Shown piece by piece: positions 1 through 64,000 of a stretch of 64,000 nt of DNA. Origin of the DNA: Haliea sp. E1-2-M8 (GTDB lineage: Bacteria > Pseudomonadota > Gammaproteobacteria > Pseudomonadales > Halieaceae); contig NZ_JAUTDR010000007.1 of assembly GCF_030649675.1 (NCBI RefSeq), forward strand, positions 1 through 64,000, read 5' to 3'. Below the pieces are notes generated by a model. That model was not told the origin of the DNA and did not search any database. It worked only from the letters and a program-made list of their open reading frames with translations. The first letter of the stretch is position 1, and each line of letters begins with the position of its first letter. The translations under genes and the position numbers were made by a program.

Positions 1-629
1 AATTTGGCATGAATAATCCACATGCCGTCTTCGTCCTGAAACCAGTACAGCTCGCGGGCCAGTTCGCGCATTGCTTCGGCATCCAGCTCGGGCGCGGCAC
101 CACGCTCAGCGACATCGCCCGAGACACCAGCAGCTGCAGCTGCAGCCGCTTCAGGCCCCCATTCCAACAACGCCGCCAGCCCTGGTTCCGCTACTGGTTC
201 GTACCTGCTCACCAGCCTTTCCAGATGCCCGGCGCTGTTCTGCTGCGCCAGGTGCACCATAAAGCCCTCGTTCTCCGGCGTGGCCACCTGATCGCAGGCC
301 GCACGGGTGATGGCGCGCACCTTGGAATAGGAGACGCCGCCCTCCGAGAAGGCTTCATTGACCTCCGGCAGCACTTCCAGTTGTCGCGCCACCCGCACCT
401 TCTCCCGCGCAGCGCCCAGCGTGATGCCGCAATTGGCCACCAGCCAGTGGGCGCAGGAACGCATCGTTCCCTGTTCCCGCCAACCACCACAGCGATCGAA
501 CTCGGCGATCATCCGCAACAAGCGGTGATTCGCTGCATTGATCTGCGCCGAGAGAAGAGTTATCGCCTGACCGAGCTGCGCCCCAGTCAGCCGTTGGGGC
601 CAATCTTCCACAATCGCTGGCATGCCCAT
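1..629 (-). CDS. DUF222 domain protein (HNH endonuclease-type), 3' end outside window
   Basis: The reverse strand reads openly from an ATG at 629 to the window edge, giving about 209 residues without a stop, so the C-terminus is missing. A GGAG lies about 9 bases before the ATG; a second ATG two codons later (623) is possible. The protein reads MGMPAIVEDWPQ, then INAANHRLLRMIAEFD, GGWREQGTMRSCAHWL, GAAREKVRVARQLEVLPE and GGVSYSKVRAITR. This is the conserved course of DUF222 proteins, which usually carry a C-terminal HNH nuclease domain after about 300 residues. That nuclease part would lie beyond base 1 and cannot be confirmed. An alanine run (about residues 163-168) interrupts the linker. 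Their cellular role is not established; many copies are found in actinobacteria and some gammaproteobacteria. The plus-strand frame over this region is a shadow. Confidence 0.8.
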   Translation of the reverse strand, partial: MGMPAIVEDWPQRLTGAQLGQAITLLSAQINAANHRLLRMIAEFDRCGGWREQGTMRSCAHWLVANCGITLGAAREKVRVARQLEVLPEVNEAFSEGGVSYSKVRAITRAACDQVATPENEGFMVHLAQQNSAGHLERLVSRYEPVAEPGLAALLEWGPEAAAAAAAGVSGDVAERGAAPELDAEAMRELARELYWFQDEDGMWIIHAK

Positions 630-900
630 GAGAAGGCTCCAATGCTGTATGTATAACCAGTATTCTAGCCGAGCCGCGCCACTACCCCAAGAACCGCGTT
701 TCATCAAATTCAGCCACATTCGCGCGACACGCTCATGATTACCCTCTCCAAACCGGCGTGCTTTGCAGAGCGAGCTGGCGCGAGCCGTGGCCAATGCGGA
801 ACGCAAGCAAGGCATGCAGTTGCCCAGGATCTCCTGCAGGCAACTGCCAAGAAATCTACTCAGCAAAATTGATCGGGGGCAGCCCTGTCACCCCAAGCTG

Positions 901-1545
901 TTACCTCAGCAAATAGCGTAGCAACAGGTTCAGCAGTTCCTCCCTGAAGCCGGGATCTTCCAGCGCCTGCGGCCGCTCGGCGAGCGCGGACTGCAGGCAG
1001 GCGTCGAGGCTGCGGCGGGCGATAAAGGCCATGGTGTCAATATCGCCCTGGTGCAACTGTGCCCGGTGATGGCGCAGGAAGCCCGGGAACCACTGCTCCC
1101 ACGAAGGATTGGCAAGGGACTGGGTCAGCTCGTTGACCCGGCCGCGGATGTCCAGGCTCTGTTGGTACTGCAGATAGAAGTCCGGATACATCTGGTACAG
1201 CTGCAACAGGAGCCCGATTTCCAGGTCGATGATCGCCGCCAGGGTCGCTTCCAGGCCCTGGTCCGTCAGGGCGTGGATCCGGGTGAATTCGCTTGCCGTC
1301 TGTGCCACCAGTGCCGCCATGCGCTCTTCGTAGACATCCGCCAGCACGGCTTCCTTGTTGGGGAAGTACTGGTACAGGGACGCGATATTCACGCCGGCCA
1401 CTTCTGCTATACGCTCAGTGGTGAGCCTGTCCGGCCCCTCCTGCTCGAGGATTTTCAGGCAGGCCTCGCGGATGGCTGCGACCAGCGCGCGGGAGCGCTG
1501 CTGACGGGGGCGCTTGCGGGGCTGTGGCAGCCGACTTTCGCTCAC
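901..1545 (-). CDS. TetR/AcrR family transcriptional regulator
   Basis: A 214-residue regulator with the TetR N-terminal DNA-binding domain. The helix-turn-helix is visible as LTTERIAEVAGVNIASLYQY followed by FPNKEAVLADVYEERM, after a basic lead (PRKRPRQQRSRALVAAIREA). The C-terminal ligand domain is helical and not diagnostic. I chose the GTG at 1545 because it begins just before the basic segment; the frame extends to a TTG at 1605 but the extra residues look unlike the family. No strong ribosome binding site is seen for either. It diverges from the sulfotransferase gene at 1679, so the 130 bases between them probably hold both promoters and the operator, and the regulator may control that neighbouring gene set. 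This is inference from position only. Confidence 0.85.
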   Translation of the reverse strand: MSESRLPQPRKRPRQQRSRALVAAIREACLKILEQEGPDRLTTERIAEVAGVNIASLYQYFPNKEAVLADVYEERMAALVAQTASEFTRIHALTDQGLEATLAAIIDLEIGLLLQLYQMYPDFYLQYQQSLDIRGRVNELTQSLANPSWEQWFPGFLRHHRAQLHQGDIDTMAFIARRSLDACLQSALAERPQALEDPGFREELLNLLLRYLLR

Positions 1546-1678
1546 CGCGCATGCCAGCAGGGCTGAAAATGTAAGGCGGGGCGGTTCACGGCCAACAGCG
1601 TCCAATAAAGGTCAATAAAAACAGAGTGATACGAAAGGCAGCACGGAAGCCAAAACCGCAGTTGCCAGGGTCGTTAAG

Positions 1679-2950
1679 ATGGCTAGAGTACGGTATTGCC
1701 CTGAAATGACAAAGCCTGCGAGCGCCATGTATTTCGACTTTGACTACTACTTCCGTCTGCTGCGCCACGTCTGGGGCCTGAAGCACTGGCCCGGTCGGCG
1801 GCGCTTGTTGCTGCGCTTGCTGGTAATCACGCCGCTGGCGACGATATTCCACAGTCTCTGCTTCCTGCTCGACTACGTATTCTTCCCGCGGCTGTGGACC
1901 TTGCAGGTCAGAACCCCGGTGTTTATCGTCGGCCACGCCCGCAGCGGCACCACCCTGATGCACCGCTTGCTGGCGGCGGACGGTGAGCGCTTCAGTTACT
2001 TTCTGTACTGGGAAACCCTGTTCCCCTCGCTGCTGCAGAAAAAAGTTATCCGCTGGCTGGGGCGGGTGGACAGCCGGCTGCTGCGCGGTTTCATTCACCG
2101 CAAATTGAAAGCCTGGGATGACCGGACCTTCGGCCCCTTCCGCCATATCCACAACATGAGCCTCTGGACCTCCGAGGAGGACCAGTTCGCCATGCGCGCC
2201 GCCTTTGTCACCCAGCAGTGGGCGACGGACCTGCCGGTGATGGATGTGCTGGACCTGTTCCACCTGGACCAGATGCCCGCCAAGCGCCGACGCTGGCTGC
2301 ACCATTACCGGGAGCTGGTAAAACGCCAGCTGCTGCTGAACGGCGGTGACCGTATCCACCTGAGCAAGAACCCGGTGATGAGCGGCTGGGTGGGCTCGCT
2401 GATTGAATTTTTCCCGGACGCGCGCATTGTGGTTATGGTGCGGGACCCTGCCGAGTGCGTGCCCAGCCTGCTGAAACTGGTGGAAATCTCCTGGCGGAGC
2501 TGCGGCTGGCAGAAGGCCGATTACGCCCACTCCCTGGAAATGCTGTTGGAAACCTCTTTCGAGAGCTTCCACAACCCGGCGGATCAGCTCGCCCGTCACC
2601 CGGAAACGCCGCATGCCTTCGTCGACTACCGCGAACTCACGGCGCGACCGCGGGAGACTGTACACGCGGTCTACGACGCCCTGGGCATGACCGTGAGCGA
2701 GGCCTTCGACCACTACCTGCAGGCCAATGCCGAGCGGGAGAAAAGCCACCACTCGAAGTTTGAGTACAGTCTGGGCGAATACGACCTGTCCGCCGAACTG
2801 CTGGAGCGGCGGCTGGGCCCGTTCTATGAGCGTTATGGTTGGCCGCGCGCGGGCGAGCCGCGGGCGGCTGAGCCCCGCGCTGGTGAACGGCTGCCGGCTG
2901 CGACCGATGCTGAAGACACATCGCCACCGGCTACCGCTACCGCAAAATAA
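1679..2950 (+). CDS. sulfotransferase family protein
   Basis: A 423-residue PAPS-dependent sulfotransferase of the bacterial Sulfotransfer_3 type. A hydrophobic, arginine-rich N-terminus (residues 40-70) suggests membrane association. The 5'-phosphosulfate loop is seen as VGHARSGTTLMHR (about 84-96), and the 3'-phosphate region as RIVVMVRDPAECVPS (about 250-262), preceded by HLSKNP. The acceptor is not predictable; relatives act on lipids or small alcohols. The last 35 residues are low-complexity with repeats of the GEPRA/AEPRA type. The ATG at 1679 has AGGG eight bases upstream; ATGs at 1706 and 1727 are alternatives. It is followed after 25 bases by the DUF1214 gene and then an SDR, so the three probably form one transcription unit. 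Confidence 0.85.
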   Translation: MARVRYCPEMTKPASAMYFDFDYYFRLLRHVWGLKHWPGRRRLLLRLLVITPLATIFHSLCFLLDYVFFPRLWTLQVRTPVFIVGHARSGTTLMHRLLAADGERFSYFLYWETLFPSLLQKKVIRWLGRVDSRLLRGFIHRKLKAWDDRTFGPFRHIHNMSLWTSEEDQFAMRAAFVTQQWATDLPVMDVLDLFHLDQMPAKRRRWLHHYRELVKRQLLLNGGDRIHLSKNPVMSGWVGSLIEFFPDARIVVMVRDPAECVPSLLKLVEISWRSCGWQKADYAHSLEMLLETSFESFHNPADQLARHPETPHAFVDYRELTARPRETVHAVYDALGMTVSEAFDHYLQANAEREKSHHSKFEYSLGEYDLSAELLERRLGPFYERYGWPRAGEPRAAEPRAGERLPAATDAEDTSPPATATAK

Positions 2951-2975
2951 CAAGCTGACTTAGAGGATCTTGCGC

Positions 2976-4358
2976 ATGCCCCACCCCGAGAGTACCGCCG
3001 CCACCCGCGAGTCCCTGCGCGCGGCCTTCGACGACATGATCCAGTGCTTCCAGGAAGCCCGGAACGCCATCGACGACCCGGCCCTGTACCCGCCGCCACC
3101 CACGAACCGCAACCTGGCGGAGGGCTACCGCTATGTGGTCGGCTTCATGCTCAACGCCATTGAACGGGCACTGGCGGATCCGCTCTATCCCCGCTTTCGG
3201 CGCGCGATCCAGCCCATGAACCGCTCCACTATCGACAACGCCGACGCGGTGTACCTGGGGGTGGAGATCGACGGCAACCACAGCTACCGCATTCGTGGTC
3301 GCGCCGCCGACACCCGGCACTGGCGCGGCGAGGCGCCGGCGGCGGGAACCACCGCGCCCCAGTACGTGATCTTCGAACTGGCCAGCGGCTACTCGGGCGA
3401 CAGCGGCAAACTGTCCGAAATGCAGCCGGGCACCCGCATCAATACCAGCACCCTGGACAGCAGCAAGCTGCAGGTGGAGGCTGACGGCAGCTTCGAAATC
3501 CTGGTCGCGCCGGAGAAGCCCGAGGGCTACAGCGGCAACTTCATGCTCAGCAAGCGCAACAGCCGCGGGGTAGAGCACGTGGGCCGTTTCCTGACCTGCC
3601 GCGAGCTGTTCCACGACTGGGCCAGCCAGGACCTGCTCGACCTGGAGATCCTGCGCCTCGGCTGCGAGCAGGAGCCGCGCCCGCCCATTGATCCGGAAGG
3701 TGCAGAGCACATGCTGCGGGAGATCGGCCGCATCGCCCGCAACCAGGTACATTTCTGGAACGCCTTCAACACCATCACCCTGGAAACCTACGGCCAGGTG
3801 CCCGGCGGCATCAGCGAGCGCATGGGCCTGGACAAGCCGTTCATGCCGGTGAACGACATGAACCCGCCGAATGTGCTGGGCATCGCCACCGGCGGCGGCC
3901 AGAGCAGCAACATTTACGCCGGCGGTACCTATCTGCTGGAAGATGACGAGGCGCTGGTGATCGAGACCCGCACTCCGGTGGAGCCGCACTTCCTCGGCTT
4001 TCACCTGGCCAACCTGTGGGGGGAGTCGCTGGACTTCGAGAGCTACCCCAGCAACATCAACGCGCACTTTGTGGAAACCGACCCCGACGGTGCCCGGCGC
4101 TGGGTGGTCTGCCACCGCGACCCGGGTATCGCCAACTGGGTGAGCACCACCGGCGTGCCCCACGGCTACACCAGCATGCGCTGGACCTATCCGGAACAGC
4201 CGCCGCAGGAGCAGTGGCCAACGCTGACCGCGACCAAAGTGGCCTTCGACGAGATCCGTGCGCATATGCCCCACGCGCGCACCGTGACTCCGGAAGAGCG
4301 CGCCGCCGAGCGCCTGCTGCGCCATCGCCATGTACAGCGCCGATATCGGCAGTATTGA
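2976..4358 (+). CDS. DUF1214 domain-containing protein
   Basis: A protein of about 460 residues of unknown biochemical role. The C-terminal third carries the DUF1214-like signature: ALVIETRTPVEPHFLGFHLA, then a tryptophan-rich strand region and RDPGIANWVSTTG, close to the NWLDTAGH-type motif of the family. No signal peptide or membrane segment is seen. The ATG at 2976 has AGAGGA about ten bases upstream; a TTG at 2970 would be too close to it. It lies between the sulfotransferase and an SDR, with 25 and 20 bases of spacing, so a shared pathway, perhaps on a lipid or steroid-like substrate, is plausible but not shown by the sequence. Confidence 0.65.
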   Translation: MPHPESTAATRESLRAAFDDMIQCFQEARNAIDDPALYPPPPTNRNLAEGYRYVVGFMLNAIERALADPLYPRFRRAIQPMNRSTIDNADAVYLGVEIDGNHSYRIRGRAADTRHWRGEAPAAGTTAPQYVIFELASGYSGDSGKLSEMQPGTRINTSTLDSSKLQVEADGSFEILVAPEKPEGYSGNFMLSKRNSRGVEHVGRFLTCRELFHDWASQDLLDLEILRLGCEQEPRPPIDPEGAEHMLREIGRIARNQVHFWNAFNTITLETYGQVPGGISERMGLDKPFMPVNDMNPPNVLGIATGGGQSSNIYAGGTYLLEDDEALVIETRTPVEPHFLGFHLANLWGESLDFESYPSNINAHFVETDPDGARRWVVCHRDPGIANWVSTTGVPHGYTSMRWTYPEQPPQEQWPTLTATKVAFDEIRAHMPHARTVTPEERAAERLLRHRHVQRRYRQY

Positions 4359-4378
4359 TTCATAACAAGGAGAAGACC

Positions 4379-5218
4379 ATGGGACAACTGCAGGGCAAGA
4401 CCGCTCTGATTACCGGTGCCAGTCGCGGCATCGGCCACGCCATTGCCACCCGCTTTGCCGCCGAAGGCGCGGCGGTGGTGCTGTGCGCATCGCGCCTGGG
4501 CGCCCACGGCAACCTGCCGGGCACGCTGGAGGAGGCGGTGGCGGCGATCAACGGCAATGGCGGCCGCGCGGCGGCGGAGGTCTGCGACCTGCTGGACCCG
4601 GCGGCGCGCGCTGACCTGATAGCGCGGGCCGCGGCACACTTCGGCCCCATTGATATCCTGGTCAACAATGCCGCGGGCTCCAGCATGGACCTGCCCAGCA
4701 GAGTCACGACCGCAAAGCGCAACATGATGGTGGACCTGAACCTGAACGTGCCGATGGAGCTGGCGGAGCAGGCGCTGGCGGGGATGCGTGAACGCGGCAC
4801 GGGCTGGATCCTCAGCATCAGCAGCGCCACCGTCAACCAGCCGCTGCCGCCGTACCGGGCCAGCCGAGAGGCGGCGCTGGTGATTGCCGCCTACGGTGCC
4901 AGCAAGGCGGCCCTGAACCGCTACAGCGAGGGCCTGGCCCACGAACTGGCGCCGGAGCATATCTACGTCAATACGCTGGCGCCGGAGAGCATTGTGCTGA
5001 CCCCGGGCGCCGAGTACGTGCGCGATATAGCCCGTCGCCACCCGGACTGGGCCGAGCCGATCGAGATGATGGCGGAGGCGGCTCTGTCCCTGTGTTCCGG
5101 ACGCTACGTGGGCCAGATGGCCTACAGCCGGCAGTGGGTGCTGGGGCAGGCTCTGTCGGTGCACAGCCTTGACGGCAAGACCGTGCTGGGGGATGCCTTC
5201 CTGCCCGCAGAGATATAG
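4379..5218 (+). CDS. SDR family NAD(P)-dependent oxidoreductase
   Basis: A 279-residue short-chain dehydrogenase/reductase. The cofactor-binding glycine motif is TGASRGIG near the N-terminus. NNAAGSS replaces the usual NNAG stretch, and ILSISSA holds the catalytic serine. The active-site YxxxK is YGASK. An AAGGAGAAG sequence precedes the ATG at 4379 (start MGQLQGK); the frame extends upstream but the extension is a shadow of the DUF1214 gene. The C-terminal part (DWAEPIEMMAEAALSLCSGR) follows the classical SDR pattern. It is the third gene of the sulfotransferase-DUF1214-SDR set. Substrate unknown. Confidence 0.88.
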   Translation: MGQLQGKTALITGASRGIGHAIATRFAAEGAAVVLCASRLGAHGNLPGTLEEAVAAINGNGGRAAAEVCDLLDPAARADLIARAAAHFGPIDILVNNAAGSSMDLPSRVTTAKRNMMVDLNLNVPMELAEQALAGMRERGTGWILSISSATVNQPLPPYRASREAALVIAAYGASKAALNRYSEGLAHELAPEHIYVNTLAPESIVLTPGAEYVRDIARRHPDWAEPIEMMAEAALSLCSGRYVGQMAYSRQWVLGQALSVHSLDGKTVLGDAFLPAEI

Positions 5219-5261
5219 GTCGGGTCGGGCCGCGCAGGTGGGGCCGCGGAAGTCGGGCCGC

Positions 5262-6164
5262 TTAGGCGGGGTCCCGTCGCAGGGGCTGACACATGCAGTG
5301 CACGCCACCGCCGCCGGCGGTGAACAGGCTGACGTCGGGGTCGATGACTTCCAGCCCCCGCGCCCGGCACTTGTCCCGCAGTTCCGCGTTGTCACTGGGC
5401 ATCAGCACCCGGTCATTGCCCAGGGCAACCACGTTGCAGCCCAGCTCCAGCATCGCCCGATAGGAAATGTCGATCAGTTCGATACCGCGCCCCTGCAGCC
5501 AGTCCAGGAACTCCTGCTCCAGGGCCTGGCCGCAGACCGCCGCCAGCTTGTCCGACAGCATCGCCAACTTGACGTCCAGGTGCAGGAAGTAGGGGTCAAA
5601 GCTGTAGCTGCGAAATTCCCAGCCCTCCGCTTCCACCCAGGCCTGCAGCTGGGCCAGGCCCTCGGGGCCGGTACGCTCGCCGCTGCTGCCGCAGACGATC
5701 ACCCCCGGTTCCAGCACCATGAAATCGCCGCCTTCGAGGCTGCCGGCAGTAATGATGTCGTAGATGGGGATATCCCGGGCCAGGTAGAACTCCAGTACCG
5801 CCTTCCATTCCCCGCGCCGCCAGGGGCTGTACATCTGGGTGATGATCGGCCCCCAGGGCGTCATCACCGAGGAATCGCGGGCATAGATCTGGTAGGGCAG
5901 GGCGGGGTCGGGCGTGAGGATGTGGGTGGTGACACCGGCCTGCCGGTAGGCGTCGAGCATCTCCCGGTACTGGCTGCGCGCCAGCTCGGGGTCGAATTCC
6001 CGGCCCAGGCGCCGGGAGCGGCGGGCCATGGCATTGCCCGGCTGCCAGCTGTAGTGATCCACCGGGCCGATCAGCACATCCCGCAGGATGCCGTACTCGG
6101 AGTCCATGCCCCAGCGTGACAGCACCTCGCTGCCGCCGCCCGCCTTGCGCTGCCCAATGTTCAT
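5262..6164 (-). CDS. arginine deiminase / dimethylargininase-fold hydrolase
   Basis: A 300-residue member of the guanidino-modifying enzyme superfamily (arginine deiminase, dimethylargininase, amidinotransferase). The conserved elements are YARDSSVM, EGGDF, FLHLDVKLAML with the catalytic His, and the C-terminal GGGGVHCMCQPLRRDP with the nucleophilic Cys. These enzymes hydrolyse a guanidino carbon to a ureido product plus ammonia or amine, or transfer an amidino group. Its start ATG overlaps the stop of the upstream M20 hydrolase (ATGA), so the two are translationally coupled. Next to AruI- and AruH-like genes, a substrate such as 4-guanidinobutanoate, arginine or a methylated arginine is likely; the sequence alone does not decide. 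It is the last gene of the minus-strand operon. Confidence 0.82.
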   Translation of the reverse strand: MNIGQRKAGGGSEVLSRWGMDSEYGILRDVLIGPVDHYSWQPGNAMARRSRRLGREFDPELARSQYREMLDAYRQAGVTTHILTPDPALPYQIYARDSSVMTPWGPIITQMYSPWRRGEWKAVLEFYLARDIPIYDIITAGSLEGGDFMVLEPGVIVCGSSGERTGPEGLAQLQAWVEAEGWEFRSYSFDPYFLHLDVKLAMLSDKLAAVCGQALEQEFLDWLQGRGIELIDISYRAMLELGCNVVALGNDRVLMPSDNAELRDKCRARGLEVIDPDVSLFTAGGGGVHCMCQPLRRDPA

Positions 6165-7411
6165 GCCGCCACCCCCGCCCGTTCCAACATGGCCAGCAGC
6201 AGCACGTTCGCGCCCTGTTCCGCCTGGTCCCGGGTGATGGCCTCCGCCTCGTTGTGGCTGATGCCGCCCTCGCAGGGGATGAAGATCATGCTGGTAGGCA
6301 CGACGCCGGCCAGGTTGCAGGCATCGTGGCCGGCCCCGGACACCATTTTGCGGTGGCTGTAGCCCAGGGTCTGGACGGCCTGTGCCACCGCCGCTACGCA
6401 GTCCGGGTCAAAGGTAACGCCAGGCGCCTCCCAGAAGCAGCTCACCCTTCCGTCAAGCTGATAGCGGGCGCTGGCAGCCGCCACCGCCGCTTCCAGCCCG
6501 GCCTCCAGCGCCTGATAGCGCGCCAGCTCCGGATGGCGAATATCCACGGTCAGCTCCACCTGTTCCGGAACGGTATTGCTGGAGCCGGGCCGCGCCTGCA
6601 CGAAGCCGCAGGTGACCCGGGCGTCGGGCCCCTGCTCGGTGGCCAGCGCAAACAGTGCCGGCAGCAGCGCCGCCAGCGCCATCATCGGGTCCCGGCGCAT
6701 GGCCATGGGGGTCGGGCCGGCGTGGGTGGCGACGCCGTCGATGATCACCCGGTGCCGGCTCATGTGCTGCACCCCGGTGACCACGCCGATGGCCAGTTCC
6801 TCCGCCTCCAGCACCGGCCCCTGCTCGATATGCAGCTCAAAGGCGGCATGCACCGGAAAGGGCTGCGCCGGCTGCTCGCCCTGATAGCCAATGCGCTGCA
6901 GCTCGTCGCCGACACTGTGGCCGTCGCGGTCAGTCAGCGCGCGGGCCTCGGCCAGGGGCATGGCGCCGGACCACACTGCGGAGCCCATCATCGCAGTGTC
7001 AAAGCGGCAGCCTTCCTCGTTGGTCCAGACCACCACCTCCAGCGGGTGCCGGGTGTGGATATCCCCGTCATTGAGGGTCTCGATCACCTCCAGCCCCGCC
7101 AGTACCCCGTAGACCCCGTCGTACTTGCCGCCGGTGGGCTGGGTATCGAGGTGGCTGCCGGCAAGGACCGGCGCCGCCTCGGCCTCGCTGCCGGGGCGGC
7201 GGGCAAAAATGTTGCCAATGGCGTCGATGCGGACTTCGCAGCCCGCCTCCCGGCACCAGTCGAGGAACAGGTCGCGGCCCGCCCGATCGGTGTCGGTCAG
7301 TGCCTGCCGGTTACAGCCGCCGTTGGCGGTAGCGCCGTGGGCGGCCATGGCCTGCAGCCGCTCCCACAGGCGATCGGAGTTGATCCGGGGTGAGCTTGCA
7401 GCATCAGTCAT
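6161..7411 (-). CDS. M20-family Zn-dependent hydrolase, hydantoinase/carbamoylase type
   Basis: A 416-residue metal-dependent amidohydrolase of the allantoate amidohydrolase / N-carbamoyl-L-amino-acid hydrolase group. Metal and substrate motifs are visible: GSHLDTQPTGGKYDGVYGV, WTNEEGCRF, HIEQGPVLE, GVATHAGPTPM, RPGSSNTVPE and GAGHDACNLAG. Such enzymes split ureido (N-carbamoyl) groups, releasing CO2 and ammonia. The ATG at 7411 overlaps the aminotransferase stop by 8 bases and has GGAG ten bases upstream; an ATG at 7420 is too close to that site. In this operon it would naturally act on the ureido product of the downstream deiminase-fold enzyme, for example 4-ureidobutanoate. That assignment is inference. 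Confidence 0.85.
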   Translation of the reverse strand: MTDAASSPRINSDRLWERLQAMAAHGATANGGCNRQALTDTDRAGRDLFLDWCREAGCEVRIDAIGNIFARRPGSEAEAAPVLAGSHLDTQPTGGKYDGVYGVLAGLEVIETLNDGDIHTRHPLEVVVWTNEEGCRFDTAMMGSAVWSGAMPLAEARALTDRDGHSVGDELQRIGYQGEQPAQPFPVHAAFELHIEQGPVLEAEELAIGVVTGVQHMSRHRVIIDGVATHAGPTPMAMRRDPMMALAALLPALFALATEQGPDARVTCGFVQARPGSSNTVPEQVELTVDIRHPELARYQALEAGLEAAVAAASARYQLDGRVSCFWEAPGVTFDPDCVAAVAQAVQTLGYSHRKMVSGAGHDACNLAGVVPTSMIFIPCEGGISHNEAEAITRDQAEQGANVLLLAMLERAGVAA

Positions 7412-8636
7412 GGAGTTCATTCTCCAGCGTGGCGACAAAAGTCTCAATCCGGTCAAAGGCGGGGGCCATCGCCGCCACGGACTGGGTCAGGGAAATTCTT
7501 ACATAGTCGCGGCAGCTCGCGCCGAAGCCCACCCCGGGCAGCACCGATACCTGGCCCTGGGCCAGCAGGGCTTCGGCGAAGGCCAGCCCGTCGAGGCCGG
7601 TATCCGCGACGTGAACCATCACGAACATGCCCGCGGCCGGTACTTCACAGTCCAGGCCACGAATCGCGGCAACCCGCTGGCAGACATAGTCCCGGCGCCG
7701 GCGATACTCATCCCGTACCCCGGCAATATAGTCCTCGTCATTGGTCAGGGCGTGGGCCGCTGCATCCTGCACGAACTGGCAGCAGCCAAAAATGGTCGAC
7801 GAGGTGAAGTCCAGCAGGCGGTCGGCGAGGGGCCTCGCGCTGACGGTCCAGCCCAGCCGCCAGCCGGTCATGGCGTGGGACTTGGACAGCCCGTCCACCA
7901 GCACGATGTTGTCCAGCACGGTGGCCGCCTTGCGCAGGGAGGTGTGGGCCTCCTCGAAGGTGATCATGGAGTACACCTCATCGCAGACCAGCCAGATATC
8001 CCGGGCCAGGCACCAGTCAGCCAGCTCCCGCAGTTGCCCGGCCCCGATCATGTTGCCCGCGGGATTGCCGGGCGTATTGAGCATGATTACCCGGGTCTGT
8101 GCGGTGACGGCGGCCTGCACCAGAGCGGTATCCAGGGCAAAGCCGCGGGCCGGGTCCAGCGCAAAGCTGACGCCGCGGACGCCGAGAGCGTCGAACAGGC
8201 CCTGGTAACCGACGTACATGGGTTCCGCGACCACCACCTCCTCCCCCGCATCCAGCAGGCAGGCCAGCACCGAGTAGATGGCGTTGGTGGCGCCGGGGAA
8301 GATCACGATCTCGTCGGGGTCGCAGGGCTTGCCCGAAGAACGGGTTTCGATATCGGCGATAGTCCGGCGCAGGCTCAGCTCGCCGCGCCCCGGGGCGTAA
8401 TGGGTGCGGCCCCGCTCCAGGCTGTCGATAGCGGCGGCAATGGTGGAGGGCAGAGTGGGCAGGTCCGGGTCGCCGATCGACAGCAGGCACACGGGCTCGC
8501 CGCGGGCGGCCATCTCGCAGGCGCGTTCGTGTACTTCCCACACCCCCCCGCCGTCGGCGCCTGCCAGGCGTTGCGCGAGCTGGCTGATGCGGCCGGTGAA
8601 AGGAGCCTTGGCTATGGCGTTCATGCGTTTGCTCAC
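7404..8636 (-). CDS. PLP aminotransferase class I/II, probable arginine:pyruvate transaminase (AruH-like)
   Basis: A 410-residue fold-type I aminotransferase. GDPDLPTLPSTI starts the small domain. YAPGRGELSLR, NTPGNPAGNM and CDEVYSMITF are the usual cofactor and substrate regions. The PLP lysine lies in LSKSHAMTGWRLGW, and RISL carries the carboxylate-binding arginine. On its own it could be an aspartate/aromatic-type enzyme. The arginine assignment comes from its place two bases after an AruI-like 2-ketoarginine decarboxylase, the pairing known from the Pseudomonas aeruginosa arginine transaminase pathway (AruH-AruI). The start is taken as GTG at 8636 (VSKRMNAIAK); the ATG four codons later (8624) is possible. 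Confidence 0.75.
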   Translation of the reverse strand: MSKRMNAIAKAPFTGRISQLAQRLAGADGGGVWEVHERACEMAARGEPVCLLSIGDPDLPTLPSTIAAAIDSLERGRTHYAPGRGELSLRRTIADIETRSSGKPCDPDEIVIFPGATNAIYSVLACLLDAGEEVVVAEPMYVGYQGLFDALGVRGVSFALDPARGFALDTALVQAAVTAQTRVIMLNTPGNPAGNMIGAGQLRELADWCLARDIWLVCDEVYSMITFEEAHTSLRKAATVLDNIVLVDGLSKSHAMTGWRLGWTVSARPLADRLLDFTSSTIFGCCQFVQDAAAHALTNDEDYIAGVRDEYRRRRDYVCQRVAAIRGLDCEVPAAGMFVMVHVADTGLDGLAFAEALLAQGQVSVLPGVGFGASCRDYVRISLTQSVAAMAPAFDRIETFVATLENELHD

Positions 8637-8638
8637 AA

Positions 8639-10255
8639 TTATGGATCCAGATGCAGGAAGTCGCGCTCCTGCAATTCGATCAGGGTGGGTACGCCGCGCC
8701 CGGTACTGGCGCGCAACAGCTGCTCCAGCTGCGCCAGGTTGGCGGCGCGCTCCGCCACGCAGCCCATGGCCCGGGCGGTGGCAACAAAGTCAGGGGTATA
8801 CAGGTCGCAGGCGATGGGCTCCATGCCCGCGTCGACAAAGTTCTGCGCGATCATGTCGTAGCGACAGTTGTTCCAGACCACCACGGCGATGCCGACAGCG
8901 GCCTCAACGGCGCTGGCCAGTTCCGGCAGGGTGAATTGCAGCCCGCCGTCACCGATCAGCGCGATGACCGGCCGCTCGGGGTGCGCCAGCCGGGCGCCGA
9001 TGGCTGCGGGCAGGGCGTAGCCCAGGGTGCCGTAGCCGGTGGCTGCGCTGGCGAAGCTCCGTGGAGCCGGCGGGTGATACTGGGCGGCGGCGAAGTAGGC
9101 CGGCTGGGTCGAATCAGCCATCAGGACCGCGCCCGGCAGGGCCCGCTGCAGGCAGTCCAGAAACGCCTGGTAGTCGGGCCGGTGCCCGGTGGTCGCGTCC
9201 ATGACGGCTGCGGTGCGACTGGCACCGTCGCGGGCGCGTTTCTCCAGCAGGGGCAGCAGCGCCGCCAGGGCGAGAGTGCTGTCGGCGCGAATCGCCACGT
9301 CGGGACGAACATTGCGGCAGAGCTGGGCGCTGTCGATGTCGATGCGCACCAGCTTGCCGCCGAGAGTAAAGCCGCCATCGAAGAAGAAATCGTAGTCGGT
9401 CTCGCTGAACTCGGTGCCGATGGCCAGCACTACGTCCGCGCTTGCGTACAGCGCGCGCACCGCCGGCAGCGAGGGGCTGCTGGCCACCAGCAGCGGGTGC
9501 TCCGGGGGCAGGATGCCGCGAGCGTTGTGGGTGCAGGTGACCGGCGCATCCAGCAACGCCGCCAGGTCCCGCACCTGGGCGGCGGCATCGGCGCTGCCGC
9601 CACCGAGGGCGATGACCGGGCGCTCGGCGCCGTTGAGCAGCGCTGCCGCCCGCGCAATTGCCGCCGGGTCCGGACCCGGCCGCGAGGGCAGTGGCCAGGG
9701 TGCAAGCTCCAGGTGGCTGGCATCGGCGCTGATCACGTCCTGGGGAATGCTGATGTGTACCGGCCCCGGGCGCTCACTGGCGAAGATGGCGAAGGCCCGG
9801 GCCAGCACCCGCGGCAGCTCGTCCGCGCGCATTAGACGGTGGCTCCAGACGCTGCACTCCGCCATCGCCGCCTGCAGGTTGCGGGTCTCGTGCAGGCGGC
9901 CCTCGCCGAGGCCGAGCTGGTGGCGGCTGTTGTCCGCCGAGATCACCAGCATTGGTACCGAGTCCTGCAGGGCCTGGCCCATGGCGGTGGCAATATTGAG
10001 TGCGCCGGGGCCGGATACGGTCAGGCAGGCGGCGGGTTTGCCGGTCACCCGGGCATAGCCGTCGGCCATGAAGCCGGCCCCCTGCTCGTGGCGGGGGGTG
10101 ATGTGGCGGATGCCGCTGCCGGGCAGGCCCCGATACAGCTCAATGGTGTGGGTGCCCGGAATGCCGAAGGCCAGCTCAATGCCGCAGGCCGCCAGCATCT
10201 GTGCCAGGTACTCGCCGCAGGTGATACCGCGCTGTCTGGTTTGAATAGTTGTCAT
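8639..10255 (-). CDS. ThDP-dependent decarboxylase, probable 5-guanidino-2-oxopentanoate decarboxylase (AruI-like)
   Basis: A 538-residue acetolactate-synthase-like ThDP enzyme. Order of domains: N-terminal pyrimidine-binding domain (FGIPGTHTIELYRG; the catalytic glutamate in RHEQGAGFMADGYAR), central domain, and C-terminal pyrophosphate domain (ATGYGTLGYALPAAIGA, IGDGGLQFTLPELASA, with NNCRYDMI finishing the metal site). No small regulatory subunit gene is nearby, and the enzyme is coupled to an aminotransferase. Both points argue against branched-chain amino acid synthesis and for the AruI role: decarboxylation of 2-ketoarginine to 4-guanidinobutanal. It lies 66 bases after the MFS gene and two bases before the aminotransferase. 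Confidence 0.8.
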   Translation of the reverse strand: MTTIQTRQRGITCGEYLAQMLAACGIELAFGIPGTHTIELYRGLPGSGIRHITPRHEQGAGFMADGYARVTGKPAACLTVSGPGALNIATAMGQALQDSVPMLVISADNSRHQLGLGEGRLHETRNLQAAMAECSVWSHRLMRADELPRVLARAFAIFASERPGPVHISIPQDVISADASHLELAPWPLPSRPGPDPAAIARAAALLNGAERPVIALGGGSADAAAQVRDLAALLDAPVTCTHNARGILPPEHPLLVASSPSLPAVRALYASADVVLAIGTEFSETDYDFFFDGGFTLGGKLVRIDIDSAQLCRNVRPDVAIRADSTLALAALLPLLEKRARDGASRTAAVMDATTGHRPDYQAFLDCLQRALPGAVLMADSTQPAYFAAAQYHPPAPRSFASAATGYGTLGYALPAAIGARLAHPERPVIALIGDGGLQFTLPELASAVEAAVGIAVVVWNNCRYDMIAQNFVDAGMEPIACDLYTPDFVATARAMGCVAERAANLAQLEQLLRASTGRGVPTLIELQERDFLHLDP

Positions 10256-10321
10256 GCGGTGAATGGTAGCCGGGCGCCTGTCGGTTAGCCAGCGCCTGCA
10301 CCGCGGCCTGGCCCGCTTCGG

Positions 10322-11518
10322 TCAGCGCCGTTCCCGCAGCACCAATAGCACCAGCACGATAAAGAACACGGTGGCGCTGAACACGGGCGCCAGCGCCGGG
10401 TGCACCTGGTACAGGGCGCCGGCGGAGATTGGCCCCACGACAAAGCCAATAGCCGGGCAGGCGGCGACCAGGCCGGCAACGGCGCCCTGTTCCTCGGGCG
10501 CCACCGCCAGTGAGGCGCTGGCAGCGATGGAGGGCATGGTCAGCCCCAGCCCGGTGCCGATGAAGGCCATGCCGACCGCCAGCAGTGGGAAGCGGTCCGC
10601 GCTGGCGAGAAGGACGGCGCCGAACAGCATGGCCAGCAGCCCCAGGCGAATGAACTGCCCGGGTTCCAGCTTGACCCGCTGCATCACCGTGATCTGCACC
10701 AGAAAGGTGAAGGCGGCGGAGACCATCAGTGCCGCGCCGGTCATTTGCGCGGTCTGGATGCCGCTCAGGTCCAGCTTGTCCTGCAGGGTAAAACCCAGGG
10801 TCTGCTGGATACCCGAGAACCCCACGAACAGCCCCACCGTGGTTGCCAGCAGGTGCCGGACCCGGCGGTCGGAAAACCGCAGCCGCACCCGCAGATGGCG
10901 CGGTACCAGGTCCCGTTGCGGCGTAAGCGGCAATTGGCGCCAGATCAGCAGGGCAGCGGAGGCCGCCAGCGCCGCGGCAAAATAGAGCGGAGCAAGCAGG
11001 CCAAAGGTCGCCAGCGCGCCGCTCACCGCGGGCCCGAGGATGGTGCCCATGCTGTTGGCGGTGCCCAGCTTGGCCATGGTCCGGGTGCGGTGTTCGGTAC
11101 TGCTGTTGTCGGCCGCATAGGCCGTGGTGGCCGGGCTGGTGGCCGACATGATCACCGCCTGGCCGCAGCGCGCCAGCAGCGCCACCCCGTACAGCAGGGT
11201 GCCGCCCAGCAAGCCCGCCAGGCCGGCGTAGAACACGCTGGTGAACACCAGGGTGCCCACGGTATACCCCAGCAGGCCGGTGATGATGATGGGCTTGCGT
11301 CCGACCCGGTCACTGAGCCGGCCCCAGTGGGGCGACGCCAGGGCAAAGACCAGAGCCGAAACGGCGATAATCGAAGTGATCTGCAACTCACTCATCGCCA
11401 CTTCCCGCCCCAGCGGGGCGAGGATGGCAAACACCAGTGACTGACCGATCCCGGTGGCCATCAGGGCCAGGATCAGTACCGTCAGCTGCCCCGTCGCCAG
11501 TTTGCTATTGGTCATCAT
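10322..11518 (-). CDS. MFS transporter
   Basis: A 398-residue major facilitator with about twelve hydrophobic segments. The inter-helix 2-3 motif is visible as GRLSDRVGRKP (about residues 66-76), and helix 5 has the motif C-like stretch MGTILGPAVSGALA typical of drug:H+ antiporters. It begins MMTNSKLATGQ; the second ATG is equally possible. The gene lies directly upstream of the AruI-like gene on the same strand. It may therefore move arginine, a guanidino compound or a pathway product, but its family membership points to proton-coupled efflux or uptake without naming a substrate. Confidence 0.85.
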   Translation of the reverse strand: MMTNSKLATGQLTVLILALMATGIGQSLVFAILAPLGREVAMSELQITSIIAVSALVFALASPHWGRLSDRVGRKPIIITGLLGYTVGTLVFTSVFYAGLAGLLGGTLLYGVALLARCGQAVIMSATSPATTAYAADNSSTEHRTRTMAKLGTANSMGTILGPAVSGALATFGLLAPLYFAAALAASAALLIWRQLPLTPQRDLVPRHLRVRLRFSDRRVRHLLATTVGLFVGFSGIQQTLGFTLQDKLDLSGIQTAQMTGAALMVSAAFTFLVQITVMQRVKLEPGQFIRLGLLAMLFGAVLLASADRFPLLAVGMAFIGTGLGLTMPSIAASASLAVAPEEQGAVAGLVAACPAIGFVVGPISAGALYQVHPALAPVFSATVFFIVLVLLVLRERR

Positions 11519-11543
11519 GGGCTGACGTGGCTGGCGCCCCGGG

Positions 11544-12368
11544 TCACGCGGGCTCGTCCCGGCCCACTTTGCCCAGGCCGGGCATGAACCGCGGATAGCT
11601 CACCGGGAACAGGCGGCTCAGCAGGTTGATGAATTTCGCGTCCGGCCCCAGGATCAGGCGCGGTTTGCGCTTCGCCACGGCGGCAATGATCTGGGCGGCG
11701 GCGGATTCCGCGCTGGTGCGCACATGCTGGTCGAACAGGGCGGCTTTTTCATCGGCGCTGACATCCGCCGGCCCGCCGCGACTGCGACGAGCGATATTGG
11801 TGCCCACGCCACCGGGGTGGACACAGCAGATATGCACGTTGCTGCCAGCCATCTCCATGCGCAGGGCCTCGGTGTAGCCGCGCACCGCGAACTTGGCGGC
11901 GTTGTAGGCGGACTGGGTGGGCACCCCGATCATGCCGAAAATGGAGGAAATATTGACCAGGTGGCCCTGTGGCGCGGCCTTCAGCAGGGGCAGGAAGGCC
12001 ATGGTGCCGTGCACCACGCCCCAGAAATTGACCCCCATCAGCCACTGCACGTCATCGTAGTTGCACTCATCCACCCGGGCGCTATAGGCCACCCCCGCGT
12101 TGTTGACCACGATGTCCACCGCCAACTGCTGTTCCGCGATGGTGGCTGCCCAGCGGTCCACGGCCGCCTTGTCGGATACGTCCACCTGCTGCTGGACTAC
12201 CGGTGCGTCCTTGTGCTCCAGGCTGGCTACGGTTTCCGCCAGGCCGCCGGTATCGACATCGCCGAGGAACAGGGCACAGCCCTCGCGGTTCAACTGTTGC
12301 GCCAGGGCGCGGCCGATGCCGGAACCGGCGCCGGTGATAACGGCGGATTTACCTGTGCTGTAAGCCAT
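11544..12368 (-). CDS. SDR family NAD(P)-dependent oxidoreductase
   Basis: A 274-residue short-chain dehydrogenase. Cofactor motif TGAGSGIG at the N-terminus, NNAG in the middle, LVNISSIFG with the catalytic serine and YNAAK as YxxxK. The long C-terminal tail with KRKPRLILGPDAKFINLLSR is often seen in SDRs annotated as acyl-lipid or retinol-type dehydrogenases. The ATG at 12368 (MAYSTGKSAV) is chosen; an upstream GGGAA is present, and the frame continues to 12404 without family-like residues. It lies upstream of the MFS and Aru-like genes on the same strand (25 bases). A role in oxidising 4-guanidinobutanal is not supported, because that step normally uses an aldehyde dehydrogenase. Confidence 0.85.
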   Translation of the reverse strand: MAYSTGKSAVITGAGSGIGRALAQQLNREGCALFLGDVDTGGLAETVASLEHKDAPVVQQQVDVSDKAAVDRWAATIAEQQLAVDIVVNNAGVAYSARVDECNYDDVQWLMGVNFWGVVHGTMAFLPLLKAAPQGHLVNISSIFGMIGVPTQSAYNAAKFAVRGYTEALRMEMAGSNVHICCVHPGGVGTNIARRSRGGPADVSADEKAALFDQHVRTSAESAAAQIIAAVAKRKPRLILGPDAKFINLLSRLFPVSYPRFMPGLGKVGRDEPA

Positions 12369-12605
12369 GGAGTGGAAACTTCCCTGTTGTCGGACTGGTC
12401 CCACATCATAGGAAACCGCCTGCGCGACGCAACCGTTTTCTCTGGCCGCGGCTCAATAAGCGCCAGGATACGTCCCTCAAGACCCGGCTATCCGCGCTGG
12501 ACACTGCTGGGGGTATCCCCTACAATCTGCGCCCAGATTTCCCGAGTCCGGACTGCGCCCCGGACTTCGTTTGCACCTGTGAATAACCAGAGCTGATTCT
12601 ATGAG

Positions 12606-12642
12606 AAAAAGCGAGATGTGGTCTTCCCATCTCGCTTTTTTT
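12606..12642 (+). terminator. intrinsic terminator / attenuator hairpin in the carA leader
   Basis: A perfect inverted repeat: AAAAAGCGAGATG (12606-12618) and its complement CATCTCGCTTTTT (12628-12640) flank a 9-base loop and run into a T tract. It lies only 46 bases before the carA start and points into carA. It overlaps a short open frame from ATG 12601 to TGA 12672 (23 codons before the stop) that could act as a leader peptide. carAB leader attenuation is known in Pseudomonas, so regulation by premature termination is a reasonable reading. It could also be a simple terminator of an upstream transcript, although the upstream gene runs the other way. Confidence 0.75.
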
Positions 12643-12687
12643 CGGGCGCCCGCAGCAAAGGTTTGCCGCTGAATCTTGGAGGTGTTC

Positions 12688-13830
12688 TTGTCCAGTCCAG
12701 CCCTGTTAGCCCTTGAAGATGGCACTGTTTTCAGAGGCGTGGCGATAGGTGCTGAAGGCGCCTCGGTCGGCGAAGTGGTGTTCAATACCGCGATGACCGG
12801 CTACCAGGAGATCCTCACCGATCCCTCCTATGCCCGGCAGATCATTACCCTGACCTATCCCCACATCGGCAATACCGGCACCAATGACGAGGACGAGGAG
12901 TCCGCGAACATCTGGGCCGCGGGGCTGGTGATCCGCGACTTGCCACTGATGGCCAGCAACTACCGCAACCAGGAAGACCTGCAGAGCTATCTGCAGCGGC
13001 GCAATATTGTCGCTATCGCCGATATCGACACCCGCCGCCTGACCCGGATCCTGCGCGACAAGGGCGCCCAGAACGGCTGCATCATGGCCGGTGCCGACCT
13101 CGATGAGGAAGCCGCCCTGGCCCAGGCCCGCGGCTTCGCCGGCCTCAAGGGCATGGACCTGGCCCAGGAGGTGTCCGTTGCGGAACCTTACTCCTGGCGT
13201 GAGGGCAGCTGGCAGCACGGCGTCGGTCACAGCGAGCGCCCCGAGGCGGAACTGCCCTGGCACGTGGTAGCTTACGATTACGGCACCAAGCGCAACATCC
13301 TGCGGATGCTGGTGGACCGCGGCTGCCGCCTTACCGTGGTGCCGGCCAAAACGCCTGCCGCCGAAGTACTGGCACTGGCCCCGGACGGGGTGTTTCTGGC
13401 CAATGGCCCCGGCGACCCGGAGCCCTGCGACTACGCGATCCGCGCCATCCGCGCAATCCTGGAGACCGACATCCCGGTGTTCGGCATCTGCCTGGGCCAC
13501 CAGCTGCTGGCTTTGGCCAGCGGTGGCCGTACCGTCAAGATGAGCCTCGGCCACCACGGCGCCAACCATCCGGTCAAGAACCTGGACGACGGCACCGTGC
13601 TGATAACCAGCCAGAACCACGGCTTCGCCGTCGATGAGGCCGGGCTGCCGGACAATCTGCGGGTGACCCACGTGTCCCTGTTCGACGGCACGCTGCAGGG
13701 TATCCACCGCACCGACAAGGCGGCCTTCAGCTTCCAGGGCCATCCGGAAGCGAGCCCGGGTCCCCACGACGCGGCGCCGCTGTTTGACCATTTCATTGAG
13801 CTCATTGTCGCAAGAGCAGGAAACCGCTGA
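12688..13830 (+). CDS. carA: carbamoyl-phosphate synthase small (glutaminase) subunit
   Basis: A 380-residue subunit that hydrolyses glutamine and channels ammonia to CarB for carbamoyl phosphate, feeding pyrimidines and arginine. The N-terminal CPSase domain has [17 protein letters not shown]. The class I glutaminase domain has the nucleophile in [17 protein letters not shown] (Cys268) and the His/Glu pair in [12 protein letters not shown]. The start is TTG at 12688 with a perfect GGAGG five bases upstream; the TTG at 12676 lies before that site. carB follows after 6 bases. The leader carries a terminator-like hairpin (12606-12642). dapB, which precedes carA in Pseudomonas, is not found here. 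Confidence 0.98.
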
Positions 13831-13836
13831 TTCGCC

Positions 13837-17054
<3,218 letters not shown>

Positions 17055-17058
<4 letters not shown>

Positions 17059-17531
17059 GCAAGGTACCCATGACAGTCAGCGGTGAGCGTCGCCTGCGGG
17101 AAGAGCTGGACCGGCTCAAACGGATCGAGCGCCCGCGCATCACCCAGGCCATCGCCGAGGCCCGGGAGCACGGCGACCTGAAGGAAAATGCCGAGTACCA
17201 CGCCGCCCGCGAGCAGCAGAGCTTTGCCGAGGGACGGATCCAGGATATCGAGGGCAAGCTCGGCAACGCCCAGGTGATTGATGTCACCACGATCCCGCGT
17301 ACCGGCAAGGTTATTTTTGGCACTACGGTAGAGCTGATCAATGTCGACACCGATGCGACGGTGACCTACCGCATCGTTGGCGAAGACGAAGCCGACGTCA
17401 AAAACAACCTGATCTCAGTGGGCTCCCCCATTGCCCGCGCCCTGATTGGCAAGGAGGAGGGTGACATTGTGGTGGTCAGGGCTCCCGCCGGGGATATCGA
17501 ATACGAGATCGGCGAGGTGCTGCACATCTAA
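17055..17531 (+). CDS. greA: transcription elongation factor GreA
   Basis: A 158-residue cleavage factor that rescues backtracked RNA polymerase by reaching through the secondary channel. The N-terminal coiled coil carries the conserved acidic tip motif [20 protein letters not shown], and the C-terminal FKBP-like domain ends [20 protein letters not shown]. The ATG at 17055 overlaps the carB stop, so it is the last gene of the carAB-greA unit. Three tandem palindromes directly after the stop probably form the transcript end. Confidence 0.98.
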
Positions 17532-17537
17532 AAGAGG

Positions 17538-17649
17538 ATGGGGACAGGTCTCGCCTGCGAGACCTGTCCCCATAGCCTCATCCAGGTCTCGCCTGCGAGA
17601 CCTGTCCCCATAGCTTCATCCAAGTCTCGCCTGCGAGACCTGTCCCCAT
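17538..17649. repeat. three tandem 38-bp palindromic units
   Basis: Unit starts are spaced exactly 38 bases (17546, 17584, 17622). Each carries the dyad AGGTCTCGC-CT-GCGAGACCT followed by GTCCCCAT; the third unit has one change (AAGTCT). The first unit is preceded by ATGGGGAC, so 17538-17573 is a perfect 17+2+17 inverted repeat. Ten-base spacers AGCCTCATCC and AGCTTCATCC separate the units. The array fills the space between the convergent greA and 17659-18000 genes. The form suits a REP-like repeat or a bidirectional terminator; no U tract follows. CRISPR is excluded by the short near-constant spacers. Confidence 0.9.
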
Positions 17650-17658
17650 GGCCTCTCA

Positions 17659-18000
17659 TTACCCCCGCTCGCGCTGGAACAGTTTCAGCTCGGTCAGTAC
17701 CAGACGCGCCATCAGCCGCACCAGCAGGGCGTGATTCTCCCGGCGCATGTTGGCCAGCCCTTCATCGATATCACGATACAGCTGCTCGCGCTCGGCATCG
17801 GTCAGGCCCGGCGGCAGGGTGACGCTGATGCTCTGCTGTTCGGAGTCGCCGAGTTCGCTGTAGATGTTGCTGAGCTGGGTGGCGGCGAAGTCGATCAATG
17901 CCTGGTCCGCGCCGCGCGAAGCCAGTAGCTTGCGCAGTTCTCGGTCCAGCCACGCCATGCCCTGGGCGCGCTGGGAGGGGAAATCAAGTATGTCTCCCAT
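17659..18000 (-). CDS. conserved-type hypothetical protein, 113 aa
   Basis: A 113-residue, mostly helical, charged protein (MGDILDFPSQRAQGMAWLDR ...) with no signal peptide, membrane segment or motif I recognise. A mid-segment SISVTLPPGLTDAEREQLYR looks like a short strand followed by a helix. It lies convergent to greA and in the same direction as yhbY, 147 bases downstream of it. The codon pattern is consistent with a real gene, and the opposite strand is non-coding here. No function is proposed. Confidence 0.65.
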   Translation of the reverse strand: MGDILDFPSQRAQGMAWLDRELRKLLASRGADQALIDFAATQLSNIYSELGDSEQQSISVTLPPGLTDAEREQLYRDIDEGLANMRRENHALLVRLMARLVLTELKLFQRERG

Positions 18001-18147
18001 GGATCGGTGTCCGCGTTCCTGTTGTCGCTCAATCCTAGCCCCGGTCTGTCCCGATGGGAAGTGCCCCTGCGGTGTTAGTCGACCTTTTCGGGGTGCGTGT
18101 CCAGGTTACTGGACAGTGGCGCTGCGGAGGATCCGGCGAGAGCCTGG

Positions 18148-18459
18148 CTACAGCACCCGAATCAGATTGGACAGCCGCGGATCCGGCTTTTTCGCCCGCT
18201 TCAGCAATAGCACGATATTGCCGACGCTTTGCACCAAAGTGGCGCCAGTCTCGGCGCAGAGGGCGGCGGCTGCGGCACTGCGGGCCTCCCGGTCGCCGAC
18301 CGCGATCTTCACCTTGATCAGTTCGTGGTCGTCCAGCGCCCGTTGGACTTCCTGCAGGACGTTGTCGCTCAGGCCATTACCCGCAACTGTGACCACCGGC
18401 TTCAGCTTGTGGCCTATGGCGCGCAATTGTTTTTGGTCCAGACTGGCTTTCTTGCTCAT
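18148..18459 (-). CDS. yhbY: CRM-domain RNA-binding protein YhbY
   Basis: A 103-residue single-domain CRM (YhbY) protein linked in enterobacteria to pre-50S ribosomes. The typical order is seen: LDQKQLRAIGHKLKPVVTVA, GLSDNVLQEVQRALDDHELI, KVKIAVGDREAR, and ATLVQSVGNIVLLLKRAKK with the GNxxxLxR core. It diverges from rlmE, the usual arrangement in gammaproteobacteria (yhbY next to rlmE-ftsH). The shared intergenic region 18460-18576 should contain both promoters. Confidence 0.95.
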   Translation of the reverse strand: MSKKASLDQKQLRAIGHKLKPVVTVAGNGLSDNVLQEVQRALDDHELIKVKIAVGDREARSAAAAALCAETGATLVQSVGNIVLLLKRAKKPDPRLSNLIRVL

Positions 18460-18576
18460 GGGGTTTCCGCGCTACAATGGCGAGTTTTGGGGGCGAACAG
18501 TCTACACAAGCAGTGGCCTGACGCCTAGTTCCCGCATTCACCATCACCGGCAGCGGTCGGCGCAGCAAGGGCATTC

Positions 18577-19215
18577 ATGGCCAGGAAGACATCCTCCAGC
18601 AAGGCGTGGCTCCGGGAGCACCGCAACGACCCCTACGTGCAGCGCGCCCAGCGCGAGGGTTATCGCTCCCGGGCCTGCTTCAAGTTGTTGGAAATACAGG
18701 AAAAAGACCGCCTGCTGAAGCCCGGCATGACCGTGCTGGACCTGGGCAGTGCCCCCGGCGGCTGGTCCCAGGTGGCGGCGCAGCTGGTCGGCCACCACGG
18801 CCGCGTGGTGGCTTCGGACATACTGCCCATGGACAGCATCGCCGGCGTTGAATTCATCCTCGGTGATTTCACCGAAGACGCAGTGTTCGCGCAGGTGCTC
18901 ACGGCACTGGGCGCTGCGCCGGTGGAGGTGGTGATCTCCGACATGGCGCCCAACATGAGCGGAGTGAACGCTGTCGACCAGCCGCGGTCTATGTATCTGG
19001 TTGAGTTGGCTCTGGATATGTCGCGGCAGGTGCTGGCCCCGGGTGGGTCCTTTGTGGCCAAAGTGTTCCAGGGCGAGGGGTTCGACGAGATTTTTCGCGA
19101 TACCAAGGCGCTGTTTGGCAAGGTGCTGACGCGCAAGCCCAAGGCGTCCCGGCCCCGGTCCCGCGAGGTCTACCTCGTGGCAAAGGAGTTTCGGGGCTGG
19201 GCTGGCGAGGGTTGA
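18577..19215 (+). CDS. rlmE: 23S rRNA (uridine-2'-O-)methyltransferase RlmE (FtsJ/RrmJ)
   Basis: A 212-residue SAM-dependent methyltransferase that modifies U2552 of 23S rRNA in assembling 50S subunits. The SAM loop is [17 protein letters not shown]. The K-D-K-E catalytic set is visible as [27 protein letters not shown] and [10 protein letters not shown]. It lies directly upstream of ftsH as in E. coli and Pseudomonas, with 157 bases between them. Confidence 0.97.
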
Positions 19216-19372
19216 AACGTGGAGTCGCGGACCCATGTAGTGTACATTGGAAGTCTTTGTCTGCCGTTGCAATGAGCCCCTTTCCGGGCGCATCCGTATA
19301 ACCGGCTATAATCAGGGAGAAACAGGCTGTCACGTCCGCCCTGCGGGGTGGTTTTTTGGTGAGGACACAGCG

Positions 19373-21310
19373 TTGAATGATATGGCGAAAAATTTACTCT
19401 TATGGCTGGTGATTGCTGCGGTTCTACTGTCGGTATTCAATAATTTCAACATGCAGAGCCCGACCCAGCAGGTCGGCTACTCGGATTTCATCCAGGAAAT
19501 CCAGAACGAGCAGATCAAGAAGGTCGTGGTGGACGGCCTCACCATCAATGGTGAGCGCTTCGACGGCACGCGCTTCGAGACTATCCGCCCGATGGTCGAA
19601 GATCCCAAGCTGATCGACGACCTGTTGCAGCACAATGTCGAGGTTATCGGTCGCAAGCCCGAGACGCAGAGCGTCTGGACCCAGCTGCTGGTAGCCAGTT
19701 TCCCGATCCTGATCATCATCGCCGTATTCATGTTCTTCATGCGCCAGATGCAGGGCGGTGCGGGCGGCCGCGGCGGCCCCATGAGTTTCGGCAAGAGCAA
19801 GGCGCGCCTGCTCGGTGAAGACCAGATCACCACGACGTTTGCCGACGTGGCCGGTGTCGACGAAGCCAAGGAAGACGTGCAGGAGCTGGTCGAGTTCCTG
19901 CGCGATCCCGGTCGATTCCAGAAACTGGGTGGCCGCATTCCCCGCGGCGTGTTGATGGTCGGCCAGCCCGGTACCGGCAAGACCCTGCTCGCCAAGGCGA
20001 TCGCAGGCGAAGCCAAGGTGCCGTTCTTCTCGATCTCGGGTTCCGATTTCGTGGAAATGTTCGTCGGCGTCGGTGCGTCCCGGGTGCGGGACATGTTCGA
20101 CCAGGCCAAGAAACAGGCCCCCTGCATCATTTTCATCGATGAGATCGATGCTGTCGGCCGCCATCGTGGTGCCGGCCTCGGTGGCGGTCACGACGAACGC
20201 GAGCAAACCCTGAACCAGTTACTGGTGGAAATGGACGGCTTCGAGGTCAACGACGGCGTTATCGTCATTGCCGCCACCAACCGCCCCGACGTCCTGGACC
20301 CGGCTTTGCTGCGCCCCGGCCGCTTCGACCGCCAGGTCGTGGTGGGCCTGCCCGATATCCGCGGCCGCGAGCAGATTCTCAAGGTTCACATGCGCAAGGT
20401 GCCACTGGGGGAAGACGTGGCGCCCTCCAAGATCGCCCGCGGCACACCCGGATTCTCCGGTGCCGACCTCGCCAACCTGGTGAACGAAGCCGCCCTGTTT
20501 GCAGCCCGTACCGGGGTGCGCACCGTGGGCATGACCCAGTTCGAGATGGCCAAGGACAAGATCATGATGGGCGCGGAGCGCAAATCCATGGTCATGTCGG
20601 AGAAAGAGAAGCGCAATACCGCTTACCACGAGGCGGGGCACGCCATTGTCGGGCGCCTGGTGCCGGAGCACGACCCGGTCTACAAGGTCAGTATCATTCC
20701 TCGCGGTCGCGCCCTTGGCGTAACCATGTTCCTGCCGGAAGAGGACCGCTACAGCCACAGCCGGCGTCATATTATCAGCCAGATCTGCAGCCTGTTCGGT
20801 GGCCGTATCGCCGAGGAGATGACGCTGGGCAAGGACGGTGTTACCACCGGTGCCTCCAACGATATCCAGCGGGCGACCGAGATCGCGCGCAAGATGGTCA
20901 CCAAGTGGGGCCTGTCGGAAAAACTGGGGCCGCTGATGTACGACGAAGCCGAAGAGGAGATCTTCCTCGGGCGCTCCGCCGGGCATCAGAACAAGTCCAT
21001 CTCTGGCGAGACCGCCAAGGCGATCGATGAGGAGGTGCGCAGCATCATCGACGAGTGCTACGCCACCGCCCAGCGGATACTCGAGGAAAATATCGACAAG
21101 CTGCACGCCATGGCCGATGCCCTGATGCTGTACGAAACCATTGATGCCGACCAGATCGGCGACATCATGGAAGGGCGCACCCCGCGTGAGCCCAGTGACT
21201 GGGGCGGCACCGCCGGCGGCAGCAAGCCGGACAAGCCCGATACCCGCGCCAGCAAGGGGCAGGAAGGCGAAGCCGGCAGCCCCATTGGCGGCCCCGCCGG
21301 CGAACACTGA
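19373..21310 (+). CDS. ftsH: ATP-dependent zinc metalloprotease FtsH
   Basis: A 645-residue membrane AAA+ protease that degrades membrane and regulatory proteins. Two membrane spans (about residues 6-24 and 102-124) flank a periplasmic loop. The AAA module has Walker A GQPGTGKT (197-204), Walker B IIFIDEID and the arginine-finger region [18 protein letters not shown]. The zinc site is HEAGH (419-423). The start is taken as TTG at 19373 (LNDMAKN), with GAGGA seven bases upstream; E. coli ftsH also has a TTG start at this point. The ATG at 19382 is the alternative. The C-terminal tail is rich in Gly, Pro and Lys, as usual. Confidence 0.97.
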
Positions 21311-21322
21311 CGCGCAACCCCT

Positions 21323-22252
21323 GTGAGCACTTCCCAGCGCCCGGCCCTTGATTGCGCCGGGCGTTTGCTTGATCTGTCCCGGCCGGTGGTCATGGGCATC
21401 GTCAATACAACCCCCGACTCCTTCTCCGACGGCGGCGCCCTCTACCGCAACGGCGCCCTCGACCTGGAACAGGCCTTCGCCCATGCGCGCAGGCTCTGTG
21501 AGGAGGGTGCAGCCATCCTCGACATCGGTGGCGAATCCACCCGCCCCGGTGCGGCCCCCGTGTCCCTGCAGCAGGAACAGGACCGGGTCCTGCCGCTGGT
21601 GGAGCGCATCGCGGCGGAGCTGGACGTCATTATTTCCGTGGATACCAGCAGCGCCGCCGTCATCCGCGACGCCGCCACCCTGGGTGCGGGTTTGATCAAC
21701 GATGTGCGCGCGCTGGGCCGCGATGGTGCCCTGGAGGCTGCTGCCGCGACCGGCTTGCCCGTGTGCCTGATGCACATGCAGGGGCAGCCCGACACCATGC
21801 AGGCCGAGCCGCTCTACGCGGACGTTGTCGCCGAGGTGCGCGACTTTCTGACCGGGCGCATCGCAGCCTGTGTCGGCGCCGGGATCGACCGTCAGCGTCT
21901 GCTGCTGGATCCCGGCTTTGGCTTCGGCAAGACCGTGGCCCACAATCTGCAGCTGCTCGATCGCCTGCCGGAGCTGGCGCTTGAAGGGCTGCCGCTGCTG
22001 GTGGGGTTGTCGCGCAAGTCGCTGATAGGCAAAGTGCTGGCGCGGGATGCTCAGGGGGGCCCGCCTCAGGGGGGCCCGCCTCAGGGGGGCCCGCCTCAGG
22101 GGGGGCTGCCCCGGGACCGCCTGGCGGCCAGCCTGGCGCTGGCCGTGCTTGCAGTTGAGCGCGGTGCAGCTATAGTGCGTGCTCACGATGTGGCGGCGAC
22201 AGTGGATGCGCTGGCCATGTGTGCAGCTATGAGAGAGTGGGGGCGGCATTGA
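21323..22252 (+). CDS. folP: dihydropteroate synthase
   Basis: About 309 residues; condenses pABA with the hydroxymethyl-dihydropterin pyrophosphate in folate synthesis and is the sulfonamide target. Motifs: [32 protein letters not shown], and [12 protein letters not shown] with the substrate-binding lysine. The start is GTG at 21323, 12 bases after the ftsH stop. Between [10 protein letters not shown] and RLAASLALA, where relatives have a short loop, there is an extra QGGPP-repeat insertion coded by four 15-bp units. The stop overlaps the glmM start (TTGA). Confidence 0.96.
22051..22110 (+). repeat. 15-bp minisatellite inside folP (four units)
   Basis: TCAGGGGGGCCCGCC is repeated exactly three times (22051, 22066, 22081), followed by a degenerate fourth unit (22096-22110, TCAGGGGGGGCTGCC). 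Each unit is 15 bases and keeps the frame, coding Q-G-G-P-P blocks in the loop after the SRKS motif. G6 tracts inside each unit are prone to slippage, so copy number and frame could vary between strains or between assemblies. Confidence 0.95.
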
Positions 22253-23607
22253 GTAGACAGTACTTCGGCACAGACGGCATTCGCGGCAGAGTGGGTGAAG
22301 CCCCGATTACCCCGGATTTCATGCTCAAGCTGGGCTGGGCCTGCGGCCGGGTTTTTGCCCGCCTGGCGCGCAATGGCGCCCACAATACCGTCATTATCGG
22401 CAAGGACACCCGGGTCTCCGGGTACATGTTCGAGTCCGCCCTGGAGGCGGGCCTGGTGGCCGCTGGCGTGGACGTGAAACTGCTGGGCCCGATGCCGACC
22501 CCGGCGGTGGCCCTGATGACCCGCACCCAGAACGCAGTCGCGGGTATTGTCATCAGCGCGTCGCACAATCCCTACTACGACAACGGCATCAAATTCTTTT
22601 CCTCCCAGGGCTCAAAGCTCCCCGACGACATCGAGCACGCCATAGAGCGCGAACTGGAGTGCGCTCTGGAGGTAGTGCCGTCGCGGGATATCGGCAAGGT
22701 AGTGCGGGTGGCGGATGCCGCGGGCCGCTATATCGAGTTCTGCAAGGCCACCGTCCCCGACAGCTTCACCCTGCGCGGCTTGAAGATCGCTGTCGACTGT
22801 GCGCATGGCGCGACCTACCACATAGCACCCAATGTGCTGGTGGAGCTTGGCGCCGAGGTGGTCAGTATGGGCGTGCAACCCGACGGTTTTAACATCAACG
22901 AAGGCGTGGGCTCAACGGATACCGCCCAGCTCTCCGCCCTGGTGCGGGACACCGGCGCCGATATCGGTATTGCTTTCGACGGCGACGGCGATCGCGTGCT
23001 CTTTATTGACGTCGATGGCAGTTTGGTGGACGGCGACGAATTGCTCTATATCATCGCAACCCACCGGGCGGTCAATGGCACTTCCGAGTCCGGCGTGGTC
23101 GGTACCCTGATGTCCAACCTGGGTCTGGAGCTGGCCCTGCGCGACCTCGGTCTGGAGTTCGTCCGCGCCCGGGTCGGCGACCGCTACGTGAAAGAACTGA
23201 TGGAAGCCCACGGCTGGCGCCTGGGCGGTGAGTCCTCGGGCCATATCATCTGCGCCGACCACACCACTACCGGCGACGGCATTGTGGCGGCCTTGCAGGT
23301 GCTGGTAGCGCTCAGGGAATCCGGGCGCAGCCTGGCAGAACTGCGCTCCGGCATGCGCAAATGCCCCCAGGCCATGATTAATGTACCGGTCAACGGCCGC
23401 TTTGTACTCGCCGAGCTGCCCGCGGTCGCGGCCGCGGTCAAGGCCACCGAGCAGGCCCTGTCCAGCCGCGGCCGGGTGCTGCTGCGGCCCTCTGGCACCG
23501 AGCCACTGGTGCGAGTGATGGTGGAGGGTGAGGATGCCGTCGAAGTAGAGCGCCTCTGCGAGGGGCTCGCGATCGACGTTGCGGCAGCTCTGCGGGCTGC
23601 CTTGTAA
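22249..23607 (+). CDS. glmM: phosphoglucosamine mutase
   Basis: A 452-residue enzyme converting glucosamine-6-P to glucosamine-1-P for UDP-GlcNAc. The protein begins [16 protein letters not shown]. The phosphoserine loop is [16 protein letters not shown] (Ser105), the metal loop is [11 protein letters not shown], and the C-terminal sugar-phosphate loop is [13 protein letters not shown] chose the TTG at 22249, which overlaps the folP stop, because the family begins just before YFGTDG; a GTG at 22219 is open but adds unrelated residues. folP-glmM order is standard in gammaproteobacteria. Confidence 0.97.
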
Positions 23608-23660
23608 GAGGTCACCAACTTGGGTAACATTGCGGCCCGATTTGCCGCCGGGGGCACTCA

Positions 23661-24413
23661 ATGCGTCGACCGCTAGTGATGGGCAACTGGAAGATGCATG
23701 GCACCCGGGGCAGCGTCAGGCGGCTGCTCAAGGAGATCGCCGTTGCTGGCGAATCCCAGGCCGCCGAGGTCGTGGTTTGCCCCGCGTTTGTGCACCTGCA
23801 GCAGGCGTTGAACCTGTGCGAAGGCACCGCCGTCAGCGTTGGCGCCCAGGATTGCAGCCATATGACTGCAGGGGCGTTCACCGGGGAAGTTTCCGCGGAA
23901 ATGTTGCTGGACCTCGGCTGTCGCTGGGTCATTCTCGGTCATTCCGAGCGGCGCCAGTATCACGGTGAATCCGACGACCTGGTCGCTGCCAAGCTTGCCG
24001 CCGCGCTGCAGGCACGCCTGCTGCCGGTGGTCTGTGTTGGTGAAACCCAGGAAGAGCGCGAGGCTGGCGAGGCGGAATACGTGGTGTCGCGACAGTTGCG
24101 CGGCGCGTTGGAGGCTCAGGCGGGGCTGCAGCAGGTGGTGGTCGCCTACGAACCGGTGTGGGCGATTGGCACCGGCCTCACGGCGACGCCAGCAGAGGCC
24201 CAGGACATGCACGCATTTATTCGCGCGCAGCTGGGCGAGATTGCCGGGGCCGACCCGGACGCCATGCGTGTTTTGTATGGCGGCAGTGTCAAGGCCGCGA
24301 ATGCGGCAGAGTTGTTCGGGCAGCCGGATATTGACGGCGCCCTGGTTGGCGGGGCATCCCTGGATGCCAATGAATTCCGGCAGATTGTGGCCGCCGCGGG
24401 TGGGCCACAGTAG
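23661..24413 (+). CDS. tpiA: triose-phosphate isomerase
   Basis: A 250-residue TIM-barrel enzyme interconverting dihydroxyacetone phosphate and glyceraldehyde 3-phosphate. Motifs: GNWKMHGT with the catalytic Lys, VILGHSERRQYHGE with the catalytic His, VAYEPVWAIGTG with the catalytic Glu, and phosphate-binding YGGSVKAANAAEL and GALVGGASL. It lies 53 bases after glmM and 41 before secG. In many gammaproteobacteria tpiA sits between glmM and secG as here. Confidence 0.98.
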   Translation: MRRPLVMGNWKMHGTRGSVRRLLKEIAVAGESQAAEVVVCPAFVHLQQALNLCEGTAVSVGAQDCSHMTAGAFTGEVSAEMLLDLGCRWVILGHSERRQYHGESDDLVAAKLAAALQARLLPVVCVGETQEEREAGEAEYVVSRQLRGALEAQAGLQQVVVAYEPVWAIGTGLTATPAEAQDMHAFIRAQLGEIAGADPDAMRVLYGGSVKAANAAELFGQPDIDGALVGGASLDANEFRQIVAAAGGPQ

Positions 24414-24454
24414 GTTGGCAAATTGATCAGGAAGCCCTTGCGGGCGAAGGTGTT

Positions 24455-24826
24455 ATGGAACAGATTATTCTTATAGTGCATCTGCTGATCGCACTGGCCA
24501 TCATCGGCCTCATCATGCTGCAGCAGGGCAAGGGAGCGGACGTCGGTGCTTCCTTTGGAGCAGGCGCTTCCCAGACGCTGTTTGGCAGTGGCGGCAGTTC
24601 CAATGCGTTGACCAAAGCCACAGCCTGGCTGGTGGTGTTGTTCTTTGTTACCAGCTTCGGTCTGGCGATGTTGGCCTCCCAGAAGACCGCGGTGGTAGAC
24701 GAACTGGACCTGGTGATTCCGGCTGCAGAGGAACGTATGGTGCCGGTACTGGATTCCGACCTGCCAACCGTGGATAATGCCGATCCCGCCGCGGTGCCCT
24801 CGGGTGCCGATGTGCCGGAGCTGTAG
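24455..24826 (+). CDS. secG: protein-export membrane protein SecG
   Basis: A 123-residue SecYEG accessory subunit. Two membrane segments are seen (about residues 3-22 and 54-74), joined by the conserved QQGKGADVGASFGAGASQTL loop. The acidic tail after residue 80 varies in the family. It ends just before a weak terminator and the tRNA-Leu gene, as in Pseudomonas. Confidence 0.95.
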   Translation: MEQIILIVHLLIALAIIGLIMLQQGKGADVGASFGAGASQTLFGSGGSSNALTKATAWLVVLFFVTSFGLAMLASQKTAVVDELDLVIPAAEERMVPVLDSDLPTVDNADPAAVPSGADVPEL

Positions 24827-24830
24827 TTTT

Positions 24831-24853
24831 GAGGTAAGTAACCTCGTTTTTTT
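24831..24853 (+). terminator. probable secG terminator
   Basis: GAGGT (24831-24835) and ACCTC (24841-24845) flank a 5-base loop and are followed by GTTTTTTT, ending right at the tRNA 5' end. The stem is short (5 bp) but the T tract is strong. Some transcripts may read through into the tRNA. Confidence 0.55.
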
Positions 24854-24939
24854 GCCGAAGTGGTGGAATTGGTAGACACGCTATCTTGAGGGGGTAGTGG
24901 GCATTGCCTGTGCGGGTTCGAGTCCCGCCTTCGGCACCA
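24854..24939 (+). tRNA. tRNA-Leu (anticodon GAG)
   Basis: An 86-base cloverleaf can be drawn. The acceptor stem GCCGAAG pairs with CTTCGGC, then A and an encoded CCA. The anticodon stem CTATC/GGTAG encloses loop TTGAGGG with GAG at 24888-24890. A long class II variable arm follows, and the T arm is GCGGGTTCGAGTCCCGC. secG-tRNA-Leu is the usual gammaproteobacterial order. A P4-type integrase gene begins 180 bases downstream, so the 3' end is a likely integration site. Confidence 0.97.
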
Positions 24940-24984
24940 TTTGAGTCATCCAGGAACGTCCCAGAAAGTCCTGAATTGTCCGAT

Positions 24985-25011
24985 AAAGCCCTGTTTATAC
25001 AGGGCTTTTTT
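24985..25011 (+). terminator. intrinsic terminator after tRNA-Leu
   Basis: AAAGCCCTG (24985-24993) and CAGGGCTTT (25000-25008) form a 9-bp stem with a 6-base loop, then T residues continue to 25011. It ends the tRNA-Leu transcript before the integrase gene. Confidence 0.85.
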
Positions 25012-25118
25012 CGTTGTGGCTGTTCCAGGCGCCGCCGAGGGCGTCCATTGGCTGCCTGGAAAGGACGGTGCTATATTTAGTGCTATCCCGGTTCAATTTT
25101 TCCGAGGTAGCACCAAAA

Positions 25119-26408
25119 ATGGCGCTCACAGATACCCAGATCAGGCAGCTGAAACCGCAGGAGAAAGACGTCTGGCTGACGGACGAGAAGGGGTTGCGGT
25201 TGCTCCTGAAATCCAATGGCGCCAAATACTGGCGCCTCAAATACCGCTACCTGGACAAGCAGAAGACCCTGGCCCTGGGGGTGTACCCGGAAGTGTCGCT
25301 GAAAGCGGCACGTGAGGCGGTGCTGGACGCCCGGCGTCAGCTCGCCAACGGCGTCGATCCCGGGCAGGCCAAGAAGCAGGAGAAGCGCCAGCGGCTGCTC
25401 GACACCGGCAATACCTTCGGCGTCCTGGCCCGGGAGTGGTGGGAGCAACAGCGGGGTACATGGACCGCGGATCACTCCGCCCGGGTCTGGGGCCGGCTGG
25501 AAAGCGACGTGCTGCCGACGCTGGGTAGCGAGCCGATCCTGGGCATCCAGCCCCAGGACGTCATTGCGGTGGTGCGCAAGATCGAGCAGCGGGACGCGCT
25601 GGATGTCGCCTCCCGCGTGCTGCAGGATATCCGCCGGGTCTGCCGCTACGCCGTGCAGACCGGCCGCCTGACCCAGAACCCGGCGACCGAACTCACCGGC
25701 ATCCTCAAGACCCGTATCTCCAACCACCGCCACTCCCTGCCCCGGGAGGAACTGCCCGGGTTCCTGCAGGCCCTGGAGGAGTACGGGGACCGGGGACGCC
25801 TGCTGACCCAGCTGGCAATCCAGCTGCTGGTACTCACCTTCGTCCGCTCCGGCGAGCTGCGCGGTGCCCGCTGGGAGGAGTTCAACCTGGGCGACCGGCT
25901 GTGGCGCATTCCCGCGTCGCGGATGAAGATGCGCTCGGATCACCTGGTGCCCCTGTCACTGCAGGCCGTCGCCGTGATTGCCCGGGTCCAGCCCATTACC
26001 GCGCGCTTTGCCCTCGTCTTCCCCTCCGAGCGCAACCGGCAGGAACCGATGAGCGACAACACCATGCGCCGGGCGATCTTCAAGCTGGGCTACGACGGCA
26101 CCGTGCCCGGCAAGAGCAAGGCCGTCCCCCACGGCTTCCGCGCCACCGCGGCCTCCATCCTCAACGAGACCGGCTTCAACCCGGACGCGATCGAACGCCA
26201 GCTGTCCCACATGGAGCGCAACGGCGTGCGCGCCGCCTATACCCACCATGCCCGCTACCTCGATGAGCGGCGGGAGATGATGCAGTGGTGGGGGAATTAC
26301 CTGGATCAGTTGCGCAGTGGGCGCTCCAATGTGGTGCCGGGCAGCTTTGGTACGGGAAGCCGGGCACAGGCTGACGGCAGCGGGCTCAGTGAGGTGGCGA
26401 AGCCATGA
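25119..26408 (+). CDS. tyrosine-type site-specific integrase (P4/CP4-57 type)
   Basis: A 429-residue recombinase with the N-terminal DUF4102 arm-binding domain (LTDTQIRQLKPQEKDVWLTD ... LGVYPEVSLKAAREA), a SAM-like core-binding domain, and the catalytic domain. The catalytic set is partly visible: R in FVRSGELRGARW, H-x-x-R as HGFRATAAS, and the nucleophile Tyr in the final helix, AAYTHHARYLDERREMMQWW. Such enzymes insert islands at tRNA 3' ends, which matches the tRNA-Leu just upstream. The ATG at 25119 has GAGG about 12 bases upstream. Its stop overlaps the start of the RhuM-like gene. The gene appears intact. Confidence 0.92.
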   Translation: MALTDTQIRQLKPQEKDVWLTDEKGLRLLLKSNGAKYWRLKYRYLDKQKTLALGVYPEVSLKAAREAVLDARRQLANGVDPGQAKKQEKRQRLLDTGNTFGVLAREWWEQQRGTWTADHSARVWGRLESDVLPTLGSEPILGIQPQDVIAVVRKIEQRDALDVASRVLQDIRRVCRYAVQTGRLTQNPATELTGILKTRISNHRHSLPREELPGFLQALEEYGDRGRLLTQLAIQLLVLTFVRSGELRGARWEEFNLGDRLWRIPASRMKMRSDHLVPLSLQAVAVIARVQPITARFALVFPSERNRQEPMSDNTMRRAIFKLGYDGTVPGKSKAVPHGFRATAASILNETGFNPDAIERQLSHMERNGVRAAYTHHARYLDERREMMQWWGNYLDQLRSGRSNVVPGSFGTGSRAQADGSGLSEVAKP

Positions 26409-27090
26409 GTGATCTACAAGTACAGATATTCACCAGCCAGGATGGCAGCGCTCAGTTGGAGGTGGCGCTGGAGCGGGATACGGCGTGGCTGAGCTTGGAC
26501 CAGATGACTGCATTGTTCCAGCGCGACAAGTCGGTCATCTCCCGCCATCTTCGCAATGTGTTCACCGAGGGCGAACTCCAGCGGGAGGCAGTTGTTGCAA
26601 AAAATGCAACAACTGCTGCAGACGGCAAGACCTATCAGATCGACTACTACAACCTCGATGTCATCATTTCCGTAGGTTACCGGGTCAAGTCTCAGCGCGG
26701 TGTACAATTTCGACAGTGGGCCACCCGGAACTGTTCGGCCAGGTGCGTGGTGAGGGTCTGGCGTCGGCCTTGGCTACGATTGAGCAGGGCTTCGGTGACG
26801 AGCTGTTCTATCCCAACGTAGCCACCCGTGCCGCGCACCTGCTGTACTTCGTGATCAAGAACCACCCGCTGGCCGACGGCAACAAGCGCTGCGGCTCCTT
26901 CCTGTTCCTGTGGTACCTGCGCCGCAATCAGGCGTTGCTGGCGAAGCCGGTAGAGCAGTTGATCAACGACAATACCCTGGTGGCCCTTGCCTTGCTGGTG
27001 GCGGAGAGCCTGCCGGACCAGAAAACTTTGATGATCCGATTGATTGAACACTTCATCCTGCTGCACGAGCCGGCGGTGGACGAGGACTGA
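26405..27090 (+). pseudogene. RhuM-Fic/Doc family gene, internal deletion and frameshift
   Basis: Frame 1 from ATG 26405 gives the RhuM N-terminal domain: LDQMTALFQRDKSVISRHLR and YYNLDVIISVGYRVKSQRG, to FRQWAT. At about 26718 the family continues with more than 100 residues, but here the sequence jumps, in another frame, to the Fic-type C-terminal domain. That frame reads ELFGQVRGEGLASALATIEQ, ending with HPLADGNKRCGSFLFLWYLR, close to the Fic motif HxFx(D/E)GNxxR, and stops at 27090. So the middle of the gene has been deleted out of frame. Intact relatives are about 330 residues and resemble toxin-type Fic proteins. The start overlaps the integrase stop (ATGA), so both arrived together. Confidence 0.8.
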
Positions 27091-27373
27091 GGCATGACTG
27101 AAGACCAACACTTCCCGCCTTTGGCAAACAGGATAGACAGTCACCAGCAGTACCGGGACTGTCGACGGCGTTCCTCGGGGCCCAGCCAACGCCACGGTCA
27201 GGTTTTTTCGACCGGGGTCCATCTTCCCACCTCGCAGCGCGCACTGACGGTCAGTGTGTTCTGCCCCTTTCACTCAGGAGGCCACTCTACCCAGCCTTGG
27301 GCTGGCTAACCGTTGGTTTGCACGGGCCAGTTTTCTGCCGAAAACACACCGTGCTGTCTATGGCCAGACACAT
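27091..27373. other. non-coding stretch in worn island
   Basis: No credible gene is seen on either strand between the RhuM-Fic pseudogene and the transposase remnant. Open frames here are short and lack family-like residues. It is probably eroded island sequence. Confidence 0.5.
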
Positions 27374-27532
27374 TCAGGTCGACCGGGATTGGTGTCCCGT
27401 GATCGCCATATCAACATCTTGTCGGGTCAGCACCCTCAAGCGACAATTCTCAAAGTTCCTGAAGCCATAGGCCATCTTCGAGATCATTTCCAGCTGGTTG
27501 TGGATGCCCCCGTTAATGATGAAGAGCCAGGT
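27374..27532 (-). pseudogene. ISL3-family transposase, C-terminal remnant
   Basis: Read on the minus strand, about 50 residues end at a TGA (27376-27374): NGGIHNQLEMISKMAYGF, then RNFENCRLRVLTRQ. This matches the C-terminal signature of ISL3-type DDE transposases (NNKIKLIKRMAYGFRNFENFRLRVL-like). A stop codon directly upstream (27538-27536) closes the frame, and no upstream catalytic part is recognisable, so only a fragment remains. Confidence 0.65.
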
Positions 27533-27784
27533 CGATTAGCGATGTACAAACGAACTGGCGGCGTGGCCGTGCACTGGGCTTTTCCTGTGACCCGGTTCCT
27601 GAATATCAGAAAAATCCGCAAGATAGGTTGACCCGTTTGCGTTGGGCTCCGTACACTGCCCAGAAATAAGTGGGTCAAACTCGATACTCTCTCGGAATGT
27701 CAGGGTTCTGGCCGCTCCATATAGGAACTAGCGGCTCGCGATCCTCACCGTCTCGAACTGCAATCTCGAATAAAAGGGCAACCC

Positions 27785-29971
27785 ATGCCAGTCTTGTCAA
27801 AAGCCGTCTCCCTGGTGACGGCCTTTCTCTTACTCTTTGTTGCAACCACTTCGGCTTACGCCCATACCAACTCCGTCGGTTTTGATCTCGTCGACGAGGG
27901 CGACGGGAGCTGCACCCTCGAGTGGTACTACGGTTCCTGGCATTCTCGAGCGCTTTCGCCTCAGGGCGCATTCTCACTGTACACCCTTGAGGCGGGTGGA
28001 GATCCCGCAGATGTAGACGCCTATACTGTCGAGGCCTACGGCACCGGTGGTGAGATTCGCAACGAAACCAACTTTTTCACCTGGCCGGGCAAGGACACCG
28101 CAAACATCACGCTGCCCAGTGACATCGAACTGGGTTCCACTGTGTTCTACCAACAGGATGGCAACGCCAATACCGACATCGCGGACGCCGGTTTTCAGCC
28201 CGGCGTCAACTATTTCTTTACTGACGATGGTGGGGCCACGCTGACGGATATTAGCGGGCAGAACAACGTAACCTATTCACACCAGTCCGCGACCGTCGCG
28301 ACTGTCCAGTCGGGAACCTACCGTGGCTTCTACGACGGAGTCGGGGCCTGGGACGCGGTGCAGCCCCCGAACAGCACCCCCACGATCACAGCCACCTTCG
28401 AGCCTGAACCTGCGATTCAGCAAGGCCTGATCACGGTGGCTAGTGGCTGCCGGGTGTTCTTCGGCGCCGTGCCGACCATCCTGATCGAATCTTTCGTGGG
28501 CGACAATGGCTTCTCCACAAACGATTTTGTGGCCTCTCCGCGCTCGGGGGCGATCACGGGTACCGTGGACAGCGCCAACTCCGACGCCAGCACCCTTACG
28601 GTCACCTTCAGCGCAACTCCCTTTACGCTGAGCGATCCTGAACTCGAAATCAACGGCGATGACTGGGTCCTGGCGCTGCCCGGACCTATCGATGCGGGCA
28701 ACCACGAGGTGACCGCAACCGTGCAGAACAACAACGGAGTTGTCGTCAGCGATACGATTACCCTGAAGATCGTGGCTGCCTCAATAGAAAGCATTGCCGA
28801 GGACGACGGTCTGTCGCAAAACGATTTCCGCACCAGTGATACAACGCTGCTGATCCACGGGCTGCTCTCGGCCTCCTCCGCTTCCAGTTTCACGGTCGAA
28901 TTCAACGGCGTGCTCCACACTCTGGGCGGAGTCGCGCCCCAGGACGCTCTGCTGACGAATTCCGGTGATGACTGGGTGTTGGACGTCACCGGCACAACCC
29001 TCGAAACTGGCATGTATACGGTGACAGCCACGGCGGTCGAAGGAGGCGAGACGTTCACCGCCACGCAGGCAATCGAAGTCGTCGAAGCCCCCGCCTTGCC
29101 AACCTTCGTGTCGGTCACCGAAGACACCGGCACCGGTGGAGATTTCATCACCACAGACGATACGCTCATAATCCAGGGAACCTTCGAGTCGAGCGCAACG
29201 GCGACCTTCACAATCGAATTGGGGGGCATCAACTACTCACTGGCCGGCAGCTCGCAACTGACCAGCGACGGCGACAATTGGACTCTCAATCTCCAGGGCA
29301 GGGCGCTCGGGGAGGGTGCCTTCACTGCCAAGGCGACCGCGACCAACAGTGGTGGTTGGCCTTCCAAGGCTCTTCGGGAAATCCTTGTCGTTGCTGCAGG
29401 CGACAGCGACGGCGATGGGCTTCCGAATGACGAGGATCCGTTCCCGAAGGCAATCACCGACACTGGTGGCGGTACCGAAGGTGAGCCGGTGTCCATGAGC
29501 ATCACGCCAGAGTCGGTCAATTCGAGTTGTTCAATCGACGAGACCAAGTTTGATTCGGACGCGCCGCATCCCGAGCCGAACGATCTCATCTCGCTGGGCA
29601 GGGCGGTGGGCTTTGAACTTGCCGGATGCAATGCTGGCGAGACCGTCGAGATATCCATCGATTTTGGCCAGCCGTTCCCCGAGGGGTCCCGGGTGCACAA
29701 GGTCACCATGGAAGAGGGCTGGAGTGCTCCTATCAATGCCGTCATCAATGGGTCGGTAATCACCTACTCGATCACCGACGGTGGGGCGCTAGACGTTGAT
29801 GGAATGGCCAACGGCATCATAGTCGACCCCATCTCAACCGCGGTGCCGCCGATCGGACATTCCGGCTCCTCCGTGCCGATACCCTCTCTGCCGTCCTGGC
29901 TGCTGGTCGTGCTGTCGCTGCTGATGGGCCTCCTCGTGTACTTCCACCGAGGCCGTTTTGGCAGCGCCTGA
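27785..29971 (+). CDS. secreted Ig-repeat protein with IPTL/PEP-CTERM-like C-terminal anchor
   Basis: A 728-residue exported protein. A signal peptide is clear (AVSLVTAFLLLFVATTSAYA). After a roughly 210-residue head come three homologous Ig-like repeats of about 100 residues, starting near 236, 334 and 436. They share xESxxEDxGxxxxDF, then ITGT/IHGL/IQGT strands and a GDDWVL/GDNWTL core, as in Bap-type and VCBS-like adhesins. A calcium-type DSDGDGLPNDEDPFP segment follows. The C-terminus is PIPSLPSWLLVVLSLLMGLL plus a basic tail, the layout of IPTL/PEP-CTERM sorting signals. A role at the cell surface or in extracellular matrix is likely. It lies within the tRNA-Leu-associated region and may be island cargo. 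Confidence 0.75.
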   Translation: MPVLSKAVSLVTAFLLLFVATTSAYAHTNSVGFDLVDEGDGSCTLEWYYGSWHSRALSPQGAFSLYTLEAGGDPADVDAYTVEAYGTGGEIRNETNFFTWPGKDTANITLPSDIELGSTVFYQQDGNANTDIADAGFQPGVNYFFTDDGGATLTDISGQNNVTYSHQSATVATVQSGTYRGFYDGVGAWDAVQPPNSTPTITATFEPEPAIQQGLITVASGCRVFFGAVPTILIESFVGDNGFSTNDFVASPRSGAITGTVDSANSDASTLTVTFSATPFTLSDPELEINGDDWVLALPGPIDAGNHEVTATVQNNNGVVVSDTITLKIVAASIESIAEDDGLSQNDFRTSDTTLLIHGLLSASSASSFTVEFNGVLHTLGGVAPQDALLTNSGDDWVLDVTGTTLETGMYTVTATAVEGGETFTATQAIEVVEAPALPTFVSVTEDTGTGGDFITTDDTLIIQGTFESSATATFTIELGGINYSLAGSSQLTSDGDNWTLNLQGRALGEGAFTAKATATNSGGWPSKALREILVVAAGDSDGDGLPNDEDPFPKAITDTGGGTEGEPVSMSITPESVNSSCSIDETKFDSDAPHPEPNDLISLGRAVGFELAGCNAGETVEISIDFGQPFPEGSRVHKVTMEEGWSAPINAVINGSVITYSITDGGALDVDGMANGIIVDPISTAVPPIGHSGSSVPIPSLPSWLLVVLSLLMGLLVYFHRGRFGSA

Positions 29972-30473
29972 TCGCCCGCGGATCCTGCCGCATTGCTGGG
30001 GCAGGATTAACCGCAGCAGTTTTTCCTGGTTTTGACTCTTCCGCACGGCCCGATTTCCTTCGGGCCGTCGCGCCCCTGCTGTCGGATTCAGGACCACCAT
30101 CCGCCTACAGGAAGCACTGAAGCTTGTCGATGTCCGGGTCCTAGACCCCATAATCGTGGGTACGGATGGCGTGTACCCCATCGCTGAGAAGGGCCAAATT
30201 TGAAGTGATGCTGTGCCGGAAACGGTGCAGCTTTTTTCTTTCTGGCTTCGATACCAGACCCTTGCCATCGGCCTCCCAGGCCCGTTGGTGCCTGTCGACA
30301 CCATCTCCGCCATGCCACTGGTGAACCGCCAGACACCTGCCCCAGATGCCGAGTGAAACACTATTGATCATCGCGTAAACCTAGGACTAAACTGACACAA
30401 ATAACAATAGGTCCATAGGGCTTTCGACCTTTACTCCGACCATGCCGGGCTCGAAGCGCAAGGCGCCCTGACG
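29972..30473. other. intergenic, no gene recognised
   Basis: The stretch begins with a dyad ATCCTGCC/GGCAGGAT (about 29983-30008) that may end the upstream transcript, though no T tract follows. Short frames on the minus strand show no family resemblance I can name. It may be degraded mobile DNA. Confidence 0.4.
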
Positions 30474-30683
30474 GTGAAAGACCTCCCGCTATTCGGCCTT
30501 AGCCTGAACTGGTCGCTGTTGACGGCGCTGATGGAAACCAGCCACTGGGCCCGCGAGTCCGCCACAGGGGAGATCGACGAGCCCCGGAACCCGCTCGCCT
30601 GGATCGAGTCCGGCCCCTTGCGTGACGTCATGCCACTCGCCGTCGGCGTTCCTGCGACTCCAGCGAGTGACCGCGAAGCCCTT

Positions 30684-30806
30684 CCAGGCAGCTATCGCAA
30701 CGAGATCTATGGAGGGGAGTTCCCAACGGGTTCCTGGCTGCAGGTGGATGGGCTGGCGCTTCCTGATTTCATGATCGAAATCGAACTGCAAGCGCACAGT
30801 CCCTGA
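30684..30806 (+). pseudogene. possible RidA/YjgF C-terminal remnant
   Basis: The last 40 residues of a short frame read GSYRNEIYGGEFPTGSWLQV, then DGLALPDFMIEIELQAHSP. This resembles the C-terminal strand-helix of RidA-family proteins (YxxxFPxxxPARSxxxVxxLxxPxxxIEIE). The canonical Arg of the PARS motif is replaced (TGSW), and the sequence upstream does not look like RidA. I read it as a decayed fragment; chance similarity is possible. Confidence 0.35.
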
Positions 30807-30910
30807 AGATCTAGATGTACGTTTTAAACCAACTATTTGTCCAGACGAGCAAAGCTCGGATATTCGTAACGCCCGCGACAATCTGGCTCAGGGGCATGAT
30901 CACCCGTTGC

Positions 30911-31483
30911 TCATGCGGTTTCGGTATGCCGCCCTTCACAGAACTCTTCGATCATCTTGCGATTAAATGCCGGAATGTCGTCCGGGTTGCGGCTGGTGAC
31001 CAAGCCATTATCGACGACAACCTCTTCGTCTACCCAGTTCACACCGGCGTTTTTCAGATCTGTCTGAATGCTGGGATAGGACGTCATTGTACGGCCCTTG
31101 ACGACGCCGGCTTCCACTAGCACCCATGGGCCGTGGCAGATCGCGGCGACCGGCTTGACGCTGTCCTCATTGAAAAAGCCCTGCACAAAATTCACCGCAT
31201 CCTTGTTGGCGCGAAGGGCGTCCGGATTAAACAGGCCGCCTGGCAGCACCAGTGCGCTGTAGTCACTTGCCGACACATCGGTCACGACCTTGTCGACAGC
31301 GATGGAGTCGCCCCAATTGTCGGAATTCCAGCCCTTGATGCTGCCGCTTGCAAGTGACACGACATCGACGGTGGCTCCGGCATCGATGAGTGCCTGCCGG
31401 GGCTTGAACAGTTCACTCTGTTCGAAACCGTCTGCCGCCAGAATCGCGACCCTCTTGCCAGCGAGTTTTTTTGAGTCAGACAT
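30911..31483 (-). CDS. DJ-1/PfpI family protein (type 1 glutamine amidotransferase-like)
   Basis: A 190-residue member of the PfpI/YhbO/DJ-1 group, implicated in glycation repair and stress resistance. The fold markers are GKRVAILAADGFEQSELFKP, LVLPGGLFNPDALR and the nucleophile elbow VAAICHGPWVLVEAG with the catalytic Cys. ITSR-type residues (LVTSRNPDDIPAF) complete the set. The ATG at 31483 has AAGGAG seven bases upstream; the ATG at 31504 precedes that site. It stands alone, divergent from the outer-membrane barrel gene. Confidence 0.93.
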   Translation of the reverse strand: MSDSKKLAGKRVAILAADGFEQSELFKPRQALIDAGATVDVVSLASGSIKGWNSDNWGDSIAVDKVVTDVSASDYSALVLPGGLFNPDALRANKDAVNFVQGFFNEDSVKPVAAICHGPWVLVEAGVVKGRTMTSYPSIQTDLKNAGVNWVDEEVVVDNGLVTSRNPDDIPAFNRKMIEEFCEGRHTETA

Positions 31484-31764
31484 GGATTGCTCCTTGTATT
31501 TCATTGAGTTGATTGTGCGCCAGTTCGATGGCGCGATGCTCTCCTGTGGCCCGGATCACCAACCGTCACGGGGCCATCGGTGAATGGTAGACAACAGGCG
31601 GCAAGCCGTCGTTCCGGTTGAAAGGGACATTACTGCCCGGGGGCCAATGGAAAGCCAACCCCACTCGCGATTCCGCATCCCTGTTCTATACTGATTGTGC
31701 GAACTTACACAGGCTTTTTCATAGATCAGCTTTATTTCGGTCAACCAGAAATCAGGATATGGCA

Positions 31765-33060
31765 ATGATTATCAATTGCGTAAAATCGATGTCCACCGCG
31801 GCACGGATCGGGGTCCTTTTTCTGGTCATTGCTATTCCCGTCCAGGCGATGCCGGAGTTCGCTCGTCGCAACAACATGAGTTGTGCCGCCTGTCACTCGG
31901 CGGTGCCGAAGCTGAACAAATTCGGTGAGATCTTCGCCTCCAATAACCTGCAGCAGCCCAACTGGCGGGAAACGGCACTGGACCTCGGGGATGAGCGCCT
32001 GGCTCTGCCGCGCTATCCCCCCCTGGCTATCCGGATGCAGGGATATGTCCAGGCGAGGGAGGGTGAATCCGTCGATCCGCTGACCGGCGAGACCGAGTCC
32101 GCGTCCACCGACTTCCAGTCCCCCTACCTGATCAAGTTGCTCTCCAGCGCCCCTCTCAGCGAGAACATCTCCTATTATTTCTATGCCATCTTTGCCGAGA
32201 AGGGCGGCAACGGGGAGGTCCTGATCGAGGACGCCTGGTTTCGCCACCGCGACATCTTCGGGACGGGCATCGGGATGCAGCTCGGCCAGTTCCAGCTGTC
32301 CGATCTGATGTTCCCCAGGGAGGTTCGGCTGCCCTTCCAGGACTTCATGGTCTACCGCATGGCTGGCGTCACCTACGACCGCGGTGTGCTCTTCGACCGG
32401 GCGATCGGCGGGCTGGATCTTGGCATCGGCCTGGTCAATGGCAACGGCATCGAGGAGAACCTCGATATCAACAGTCCCGGGTATCGCCGTCCCGACAACA
32501 TGTTCGACAACGACACCTCCAAATCCGTCTTCGGCCGCGTGGGCACGGAAATAGGGCCTGTGGCGGCGGGGCTCTTTGCCTTGTCCGGCAAGCAGCAGGC
32601 GGTCGCTGAGGGCGATGCCGGCCTGATCGACAGTAACCGCGAGACGGACAAGCGGGCGCTGGGTGTGGACCTGTCGGGGCAATTCGGCTCCCAGACCCAC
32701 TGGTATGCGCAATATCTCTGGAATTCCTGGGATGGGTTTCTCGACGCGGACCCTGGCAAGGACTACCGCTGGCATGGAGGGTTTTTGGGGGTCGACTATA
32801 TACCCAGCGATCTGTGGGCCTTCTCCCTGTTGTACAACTATGCTGATGCCGGCGACCTGGCCGACACGGACACGATATACGAGGGTATCGAAATCAACAG
32901 CCTGAGCTTCACCACCTCCTATTACTTCATGCGCAACCTGAAAGGCGTCATCGAGGTGAACCTGGATATGCTCGACGAGGAAAACAAGACCGGTGAGTAC
33001 TGGACGGGTCATCTTACCCGCGAGAACTACATCCTGGTGGGCTTCGATGCCGCGTTTTAG
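31765..33060 (+). CDS. outer-membrane beta-barrel protein with N-terminal CxxCH heme motif
   Basis: About 431 residues: a signal peptide (ARIGVLFLVIAIPVQAMPEF), then MSCAACHSAVPKLNKFGEIF, a single c-type heme site CAACH. A region of alternating short strands follows and ends in YILVGFDAAF, whose C-terminal Phe is typical of outer-membrane barrels. Such monoheme-plus-barrel proteins are known from bacteria with electron transfer across the outer membrane, but no partner cytochromes are nearby. AGGA lies eight bases before the ATG at 31765; an in-frame ATG at 31759 is possible. The next gene overlaps its 3' end by 14 bases. Confidence 0.78.
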   Translation: MIINCVKSMSTAARIGVLFLVIAIPVQAMPEFARRNNMSCAACHSAVPKLNKFGEIFASNNLQQPNWRETALDLGDERLALPRYPPLAIRMQGYVQAREGESVDPLTGETESASTDFQSPYLIKLLSSAPLSENISYYFYAIFAEKGGNGEVLIEDAWFRHRDIFGTGIGMQLGQFQLSDLMFPREVRLPFQDFMVYRMAGVTYDRGVLFDRAIGGLDLGIGLVNGNGIEENLDINSPGYRRPDNMFDNDTSKSVFGRVGTEIGPVAAGLFALSGKQQAVAEGDAGLIDSNRETDKRALGVDLSGQFGSQTHWYAQYLWNSWDGFLDADPGKDYRWHGGFLGVDYIPSDLWAFSLLYNYADAGDLADTDTIYEGIEINSLSFTTSYYFMRNLKGVIEVNLDMLDEENKTGEYWTGHLTRENYILVGFDAAF

Positions 33061-33571
33061 GCCACCCCTTGCATGGTGGCCGATACTGATCGCTGCACTT
33101 GCGATTGCGCCCTGTAGGGGAGACGACGATACCACCCGGAACTTTTCTGTCGCCACAGACCCATCGGGCGCCGCTGTGTGGGTGATGGGCGAGAAGGTGG
33201 GTACCACGCCGTTGCAACTCAGAGAGCGAACCATCTATCCCAATGATTTTCCCGACGACAAGGCTCATCTGTACGGTACGATCACCTTGCGCCGGGACGA
33301 CTGCGACACCCAATTGTATCGCGTCAATGAAACCGATATCAGAAATGGCTTGAGCATCAGCCTGGACTGCCGGCCGGGCACGGTGACTGCCAGCCTCGAG
33401 TCACCGCAGGAATCTGGTTCGAGAGTTTCCTCTACTCCGATTTCCGCGGATGAGACCATGTCCGAGAAAAAACTGCGTCAGTTGCGGGTGCTGCAGGAAC
33501 TGTTCGACGAGGGCATTATCACGGCGGACGAAGAGCGTCGGATCCGCCGCCGGGTTTTTGGCACCCCCTGA
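33047..33571 (+). CDS. exported PEGA-domain protein with C-terminal SHOCT-like motif
   Basis: A 174-residue protein. A hydrophobic N-terminus (LAWWPILIAALAIAPC) acts as signal; the Cys could be lipidated, but the preceding Pro is unusual for a lipobox. The PEGA-type segment is TDPSGAAVWVMGEKVGTTPL. The C-terminus, LRQLRVLQELFDEGIITADE, is SHOCT-like. The ATG at 33047 lies inside the end of the barrel gene (14-base overlap), so the two are coupled and perhaps work together at the cell envelope. Confidence 0.7.
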   Translation: MPRFRPPLAWWPILIAALAIAPCRGDDDTTRNFSVATDPSGAAVWVMGEKVGTTPLQLRERTIYPNDFPDDKAHLYGTITLRRDDCDTQLYRVNETDIRNGLSISLDCRPGTVTASLESPQESGSRVSSTPISADETMSEKKLRQLRVLQELFDEGIITADEERRIRRRVFGTP

Positions 33572-33587
33572 GCAGTTCTCGCCATTC

Positions 33588-34226
33588 TCAATCCGCAGTG
33601 AAGTAATCAGCAAGGCTTATCAGCTTCAGGTCCAGCTGGTTTACCATCCATTTCCCCTGGACCTTTTCCACGTAAAGCGTATAAGTGCCATTGGCAACCG
33701 ACACATTGGTGACAGCTCCGGTTGCAGGGTTGACAGGGTCAGGATCGAAGATCGTTCGCGTGGCGCTCAGGTAGGCCGAGAGTGTTCCTGTCCTGCCTTT
33801 CGTTTCAACCTTGAAGTTAGTGAGCATGTGCTGACCGCGGGAGATGGAAAGCCCCGTAACGGGGTTCCGCGGCACTGCAGGATCGACGATATTTTCGGCC
33901 CAGGCGAGCGGGCCCACGACGCTTACCAGAGGAGCATCATTGAAGTCCGTACCCGCCGGCCAGAGGTTGAAAATTGCGTCCTCGGTAAAACACTCCTGGT
34001 AGATTTCCAGTCCGTCAATGAACGCGTCCGGGTTGCCCGGTTCGCCAAAGGCGTCGGTGCCCTCTCCGTAACAGAGCATGAGATCAATGACCTCGTTCTT
34101 GACCTGCAGGTTTTCCCCCGCCGAAGCGACCGCTGGGGACAATCCGATCGCCAATCCCAGCACGACCGAGAGCCAGGCCCGGGGCAGGAATCGTGATGTT
34201 GGCCTTTCAAGCATAGTTGGAGTCAT
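33588..34226 (-). CDS. secreted SnoaL/NTF2-like protein
   Basis: A 212-residue protein with a signal peptide (AWLSVVLGLAIGLSPAVASA). The rest has the order of a SnoaL-like (NTF2 fold) domain: an N-terminal helix NEVIDLMLCYGEGTDAFG, YQECFTEDAIFNLWPAG, and strand pairs to VANGTYTLYVEKVQGKWMVN. SnoaL-like proteins are usually cytoplasmic enzymes or binding domains; export is less common. AGGA precedes the ATG at 34226. It follows the VOC gene on the same strand with 120 bases between, including a dyad. Confidence 0.72.
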   Translation of the reverse strand: MTPTMLERPTSRFLPRAWLSVVLGLAIGLSPAVASAGENLQVKNEVIDLMLCYGEGTDAFGEPGNPDAFIDGLEIYQECFTEDAIFNLWPAGTDFNDAPLVSVVGPLAWAENIVDPAVPRNPVTGLSISRGQHMLTNFKVETKGRTGTLSAYLSATRTIFDPDPVNPATGAVTNVSVANGTYTLYVEKVQGKWMVNQLDLKLISLADYFTAD

Positions 34227-34285
34227 CGTGCTGCTTCCTTATGTGGTTTAAGCTGAAGTTGTGAGGCATCTTTTCGTTTCGGTTT

Positions 34286-34321
34286 GAAGAGCCCGGCCTG
34301 CCGAAACAGGCTGGGCTCTTC
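34286..34321. terminator. inverted repeat between VOC and SnoaL-like genes
   Basis: GAAGAGCCC (34286-34294) pairs with GGGCTCTTC (34313-34321), with an inner CCTG/CAGG. The stem is strong but no T run follows on either strand, so it may be a processing or pausing hairpin rather than a full terminator. Confidence 0.45.
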
Positions 34322-34346
34322 AGGTGTTATGCGTTGCTGCGCGGCG

Positions 34347-35714
34347 CTAAATGCAGCTTGAATTAGGGTTCGGCTCGCTTACCGGCCCCCAAAACTCGAC
34401 TTTGATCCCGTCGGGATCGAAGAAGAACACGATGCCGACACTACCGACGGTGGCGCCGCCGCCGATCGGCCACGCTTGCTCAAAACCGAGCCTGTTCATC
34501 TCCTCTATGGTCGCGTTCAGATCGTCTACGTAGAATGCGATCCTGTCGATGCCGAGGTGATTCACCGGTGGTGAGTAAGGCGGCGCGAAGTTGAAGGGAG
34601 TCTTCCACTGGCGTAGCTGGAGTGTAGCCTCATTGTCACCGAGCGGAGCAGGGTCGCCTGGGAGGCTTACGTCCACGCCTTCGAACTCGATCGGATCGTC
34701 AAACCCGTGGGCTTCGGCGAAGGGGCCGGCGCCATACTGCGAGCCGTCCTCCTCTTGGGTAAACCCCAGTAGCCGGTAGAACTCGCGTGACCTTTCAAGA
34801 TCAGCCACGTTCATGTTCGTGTTCACCAGGCGTACCAGGTCTGGCCCGGCGGTTGTGTTGCCACTCTCCTCGATCAACTTGAAGAAGGTGCCATCCTGAT
34901 CCTTCAGGAACACGAACCGCTCACCGTTCGGCGCTGTAGTCGGCGGCGAAACGAATTCGATGCCTTGGTCCACGAGGTAGTCGTAGTCACCATTGAGGTC
35001 GGTGGTGGCGTAGGTGGCGTAGGCCATCCCGATGTGGTTCAGGTTGGCGTAGGGGGGATCATCGCGATAGAACTCCTCCCTGAATCCCACCGTGTCGATC
35101 CACGGTGGGGCACCGTCAAGGCTTGTCAGCGCGACGCGGATCAGGTAGTTGTCCGGAAACCCAAGCGACTGCGCAAAGCTTTTGCACTGCTCCGGACCTG
35201 CCGGATAGATGTCAGGTGCGAATCCCAACGTATCGTAGAAAGCTAGCTGCTCAAAAAAATCGCTGGTGTTGAGTCCGAAGTACATTTTGGCCCTGACATT
35301 GACATCGGACTCGGTGAACTGGGTCACGCGAACGCCGAGGGTCCCGCCTGGCTTGCCGCGAACGCTCACCTCGATTGTATTCTCCGGATAGAGGTCCAGC
35401 GGCACGACGATCTCGCCGTCTCCGCGGAAGTCCTCTGGCCCGACAACGTCGACACCGTTGACCTTGATTCTCGCGTTGATGATGCCATCGTCCTGAAGCA
35501 CCAGTTCCGCAGGGCCTCCGATGGCCCTGAATTCAGCCGAGTCGCTCGTCGGTGCTCCTCGCTCGCGCTCGTAGATCTTCGGCCCGAAGCGGGTCAGGTT
35601 GGCATCTCCTGCTGAGGCGGTGGACACTAGCGCAAAAATGCCCAGACATAGCGCTGATCCAGTTGCTTTGAGACCTGCAGCTAGACCAGTGCGGCTATCT
35701 TTTATGCTGTTCAT
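34347..35714 (-). CDS. exported double-VOC (glyoxalase-fold) protein
   Basis: A 455-residue protein with a signal-like N-terminus (LKATGSALCLGIFALVSTAS). An N-terminal region to about 135 has a beta-rich GEIVVPLDLYPENTIEVSVR stretch. Two VOC modules follow: about 140-275 (FYDTLGFAPDIYP ... LNHIGMAYATYATTDL ... FVFLKDQDGTFFKLIEE) and about 290-440 (SREFYRLLGFTQEEDG ... NHLGIDRIAFYVDDL ... FFFDPDGIKVEFWGP). Metal-site residues (H in NHIG/NHLG, E in KLIEE/KVEFW) are present. The reaction is unknown; secreted VOC proteins are unusual. GGAG lies nine bases before the ATG at 35714. Confidence 0.82.
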   Translation of the reverse strand: MNSIKDSRTGLAAGLKATGSALCLGIFALVSTASAGDANLTRFGPKIYERERGAPTSDSAEFRAIGGPAELVLQDDGIINARIKVNGVDVVGPEDFRGDGEIVVPLDLYPENTIEVSVRGKPGGTLGVRVTQFTESDVNVRAKMYFGLNTSDFFEQLAFYDTLGFAPDIYPAGPEQCKSFAQSLGFPDNYLIRVALTSLDGAPPWIDTVGFREEFYRDDPPYANLNHIGMAYATYATTDLNGDYDYLVDQGIEFVSPPTTAPNGERFVFLKDQDGTFFKLIEESGNTTAGPDLVRLVNTNMNVADLERSREFYRLLGFTQEEDGSQYGAGPFAEAHGFDDPIEFEGVDVSLPGDPAPLGDNEATLQLRQWKTPFNFAPPYSPPVNHLGIDRIAFYVDDLNATIEEMNRLGFEQAWPIGGGATVGSVGIVFFFDPDGIKVEFWGPVSEPNPNSSCI

Positions 35715-36321
35715 GGATATCTCTCCTGAGACAAGAAATTATTTCATTCACGGCTGGTAGAACCTCCGAAAAACCAAGATTCCGACACGTTTTTTCATGA
35801 TGCTCTTTACTACCTTTATAGATGACTCACATCTAAATATAGCCACTTGTTTGCGTCCTGCAAGTTTGTTTTGCGCGTGGCATCGTATTGAGAAATTCCG
35901 CCCTGACGTTCCTGCCGCAGTGCACCGGGGATTTCAGCAACGCGAAACCTCACCTCGCCCGTAGTTCGGCTGGGGCGCCGTGGCTTGGTTCCTTTTGGGA
36001 ACCTTAAAAACGTGGCTTCCTGCAAAACGGGGTTACAAACGCGCTGGTTTTTTTCCCCAGGCGGGCACACAAAGCTCACCGCGGCACTCGGGGCGGCGAT
36101 GACATTACAACTTGAGGGTGTTGTGCTTTTACGAAGGGGGGAAAGCGTTATGCGGGGAACTTGGCGATACCTCTCACCCCCGATTCGCCACGCGAAGTCG
36201 AAGGTGGGGGTTGACGCTATTTAGCAGTTTTTGGGCGTCATATCGAAAAATCAGCGCATGGATTCCAGCGCAAGGACTTTACACAGGCAAGCTTGCGGTT
36301 TCTTCATCCAGGCCTGCCGGA
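35715..36321. other. 600-bp intergenic region
   Basis: No gene I can support. The left part (35715-35860) is AT-rich and should hold the promoter of the VOC gene. The right part contains a run of short open frames on both strands with no family likeness; it may be a decayed insertion. Confidence 0.4.
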
Positions 36322-37566
36322 TCAATGCGCCATCTGCTGGCGCAACGGCCCTTCGCAGGCGTCGATGTTTTTCATTACCTCGTCAAAGGGTCGGCGGTTA
36401 TCCCAGGTGCAGGTCATGGTGGGGCCCACCAGATCGCTGTTGGGAGTGCGGGTGTACTGGCCGCGCACCTGGCAGCCGCCATCGACGGGTCCGAGTATCT
36501 CGTACCTGTAGCCGGCGTTGTATGCCGGGGCGGTAACGAAATTGGCCGGTTCGCAGGTGCGGAAGCGCTCGCGGAAGGTGTCGCGGTCTACCAGGGATTT
36601 GCGCAAGGCCGCCAGCCCTTTCAGGTCCACCGCGGCCGCCAGCGCCCGGGACTGTGCCGTTTGCGGTTCATCGCCCGGTGTATCCGCCATGACGAGGAAG
36701 CGCTCCTCCGTCACCACCAGTGCTCCGGGTACCTCGATACCCCGGGGCAGGTCGCCGGGCCCGATACGGACGAACAGCGGCTGGCTCGCCAGCGTATCCT
36801 CTGCCAGCGTGCCTTTGTGGACCGCTTCGCGCAGTAGCGGAAGCAAGCCGGTGGGTATGCCGCCCTGGTCGACGATGATGATGGCAGCGCCGTCGCCGTA
36901 GCCGGCGGTGGCCATGGCACGGGCTTTCTTGCCGTAGCCGGACGCCTTCTGTTCCACCTCGCCACGGGGCGTGCCGGCCGCCTCTGCGGGCAGGAAGCTG
37001 GCGAGCGTGGCCGCATCCACGGGCGGTTGGGGCTCGACCCGGGCGAAAGGATCATAGAGTACCCGCAGCGGCTCGGTCCCGGTTCCGTAGCTGCGCAGTG
37101 TCTCCGCACCCAGGACCTCCAGCACCGGCATGACGTCGTCGGCGCTCAAATCACCCTTCTCGTTGTCCCTGGTGAGCCGTAGCCAGACAACCAGCCTTCC
37201 CGCCGGCAGGAAGGCATCGAGGAACTGGTCACGCCGCATTTTGGTCGTCTCGGTAAACAGGGGCAGCCCCTGCCATTCGTGCCGCTCAAGGTCGCCAGCG
37301 GCGACCCGGGATTGAAATCCCTGGACAACATCGGGGGCGACGGCGCCGACATCGGTAATCCAGAGGCGAAGACTGCCGGGCTCGCCGTAGTAGCTGAGCA
37401 TGGCGCGCTCGGCGCCACTGGTGAGGGTGCGCAGACGCGGCTCCCGCTCGGTTTCGAAGCCCGCTGCGGATTTCGGCAGTAAAGCGGTAAGTTCCGCGGC
37501 ATGGACCGCAGAAACAGAGAGCGAGCACAGGGCGGCGCAGATAAATACGAACAGTTTGTTATGCAT
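36322..37566 (-). CDS. exported protein of unknown function, 414 aa
   Basis: A 414-residue protein with a signal peptide (MHNKLFVFICAALCSLSVSA, cleaved after VHAA). The remainder is soluble and mixed alpha/beta. An internal parallel is visible: LTALLPKSAAGFETERE near the start and TLASFLPAEAAGTPRGEVEQ mid-way, each followed by a strand-rich half, suggesting two related domains. The C-terminus has Cys residues (RTCEPAN, GGCQVRG, MTCTWDN, DACEGP) that could form disulfides. GAGGAG precedes the ATG at 37566. It lies downstream of the 131-residue gene. Confidence 0.7.
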   Translation of the reverse strand: MHNKLFVFICAALCSLSVSAVHAAELTALLPKSAAGFETEREPRLRTLTSGAERAMLSYYGEPGSLRLWITDVGAVAPDVVQGFQSRVAAGDLERHEWQGLPLFTETTKMRRDQFLDAFLPAGRLVVWLRLTRDNEKGDLSADDVMPVLEVLGAETLRSYGTGTEPLRVLYDPFARVEPQPPVDAATLASFLPAEAAGTPRGEVEQKASGYGKKARAMATAGYGDGAAIIIVDQGGIPTGLLPLLREAVHKGTLAEDTLASQPLFVRIGPGDLPRGIEVPGALVVTEERFLVMADTPGDEPQTAQSRALAAAVDLKGLAALRKSLVDRDTFRERFRTCEPANFVTAPAYNAGYRYEILGPVDGGCQVRGQYTRTPNSDLVGPTMTCTWDNRRPFDEVMKNIDACEGPLRQQMAH

Positions 37567-37681
37567 GGGGTCTCCTCGGTGTCCGGCCGGGGGCTCCGTC
37601 GTCGGCAACAGGCGGACCTCCGGGGTTGAATTTGGAGGTAAAACAGCCAGGCGGGGCGCTGTGGCCGCGCCAGATGCGAAA

Positions 37682-37718
37682 ATGCCCCCGGGCGCAAAAA
37701 TTCGTGCTGAGGGGGCAT
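37682..37718 (-). terminator. possible terminator downstream of the 131-aa gene
   Basis: ATGCCCCC (37682-37689) pairs with GGGGGCAT (37711-37718). On the minus strand the hairpin is followed by TTTT. The loop is long (21 bases), so the call is modest. Confidence 0.4.
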
Positions 37719-37790
37719 GTTGCGTGCAGGGTAACGGGCCTGGTTTCCCAAGTCCACAGCTGATACGGGGAGCGCCCGGGTGTTTGTGAC

Positions 37791-38186
37791 CTACCTTCGC
37801 GCTTCCGGAAAAAACCGACCGAACAACACGTCATAGAACTCGTACTGTTCCTTTATGCCGAGTTTCTGCTCCTGCCGCAGGCGCTGGGAGAGGATAGCCA
37901 CCAGCATTTTCACGCCTGCGCAGGGGGAATCGGCGATCATCGGAAAAGTTCGCTGCAGGGGCAATTTCTTCAGCCGCTCCATCAACTCCGGGTCGACTTC
38001 CTGCTCGATGCTGTTGTCCGCCAGGTTCTGCAGGTAGTAGGCGCAAAACTGAGCTCGCCACTGCTTGTTGAACCAGGGTTCATGCTCGAGCAGTGGATAG
38101 AGATTATTCCCGAGTAACCGCGCGCAGGTTTGCGGATGGCGCGTCGCCATCGCCACGCTTTTATCAATGGAAAGATTCCTGGCCAT
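37791..38186 (-). CDS. hypothetical protein, 131 aa
   Basis: A soluble 131-residue helical protein (MARNLSIDKSVAMATRHPQT ...) with LYPLLEHEPWFNKQWRAQFC and a C-terminal YEFYDVLFGRFFPEARR. No signal peptide or known motif. The ATG at 38186 is taken as start; the upstream extension to 38231 lacks support. It lies downstream of the PqqD-M50-HlyD gene on the same strand (125 bases), so it could be co-transcribed with that operon. Function unknown. Confidence 0.6.
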   Translation of the reverse strand: MARNLSIDKSVAMATRHPQTCARLLGNNLYPLLEHEPWFNKQWRAQFCAYYLQNLADNSIEQEVDPELMERLKKLPLQRTFPMIADSPCAGVKMLVAILSQRLRQEQKLGIKEQYEFYDVLFGRFFPEARR

Positions 38187-38311
38187 CTGCGCCCCCTGGC
38201 ATCGTCGATCGACAACATGAAGTCTGGGCACTTGCTTTTCAGGCGGAGTAATTCACCATTACCTGAAATGTAGACGGCTATTCTGATTTTGCGTAGTTTT
38301 TTACGCCTCCT

Positions 38312-40750
38312 TCAGGGTAGCCAGGACCAGATTTCTATTACCACGAAGCGTTGCAGCATCCGGGTAAAGGCCAGCGCCAGTGGCACGGTCTCGTCGCGTA
38401 TTTTGGCATGCCCGGTCATTTCAGATTTCAGCAGCCCTGCTTCGTTCTCCAGGGTGGTGATTACTCTCACCACTTTCCCATATTCCTTGACATCTGCTGC
38501 CGGGGCGATGCGGGTCACTTCACCGTAAAACATCTGGTGAGGGTAAGCCCAGGATTTGAGGCGAACGCGTTCACCCAGCCTGACCTCGGCGATGTCCACC
38601 TCCGGAACACTGATTTCTGCCTTCACACTGCTCGTCTTCTCCACGACCACGAGCAAGTCGCCCTCTCGTAGATAGTCGCCGACGGAAAACTCGAGGCTAC
38701 CTGAGACAATGCGTCCCTGGATAGGCGACTTCAGAGTCGTGTAGGCCAGCTGTACCCGGTAATAGGCCAGCTCCGTCTCCTGCTGCTCGATTTTTGACTC
38801 CAGCACGGCAATCTCATCGGGCCGCGCTGCCGCTTCCAGCCTGGCGAGATTGAGTTGGGCTTCCTCCAGCTTCTCCTGGTCGACTGCCGCATCGGAGATC
38901 GCGGTTTCATACAGGCTAAGGGACACTTGCCCGGTTTCCACCAGTGTTGAGTAGCGAGCAGCCTTCTTGTCGCTATACTGCAGTCTGGTCGTCGCAGTTT
39001 TAACACGCTGCCGGGCGACCTCCCTTTCCTCCATGGGTGCGCCGTCAAGCAGCAAGCGGAGCTGCGCATTGAGCTCCCTGAGCTTCGCCTCGCCGACGCT
39101 CACTGCGCTGCGGGCTTCATCGTCTGATAGCTTTGCGATGACCTGCCCTGGTTCCACGAGGTCACCCTCCTTGATCAGGATTTGTCGCACCTCGCCGGGA
39201 ATCAATGCACGCACATCAACGCGCTCCGCCGGCAGTATTACGAACTCGCCACCTGGCTCGTACGGCCAGGGCAGCAAGCCAATGAGAATCAGCCCCCCCA
39301 GGATGAGCAGGGTACGGAGCTTGGGATAGAAGGGTGATTTTTTGGCAGAATAGCGGCTTTGCGGTGAGCTCAACGCCTTGGAGGCCTTATCGATCCGCTT
39401 CACACGTTGCCACGCTGACCACACCGGGCTAACCAGCCCCAGCGTCACTATGGTCAGCAAAATGAGAACCCCGGCGCCCCCCATGCGTTGCTCCAGCCAC
39501 GGACCCAGCAGGGCGAAGAGGAGGTAGCAGACGAACAGCAGGAAAGCGACAATACAAATACCGTAAACGCGTACCGCCCACGGATAGGGTTTCTCGCCCC
39601 GGTTACCCCAGCCGCGCGGTTGCTCGCGCAGACTGAATGCCGAGGTGAGCGCACGTTCGCGTAGATCGCCCGTGCGCAGGGCCGCGGCGAGGATGTCGTA
39701 CCCGGCGCCCTTTACCAGAGGATTGAGTTGGATCAGGAATGTGATTGCTGACACGACAGTGGTCCATGCGAAGATAAGAGGGAGAAAGGTGCCGTTTGAT
39801 CGACTGGCTATCCAGCCCGCTACCGATAACACCAGGATAAATAGCAGGGTGGTCAGGTCGGATCCCCGCAATCGCATCCGCTTGTGACGGTTACGAATGA
39901 ACTGGGAATCCACTGTATCGGCATAGAATCGCGGCAGAATCCAGGCGAAGAACGCGATCCCGAACGGTGCGTCTACTCCAGTTTCGCTCTTGAAAATTGA
40001 CGCCTTGGATAGTTGCGTGGACAGGTTGACCACCACCAGACTGATCAACATCGCCTGGATCAGATTGGTATGTCCCAGCAATCGAACCACGTCCCGATAA
40101 AAGGTGTCCCAATTGGACAGGACGCCGTACAGCGCGCCAGCGAAGGCGAACAACAGGGCGAGCAACAGATATGTATTGCGTGCAGGCAGGCTTATCAAGT
40201 ACCCCAAGGGAGACAGCGGCTGACTCCACAGCGGGATACGGATCTTCGGCCGCTTGCGCTCGAGCTCCTGTCGCAGCTCTTCAATCGGCCGGGCATGAGC
40301 CGGCTGGTCGTCGCGGTTGGGCGGCGGGGGAGCCGGGCGAACATCCGGGCGCAGTCCACGAACAGTGTTGTCGCGAACCACTGGGCGGGCCGCGCGGCCG
40401 GCTCCGGCAACTTCCCGTACTGTTTCGTTGATGACCTCCTCATCAGGATCCGCTTCAGCGGGATCATCGGCGAGTCGATCCTCGCCTTCGCGCGCGAGAA
40501 GCCCCTCTTCCAGTAAGCGCTCGCTGAACAATTCGAGCTTATCACGCTCAAAGGAAACGTTCTTGCGCTTGTAGAAATCCGAGAGTATTTGATCGAATGT
40601 CCGCTTGCCGTCGAACAACACCATCAAATCGTACTCGTCGGCGGTAAACGAGTAAGTGCCGCCGTGCGCCGCTGTCAGCAGAACGGCTGGCTCCTTGCCC
40701 TGGAAGATCTCGCGCTTCCTGGTGAACGTCAGCCGGTAAATGTTACTCAT
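38312..40750 (-). CDS. PqqD-like / M50-like (zinc motif lost) / HlyD fusion membrane protein
   Basis: An 812-residue fusion. Residues 1-88 resemble a PqqD-type peptide-binding domain (GGTYSFTADEYDLMVLFDGK). A Pro-rich linker (about 90-170) follows. Residues 180-440 are a multi-span core with the layout of M50 site-2-type proteins (FFAWILPRFYADTVDS, LIQLNPLVKGAGYDILAAAL). The metal-binding HExxH position reads STQLSKA (244-250), and the distal NPxxxxDG motif has lost its Asp (NPLVKGAGYD), so protease activity is unlikely. Residues about 500-812 form a HlyD-type adaptor: a biotinyl/lipoyl half (GEVRQILIKEGDLVEPGQVI), a coiled coil, and TTLKSPIQGRIVSG. Export of a peptide or small product is the likely job. 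Its start overlaps the CoA-transferase stop by 8 bases. Confidence 0.78.
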   Translation of the reverse strand: MSNIYRLTFTRKREIFQGKEPAVLLTAAHGGTYSFTADEYDLMVLFDGKRTFDQILSDFYKRKNVSFERDKLELFSERLLEEGLLAREGEDRLADDPAEADPDEEVINETVREVAGAGRAARPVVRDNTVRGLRPDVRPAPPPPNRDDQPAHARPIEELRQELERKRPKIRIPLWSQPLSPLGYLISLPARNTYLLLALLFAFAGALYGVLSNWDTFYRDVVRLLGHTNLIQAMLISLVVVNLSTQLSKASIFKSETGVDAPFGIAFFAWILPRFYADTVDSQFIRNRHKRMRLRGSDLTTLLFILVLSVAGWIASRSNGTFLPLIFAWTTVVSAITFLIQLNPLVKGAGYDILAAALRTGDLRERALTSAFSLREQPRGWGNRGEKPYPWAVRVYGICIVAFLLFVCYLLFALLGPWLEQRMGGAGVLILLTIVTLGLVSPVWSAWQRVKRIDKASKALSSPQSRYSAKKSPFYPKLRTLLILGGLILIGLLPWPYEPGGEFVILPAERVDVRALIPGEVRQILIKEGDLVEPGQVIAKLSDDEARSAVSVGEAKLRELNAQLRLLLDGAPMEEREVARQRVKTATTRLQYSDKKAARYSTLVETGQVSLSLYETAISDAAVDQEKLEEAQLNLARLEAAARPDEIAVLESKIEQQETELAYYRVQLAYTTLKSPIQGRIVSGSLEFSVGDYLREGDLLVVVEKTSSVKAEISVPEVDIAEVRLGERVRLKSWAYPHQMFYGEVTRIAPAADVKEYGKVVRVITTLENEAGLLKSEMTGHAKIRDETVPLALAFTRMLQRFVVIEIWSWLP

Positions 40751-41969
40751 GGAAATCAACGTCGAAATCAGTGCCGACGGCTTCGTCACGCACGTGCCGG
40801 ACATCGGGTTCGGGTCTGCCAAGCAGGTTGACCGTCACATCCTGGTTTGCTTCTCCAAGTGCCGGGCCGGGACGGCACTCGCTTATGCCGGGCGAGAGCC
40901 GAAACGGCACGCCGGGGAACACCGGGTCCCCGGTGCCGCGGTTCGATGGAATGAAGAAGTCGCGCGCCGCCAGGTGCCTGTCACCATGGAGATCCTGCAC
41001 AGACATCACTGGACCCGCGATGACCCCCACCGCTTGCAACTTGTTCATTACTTCCAGCTTGTCCAGGTCCGCGGTCCACTGGCCAATCAAACTGTCCAGC
41101 TCGTCATGCAGGGCACGGCGGCCTTCGACATTCGCGAGCAGTTCGTCAGCTGCGAGTTCAGGCATACAGGCTGCCTCGCACCAGTTCTTCCAGGCGGAAT
41201 CCGAGTCGATGGAGATGACCACCCACTCATCCTCTCCCCGACATTTATAGCAGCCATGCGGAGCGTGATTGGGATGCCGGTTCCCACGCGGTGTGACAAC
41301 GCCTGCGTTGCTGGCGAAGGCCAGCAGGTGCTCGCCGGCGAGTGCGTGGCTGCAGGCTTCAATTTCGGAGAGATCTATCCAACTACCGGTACCCTCGCGT
41401 TGGCGCCTGACCAGAGCTGTCATCAGTGACGCGGCGGCGACAATGCCGTTGGTAACGTCCATCTCCCGTACCCGACGGGGCTCGCTATCAGCGTCGTAGC
41501 CGGTGAGCGATTGCAGGCCGCTGGTGGCTTCGATGCCACCGCCATAACCGGCGTAGCTCGCTTCAGGGCCGGTCGCGCCATTGGAGCTCAAGGAGATGAG
41601 GATGATATCCTCACGAATTGCTTTTAGCCGCGGGTAGTCAAAACCCAGTCGCGTGAGAACCCCCGGCCGCGAGTTGGAGATCACGGCGTCGCTGTGACTG
41701 ACCAGATCTGCGAACACGCTCGCATCCCGGGTGTCGTGCAGATCGAGGATCATTGAGCGCTTGTTGCGAGCAAGCTGGCGGAGCCGGATGCTTGAGTTGA
41801 AGCCTTCCTCACTGGCCACATGGCCACGCATGACATCCATACGCCTGAAGTACTCAACCTTGATAACCTCGGCGCCAAAATCGGCCATTAAACGGGCTGC
41901 GTGAGGCCCGGCCCATTCATGCGTAAGGTCAACAATTCTTACGCCATCCAGCGGTTGCTTGTTATTCAC
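40743..41969 (-). CDS. CaiB/BaiF family III CoA-transferase (second copy)
   Basis: A 408-residue family III CoA-transferase. It opens LDGVRIVDLTHEWAGPHAAR with the usual LADFGAEVIKVE-like stretch. SNSRPGVLTRLGFDY, GYGGGIEATSGLQSLTG and REMDVTNGIVAAASLMTAL follow; the Asp in this last motif is placed as the catalytic aspartate of the family. The enzyme moves CoA between carboxylic acids. It abuts its paralogue (stop at 41970, start at 41969) and overlaps the PqqD-M50-HlyD gene. Its acid substrate is not predictable. Confidence 0.9.
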   Translation of the reverse strand: MNNKQPLDGVRIVDLTHEWAGPHAARLMADFGAEVIKVEYFRRMDVMRGHVASEEGFNSSIRLRQLARNKRSMILDLHDTRDASVFADLVSHSDAVISNSRPGVLTRLGFDYPRLKAIREDIILISLSSNGATGPEASYAGYGGGIEATSGLQSLTGYDADSEPRRVREMDVTNGIVAAASLMTALVRRQREGTGSWIDLSEIEACSHALAGEHLLAFASNAGVVTPRGNRHPNHAPHGCYKCRGEDEWVVISIDSDSAWKNWCEAACMPELAADELLANVEGRRALHDELDSLIGQWTADLDKLEVMNKLQAVGVIAGPVMSVQDLHGDRHLAARDFFIPSNRGTGDPVFPGVPFRLSPGISECRPGPALGEANQDVTVNLLGRPEPDVRHVRDEAVGTDFDVDFHE

Positions 41970-43175
41970 CTAAACGACTCCCTGATCGCGCAGAGCGGCG
42001 ACATCGGCGGCATCCATCGCCAGCCAGTCGCCCAGTGCTGCTGCCGTGTGTTCTCCGAGTATTGGCGCGCGGCCCATGGTCCAGTCGGTACCTTCTATTC
42101 GAAATGGAGCTGCGCACATGCTCAGCCTGCCCACTTCTGGATGTTCGTCGCACTCTCGCAAGAACTCGCGTGCTGCATGCTGTGGTGACTCCAGCGCATC
42201 TGCCATACTTGCAAGATAGCCAAACGCCAGCCCCAGTGCCTGCCCTTTATGGTAGATTTCCTTGCCGGTAGTGGCCATTAGCCAGGGCTTTATGAGGTTT
42301 TCTACCCGCTCGCGCCGCGCGACCCGTCCATACACGTGAGCCAGCTCCGGATCGGCCAACTCCGGTTCTTCAAACAGGTCGGCCGCTTTGTGCCAGTGAC
42401 GCATGGGGCCGCCGATTACCGCAGCGTAACCGTCTTTGCACGGGTAGCAACGCCAGGGGACAAATGGATGATCGTCGCCGTTACGCCGAGCCACCTTTCC
42501 GGTGCTCAGGAACACGGCAAGCTGAAGCTCGATATTTTCGATGCTGCTTTCCTGCAGTGACACATCGACGTGTTCCCCACGACCGGTGAAGCCTGTGCGG
42601 AAAAGCGCCATAAGGGTGGCGATGTAGGCGTGCAGGCCACCGGTATATAGTGCGATGGCAGGCCCGGAGTCCAGGGGAGGGCGGTCAGGGTCGCCGGTGG
42701 CTACCATGCAGCCACTCATTGCATACAGTACTGTCTCGTCTGCGCGGAAATCCCGGTAAGGCCCCGTTTGTCCGAAATTGGAGATCGACGTCACTACCAG
42801 TCCTGGATTGCTGGCCCGCATCTCTGCAGGGGCCAGGCCGAGGCGTTGCAGGGTGCCCGGGGAAAAACTTTCCACAACGACATCCGCTTCCGCCACGAGC
42901 CGCCGTGCAATGTCCAAACCTTGCTCACTTTTCAAATCCAGGGTGAGGCTTTGTTTGCCAGCGTTCAGCCAATGAAACGCCAGGCCGCGCTCCAGGCCGC
43001 CCTGGTTGTTCACAAAGGGAGCCACATGTCGCAGCAAATCCCCGGTGGCCGGCCTCTCGATTTTCAGTACCTGGGCGCCGTAGCCGGCGAGCAGCCGGGT
43101 GCAGTAGGGCCCCGCTCTTTCGTGGGTGAAGTCGACTACCTTGATTCCGCTTAGTGGCTGTGTCATTGCGTCCAT
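41970..43175 (-). CDS. CaiB/BaiF family III CoA-transferase (first copy)
   Basis: A 401-residue paralogue of its downstream neighbour. It opens LSGIKVVDFTHERAGPYCTR, with LAGYGAQVLKIERPATGD, VVESFSPGTLQRLGL, SISNFGQTGPY and GRGEHVDVSLQESSIE. The catalytic Asp is placed in RPPLDSGPAIALYTGG. Two side-by-side, diverged copies suggest either two substrates or a heteromeric enzyme. The ATG at 43175 (MDAMTQPL) or 43166 begins the gene, nine bases after the upstream stop. Confidence 0.9.
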   Translation of the reverse strand: MDAMTQPLSGIKVVDFTHERAGPYCTRLLAGYGAQVLKIERPATGDLLRHVAPFVNNQGGLERGLAFHWLNAGKQSLTLDLKSEQGLDIARRLVAEADVVVESFSPGTLQRLGLAPAEMRASNPGLVVTSISNFGQTGPYRDFRADETVLYAMSGCMVATGDPDRPPLDSGPAIALYTGGLHAYIATLMALFRTGFTGRGEHVDVSLQESSIENIELQLAVFLSTGKVARRNGDDHPFVPWRCYPCKDGYAAVIGGPMRHWHKAADLFEEPELADPELAHVYGRVARRERVENLIKPWLMATTGKEIYHKGQALGLAFGYLASMADALESPQHAAREFLRECDEHPEVGRLSMCAAPFRIEGTDWTMGRAPILGEHTAAALGDWLAMDAADVAALRDQGVV

Positions 43176-43184
43176 GGATATTCG

Positions 43185-45653
43185 TCAGCTCCTGTCCTCT
43201 GCCACGGTGCCAGCCGCAGGTTCCTGTGACTGCAGTTCGGGCTCTTGCACTTTGCCGAAAGTACTCTGCAGAGTTCTTGCGATGCCTACCAGTGGACGAT
43301 TGTCCGATTCCTGTTCAATTGCCACCTGTATTTGCGTGCGCAAAAACTCGCTAAACGCAGCAAGCTGTTCCGGGTTATCCGGGTCATCGACATGGTCGCG
43401 GATTGATACCTTTGGCAGAAACTGAACCAGGTATGTGGCTGCCATCTCGTCGCGTCTATTGGCGCGAACCTGGTGATTCTTGAAGTCCAGCAACATGTGG
43501 CTTTCATGGGTGCCAAGAAAAACCACCGGTACAATGGCTGCGTCGGTGGACCACGCCATGCGGGCGAAATCCGGTTCAAAGCTCCGCGTTTGATACGGGG
43601 GAAGGGATGATTGCTCTTCCGGATAACACAGCACTGCCTCGCCAAGCTCCAGCAAACGGCGGGTATTACCCGTGGACAGGGGTACGAAACCCAGGCGCTC
43701 TACCAACCTGCCGAGAGAGGGCAGCGTTTTGGACAGCTCGAAATAGGCGCAACCCGTGAGCAATCGGGGCGTGCGGCCGGTTGCCTCGGCGATAACGTTC
43801 AAGGTGTAGAGTGCATTGGCGGACACTAAAATGCTGTCAAGAAAGAAGGGGATGGAGGGGTTGTTGCCCATGAACAGCACTGGCCCCGATTTCGGTACGT
43901 TCTCCGCACCGCGGGCACTCAGGTCGTACAGTTCTTTGGCTATGGCCATCGCCTGGCCACACAGGGACTCCAGGTCAATCTGCCCACCCCGCAGGCGCAG
44001 CTCGTCCTGTGACATCTCAAACTCCAGCTCCCCGGATTCGCTGCGCCGCAAAGGCACCTTTATTGGCATAAGCTCGGAGGCGGGCCTGGAGTTGAAGGTC
44101 GCTTTTACCGGCCCCAGCCGATAGCTTTCGGCGGTTCGGCCAGGCGGCGCACCAGCAGGCGTTGAATTGCGGATGGTATCAGTGAGGGTAGCCGAGCCCA
44201 GCCAGATCTCTGTGCCGCCGCGGGGATTGTGGCGGTATTCAAAGCGGGTGCCGTCAAAGTGGGCGACTTCGGGGCCGAATACATTCACCGTGCCGATCGC
44301 CACCCCGTAGGGTGTAGTGACGATGTTTCGACAGCCGATATTATAGGGATTACCGAAACCGGTTTTGGTCACTGGTGTCCAGTGGTCTCCGTCTGCTGTG
44401 CTCCACAAGTCGAACCCGGACTGGTGCTCAATGATCTTTTCAATACCGATCTCTCGCACCACGGCCGCGACGGGCCCTGGCCACAGGTCCAGGTTGATGA
44501 AGCGCAAGTAGGTGGACCAATCCGCGGTTCCAACATAGAGCCTTCCATCGTGCACGCCCATGCGCCAGATATAGCCGTTGAAGAAGTTGTTCCAGCCGGG
44601 AAAGTACCCACTGGTCGGCAGGCGTATGCCTTCGGGCGTCATACGGGGTACGCCCACGCAAATCTCCCAGCTGCCATCGGGAAACACTCGCAGCACCTCA
44701 CCGGCGGCAGGGCCCACCTGGTTGACCCGATCGTAGCCGCCATCCTGGATGCCGGTGCCGATGTAAAGTGCGCCACGAAATTCGGCCATCGCGCCGACCG
44801 CCTGGTTCAGGCCGCCGCGGAAGGCGCCGTACTCCAGCACTTTCTCCCAGGTGTAAGGGGCTTCACCCTCGCCTTTGGTTTTCCACAGCTGAAAACCGGA
44901 GCGGACGTTTCCCGTGCCAGCGTACAGATGATCGTCGAACACGCAGATAAAGAACACGACTACGTTGTCTGGATCGCCAAACCCGGGTTTGCTCACTTCG
45001 CGCCACACCCCGTTGCGCGGATCAGCACTCTCAAAAATGATGGGGTACAGGGTTGTGTTGGCGACGTTGTTGGTGGAACCAATGGGCGAGGTGTAAAGGC
45101 GACCCTTGAAAGGCAGTAGCGCGCGGAAGGAGGAGATCCCCTCGTAGCCGAAACCGGGCTCCGATACGGATTCGAAATGGATGCCGTCCTCGGTGCGCAG
45201 GATAACCGGCCCCCAGCTGTAGGTATTGCTGAACGGGCTACAGTAGAGAACTGGCTTTGAGTCGCTGATCCCTCGAAAAACGGCCATGCCGCGAAAGCCT
45301 ATTTCTTTGGGCATTGGCTGACCGTTGCGTCCCATCAGCATGGGCGAGACATAGACTTCACTGCACAGTCCCGTGCTCAGGTCGTAGCGATAGATTCGAG
45401 CACGTATGTCAACGTCGGTGAAAACATCGTCCGGGTTTTCCGGTGTTTTGATTGGCCAGGGATTCCAGCGCGCGGCTGCATGAACCTGGCGCCGCTTGAA
45501 GGCAAGGTTGGCGCGCATCGTGCCGCAGTAGAGACATCCCTCGTAGTACTCCAGCGCGTGGGTGTAGGCATTCCAGCCGTCGCCGTAACCGTTCAGGCCG
45601 AGGGGCACAAAATGCTCCTGGCGTAACTCTGGGCCGGGTGATCCATCACTCAT
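43185..45653 (-). CDS. beta-propeller / lysophospholipid-acyltransferase-like fusion protein
   Basis: An 822-residue two-part protein. Residues 1 to about 480 carry repeated motifs of a beta-propeller type: ILRTEDGIHFESVSEPGFGY, FESADPRNGVWREVSKPGFG, FQLWKTKGEG, GFDLWSTADGDHWTPVTKTG. The same x-W/F-x-V-x-KPGFG ending recurs in each blade. Residues about 580-780 look like a PlsC-type acyltransferase: GPVLFMGNNPSIPFFLDS, where the usual His of the HxxxxD block is Asn598, then LVERLGFVPL and GEAVLCYPEEQ in place of FPEG. Activity is therefore uncertain. No signal peptide is seen. The ATG at 45653 is preferred over a GTG at 45695. It leads the four-gene operon. Confidence 0.75.
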   Translation of the reverse strand: MSDGSPGPELRQEHFVPLGLNGYGDGWNAYTHALEYYEGCLYCGTMRANLAFKRRQVHAAARWNPWPIKTPENPDDVFTDVDIRARIYRYDLSTGLCSEVYVSPMLMGRNGQPMPKEIGFRGMAVFRGISDSKPVLYCSPFSNTYSWGPVILRTEDGIHFESVSEPGFGYEGISSFRALLPFKGRLYTSPIGSTNNVANTTLYPIIFESADPRNGVWREVSKPGFGDPDNVVVFFICVFDDHLYAGTGNVRSGFQLWKTKGEGEAPYTWEKVLEYGAFRGGLNQAVGAMAEFRGALYIGTGIQDGGYDRVNQVGPAAGEVLRVFPDGSWEICVGVPRMTPEGIRLPTSGYFPGWNNFFNGYIWRMGVHDGRLYVGTADWSTYLRFINLDLWPGPVAAVVREIGIEKIIEHQSGFDLWSTADGDHWTPVTKTGFGNPYNIGCRNIVTTPYGVAIGTVNVFGPEVAHFDGTRFEYRHNPRGGTEIWLGSATLTDTIRNSTPAGAPPGRTAESYRLGPVKATFNSRPASELMPIKVPLRRSESGELEFEMSQDELRLRGGQIDLESLCGQAMAIAKELYDLSARGAENVPKSGPVLFMGNNPSIPFFLDSILVSANALYTLNVIAEATGRTPRLLTGCAYFELSKTLPSLGRLVERLGFVPLSTGNTRRLLELGEAVLCYPEEQSSLPPYQTRSFEPDFARMAWSTDAAIVPVVFLGTHESHMLLDFKNHQVRANRRDEMAATYLVQFLPKVSIRDHVDDPDNPEQLAAFSEFLRTQIQVAIEQESDNRPLVGIARTLQSTFGKVQEPELQSQEPAAGTVAEDRS

Positions 45654-46021
45654 CTTGCGCTGCCTGCCTGTATTAAGCACGCTGAGACAGCCCACCGCAG
45701 TCTAAGGCAACGCGGTGGGTTATACCCGTTTGAGCGTTTCGTCCAATAATTAAACCGCTTTACTTCACCCCTTTATATTCAGTCAGGTGTTGCCAGGTAC
45801 AACATCCGGAGAAACGCCACACTTGACACCGGTTCATTGCCTTTTGATTTATATTAGCAGAAGAAAAAAAGTTTGATATGCGAATTGATAAAATTGTTTG
45901 GCGGGTGGACACACTTCAGAAATATAGCGCATGTCGCCTTATGCAAATTTGACCTTTCCCTGGTCCGTGAATCGACCCTTGAGCCTGGTGCACAAGGGTC
46001 CATTCAATGACATTGGCCCGC
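45654..46021. other. AT-rich intergenic region, likely promoter of the propeller-acyltransferase operon
   Basis: This 368-bp gap contains a markedly AT-rich patch (about 45838-45900, including TTTGATTTATATTAGC and GATAAAATTG). It lies upstream of the minus-strand operon and downstream of the esterase gene. It is the obvious site for the operon promoter; I could not fix -35/-10 elements with confidence. Confidence 0.45.
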
Positions 46022-47065
46022 CTAGCGCGAGCGGGTCCTGAAGAACTCCCAGATGGTCTCGGCCATCTCGATGTCGTTGTTCTGGTTGCCTTGGGCAGCC
46101 TGGAGCACGCCGCTCATTTTCGCTGCCCGACTTGGTTCGGTATGGCCGGCGCCCTGGACTTCATAGGCTATTACGGCGTTCCCGGCAGGAGAGCCTTCTC
46201 GAATGCGCTTGACGATTCTGGAATCGTCAGACTTGTTTTTGTCCTCCACTTCGGAAGTTCTTTCCGGCGCGCTCTCCAATTTGTTCCACTTTACCCAGGT
46301 ATTTGCTGTTTCACGCGCGGACAAAACGTCACCGCGGCCTCCTTTCATGGCGCCGCCCTCAAACGGTGCAATGGGGTCCGCGGTGCCGTGCATCATCAGA
46401 ATGGGAACGGGTTCCGAAGGTGGAGAGCATTTGTTGGCCCTGGGTAACAGCGCCACAACGGGAGCGACGGCAGCTACTTCCGAGGACATCTCCATCGCTA
46501 CCCTCATTGCCATATGACCGCCATTGGACATGCCCGTCACGTAGACACGCTTGCGATCCCCGTTGAGGTTTTCGACCGTGTAGTTGATCAGTTGCCTGAC
46601 GAACGCCACATCGTCTACCTTGGGGTTGTTTTTGGCATCCCGACGGCAGTCGTTCCAGGCAGGTTTGGACCGCCAACCTTCAGCCTCCATACCCAGGGGG
46701 TAGACAACGAGAAAGCCTTCGCGCTCCGCCACATCCATCCACTTGGAAGACGCCGAGCTGACGAGACCTTCACCCAGGATGTGCCGCATATTATCGCCAT
46801 AGCCGTGTAAATAGATCACGATCGGCAGCTGCTTGCTCGCGGAGTTTCCGGGTACGTAGTAGCTGAATTCGCGCTCATTTCCATCGACCGTCATCGTCTG
46901 TCTGTGCACACCTTGGGAGACCTCGGTCATCTCCTCTCCCCCCTGTGTCCGGGTTTCCTCTGCAGAACTTTCCGCGGAGGTGTTGGCGCAACCAAGAATG
47001 AAAAGTAGCACCGAGACGCCAAGGGTGATGTTCGGCAAAATGAGTTTCGAAGATAATCTGCGCAT
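46022..47065 (-). CDS. PHB-depolymerase/LpqC-type esterase, predicted lipoprotein
   Basis: A 347-residue alpha/beta hydrolase with a lipobox signal (SVLLFILGCANTS, Cys26). The catalytic Ser lies in VTGMSNGGHMAMR, the Asp in MMHGTADPIAPFEGG and the His in GAGHTEPSR. The oxyanion region is IVIYLHGYGDNM. This is the order seen in secreted poly(3-hydroxyalkanoate) depolymerase-like and feruloyl-type esterases. GGAG lies eight bases before the ATG at 47065. Substrate unknown: likely an extracellular or periplasmic ester. Confidence 0.88.
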   Translation of the reverse strand: MRRLSSKLILPNITLGVSVLLFILGCANTSAESSAEETRTQGGEEMTEVSQGVHRQTMTVDGNEREFSYYVPGNSASKQLPIVIYLHGYGDNMRHILGEGLVSSASSKWMDVAEREGFLVVYPLGMEAEGWRSKPAWNDCRRDAKNNPKVDDVAFVRQLINYTVENLNGDRKRVYVTGMSNGGHMAMRVAMEMSSEVAAVAPVVALLPRANKCSPPSEPVPILMMHGTADPIAPFEGGAMKGGRGDVLSARETANTWVKWNKLESAPERTSEVEDKNKSDDSRIVKRIREGSPAGNAVIAYEVQGAGHTEPSRAAKMSGVLQAAQGNQNNDIEMAETIWEFFRTRSR

Positions 47066-47247
47066 TGACGTGACTCCGGGTTAGCAAAGGCCTGGCTGGC
47101 CCGCCGATTTTCATTGCTTAATGAATAGCCGGGATTTCGGAATGTGCAAACCCGGGAGTATACTATTCTGGAAGAGGGCTTGATTCCGCACGCTGGCTCG
47201 CCTGCGAAGAACACAATATCTCTATCACCTGATAATAGGCCTTTATC

Positions 47248-48465
47248 ATGAAGGACTTCAACCCCGAGATACGTCGTGTCGATATTGATGCCGAAGGCGG
47301 TCTCAAAGAGTACCTGGAGTTTATGCGCGAACAGCGGTCGGGCGACGCCCGGAATGTTATGGAGGGTGTGTTGCTGCAGCGGCCTGATTTCGCTCTGGGC
47401 CATATCCTCATCGGTAACACCTACTATCAGGAAAAGCGCATGGCGCTCGCGATCGAAGCCTACGAGCGCGCGCTGGAGCTAAACCCGAATATGGCCCCGG
47501 CGCCATTCATGATCGGCATCATTCATAAGCAAGGGGATGATCAGGACGCCGCCCGCAGGGCCTTCGAATCCTCGGTGAGCCTGTCGGCGGATTTTCTACC
47601 TGCACAGGTCGCACTGAACCTGACGCTAATCGATTCCGGCCAGCTTGCCGAAGCGGAAGAGCGTCTGCTGAGTCTGGTCGAGACCAATCCCCAGAATCTT
47701 GCTGCCCATCTTATGCTGGTAAACGTACTGACCAAGCTTGATCGGCTCGACGTGGCCGTTAAAAGACTGGAAGAGCTGGTTCGGGAAAATTCCGAGCTTC
47801 ACATCGTCCGTCAGATGTTGGGTAAACTGCACGTCCGCGCAGGCAACCTGGAACAAGCCAGGGCCGTCTTCCAGGAAGCCGTGGAGATCGCATCGGAACA
47901 CCCTACGATCCGCTATGAACTCGGCAATACTCATTACAAGCTGGGGGAGTACAAAGAGGCGGAGGAACAATTCAGGGAAGTGCTCAAGCGCTTCAAGTTC
48001 CTGAATCCCGTACAATACCGTCTGGCCGACACCCTGGTCCAAATGGGCAGGCTGGATGAGGCATTGAGCATTCTGCAGGGCATTGCGCGTCGATCAATGC
48101 GTGCCAATTCTGCCCATCAACGAATCGGTATTATTCAAACGCTGCAGGGCAACTACGATGCGGCGCTCCGATCTTACCGAGCTGCGCTGCGTTATGACCG
48201 TAATCTGCTGAAAAATTATCCCGATTTACGGGCTAAATTCCAGGATGTGCAGGACCCCGAGTCAGTTGCCAAAGAGCTGGCCCAGCGTTTTCGTGAAATA
48301 GACGCCGAGCCGCCCAAGCCGATGAGCCCTGAGCAGGCCAGGAAAGTTCGAGAGTTTCTCGCATCCACTGCAGCCAAGACGGCGATGGGCCGAATAGCAC
48401 AGCGCCTGCGTGACAAGTCGGGGGCTGCCGGCGAGAAGCGCGGGCACTGGGGCTCAAAAACCTAG
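47248..48465 (+). CDS. tetratricopeptide repeat protein
   Basis: A 405-residue protein built of about eight TPR units, clear examples being NTYYQEKRMALAIEAYERAL, GKLHVRAGNLEQARAVFQEA and GNTHYKLGEYKEAEEQFREV. A charged, partly disordered tail (about 340-405) follows. No signal peptide or transmembrane segment; a cytoplasmic scaffold is likely. It diverges from the esterase and converges on the 1045-residue protein gene, with a strong hairpin between them. Confidence 0.85.
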   Translation: MKDFNPEIRRVDIDAEGGLKEYLEFMREQRSGDARNVMEGVLLQRPDFALGHILIGNTYYQEKRMALAIEAYERALELNPNMAPAPFMIGIIHKQGDDQDAARRAFESSVSLSADFLPAQVALNLTLIDSGQLAEAEERLLSLVETNPQNLAAHLMLVNVLTKLDRLDVAVKRLEELVRENSELHIVRQMLGKLHVRAGNLEQARAVFQEAVEIASEHPTIRYELGNTHYKLGEYKEAEEQFREVLKRFKFLNPVQYRLADTLVQMGRLDEALSILQGIARRSMRANSAHQRIGIIQTLQGNYDAALRSYRAALRYDRNLLKNYPDLRAKFQDVQDPESVAKELAQRFREIDAEPPKPMSPEQARKVREFLASTAAKTAMGRIAQRLRDKSGAAGEKRGHWGSKT

Positions 48466-48495
48466 CTTCCCGGTTCGCCGGGAGAGGATCAGAAA

Positions 48496-48522
48496 AAAGC
48501 GGTGGCCAATCGCCACCGCTTT
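48496..48522. terminator. intrinsic terminator between convergent genes
   Basis: AAAGCGGTGGC (48496-48506) and GCCACCGCTTT (48512-48522) form an 11-bp stem with a 5-base loop. On the minus strand it is followed by a six-T run, so it should end the 1045-residue gene transcript best; it may also serve the TPR gene. Confidence 0.82.
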
Positions 48523-48547
48523 CGGTTTCGGACGTGGTGGTCTGGGG

Positions 48548-51500
48548 TCAGGGACTCGTGGGCGGCGCTACCGCACCGGTAATACCGATGTACTCCTGGG
48601 TATCCGTATCGCCATCGGTTTCCACCGCGATAATCGACGGATTCTGCAGGGTCACAAAGCCACCCAGGTCGAGTCCTTCGATACACACCGGCGGTGTGAA
48701 TGTGTCGGCGTTGTCGCGAATCAGCTCCACCGTCTGGTCCTCCCTGCTGGTGCCCACCAGTTCATCATCGGCAGTTTCCTGCGCTGCTCCACAGACTACA
48801 CCCTCCTGGCGCACCAGTAGCGAGAAGCTGTCCACTGAGGTAACGAAGCCCGGTGCACCAGCTGGACACTCTTTCACGTCTTCACCCACACTCGTGATGC
48901 TGCTGGTGGTCTTCAGGTTCAGGTCAAGGCAGGTCGAGTACAGTGCGCAGTCGCCGTTGACCGAGGAGTCACTGCCGAAACAATTGGGGGTATTCGGCAG
49001 GTCGGCGTTGCCGTCGCCGGTACTGCCGTCGTCGCCCCGGTCAACCACGATGGATACCGACAGGTCGTTCAGGCGTACCGCAGTCTCGACCGCATCGAGC
49101 GTCGCGGAATCGTCCACCAGCAGGAACTGCGGCGGGAGATTCTGCTGGGAGCAGAACAGCACTTCGTCCTGACCGGTAATGTTGAGCGGAGGCGTTCCAT
49201 TACAGGTTGTCCGCTCCAGTTCGAGGTCGACCGGGATAGTGGAGCAATCGTCAGCACGCACGCCGTGGCAGACGCCCTGCTTGATGGCGTCACCAAGTCC
49301 GGTGCCCTGGAAGATGGACTCGCAATCGGTTTCGTTGCGTACGCCGTGGCAGTAGCCGCTGGCGAGAGCGCCGTCCAGGTCGTCGCAGTTCACGGCCAGT
49401 ACATCATTGACGGTCGTCCCGGAACTCATGCACTGCGTTTTCAGGCCACCGGATGCCGACATGCTCGCGAACAGCTGGTTGATCGTGTCTACCGACAGCA
49501 GCACAGTCGCATCGCTGGCATTGGCGATCTGCATCGCAGGCGCCGAAGGTTGCTGGATAACCGCGCCCGGGCTCTGTTCGACGTCAGGGTCTAGTGTCAG
49601 GGTCTCGAAGTCACCACTCAACGCTGCCAGGAAACCCTGTGGGGTAATCTCCACCGAAGCCAGGCTGCCGGACAATGATGCCTGCCCGAACTCCTCCACC
49701 TTGGTCTCGTCGACCTTGATGTCGCCGAGTTCGATCGGGTCGGGTTCCGAGGCGCCGACAGCGTCCCCGACGTTGTCGAACTGGGTCGGGTCGACGGAAG
49801 TATCGATACCGAGATCAGCCTGGCCGAAGGTGAAGATCGTGACCAGCGCGTTGAGCGTAAAGTTGCAAAGTGCAGCGAATGTGCATTGGTCGAAATCGGC
49901 TTTGGGGAATGTCACATCCGTGGTGGAGCTAAAGCTCGGCTCCGGCACCGGCCCGCCGAAGAACTGCCCCTCGGTAATGTCAAAGCTGAAACTCAGGTCC
50001 TTGATTTTGGTATTGGCTATGACATCAACATCGGTCGAGTTGCCAACTCCAAGTACGCACTCCCCGCAACTGTCTTTGGCGGTGGAGACCACTTCTATGT
50101 CGGGCAACGTGACGGCAACCTCGATTTTGTCGTTGACAAAGGTCACCGGGCAACTGACGTCGGTTGGATCGATATTGACCTGGGTAATGTTGACCGGTGC
50201 GTTTGCCGTACAGGCGCAGGGGCCGGGGTCGATATTGAGCGTGGTGACAAATTGCGGCAGAGGACCTATTGCGTCCTTCACGGCGGTGGCAAACTGCTCA
50301 CCTACCGCCGGGCATTTCTGGTTGATCAGCGTCTGTACCGCCTGCGGTGTGAGGCCCACCACAAATGAATTTTCGATCGAGTCAGCTGTCAACTCCATCG
50401 CTTCAGCGATCGCCGGCGCCAATTCCCCCCGGGCGTTATGGTCGAATACGCCTGCCGCCTGGCTGGCCGACATTGCCGCCAGCGAGACGGCGGGCGACTG
50501 CACTCCGCCCACGGCGAAGATCACGTTGTCGAAGGCGCGATTACCCTGTTCGTCCAGGGCGTCCGCGGTCATGTCGTTGGCGCCGCGGTCGAGGGTGCCC
50601 AGCGGCTGGTTCCCACTGTCCAGGTCTGCGCGAAGGTCGGTCTGGGGAAGCAGTTCGTCGATGATGTACTCGTACTGGTCAGCGGTGGTCATGCCGTTGC
50701 CGGGGACGAAGGTCATGCTGGACAGGTCCAGCGGCGCTCCGTTCAGCTTGACCGCGGCGATGGGCAGGCCGTGCTTGACCGCGCCCTGTACCGGGGTCGG
50801 CACCGCACTGACAATCTCCTGGTCTGCTGGAGAGGTTATATCTACCCCGAATATCGCAAACTGGCCTAGGTCTTCCATGTTGTCGATGTAGCACTGGTCG
50901 CTTCCGGGTGGGCCGGGTATCGGGGCGTGTTGCACCCGTTCGCCGTCGACGTAGATGATGTGGCCGCCCGCGGGCAGTCCGTCCAGAGCGAAGGAGATCG
51001 TGTTGGAAGCGAACTGCTCCACGCTGGCGATATCGACTACCAGGTCCGAAACGGTAACGTTTTCACCGCCTATGACTACTGTGCCCAGGTCGCCCGGAAA
51101 GCTGCCGGGGAGCTCGCTGGCCGGGTTGATGCCCAGTTCGTCGAGGATATCCATGCCATCCACGAGTATTTCCAGGGAGGCGGGATCGAGTCCCGTGGCC
51201 GCCATCAGCACTTCAACGGTATCGCCGCTGTTAGATACCTGGCCTGTGGGCTGGTAAAGGCGCATGTAGGGTATGTTGGAGCAGTAGGCATGCACTACGT
51301 CGTCGCCTTCCGTCGCCGTGACCGAGAGCAGTGGAACCGGGGCGCTTATCTGTAAACCCCGGTTAGCAGGCTGCAGGCGGTAATCGCTCGGGGATACGCG
51401 GCTTTTTATATGAGCCAGGTCGCCATCCTGCACCGGCAGCGTACCAAGGATGTTGCCCTCGCTATCCAGCGCGAGCATTCTCGCCTGGAGCACGGCGGCG

Positions 51501-51685
51501 CCGCTGTCTCCGGTCAGTTCAATCCTGATACGGTGCTTGCCGACACAATCATTGCCCGGGTGGCCCTGGGTATAAGGTAGCGCACACTGGAGGCCGAGGG
51601 ATGCCTGGGCGCCTGAGGCGGTGAAGGGAAGCAGGCAAGTACCGAGTGCCGCGATTGCGAGAGACTTTAAAAATTTTATAGCCAT
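48548..51685 (-). CDS. large exported protein, 1045 aa, unknown function
   Basis: A 1045-residue protein with a clear signal peptide (FLKSLAIAALGTCLLPFTAS, then GAQA). It is acidic and rich in Val, Asp and Ala, with about 30 Cys, many in the C-terminal third (for example GYCHGVRNETDCESIFQGTG and QGVCHGVRADDCSTI, an internal repeat CHGVRxxDC). The N-terminal part has Ig-like beta features (GDTVEVLMAATGLDPASLEI, VFGVDITSPADQEIVSAVPT-like). No anchor or catalytic motif is seen. It could be an extracellular or periplasmic structural protein. The ATG at 51685 starts the signal peptide; the frame extends to 51808 without coding character. It diverges from the megasynthase genes. Confidence 0.72.
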   Translation of the reverse strand: MAIKFLKSLAIAALGTCLLPFTASGAQASLGLQCALPYTQGHPGNDCVGKHRIRIELTGDSGAAVLQARMLALDSEGNILGTLPVQDGDLAHIKSRVSPSDYRLQPANRGLQISAPVPLLSVTATEGDDVVHAYCSNIPYMRLYQPTGQVSNSGDTVEVLMAATGLDPASLEILVDGMDILDELGINPASELPGSFPGDLGTVVIGGENVTVSDLVVDIASVEQFASNTISFALDGLPAGGHIIYVDGERVQHAPIPGPPGSDQCYIDNMEDLGQFAIFGVDITSPADQEIVSAVPTPVQGAVKHGLPIAAVKLNGAPLDLSSMTFVPGNGMTTADQYEYIIDELLPQTDLRADLDSGNQPLGTLDRGANDMTADALDEQGNRAFDNVIFAVGGVQSPAVSLAAMSASQAAGVFDHNARGELAPAIAEAMELTADSIENSFVVGLTPQAVQTLINQKCPAVGEQFATAVKDAIGPLPQFVTTLNIDPGPCACTANAPVNITQVNIDPTDVSCPVTFVNDKIEVAVTLPDIEVVSTAKDSCGECVLGVGNSTDVDVIANTKIKDLSFSFDITEGQFFGGPVPEPSFSSTTDVTFPKADFDQCTFAALCNFTLNALVTIFTFGQADLGIDTSVDPTQFDNVGDAVGASEPDPIELGDIKVDETKVEEFGQASLSGSLASVEITPQGFLAALSGDFETLTLDPDVEQSPGAVIQQPSAPAMQIANASDATVLLSVDTINQLFASMSASGGLKTQCMSSGTTVNDVLAVNCDDLDGALASGYCHGVRNETDCESIFQGTGLGDAIKQGVCHGVRADDCSTIPVDLELERTTCNGTPPLNITGQDEVLFCSQQNLPPQFLLVDDSATLDAVETAVRLNDLSVSIVVDRGDDGSTGDGNADLPNTPNCFGSDSSVNGDCALYSTCLDLNLKTTSSITSVGEDVKECPAGAPGFVTSVDSFSLLVRQEGVVCGAAQETADDELVGTSREDQTVELIRDNADTFTPPVCIEGLDLGGFVTLQNPSIIAVETDGDTDTQEYIGITGAVAPPTSP

Positions 51686-52242
51686 AGTATATCGCCCCAT
51701 TTTACAAATGTTGAAAACAGGAACATACGTCTTGGGCAATCCTTGCAGGGAATTCGTGCATCCGGCCTGGTACAGAGCCCCCGGGTTTTCCCGCAGTGTT
51801 CCGAACACTTCCTGATCTCAGGCAAATGTGAAAACTCGGGGACGCTAAATGAAGGTAGGTTAGGAATTCGGCATGCGCAAGCGGGCCCCGGAAAAATAAA
51901 TAGCTCTGGTGTCAGGTTTTTTTACACTCTTGCCGTTTGCGTGACTGGAATTGGTATCAGGGAAACTATTTTCAGGATCTGCGTTGCGCAGAGGTCAGGT
52001 CGCGACTATATATTTTGTAGGCTGTATTAGAAACGGTGCTTGAATTGAGCAGGCGGACCATATATCGCTTTGCCAGTTGGTTACCGTCGGCTCACAAAGG
52101 CTTCCAAGCATAGAGAAGTCAGATCAAGGAGGCGCCCTGGCCCCACCCGGGATGGCGTCGTGTTTGCCGATGGTCTGGGTTCCTTTAACGCCGCTTTGGT
52201 CGTTGCTACGACTTGCTACGCAGTATTCCCTGGGGGGATGAA
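51686..52242. promoter_or_regulatory. 557-bp divergent control region before the megasynthase
   Basis: No gene is supported here. The region separates the exported-protein gene (minus) from the PKS-like genes (plus) and is less GC-rich than its surroundings, with patches such as GGTTTTTTTACACTC (51917) and GACTATATATTTTGTAGG (52004). Both promoters are expected to lie here; I cannot assign exact elements. Confidence 0.45.
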
Positions 52243-55200
52243 ATGGAAGTCAGTAATCGTCAACCAATTCAGGTGGTGGGCTACACCCCCGCCGAAATGG
52301 GATCGATCAGTTTACCCGTGGCCATCGCTCGCACGGGCGGCATCGGAGTGCTGGACCTCGAATTCAGTGAGCCTCAGCACGGGCTGGTGACGTTGCGCGA
52401 GTTACTGCGCTCCACCCGGGGCCGGGTAGGGGTTCGTCTCGGCGCACGTGCGCCGCATGAGTTTTCGGCTTTGCTGGATGAGCTCTCCGAGCGACAGCAT
52501 TGGCTGGTCGTAAGTCAGACGGGCGCCATCAGCCTGGCCGAACGCTGCGAACAGCTGCCGGCAAGCGACCATCGCGAGCTCGTGCTCGAAGTCACCGATG
52601 CGGCGGAACTCCATCTCGACAGGACACTGCCAGTCACTGCCATTGTGGCTCGTGGCAACGAAGCGGGGGGCCGGGTCGGTGAAGACAGCAGCCTGATACT
52701 GCTACAGAAGCTGTTGGCCACAACACACCTGCCCATCTACGTGGAGGGAGGGATCGGTGTCAACGCCGCCGCGGCCTGCTACAGCACAGGCGCCGCCGGC
52801 GTTGTGCTCGGCGCGCAGCTGCTAATGATGCCGGAATCGCCTCTACCGCAAGCGTGGCAGGACGAGTTGAGCGGGCTGGCCGGAATGGAGGCGCGGCAGT
52901 TTGGCGAACGTCTCGGTTTTCCTGTCAGAGTCCTCACCCGCCCGGGTTACAAGGTTACCGCATCGCTACTCCAGCTCGAGGAGGAATTGTTGGCCTGCGG
53001 CGCTTCCCCTGAGCAATGGCTCGGTCGGGCACTGCCCCTGGTTGGCTGGGGTGCGCCAGGCTTCAGCGCCTGGCCTGTGGGCCAGGAACTTGGGCTGGCG
53101 CAGCGCTACCGCGATCTTTACAAGACCACTGGCCGGCTGGTGAAAGCGATTTTCGCCGCCGCCAACGAATACCCTGCAATCTGCCGGGATACACCACCGC
53201 TCGCCGAGGGCGCACCGCTGGCCCGTTCCCATGGAACGCGTTACCCCATTGTTCAAGGCCCCATGACCCGAGTGTCGGATTGCCCGGAATTCGCCGACAA
53301 GGTAGCCGACGCGGGCGCGCTGCCGTTCATGGCGCTGGCGTTAATGAGCGGCGAGCAAGTGCACTCCATGCTGTTGGAGACCCACAAGTTGCTCGGGCAC
53401 AAAGCCTGGGGCGTGGGGCTGCTGGGTTTTGTGCCACAGCAACTTCGCGACGCGCAGATCAAGGCCGTATTCGAAGTAAAGCCGCCATTTGCGTTAATTG
53501 CCGGAGGCCGCCCCGATCAGGCCGCTGAATTCGAACGTAATGGAATTCCGGCATATATTCATGTCCCTGCGCCAGAACTGCTGAAGATGTTCCTGGAGCA
53601 GGGTGCCACACGCTTCGTGTTCGAGGGGCGGGAATGTGGAGGTCACGTCGGTCCCCTGTCGAGCTTGATTCTCTGGGAAACGATGATCGATGTGCTGCTC
53701 GAGAACGTTCCGCGCGGTCAGGAATCCAAAATACACGTGCTGTTCGCCGGCGGAATCCATGACGCTCGCTCTGCGGCGCTGGTCTCCGTGATGGCGGCTC
53801 AGCTGGTACATCGAGGTTTCCGTATTGGCGTCTTGATGGGGAGTGCCTATCTATTCACTGAGGAAATAGTCAGCAGCGGTGCGGTCAAGCAGCGCTATCA
53901 GGACGAAGCGATCGCCTGCCGCGCCACGATCAACCTGGAGACTGGTCCGGGGCACGCGAGCCGCTGCGCGGTGGGTCCGTTTTCACGTCACTTTTATCAG
54001 GAGCGCGCCCGGGCAAGGGCGGCGAAAAAATCTGCTGACGAGGTTCGCGACCATCTCGAGGGCCTCAACCTCGGGCGCCTGCGCCTGGCTGCGAAGGGTG
54101 TTACCCGCCTCGATGATGGTGAACTGGTTGAAGTGGATGAGGAAGAGCAGGTCAATGAGGGCATGTATATGCTGGGCCAGGCTGCGACACTGCGCGACAG
54201 CGTGGTTGCGGTAGAGGATCTGCATCGGGATGTCAGCGAAGGCTCAGCTGCGCTGCTCGGTTTGTCCCCGGCGCGCGCGGCTGCACCCAAACGCGCTGTG
54301 CGCCCCTCGGATATCGCCATCATTGGCATCGGGACGCTGCTGCCCAAGGCGCAGGGCCCGAACCAATACTGGCTCAACATCATCAACAAGGTCAACGCCA
54401 TTACCGAGGTTCCCCGCCATCGTTGGGATTCGCGTTTGTACTTCGATGCGGACCGCACCGCAGGGGACAAGATCTACTCCAAGTGGGGCGGGTTCCTGGA
54501 CGAGGTCGCCTTTGATCCGCTTGCCTACGGAATACCGCCAAACGCCCTGAGGTCCATCGAGCCCCTTCAGCTCCTGGCCCTGGAGACCGCCCGCCGCGCA
54601 CTGGAAGATGCAGGCTATGCCGATGGCGATTTCGATCGCGAGCACACCTCGGTCATCCTCGGTGCCGGTGGCGGAGCAGGTGACCTGGGGATGCAATATG
54701 CAGTGCGCTCCGAGTTACCCATGTTCGTCGAGGCTCCGTTGGAAAAGGCTTTTGCGCGGCTCCCGGAGTGGACCGAGAATTCCTTCCCGGGGCTGCTGCT
54801 TAATGTGGTTGCAGGCCGTATTGCCAACCGCTTCGATCTCGGCGGCACTAACTGCATTGTCGACGCGGCCTGTGCGTCGTCTCTGGCGGCGTTTGATATA
54901 GCCGTCAGTGAGCTGGAAAGCGGCCGCAGCAAAGTGGCGATTGTCGGCGGAGTGGATACGGTTCAAAGCCCCTTCGGGTTCATGTGTTTCAGCAAGACCC
55001 AGGCATTATCTCCGCGCGGTGAGGCCAATACGTTTGACAAACGCGGTGACGGCATCGTCATCAGCGAAGGGCTGGCCATGGTGGTGCTAAAGCCACTGGC
55101 CGATGCCGAGCGCGACGGCGATCGCATTTATTCAGTGATCAAGTCCATTGGCAGCTCCAGTGATGGCAGGGCACTGGGTTTGACGGCGCCGTTGCCGGCC

Positions 55201-58200
55201 GGGCAGATGCGGGCTCTCAGGCGCGCCTATGAGAAGGCAGGCGTGAGCCCTGCCTCGCTGGGTCTGGTCGAGGCACACGGTACCGGTACGGCGGTCGGTG
55301 ACTCGGCCGAGCTTGAGACGATAATCGCTACTCTGCGGAGCGAGAACGCCCGCCCCAAGTCCATTGCTATCGGTTCGGTCAAGGCCCAGCTGGGCCACAC
55401 CAAGGCCACCGCAGGCACGGCGGGGCTGGTGAAGGCTGTGTTGGCGTTGCACCACAAAGTATTGCCGCCACATGTCGGTGTCGAAAATCCTCTGGATCCT
55501 ATCGCCGCCGTCGACAGCCCGGTATTTCTGCTGGATGAGGCCAGGCCGTGGCTAACCGACGGCGTCACACCACGCCGTGCCGGGGTCAGCGCATTTGGTT
55601 TCGGCGGCACCAATTTCCACGTCGTTTTGGAGGAGTATAGCTCCGAGTTCCGCAGCAAGGCTCAACCGCTGGGCGCCAGCGACTGGCCTGTGGAACTGTT
55701 AGTGTTCCGTGCCGCTGACGCCGGCGCACTCAAGGCGCAGCTCACTCGCCAAATCCGCAATCTCGATACCGGCGCACAACCGCGCCTCGCCGACCTCGCT
55801 TATACCTGTGCCATTGCTGCGGAGCGTTCCGGTCCGGGAGTGCAAGCGGCAGTGGTGGTGCACGACCTTGCCGGGCTGGCGGACGCGCTGGTTGCTTTGA
55901 TGCAAGTACTGGATGGCGGTGACCCGAAGAGTCTGCCTCTGCACGTGCGCCTGCACCTGGGTTCCAGCGATGACGAGGCGCCCACGGTCGCGTTCCTGTT
56001 CCCCGGCCAGGGTGCCCAGTACATCGGCATGTTGCGCGAGCCGACGCTGTATTTGCGCGAGCCTCGTGTTGCCATAGAGTATGCGGACGCCCACTTGAAT
56101 GGGTGTTTCTCAAGTCCACTCAGTCAGCTGATCTATCCGGCGCAAGCATTCAGCGATGTGGATCGCGCTGCCCAGGATCGGGCGCTGACCGACACCCATG
56201 TCGCGCAGCCGGCTATAGTGACGACTTCGCTCGGTTACATGGATCTGCTGCGCCGGGTGGGCGTAGTGCCGCGCATGGCCGCCGGTCACAGCCTGGGAGA
56301 GTACGTGGCGTTACACGCGGCGGGCGTGATGTCGCGTGACGCTCTGCTCGATCTTGCGGAAATACGTGGACGAGCGATGGGCGCAGCCAACGCCGATGGG
56401 GACGCGGGGTCCATGGCGGTGGTTATGGCAACACGCGAAGAAGTGACAGCCTATATCGCCGACTATCCGGGCCTGGTCCTGGCTAACCATAACGCCCCGA
56501 CACAGTGTGCGATTTCTGGCGTCTCGGCCGACGTTACGGCAGTGGCGGAGGCATTGACAGCCAAGGGTGTCAGGGTAGTCAAGCTGCCGGTGGCGGGGGC
56601 GTTTCACTCACGGCTGATGGAAGCAGCACAGAGCCCGTTGACGGAAGCGATCAAAAAAGTAGAGTTCAGCCCACCGCTATTGCCCGTCTATGGCAATACC
56701 ACTGGAAACGTGTATAGCAATGATCCCGCTACAATCTGTGACCAGCTTCAGGGCCACATGCTTGGCAGCGTACAGTTCCTCGACCAGATCGAAAACATGT
56801 ACCGCGACGGTGCCAGCGTCTTTCTCGAGGTGGGCCCGAAGAATACCTTGACCGGATTGGTCAATTCAGTGCTCGGCGATCGTCCCCACACAGCGGTGGC
56901 TACCGACCTTAAAGACGGAGGGTTGCGCGGAATTCTGGGCGCCCTGGCCCAGCTGGTAGGCTGTGGCGTTCAATTGCGAGTGAGTGCCCTGTTTGAAGAT
57001 CGTGCTGTTAGCCGTCTGCCTCAGAGCTTGCAGGCACCGTCGTTGCCTGCAACTGCCTGGTGGGTAGACGGAGGGGGCATCAGGCCACAGAACGATCCGG
57101 TTCACCGCACTGGCAAAGAACCGGCACTCACACTGGAGACACGCGAAGTGTCTGCTGCGGAGCAACTGGCGAGCGCCCCGGCGGCGCGGCCGACTGCGTC
57201 TTACGCAGCCGCAGCAGCGGTACCGGAAACCAAAGCCAATGTTCCCCCTGTTGCCCCCGCAGTTTCGAAGCCGACTGCCCCTGTGCCAGGGGCCGTATCC
57301 GAGACCGCCCAGGCTTTCATTGCTGATGCGGCAGCGGTACAACTTCAGGCACTGGATCTCTACCACACTACCATGCGGCAGTTTCTGGCTGTGCAGGAAG
57401 GGGTCATCCAGAATTTCCTCGGCGGCAATGCAACCCAGGCTAGCTCTACCCTGGGTCCAAACATTCCTGCTCCTGCTCCTGCTGCCGTTGCGCAGAGCGC
57501 GGAGTCGTATGAGGATCGGCCAACACAGAGTTCCCAGGTAGAGGCGCCAACAGCACCTGCGGCGCCGGCAGGAGCCGCAGCTGACACAGTTGCCGCTGCT
57601 CCGTCAGCGAACACGTCGGTACCTGGCCTGAGCCGCGACGACCTGTCCGAATTGGTCCTGCGCCTGACGGCCGAGCGTACCGGCTATCCGGTCGAGATGT
57701 TGGCTCTGGAACAGGATATAGAGGCAGAGCTGGGCATCGACTCGATAAAACGTGTCGAGATTGTCGGCGCGCTGACGAAAGAACTTCCCGCCAGCATGCA
57801 AACGACACTGCAGGCGGACGTGGAAGCGCTGACCCGCGCCAAGACGCTCGCCGCGGTCATTGACGGCATCGCTGCGCATCTGCCATCGCAGAGCTCCGCT
57901 CAGGCAGGTTCGCCTGCACCTGCTGACGTCGTTAGTCCTGCTGCCGTTGCGATGGCGCCGGGTCTGAGCCGCGACGACCTGTCGGAATTGGTCCTGCGTC
58001 TGACGGCCGAGCGCACCGGTTATCCGGTCGAAATGCTGGCCCTGGAGCAGGATATAGAGGCGGAGCTGGGTATTGACTCGATCAAACGCGTTGAGATTGT
58101 CGGTGCCTTGACCAAAGAGCTGCCCGACAGCATGCAGGCCACCCTGCAGGCCGACGTGGAAGCGCTGACCCGGGCCAAGACACTCGCCGCGGTTATCGAT

Positions 58201-61200
58201 GGCATCGCCGCCCATCTGCCGTCGCAGGGCTCCGCTCAAGTGGATGTAGCGACACCCACGGTCTCAAATATTCCTGCTGCCGTTGCGGAGGCTCCGGGCC
58301 TGAGCCGTGACGATGTATCGGAGATGGTTCTGCGCCTGACGGCAGAGCGTACCGGGTATCCGGTGGAGATGTTGGCCCTGGAGCAGGATATCGAGGCGGA
58401 GCTCGGCATTGACTCGATTAAACGTGTGGAAATTGTCGGTGCCTTGACCAAAGAGCTGCCCGACAGCATGCAGGCCACCCTGCAGGCCGACGTGGAAGCG
58501 CTGACCCGGGCCAAGACACTCGCCGCGGTTATCGATGGCATCGCCGCCCATCTGCCGTCGCAGGGCTCCGCTCAAGTGGATGTAGCGACACCCACGGTCT
58601 CAAATATTCCTGCTGCCGTTGCGGAGGCTCCGGGCCTGAGCCGTGACGATGTATCGGAGATGGTTCTGCGCCTGACGGCAGAGCGTACCGGGTATCCGGT
58701 GGAGATGTTGGCCCTGGAGCAGGATATCGAGGCGGAGCTCGGCATTGACTCGATTAAACGTGTGGAAATTGTCGGTGCCTTGACCAAAGAGCTGCCCGAC
58801 AGCATGCAGGCCACCCTGCAGGCCGACGTGGAAGCGCTGACCCGGGCCAAGACACTCGCCGCGGTTATCGATGGCATCGCCGCCCATCTGCCGTCGCAGG
58901 GCTCCGCTCAAGTGGATGTAGCGACACCCACGGTCTCAAATATTCCTGCTGCCGTTGCGGAGGCTCCGGGCCTGAGCCGTGACGATGTATCGGAGATGGT
59001 TCTGCGCCTGACGGCAGAGCGTACCGGGTATCCGGTGGAGATGTTGGCCCTGGAGCAGGATATCGAGGCGGAGCTCGGCATTGACTCGATTAAACGTGTG
59101 GAAATTGTCGGTGCCTTGACCAAAGAGCTGCCCGACAGCATGCAGGCCACCCTGCAGGCCGACGTGGAAGCGCTGACCCGGGCCAAGACACTCGCCGCGG
59201 TTATCGATGGAATTGCTACCCATCTACCGACGCAGAATGCCCGGAGTGCCACATGGGCGGTTCCTGAGACTCCCGTTGCCAAACCGGACGACCTTACGTC
59301 ACTGGTGACCGAGCTGCCGCGTTTCATCATGAGTTCCAGGGTTCAGCCGCGCCCGGAGCCGGTGCCGCAAGTGGACAAGGGAGTGTACCTGCTGAGCGAC
59401 GACGGCGAGGGTTTGGCCGCCGCAGTTACCAAAGAACTTGAGCGTCGCGGTGGCGAAGCCCTGGTGATCACGCAGGATATTCTCGACGATCTGTTACTGC
59501 TTAGCGACGCACTGGACGCACTGCGAGCCGATAAAGTGCCTGTGCTGGGCGTGGTGCACCTGGCGTGCCATGCAGACGGCGAGTCAATGCAGTCTCTTCA
59601 AGCCTGGCGTGCGGCCGGCAACCGGCACAGCAAGGCGCTGTTTCGCCTGCTCAAGGCCTGCGCCAGCAATTTTGGCAGTGAGCAAACTTTCCAGGTGTTG
59701 AGCGTCAGTTGCCAGGGCGGTCATTTTGGTCGCGATGGCCAGATCACCTCGCCCACCGCCGGCGGTAGTGTCGGCCTGCTCAAGTCGGCGGCGGCGGAGT
59801 GGACGCAGTTGCAGATCAAGAATCTGGATCTGGCTCCCGGCGCCGGGTTTGAGGCCGATGCCGAAACCATTGTCAGTGAGTTGCTCTGCGAGCCGGACGC
59901 AGTGGAGGTAGGGTGCAGCGAGAATACCCGGCGTGTATTCCTGCCCGTTCCGGCGCCCTTTGCAGGCAGCTCCCCGGCGACGAACCTCGCACCGACTCCA
60001 GATTGGGTAGTACTGGCAACCGGCGGCGCCCGAGGGATTACCTTCAGCGTGCTGGACGCCCTGGTACCGGATGGCGCGACGGTCGTGCTGCTTGCACGCA
60101 GCCCGGAGCCGGAACCCGAGCCGGTCGCATTAGGTGAAGCGGCGGATAGCGCGGCCCTGAGAAGCTTGATTATCAGTGACGCAAAGGCGCGTGGTGAGCA
60201 GCCCTCTATCGTCGCCATAGAAAGCCGCGTCAACGCCATTATTCGTGATCGTTCAGTGCGCTCTAATCTCAGCGCCCTACGGCAACGCGGTATCAAGATC
60301 GATTACCTTCAGGCGGACGTCGCTGACGAGCAGCAATGCAACGCTGCAATCGACTCGGTATACGAACGTTTCGAGCGAATAGACGCCGTTATCCACGGTG
60401 CTGGAATCATTGAGGACAAGCTGATTGCGGGCAAAAGCCAGGAGTCGTTTGACCGGGTGTATGACACCAAAGCGGATAGCGGCTATTTGCTCAGTCAGCG
60501 CTTACGACCAGAATCACTAAAGTGGCTGATGTTTTTTACCTCCGTAGCTGGCCGGTTCGGCAATCGTGGTCAGAGTGATTACGCCGCCGGCAACGAGGTG
60601 CTCAATCGATTGGCGTGGTACCTGCATTCCCGGTGGGCCAACACGCGTGTGATAGCGGTGAACTGGGGCCCCTGGGACAGTGGTGGCATGGTATCAGAGG
60701 CGGTCAGGAAGCAGTTCGCAGAGCTCGGAATCATGGCAATCAGTCCGCAGGCCGGCATTGCGTTTGCGCGCAATGAGCTACTTCGGGGTTTGCCAACGGA
60801 CGTTGAGGTGGTGGCAGGGCAGGGCCCATGGGCTGCTGCCGGGCTGGAGCCCCAAGTCAGGGCTGGAACGTCCGGCAGTCGGTCGGGGTTCAATCTTGTT
60901 TTTGCAGACAAGAGCCCAGGAATGGAGCCTACCGGCGCGGTGTCGATGACGCGTGAATTCAGTCTGGCCAGTGATCCATACCTGGACGACCATCGGCTTG
61001 ACGGTGATCTTGTTGTCCCGGCCGCAGTCTGCGCGGAATGGATGGCCGAGACCACACAGCTTGGCTGGCCGGACCTTGTAGTGGCTGAGGTGCAGGACCT
61101 TCGGGTTCTGCAAGGAATTCAATTGGAGGATAGTGAGACCGCTTCCCTACAGGCGCGTGGTCGGGTTTCGTCGCATGCCGACGCCGCGGCCGTCAGGGTC

Positions 61201-61833
61201 AGTACTGAACTGAAGGATACCCGCAGTGGGCGCACCGCCTATCGTGCGGCTGTCCTGCTTCGTGATCGTTTACCGGACCCACCGGAAGCAACTCTGGAAC
61301 CACTGCCAGCGGGAGAGCCGTTAAGCGTGATGACGGCATACCGCGATTACCTCTTTCATGGTCAGCGATTTCAGCTGGTCAACGCGATCACGACAATCAA
61401 CGAACAAGGGATTGACGCCGAAATTCGCGGCAGTGATGCATTGCAATGGATTGATCCGCTGCTGAACAGGAAAAACGCGGCATCGCCGCCAGCCTGGTTA
61501 TTCGACCCTGGCATTGTGGACGTATGTCTCCAGATGTGCCTGGTTTGGGGGCGTGTCCATAAAGGCGTCAGTGCTCTGCCGGCGCGTTTCGGAACCGTCC
61601 GGCGCTATCAGCTGGCCGCCGTGCCAGAGACCCTTCTGCTTCGTCTTCGTATTCGGCCGGAGAGCACAGCGATTGCGGTGGTGTTTGATGCAGAGATCTC
61701 GACCCCGGATGGCCTTGTTCTCATGGCAATGGAAGATATCGAGACCATTGGTAGCGAGAGGTTCAACAGGCTGGCTGACAATACCGATGAGATGGGACGA
61801 TCAATCCTTGCCAAGGTTGGTCGAGCCGGATGA
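52243..61833 (+). CDS. PUFA/secondary-lipid synthase-like type I megasynthase: NPD-NPD-KS-AT-ACPx5-KR-DH
   Basis: A 3196-residue protein. Residues 1-320 and 330-660 are two flavin NPD/PfaD-type domains (second: YPIVQGPMTRVSD, ECGGHVGPLSSLILWE, MGSAYLFTEEIVSSGA). KS, about 688-1130: DAACASSLAA with Cys877, EAHGTGT with His1012, GHTKATAG with His1052. AT, about 1249-1530: GHSLGEY with Ser1350. After a Pro/Ala linker come five ACPs with LGIDSIKRVEI (Ser1834, 1946, 2058, 2170, 2282; spacing exactly 112). KR, about 2587-2800: ATGGARGITF, Ser2767, Tyr2780 in SDYAAGN. DH, about 2905-3180: HRLDGDLVVPA with His2917 and Asp3093. This is the PfaA layout with enoyl-reductase-like domains at the front, pointing to iterative synthesis of a long-chain lipid. 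The ATG at 52243 follows a G-rich SD. The next gene overlaps (ATGA). Confidence 0.9.
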   Translation: MEVSNRQPIQVVGYTPAEMGSISLPVAIARTGGIGVLDLEFSEPQHGLVTLRELLRSTRGRVGVRLGARAPHEFSALLDELSERQHWLVVSQTGAISLAERCEQLPASDHRELVLEVTDAAELHLDRTLPVTAIVARGNEAGGRVGEDSSLILLQKLLATTHLPIYVEGGIGVNAAAACYSTGAAGVVLGAQLLMMPESPLPQAWQDELSGLAGMEARQFGERLGFPVRVLTRPGYKVTASLLQLEEELLACGASPEQWLGRALPLVGWGAPGFSAWPVGQELGLAQRYRDLYKTTGRLVKAIFAAANEYPAICRDTPPLAEGAPLARSHGTRYPIVQGPMTRVSDCPEFADKVADAGALPFMALALMSGEQVHSMLLETHKLLGHKAWGVGLLGFVPQQLRDAQIKAVFEVKPPFALIAGGRPDQAAEFERNGIPAYIHVPAPELLKMFLEQGATRFVFEGRECGGHVGPLSSLILWETMIDVLLENVPRGQESKIHVLFAGGIHDARSAALVSVMAAQLVHRGFRIGVLMGSAYLFTEEIVSSGAVKQRYQDEAIACRATINLETGPGHASRCAVGPFSRHFYQERARARAAKKSADEVRDHLEGLNLGRLRLAAKGVTRLDDGELVEVDEEEQVNEGMYMLGQAATLRDSVVAVEDLHRDVSEGSAALLGLSPARAAAPKRAVRPSDIAIIGIGTLLPKAQGPNQYWLNIINKVNAITEVPRHRWDSRLYFDADRTAGDKIYSKWGGFLDEVAFDPLAYGIPPNALRSIEPLQLLALETARRALEDAGYADGDFDREHTSVILGAGGGAGDLGMQYAVRSELPMFVEAPLEKAFARLPEWTENSFPGLLLNVVAGRIANRFDLGGTNCIVDAACASSLAAFDIAVSELESGRSKVAIVGGVDTVQSPFGFMCFSKTQALSPRGEANTFDKRGDGIVISEGLAMVVLKPLADAERDGDRIYSVIKSIGSSSDGRALGLTAPLPAGQMRALRRAYEKAGVSPASLGLVEAHGTGTAVGDSAELETIIATLRSENARPKSIAIGSVKAQLGHTKATAGTAGLVKAVLALHHKVLPPHVGVENPLDPIAAVDSPVFLLDEARPWLTDGVTPRRAGVSAFGFGGTNFHVVLEEYSSEFRSKAQPLGASDWPVELLVFRAADAGALKAQLTRQIRNLDTGAQPRLADLAYTCAIAAERSGPGVQAAVVVHDLAGLADALVALMQVLDGGDPKSLPLHVRLHLGSSDDEAPTVAFLFPGQGAQYIGMLREPTLYLREPRVAIEYADAHLNGCFSSPLSQLIYPAQAFSDVDRAAQDRALTDTHVAQPAIVTTSLGYMDLLRRVGVVPRMAAGHSLGEYVALHAAGVMSRDALLDLAEIRGRAMGAANADGDAGSMAVVMATREEVTAYIADYPGLVLANHNAPTQCAISGVSADVTAVAEALTAKGVRVVKLPVAGAFHSRLMEAAQSPLTEAIKKVEFSPPLLPVYGNTTGNVYSNDPATICDQLQGHMLGSVQFLDQIENMYRDGASVFLEVGPKNTLTGLVNSVLGDRPHTAVATDLKDGGLRGILGALAQLVGCGVQLRVSALFEDRAVSRLPQSLQAPSLPATAWWVDGGGIRPQNDPVHRTGKEPALTLETREVSAAEQLASAPAARPTASYAAAAAVPETKANVPPVAPAVSKPTAPVPGAVSETAQAFIADAAAVQLQALDLYHTTMRQFLAVQEGVIQNFLGGNATQASSTLGPNIPAPAPAAVAQSAESYEDRPTQSSQVEAPTAPAAPAGAAADTVAAAPSANTSVPGLSRDDLSELVLRLTAERTGYPVEMLALEQDIEAELGIDSIKRVEIVGALTKELPASMQTTLQADVEALTRAKTLAAVIDGIAAHLPSQSSAQAGSPAPADVVSPAAVAMAPGLSRDDLSELVLRLTAERTGYPVEMLALEQDIEAELGIDSIKRVEIVGALTKELPDSMQATLQADVEALTRAKTLAAVIDGIAAHLPSQGSAQVDVATPTVSNIPAAVAEAPGLSRDDVSEMVLRLTAERTGYPVEMLALEQDIEAELGIDSIKRVEIVGALTKELPDSMQATLQADVEALTRAKTLAAVIDGIAAHLPSQGSAQVDVATPTVSNIPAAVAEAPGLSRDDVSEMVLRLTAERTGYPVEMLALEQDIEAELGIDSIKRVEIVGALTKELPDSMQATLQADVEALTRAKTLAAVIDGIAAHLPSQGSAQVDVATPTVSNIPAAVAEAPGLSRDDVSEMVLRLTAERTGYPVEMLALEQDIEAELGIDSIKRVEIVGALTKELPDSMQATLQADVEALTRAKTLAAVIDGIATHLPTQNARSATWAVPETPVAKPDDLTSLVTELPRFIMSSRVQPRPEPVPQVDKGVYLLSDDGEGLAAAVTKELERRGGEALVITQDILDDLLLLSDALDALRADKVPVLGVVHLACHADGESMQSLQAWRAAGNRHSKALFRLLKACASNFGSEQTFQVLSVSCQGGHFGRDGQITSPTAGGSVGLLKSAAAEWTQLQIKNLDLAPGAGFEADAETIVSELLCEPDAVEVGCSENTRRVFLPVPAPFAGSSPATNLAPTPDWVVLATGGARGITFSVLDALVPDGATVVLLARSPEPEPEPVALGEAADSAALRSLIISDAKARGEQPSIVAIESRVNAIIRDRSVRSNLSALRQRGIKIDYLQADVADEQQCNAAIDSVYERFERIDAVIHGAGIIEDKLIAGKSQESFDRVYDTKADSGYLLSQRLRPESLKWLMFFTSVAGRFGNRGQSDYAAGNEVLNRLAWYLHSRWANTRVIAVNWGPWDSGGMVSEAVRKQFAELGIMAISPQAGIAFARNELLRGLPTDVEVVAGQGPWAAAGLEPQVRAGTSGSRSGFNLVFADKSPGMEPTGAVSMTREFSLASDPYLDDHRLDGDLVVPAAVCAEWMAETTQLGWPDLVVAEVQDLRVLQGIQLEDSETASLQARGRVSSHADAAAVRVSTELKDTRSGRTAYRAAVLLRDRLPDPPEATLEPLPAGEPLSVMTAYRDYLFHGQRFQLVNAITTINEQGIDAEIRGSDALQWIDPLLNRKNAASPPAWLFDPGIVDVCLQMCLVWGRVHKGVSALPARFGTVRRYQLAAVPETLLLRLRIRPESTAIAVVFDAEISTPDGLVLMAMEDIETIGSERFNRLADNTDEMGRSILAKVGRAG
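58096..59210 (+). repeat. 336-bp tandem repeat, about 3.3 copies, coding ACP3-ACP5
   Basis: From 58096 (second half of ACP2) to 59210 the sequence repeats with a period of exactly 336 bases, equal to 112 residues, or one ACP plus linker. By eye the copies agree base for base, including the linker coding VDVATPTVSNIPAAVAEAPG. Identity stops at 59211, where GGAATTGC replaces GGCATCGC. ACP1 and the first half of ACP2 are clearly diverged in codon use. This points to recent unequal duplication or gene conversion. Confidence 0.92.
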
Positions 61834-64000
61834 GCCCGAACGACAGGGACGTGGCGATCGTCGGCATGTCGGCGCTGTTTGCCGGCGCCGGCAACCTGGC
61901 GCAGTACTGGCAAAATATTGTCGATGGAACATGTTCAATCGAAGAAGCGCCCGATTCATGGTCTTATCCTTACTATGACCCGGAATCCGATGACAGTGCC
62001 AGAATCTACACCCGCAAGGGTGGCTTCATCGCAGATCTCACGGATTTCAATTCCGCAGAGTTCGGTATAATGCCGAACGCCATCGACGGTAGTGACCCGG
62101 ATGGTTTTCTGGTTTTGCGACTTGCCCGGGATGCGCTGGCGGACGCCGGCTACCTGAACCGGGACTTTGATCGCTCCCGGGCCGGAATCATCATGGGCCG
62201 GGGTAATTATCTCAACAGAGGTCAGAGCGGGTTGATGCAGCATGGTCTGGTGCTGGACCAGACCGTGCAGTTGCTACAGCAGATGTTTCCGGAATTGTCG
62301 GACGAGAAGCTGGCTGAAGTCCGCGATAATCTGAAGCGCTCCCTGCCCCCATTCGGGCCTGAAACCATCCCCGGGCTTGTACCCAACGTGGTCACGGGTA
62401 GAGTGGCAAATCGGTTGAATCTGATGGGGCCGAACTATCTCGTGGACGCGGCCTGTGCCTCCACGCTTATCGCCATCGATCATGGCATCAAGGAGTTGCA
62501 CAGCGGACGCTGTGACCTCGTACTCGCCGGCGGCGTGCATGCCGCATCTCCGCCCGCCATCTCGATGGTGTTCTGCCTGATCGGAGCTCTCTCTCGAGGT
62601 GATCTCAGCCCATTTGGTGCCACCGCCGGTGGCACACTTTTGGGTGAAGGCATTGGTATCGTGGCGCTTAAGCGACACGCCGACGCGTTACGGGACGGCG
62701 ATCGTGTGTATGCAGTCGTTAAAGGGGTAGGCATCGCCAGTGACGGGCAGGCAAAAGGCTTGCTCGCCCCACGACTTGAGGGCGAGGTGCTGGCAATCGA
62801 GCATGGCTACAGCATTTCTGGCGTAGACCCGGGGACAATTGGTCTCATCGAGGCACACGGCACAGGCATACCGCTTGGAGATCAAACCGAACTGGCTGCC
62901 CTGACGCAGGTGTTTGGTGAACGGCGGGGCGAGCTGCCAGAATGCGCAATCGGTTCAGTAAAATCCATGATTGGCCATTGTCTCCCCGCGGCGGGCGCGG
63001 CTGGCGTCATTAAAACGGCACTTGCGCTCTACCACAAGGTATTGCCAGGGACCTTGTGCGACGAACCCAGTCCCGCGTTACCATTTGCGACATCGCGCTT
63101 CTACGTCAACAATGCGACTCGCCCCTGGATACATGGTAACAAAGACATCCCACGCCGTGCAGCTGTCAATTCCTTCGGTTTTGGCGGTATCAATGCGCAC
63201 GTCATCCTGGAGGAAGCGGCTGATCCAGAGGCACCGGAAGCCGCTGCCCTGCAGTGGCCCAGCGAAGTGGTCGCCATCTGCGGCAATACCCGCGAAGTGT
63301 TGCTGGGAAACATCGACCTGGTGCTCGAAGTTTTGGCTGGTCCAGACGTGCCCCGCCTGTGCGATCTTGCCTACACGCTTGCTTGCCTGCCCTCAGCTCG
63401 TGAGCGCCTCGTGGTAGTAGCAGCGTCAACCAGCGAGCTCGCAACAAAACTGGCCCGCGCACGCCAGGCACTGGAAAACCCGGATCGACACCGAATGCAG
63501 GCCCGCACCGGTCTGTTCTTCGACGACTCGCCACAGGCCCGGGGTCAAACCGCTTTCCTGTTCCCGGGCGAAGGCGCCCAGTACACCAATATGTTGGCTG
63601 ATCTGTGTGTGGTCTTCCCCAGCGTGCGCCGGTGGTTCGATCGTCTCGACGAAGCTTTTTTGAACGAGCACGCTACGCCCCCAAGTTCAATTATATTTCC
63701 GGTACCCACCGGGCTTACTACCGAGCAGCGCCAGGCGCTTGAAAATCGACTGTTTGCAATGGATCTCGGCTCCGAGGTGGTCACCATTTCCAACCTCGCA
63801 CTGATGGAGCTGTTACGGGAGCTGGGGGTGCCCTGTGATGTGATGCTGGGGCACAGCACTGGCGAGTTTGCCGCACTCGTGGCCGCGGGTGTTTTTCACG
63901 AACTCGCGGGGCCGCAAGGTTTACTGCAGAAAATGCGTGAGTTGCACGAACGTCACCAGGAACTGGAATGTAACGGCAGCATTATCACGGGCACCTTACT
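61830..64000 (+). CDS. second megasynthase subunit, KS-AT..., 3' end outside window
   Basis: At least 723 residues, still open at the window edge. It begins MSPNDRDVAIVGMSALFAGA, with its ATG inside the stop of the upstream gene. KS, about 8-450: VDAACASTLIAIDHG with Cys209, EAHGTGIPLGDQTE, SVKSMIGHCLPAAGAAG, and FGFGGINAHVILEE. AT from about 570: TAFLFPGEGAQYTNM and MLGHSTGEFAALVAAG with Ser676. In PUFA synthases the second large subunit (PfaC) has KS-CLF-DH domains and PfaB carries AT; a KS followed directly by an AT here suggests a different split of domains. Both KS and AT have complete active sites, so this should be an elongating module. The end must be read downstream. Confidence 0.88.
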   Translation, partial: MSPNDRDVAIVGMSALFAGAGNLAQYWQNIVDGTCSIEEAPDSWSYPYYDPESDDSARIYTRKGGFIADLTDFNSAEFGIMPNAIDGSDPDGFLVLRLARDALADAGYLNRDFDRSRAGIIMGRGNYLNRGQSGLMQHGLVLDQTVQLLQQMFPELSDEKLAEVRDNLKRSLPPFGPETIPGLVPNVVTGRVANRLNLMGPNYLVDAACASTLIAIDHGIKELHSGRCDLVLAGGVHAASPPAISMVFCLIGALSRGDLSPFGATAGGTLLGEGIGIVALKRHADALRDGDRVYAVVKGVGIASDGQAKGLLAPRLEGEVLAIEHGYSISGVDPGTIGLIEAHGTGIPLGDQTELAALTQVFGERRGELPECAIGSVKSMIGHCLPAAGAAGVIKTALALYHKVLPGTLCDEPSPALPFATSRFYVNNATRPWIHGNKDIPRRAAVNSFGFGGINAHVILEEAADPEAPEAAALQWPSEVVAICGNTREVLLGNIDLVLEVLAGPDVPRLCDLAYTLACLPSARERLVVVAASTSELATKLARARQALENPDRHRMQARTGLFFDDSPQARGQTAFLFPGEGAQYTNMLADLCVVFPSVRRWFDRLDEAFLNEHATPPSSIIFPVPTGLTTEQRQALENRLFAMDLGSEVVTISNLALMELLRELGVPCDVMLGHSTGEFAALVAAGVFHELAGPQGLLQKMRELHERHQELECNGSIITGTL

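Follow-up and report, generated by a model that had tools for sequence, protein, structure and literature searches.

A fused FabK-like domain pair in an ArsA-clade, two-subunit synthase of Haliea sp. E1-2-M8

Synthase genes and their domains

The window, a stretch of 64,000 nucleotides, contains a large synthase gene followed by a second one that the window end interrupts. The features are:

52243..61833, plus strand: first synthase gene, a single open frame of 3196 aa with an ATG start
52243..53206, plus strand: NPD1 (residues 1-321), degenerate FabK-like TIM barrel, predicted pseudo-enoyl-reductase (NMO match, motif loss)
53209..54282, plus strand: NPD2 (residues 323-680), predicted FabK-like enoyl reductase with intact GGH (NMO, FabK TIGR03151, motif, fold)
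54307..55635, plus strand: KS1 (PF00109/PF02801; Cys877, His1012, His1052; KS trees)
55987..56901, plus strand: AT1 (PF00698; Ser1350, His1455)
57625..59235, plus strand: five tandem ACP domains (PP-binding in five stretches; TRF)
60010..60678, plus strand: KR (PF08659, 131.1 bits)
60934..61746, plus strand: DH1, PKS-type double hot dog (PF21089 and PF14765)
61830..64000 in the window, contig end 66482, plus strand: second synthase gene, 1550 aa, KS2-AT2-DH2 and a truncated PPTase-like tail

The first frame is preceded by GGGGGGA, ending 5 bases 5' of the ATG at 52243, and Pfam matched NMO (two stretches), KS, AT, five PP-binding domains, KR, PKS_DH_N and PS-DH. Both frame and Pfam thus bear out the sequence-only reading of one chain with two NPDs ahead of KS-AT-ACP5-KR-DH. 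That reading also had the next gene open with KS-AT, as it does: its start overlaps the first gene through ATGA at 61830, and the remainder can be followed on the contig. AT1 scored 182.4 bits against NCBIfam fabD, under the cut-off of 260.9, and from the Arg following GHSLGE we presume that it is of the malonyl type.

The ACP array is a 336-bp unit repeated 4.8 times with 93% matches (TRF). Among 41 frames longer than 2200 aa, the window included, 30 have one ACP motif, six have two, one has three and three have none by pattern, five being found in the window alone. The five ACPs are therefore a local amplification peculiar to the window and not a rule of the family.

In the second protein, the KS2 cysteine is conserved in 36 of the 37 aligned rows with letters at that position, and the AT2 GHSxG motif in 38/38. 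The AT2 alignment also has an Arg at one position in 19/38 rows, including the window, which is uninformative on substrate. Of the downstream functions that the sequence-only reading named as worth checking, DH2, a PPTase gene and a thioesterase-like hydrolase were found, but a PfaC-type KS-CLF-DH2 partner was not, the second protein being KS-AT-DH with one KS that bears its Cys. Neither synthase protein matched a FabA-type DH at E 0.001.

The N-terminal NPD pair

The two NPDs had been described as PfaD-type. They gave no match to NCBIfam PfaD TIGR02814 (E up to 0.1) or Pfam PfaD_N PF18328 (E up to 1), and a TIGR02814 scan found nothing on the contig and one sub-threshold match elsewhere in the genome. 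NMO was matched by NPD1 with 28.3 bits, barely above the cut-off of 28.0, and by NPD2 with 58.7 bits. FabK TIGR03151 matched both weakly (45.7 and 73.0 bits against a cut-off of 453.1; E 2.4e-20 for NPD2, under the curated cut-off). In a structure search, the nearest folds to NPD2 were FabK: among the best 50 rows, TM by target length was 0.84-0.88 for FabK chains and 0.42-0.52 for PfaD-study chains, a measure lowered for the latter by their greater length, while by query length the gap was small (0.38-0.42 versus 0.33-0.38). NPD2 is FabK-like, not FabK, and a PfaD fusion was rejected because no PfaD model matched and the fold is nearer FabK.

According to PMC13311796, the ER motif is xExGGH, with the His as proposed catalytic residue. 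NPD1 reads NEAGGR, with Arg at the position of this His, so the earlier statement that all catalytic residues that could be checked are present does not hold. In 67 aligned rows, His occupies the GGH position of NPD1 once and that of NPD2 in every row. An AlphaFold model packs NPD1 and NPD2 as one confident unit (pLDDT 93.5, residues 1-688). Together, the lost His of NPD1, the retained His of NPD2 and the single modeled unit suggest a domain pair that looks like a pseudo-reductase/reductase couple.

No solved counterpart of the barrel pairing was present among the best 50 structure-search rows. The comparison that we draw is with the thraustochytrid ERb/ERc heterodimer (PMC13311796), which also pairs TIM-barrel ERs in a secondary-lipid synthase. 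There, both GGH motifs are kept and the barrels lie on separate subunits, whereas the window has them one after the other, with one predicted to be dead. The claim that the ER of known synthases is a separate protein holds for bacterial Pfa systems, but not for ArsA, with NPD-NPD before its KS, or for thraustochytrid Pfa, where PMC13311796 places ERs within large subunits.

Clade, relatives and descent

In the KS tree, the KSs with a fused NPD2 group together (29 rows, 94/98), those of the window and ArsA among them, and PfaA-type KSs form the neighbouring group (8 rows, 100/99), with 88/89 for the join of both. The groups remained separate when heterocyst-type KSs were added (97 and 99 SH-aLRT). 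Within the ArsA-containing clade, the window KS is a sister branch to ArsA, not a member of the ArsA branch. The KS phylogeny proposed earlier thus joins the window to ArsA, apart from PfaA and heterocyst-type synthases. Since the fused NPD pair occurs in relatives from 17 named phyla and in Azotobacter ArsA, the architecture is the normal layout of a widespread enzyme family. It had seemed unprecedented; KS phylogeny and domain order instead place it, through ArsA, largely within a characterised class.

ArsA is reported in PMC4824345 to be the synthase of C23-C25 fatty acids, and its acyl chains are destined for alkylresorcinols, which are Azotobacter cyst lipids. Azotobacter arsABCD corresponds to Type P of Shulse and Allen 2011 (PMC3098273). 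The window resembles ArsA-ArsD in KS clade, in the order NPD-NPD-KS-AT-ACP-KR in one chain, in the dead NPD1 and intact NPD2 motif (Azotobacter rows L092, L096, L104) and in a partner region with PS-DH and PPTase-like sequence. It differs in that the first protein ends in a DH and has five ACPs, the partner opens with KS-AT and carries a truncated PPTase-like tail, and a type III PKS (ArsB/ArsC) is lacking. The Azotobacter partner, the ArsD frame, gave only PS-DH and PPTase matches, and because the partner proteins differ, the Azotobacter chain length is not transferable to the window.

That this is a true PUFA synthase carrying a fused ER, in which some cycles skip the ER to give polyenes, is unlikely. 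The first protein shares with Pfa PUFA synthases (Types A/B) an iterative KS-AT-ACPn-KR subunit and a neighbouring KS clade. It scored 1466.6 bits against NCBIfam PfaA TIGR02813, over the cut-off of 1010.1, so its automatic name would be PUFA synthase, and KS1 is 45-52% identical to PfaA-type KSs. However, the window KS falls outside the PfaA clade, and the two proteins lack a PfaD family match, a KS-CLF partner and a FabA-type DH match, having a doubled N-terminal FabK-like ER instead. Five ACPs do lie within the range of 4-6 given for PfaA in PMC3098273, but as a PUFA signature they were rejected on the motif counts given above.

Heterocyst-glycolipid-type synthases, represented by a Fischerella locus (L200) assigned by gene content and not by recorded name, resemble the window in their KS-AT-ACP and KR-DH parts. 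Unlike the window, that locus has a tandem KS pair and encodes PfaD (PF18328) separately, and its KS falls with PfaA; neither this KS clade nor PfaD or tandem-KS partners were found for the window. The same Fischerella genome holds both a heterocyst-type and a window-type system. We found no literature linking hglE-KS with Halieaceae, and among the papers listed (for one search, 15 of 213) none described the two-KS operon. Nothing that we read gave a product for the two-KS branch, of which the window is a member, and the layout may already be catalogued as Type O or another type of Shulse and Allen 2011.

The window synthase is nearest to cyanobacterial copies and was probably acquired horizontally. 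Among 36 family members searched, only one other, G014, has the full synthase. Common descent of the two copies was rejected by the AU test (p 0.0004 for KS1 and 0.00005 for KS2), values that are optimistic because the pairs were chosen after the tree was seen.

Neighbouring genes and predicted product

Upstream of the synthase lie genes that recur at related loci to different degrees:

38312..40822, minus strand: HlyD-type membrane-fusion protein, 836 aa (PF16576/PF13437; 18/82 loci)
40743..41969, minus strand: CoA-transferase family III, copy 2 (PF02515; 3/82 loci)
41970..43175, minus strand: CoA-transferase family III, copy 1 (PF02515; 3/82 loci)
43185..45695, minus strand: propeller-like protein (family F3, without Pfam match; 'propeller' as read from sequence)
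46022..47065, minus strand: alpha/beta esterase (11/82 related loci)
47248..48465, plus strand: TPR protein, possible cluster member (11/82 loci at 25-27% identity, which could come from TPR repeats alone)

The synthase cluster, recurring but not universal, comprises an ACP, an AlkP-type phosphodiesterase, a hydrolase, the propeller-like protein, a small sulfatase-fold gene and HlyD. Among the 36 loci, window included, that extend at least 4 kb beyond the second synthase gene, the ACP is present in 26 (absent in 10), the phosphodiesterase in 24 (absent in 12), the hydrolase in 25 and all three in 17, as counted with profiles built from the same loci, that of the hydrolase being broad. The propeller-like protein has a C-terminal PlsC-like stretch, below cut-off, and its N-terminal part recurs in 24/82 related loci.

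With a probability of roughly 0.6, we read the two genes as an iterative type I fatty-acid synthase of two subunits, belonging to the ArsA clade, whose saturated long acyl chain would enter an envelope lipid. AT1 would load malonyl units onto the tandem ACPs, and KS1, with KS2 of the partner, would elongate the chain. KR and the PKS-type DH domains would then reduce and dehydrate, and NPD2 would saturate each double bond, acting as a FabK-like reductase that depends on FMN and is braced by a catalytically dead NPD1. The presence of KR, DH and a predicted intact ER argues for such full reduction and for a saturated long product rather than a PUFA. The chain may be passed to the separate ACP or freed by the nearby alpha/beta hydrolase, after which AlkP-superfamily enzymes and other cluster proteins would build it into the envelope lipid. 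The earlier proposal, a lipid that is long-chain or modified and that standard Pfa enzymes do not make, is still the best guess and is partly supported.

More tentatively, the two-KS branch of the ArsA clade might form the centre of a pathway, so far unrecognised and spreading horizontally, for one class of bacterial envelope lipid in Cyanobacteria, Proteobacteria, Planctomycetes, Chloroflexi and other groups. It would combine the synthase pair, ACP, AlkP phosphodiesterase, hydrolase, propeller-like protein and small sulfatase-fold enzyme, the AlkP enzymes would attach an unusual head group or process it, and the ER would be an obligate intramolecular pseudoenzyme/enzyme dimer. An apparent oddity may thereby open a way into a lipid pathway that is widespread but for the most part uncharacterised, with ArsA as tested relative. 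The recurring neighbour genes supply candidates for the head-group enzymes, and the pairing of a dead with a live reductase makes a specific, testable statement on how these synthases would reduce double bonds.

Sulfation or phosphorylation of a beta-hydroxyl chain followed by elimination to a terminal alkene, a CurM-like end that we take as precedent, is improbable. A sulfotransferase family (F5) occurs in 11/36 loci, and AlkP-type enzymes and a thioesterase-like hydrolase adjoin the synthase; however, no sulfotransferase was found among the window's neighbour genes scanned with Pfam, and the better-known activities of AlkP-superfamily enzymes are the removal and transfer of such groups.

There is also little likelihood that this strain carries a decaying or silent cluster, as the short PPTase-like tail of the second synthase protein could imply: 265 aa follow the DH motif, versus 333-385 in 29/38 rows. 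In an alignment with the G014 PPTase, this tail corresponds to the N-terminal part, and it has no ACPS match by Pfam, which found one in four of six relatives scanned; a strict PPTase motif pattern (0/38 rows; looser form 8/38) is too narrow to be meaningful, and Pfam is the better guide. Against decay, both long frames are open with intact KS, AT and ACP motifs, a PPTase gene of its own follows 4.2 kb past the second synthase gene, and relatives L132, L136 and L146 have similarly short tails (233-264 aa).

That the chain serves as the alkyl moiety in a phenolic lipid, as that of ArsA does, is very unlikely despite the shared clade, since PF00195, PF02797 and the A. vinelandii protein as query found no type III PKS in the genome, an assembly of 94 contigs in which a gap may lie behind the absence. 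PF00195 is a poor probe that missed the A. vinelandii enzyme, but the protein query recovers both A. vinelandii copies. By tblastn, a type III PKS lies nearby at three of 82 loci, all of them Azotobacter.

Domain organization and the double reductase

The frame at 52243-61833 is open and encodes 3196 aa, in which Pfam recognizes NMO, KS, AT, five PP-binding, KR and PKS-type DH domains. Most matches lie far above the cut-offs, so the domain set is not due to chance, and the megasynthase proposed in the sequence-only reading stands. The second synthase gene begins at the stop codon of the first (ATGA at 61830) and extends beyond the window. On the full 206-kb contig it encodes 1550 aa with the order KS-AT-DH, in agreement with the KS-AT opening noted in the sequence-only reading. 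Its C-terminal part aligns with the N-terminal portion of the PPTase domain in the homologue from G014, a relative with a homologous synthase, and ends early; Pfam gave no ACPS match for this part. A PPTase gene is located 4.2 kb past the second synthase gene, in the following order of genes:

small ACP (weak match)
PF01663 phosphodiesterase
alpha/beta hydrolase
cupin gene (other strand)
PPTase

The 336-bp ACP repeats at 57625-59235 are near-identical, and collapse or expansion during assembly may have altered their number. In G014 the homologue of the first synthase (L026:10671-18985) is split into two frames within KR, through a sequencing error or in reality.

Both NPD1 and NPD2 match NMO and, below its curated cut-off, FabK. 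Neither matches the PfaD models, and their earlier description as PfaD-type has to be dropped. As a control, a search of 185 genomes of the class with the PfaD model recovered PfaDs over its cut-off in 12, but found none on the window's contig, and Pfam PfaD_N was detected in the Fischerella heterocyst-type cluster. For the NPD-NPD alignment, 67 stretches were taken from frames with at least 640 aa ahead of KS, after removal of four duplicate rows of the window and G014; one genome remains twice (L046/L144). The histidine of the xExGGH motif described for these enzymes (PMC13311796) is kept in 67/67 NPD2 domains and in 1/67 NPD1 domains (locus L093); the commonest residues at this position of NPD1 are Trp (29) and Arg (16). 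Mean column conservation was 0.72 for NPD2 versus 0.48 for NPD1.

An AlphaFold2 model of residues 1-688 (51 sequences) reached a pLDDT of 93.5 and a pTM of 0.94, so the model positions the two barrels confidently with respect to each other. The closest Foldseek chains were FabK and its kin, each spanning the length of one barrel only, and thus none of these matches is a solved counterpart of the pairing. The pair may be compared with the thraustochytrid ERb-ERc heterodimer, a parallel that is our own.

Distribution and KS phylogeny

When GTDB genomes were scanned with an alignment of NPD2 plus linker, 225 candidate stretches yielded 171 relatives, and the top 80 were retained. By tblastn, KS1 follows NPD2 in all of these 80, and NPD1 was detected in 78 of 82 loci (the 80 plus the window and G014). 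The 80 loci cover 17 named phyla, with two loci unassigned; since many loci are metagenome bins, an isolated unexpected phylum may reflect misbinning. In the three Azotobacter loci, a pair of type III PKS genes lies directly behind the synthase (ars operon). Of 57 genomes related to that of the window, only G014 had a full NPD-NPD-KS match (52%); the 7 genomes of the same genus had none. Genomes G066 (L155, L163) and G081 (L159, L164) each have two second-synthase genes on different contigs, which suggests two copies of the pathway.

A KS tree of 73 rows separates the NPD-fused KSs (29 rows, 94/98) from the PfaA-type KSs (8 rows, 100/99), each set forming a group of its own. Inside the NPD-fused group, Azotobacter ArsA and G110, a third gammaproteobacterium with an NPD-fused KS, group together (100/99) beside the remainder (99/98), with a Bacteroidota copy outside both. 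A quicker, 83-row tree included cyanobacterial heterocyst-type KSs, which joined PfaA (99), and the window joined the NPD group (97). Heterocyst-type labels in this tree were assigned by us rather than from record names, Fischerella cluster L200 being recognized from its gene content (KS-AT-ACP, KR-DH, tandem-KS and PfaD); a planctomycete cluster (L205) was included alongside. Four rows, chosen beforehand, were omitted from the 83-row tree because they were long or on long branches in the 73-row tree, namely L186, L190 and the second KS domains of CLF-like type from two rows; the program's long-branch warning persists among CLF-like rows. Fischerella muscicola (G058) carries both L200, with PfaD, and an NPD-NPD cluster (L029).

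Shulse and Allen described 20 types of such synthases, Type P being that of Azotobacter (PMC3098273). The supposition that the window's synthase has an unprecedented architecture does not hold: it shares KS clade and domain order with Type P, apart from PfaA and heterocyst-type enzymes, but differs in partner genes. Its layout may equal another of the 20 types (PMC3098273). The text of PMC4247773 that deals with heterocyst-type KSs makes no mention of the layout seen here.

Both window KSs group with cyanobacterial KSs in the 73-row tree (KS1 90/89, KS2 93/91), with best identities of 73% to Fischerella for KS1 and 64% to G065 for KS2, and according to an AU test they do not group with the G014 KSs. 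Base composition is of little help (GC 61.5% in the first synthase gene, 58.5% in the second, 56.8% from ACP to hydrolase and 63.2% in window 1-38000).

Predicted product

ArsA, the nearest tested relative, reportedly makes C23-C25 acids (PMC4824345) and passes acyl-ACP to ArsB/ArsC (PMC6274091). Because, in addition, every activity needed for full reduction is encoded and the PUFA-specific parts are missing, a saturated long acyl chain is the expected product. In KS2 the Cys is present in 36 of 37 rows, and both His motifs are kept; judged from these residues, the partner adds a second condensing unit and is not a chain-length factor. The AT2 alignment does not discriminate which group is transferred. 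A releasing role, which the title of PMC12895367 assigns to PfaB, is a possibility; the fate of the chain after synthesis is inferred.

A recurring gene cluster

Genes downstream of the second synthase were catalogued from greedy frames in 38 loci (36 fetched, the window and G014), and profiles built from these genes were applied to the 36 loci with room, which are not a random sample since the choice fell on long contigs carrying a second synthase gene. ACP was found in 26, the phosphodiesterase in 24, the hydrolase in 25 and all three in 17; the propeller-like family F3 occurred in 20 and a sulfotransferase in 11. Some matches are several kb distant or on the opposite strand. The window itself has an F3 homologue at 43185-45695 (45%). 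The window's neighbour genes were also searched against the 82 loci.

Recurrence of neighbour genes in the 82 loci; counts are lower bounds because many loci have short flanks.
Phosphodiesterase: at least 25
F3 part: at least 24
Hydrolase: at least 24
HlyD: at least 18
ACP: at least 16
Esterase: at least 11
TPR: at least 11
Small sulfatase-fold gene, 271 aa (L010:5873-6688, contig 77872-78687): at least 11 other loci, 58-71% identity
CoA-transferases: at least 3 each
TauD: at least 2
1086-aa gene beside the synthase (48548-51808, minus strand): 1 (29% over 328 aa)

The 1086-aa frame has no Pfam family. Eleven neighbours, including three at 33450-37608, the cupin and PPTase genes and a PKD protein, had no match in these often short-flanked loci, and likewise the GNAT, PAPS-reductase-like, epimerase and beta-lactamase-like genes and the gene at L010:9015. 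The small sulfatase-fold gene is one of the cluster's best conserved members, and in 10 of the 11 other loci its end lies less than 1 kb ahead of NPD1. From its position and the recurrence of the neighbours, the cluster begins near 38.3 kb on the contig and may extend to 78.7 kb, interspersed with unrelated genes.
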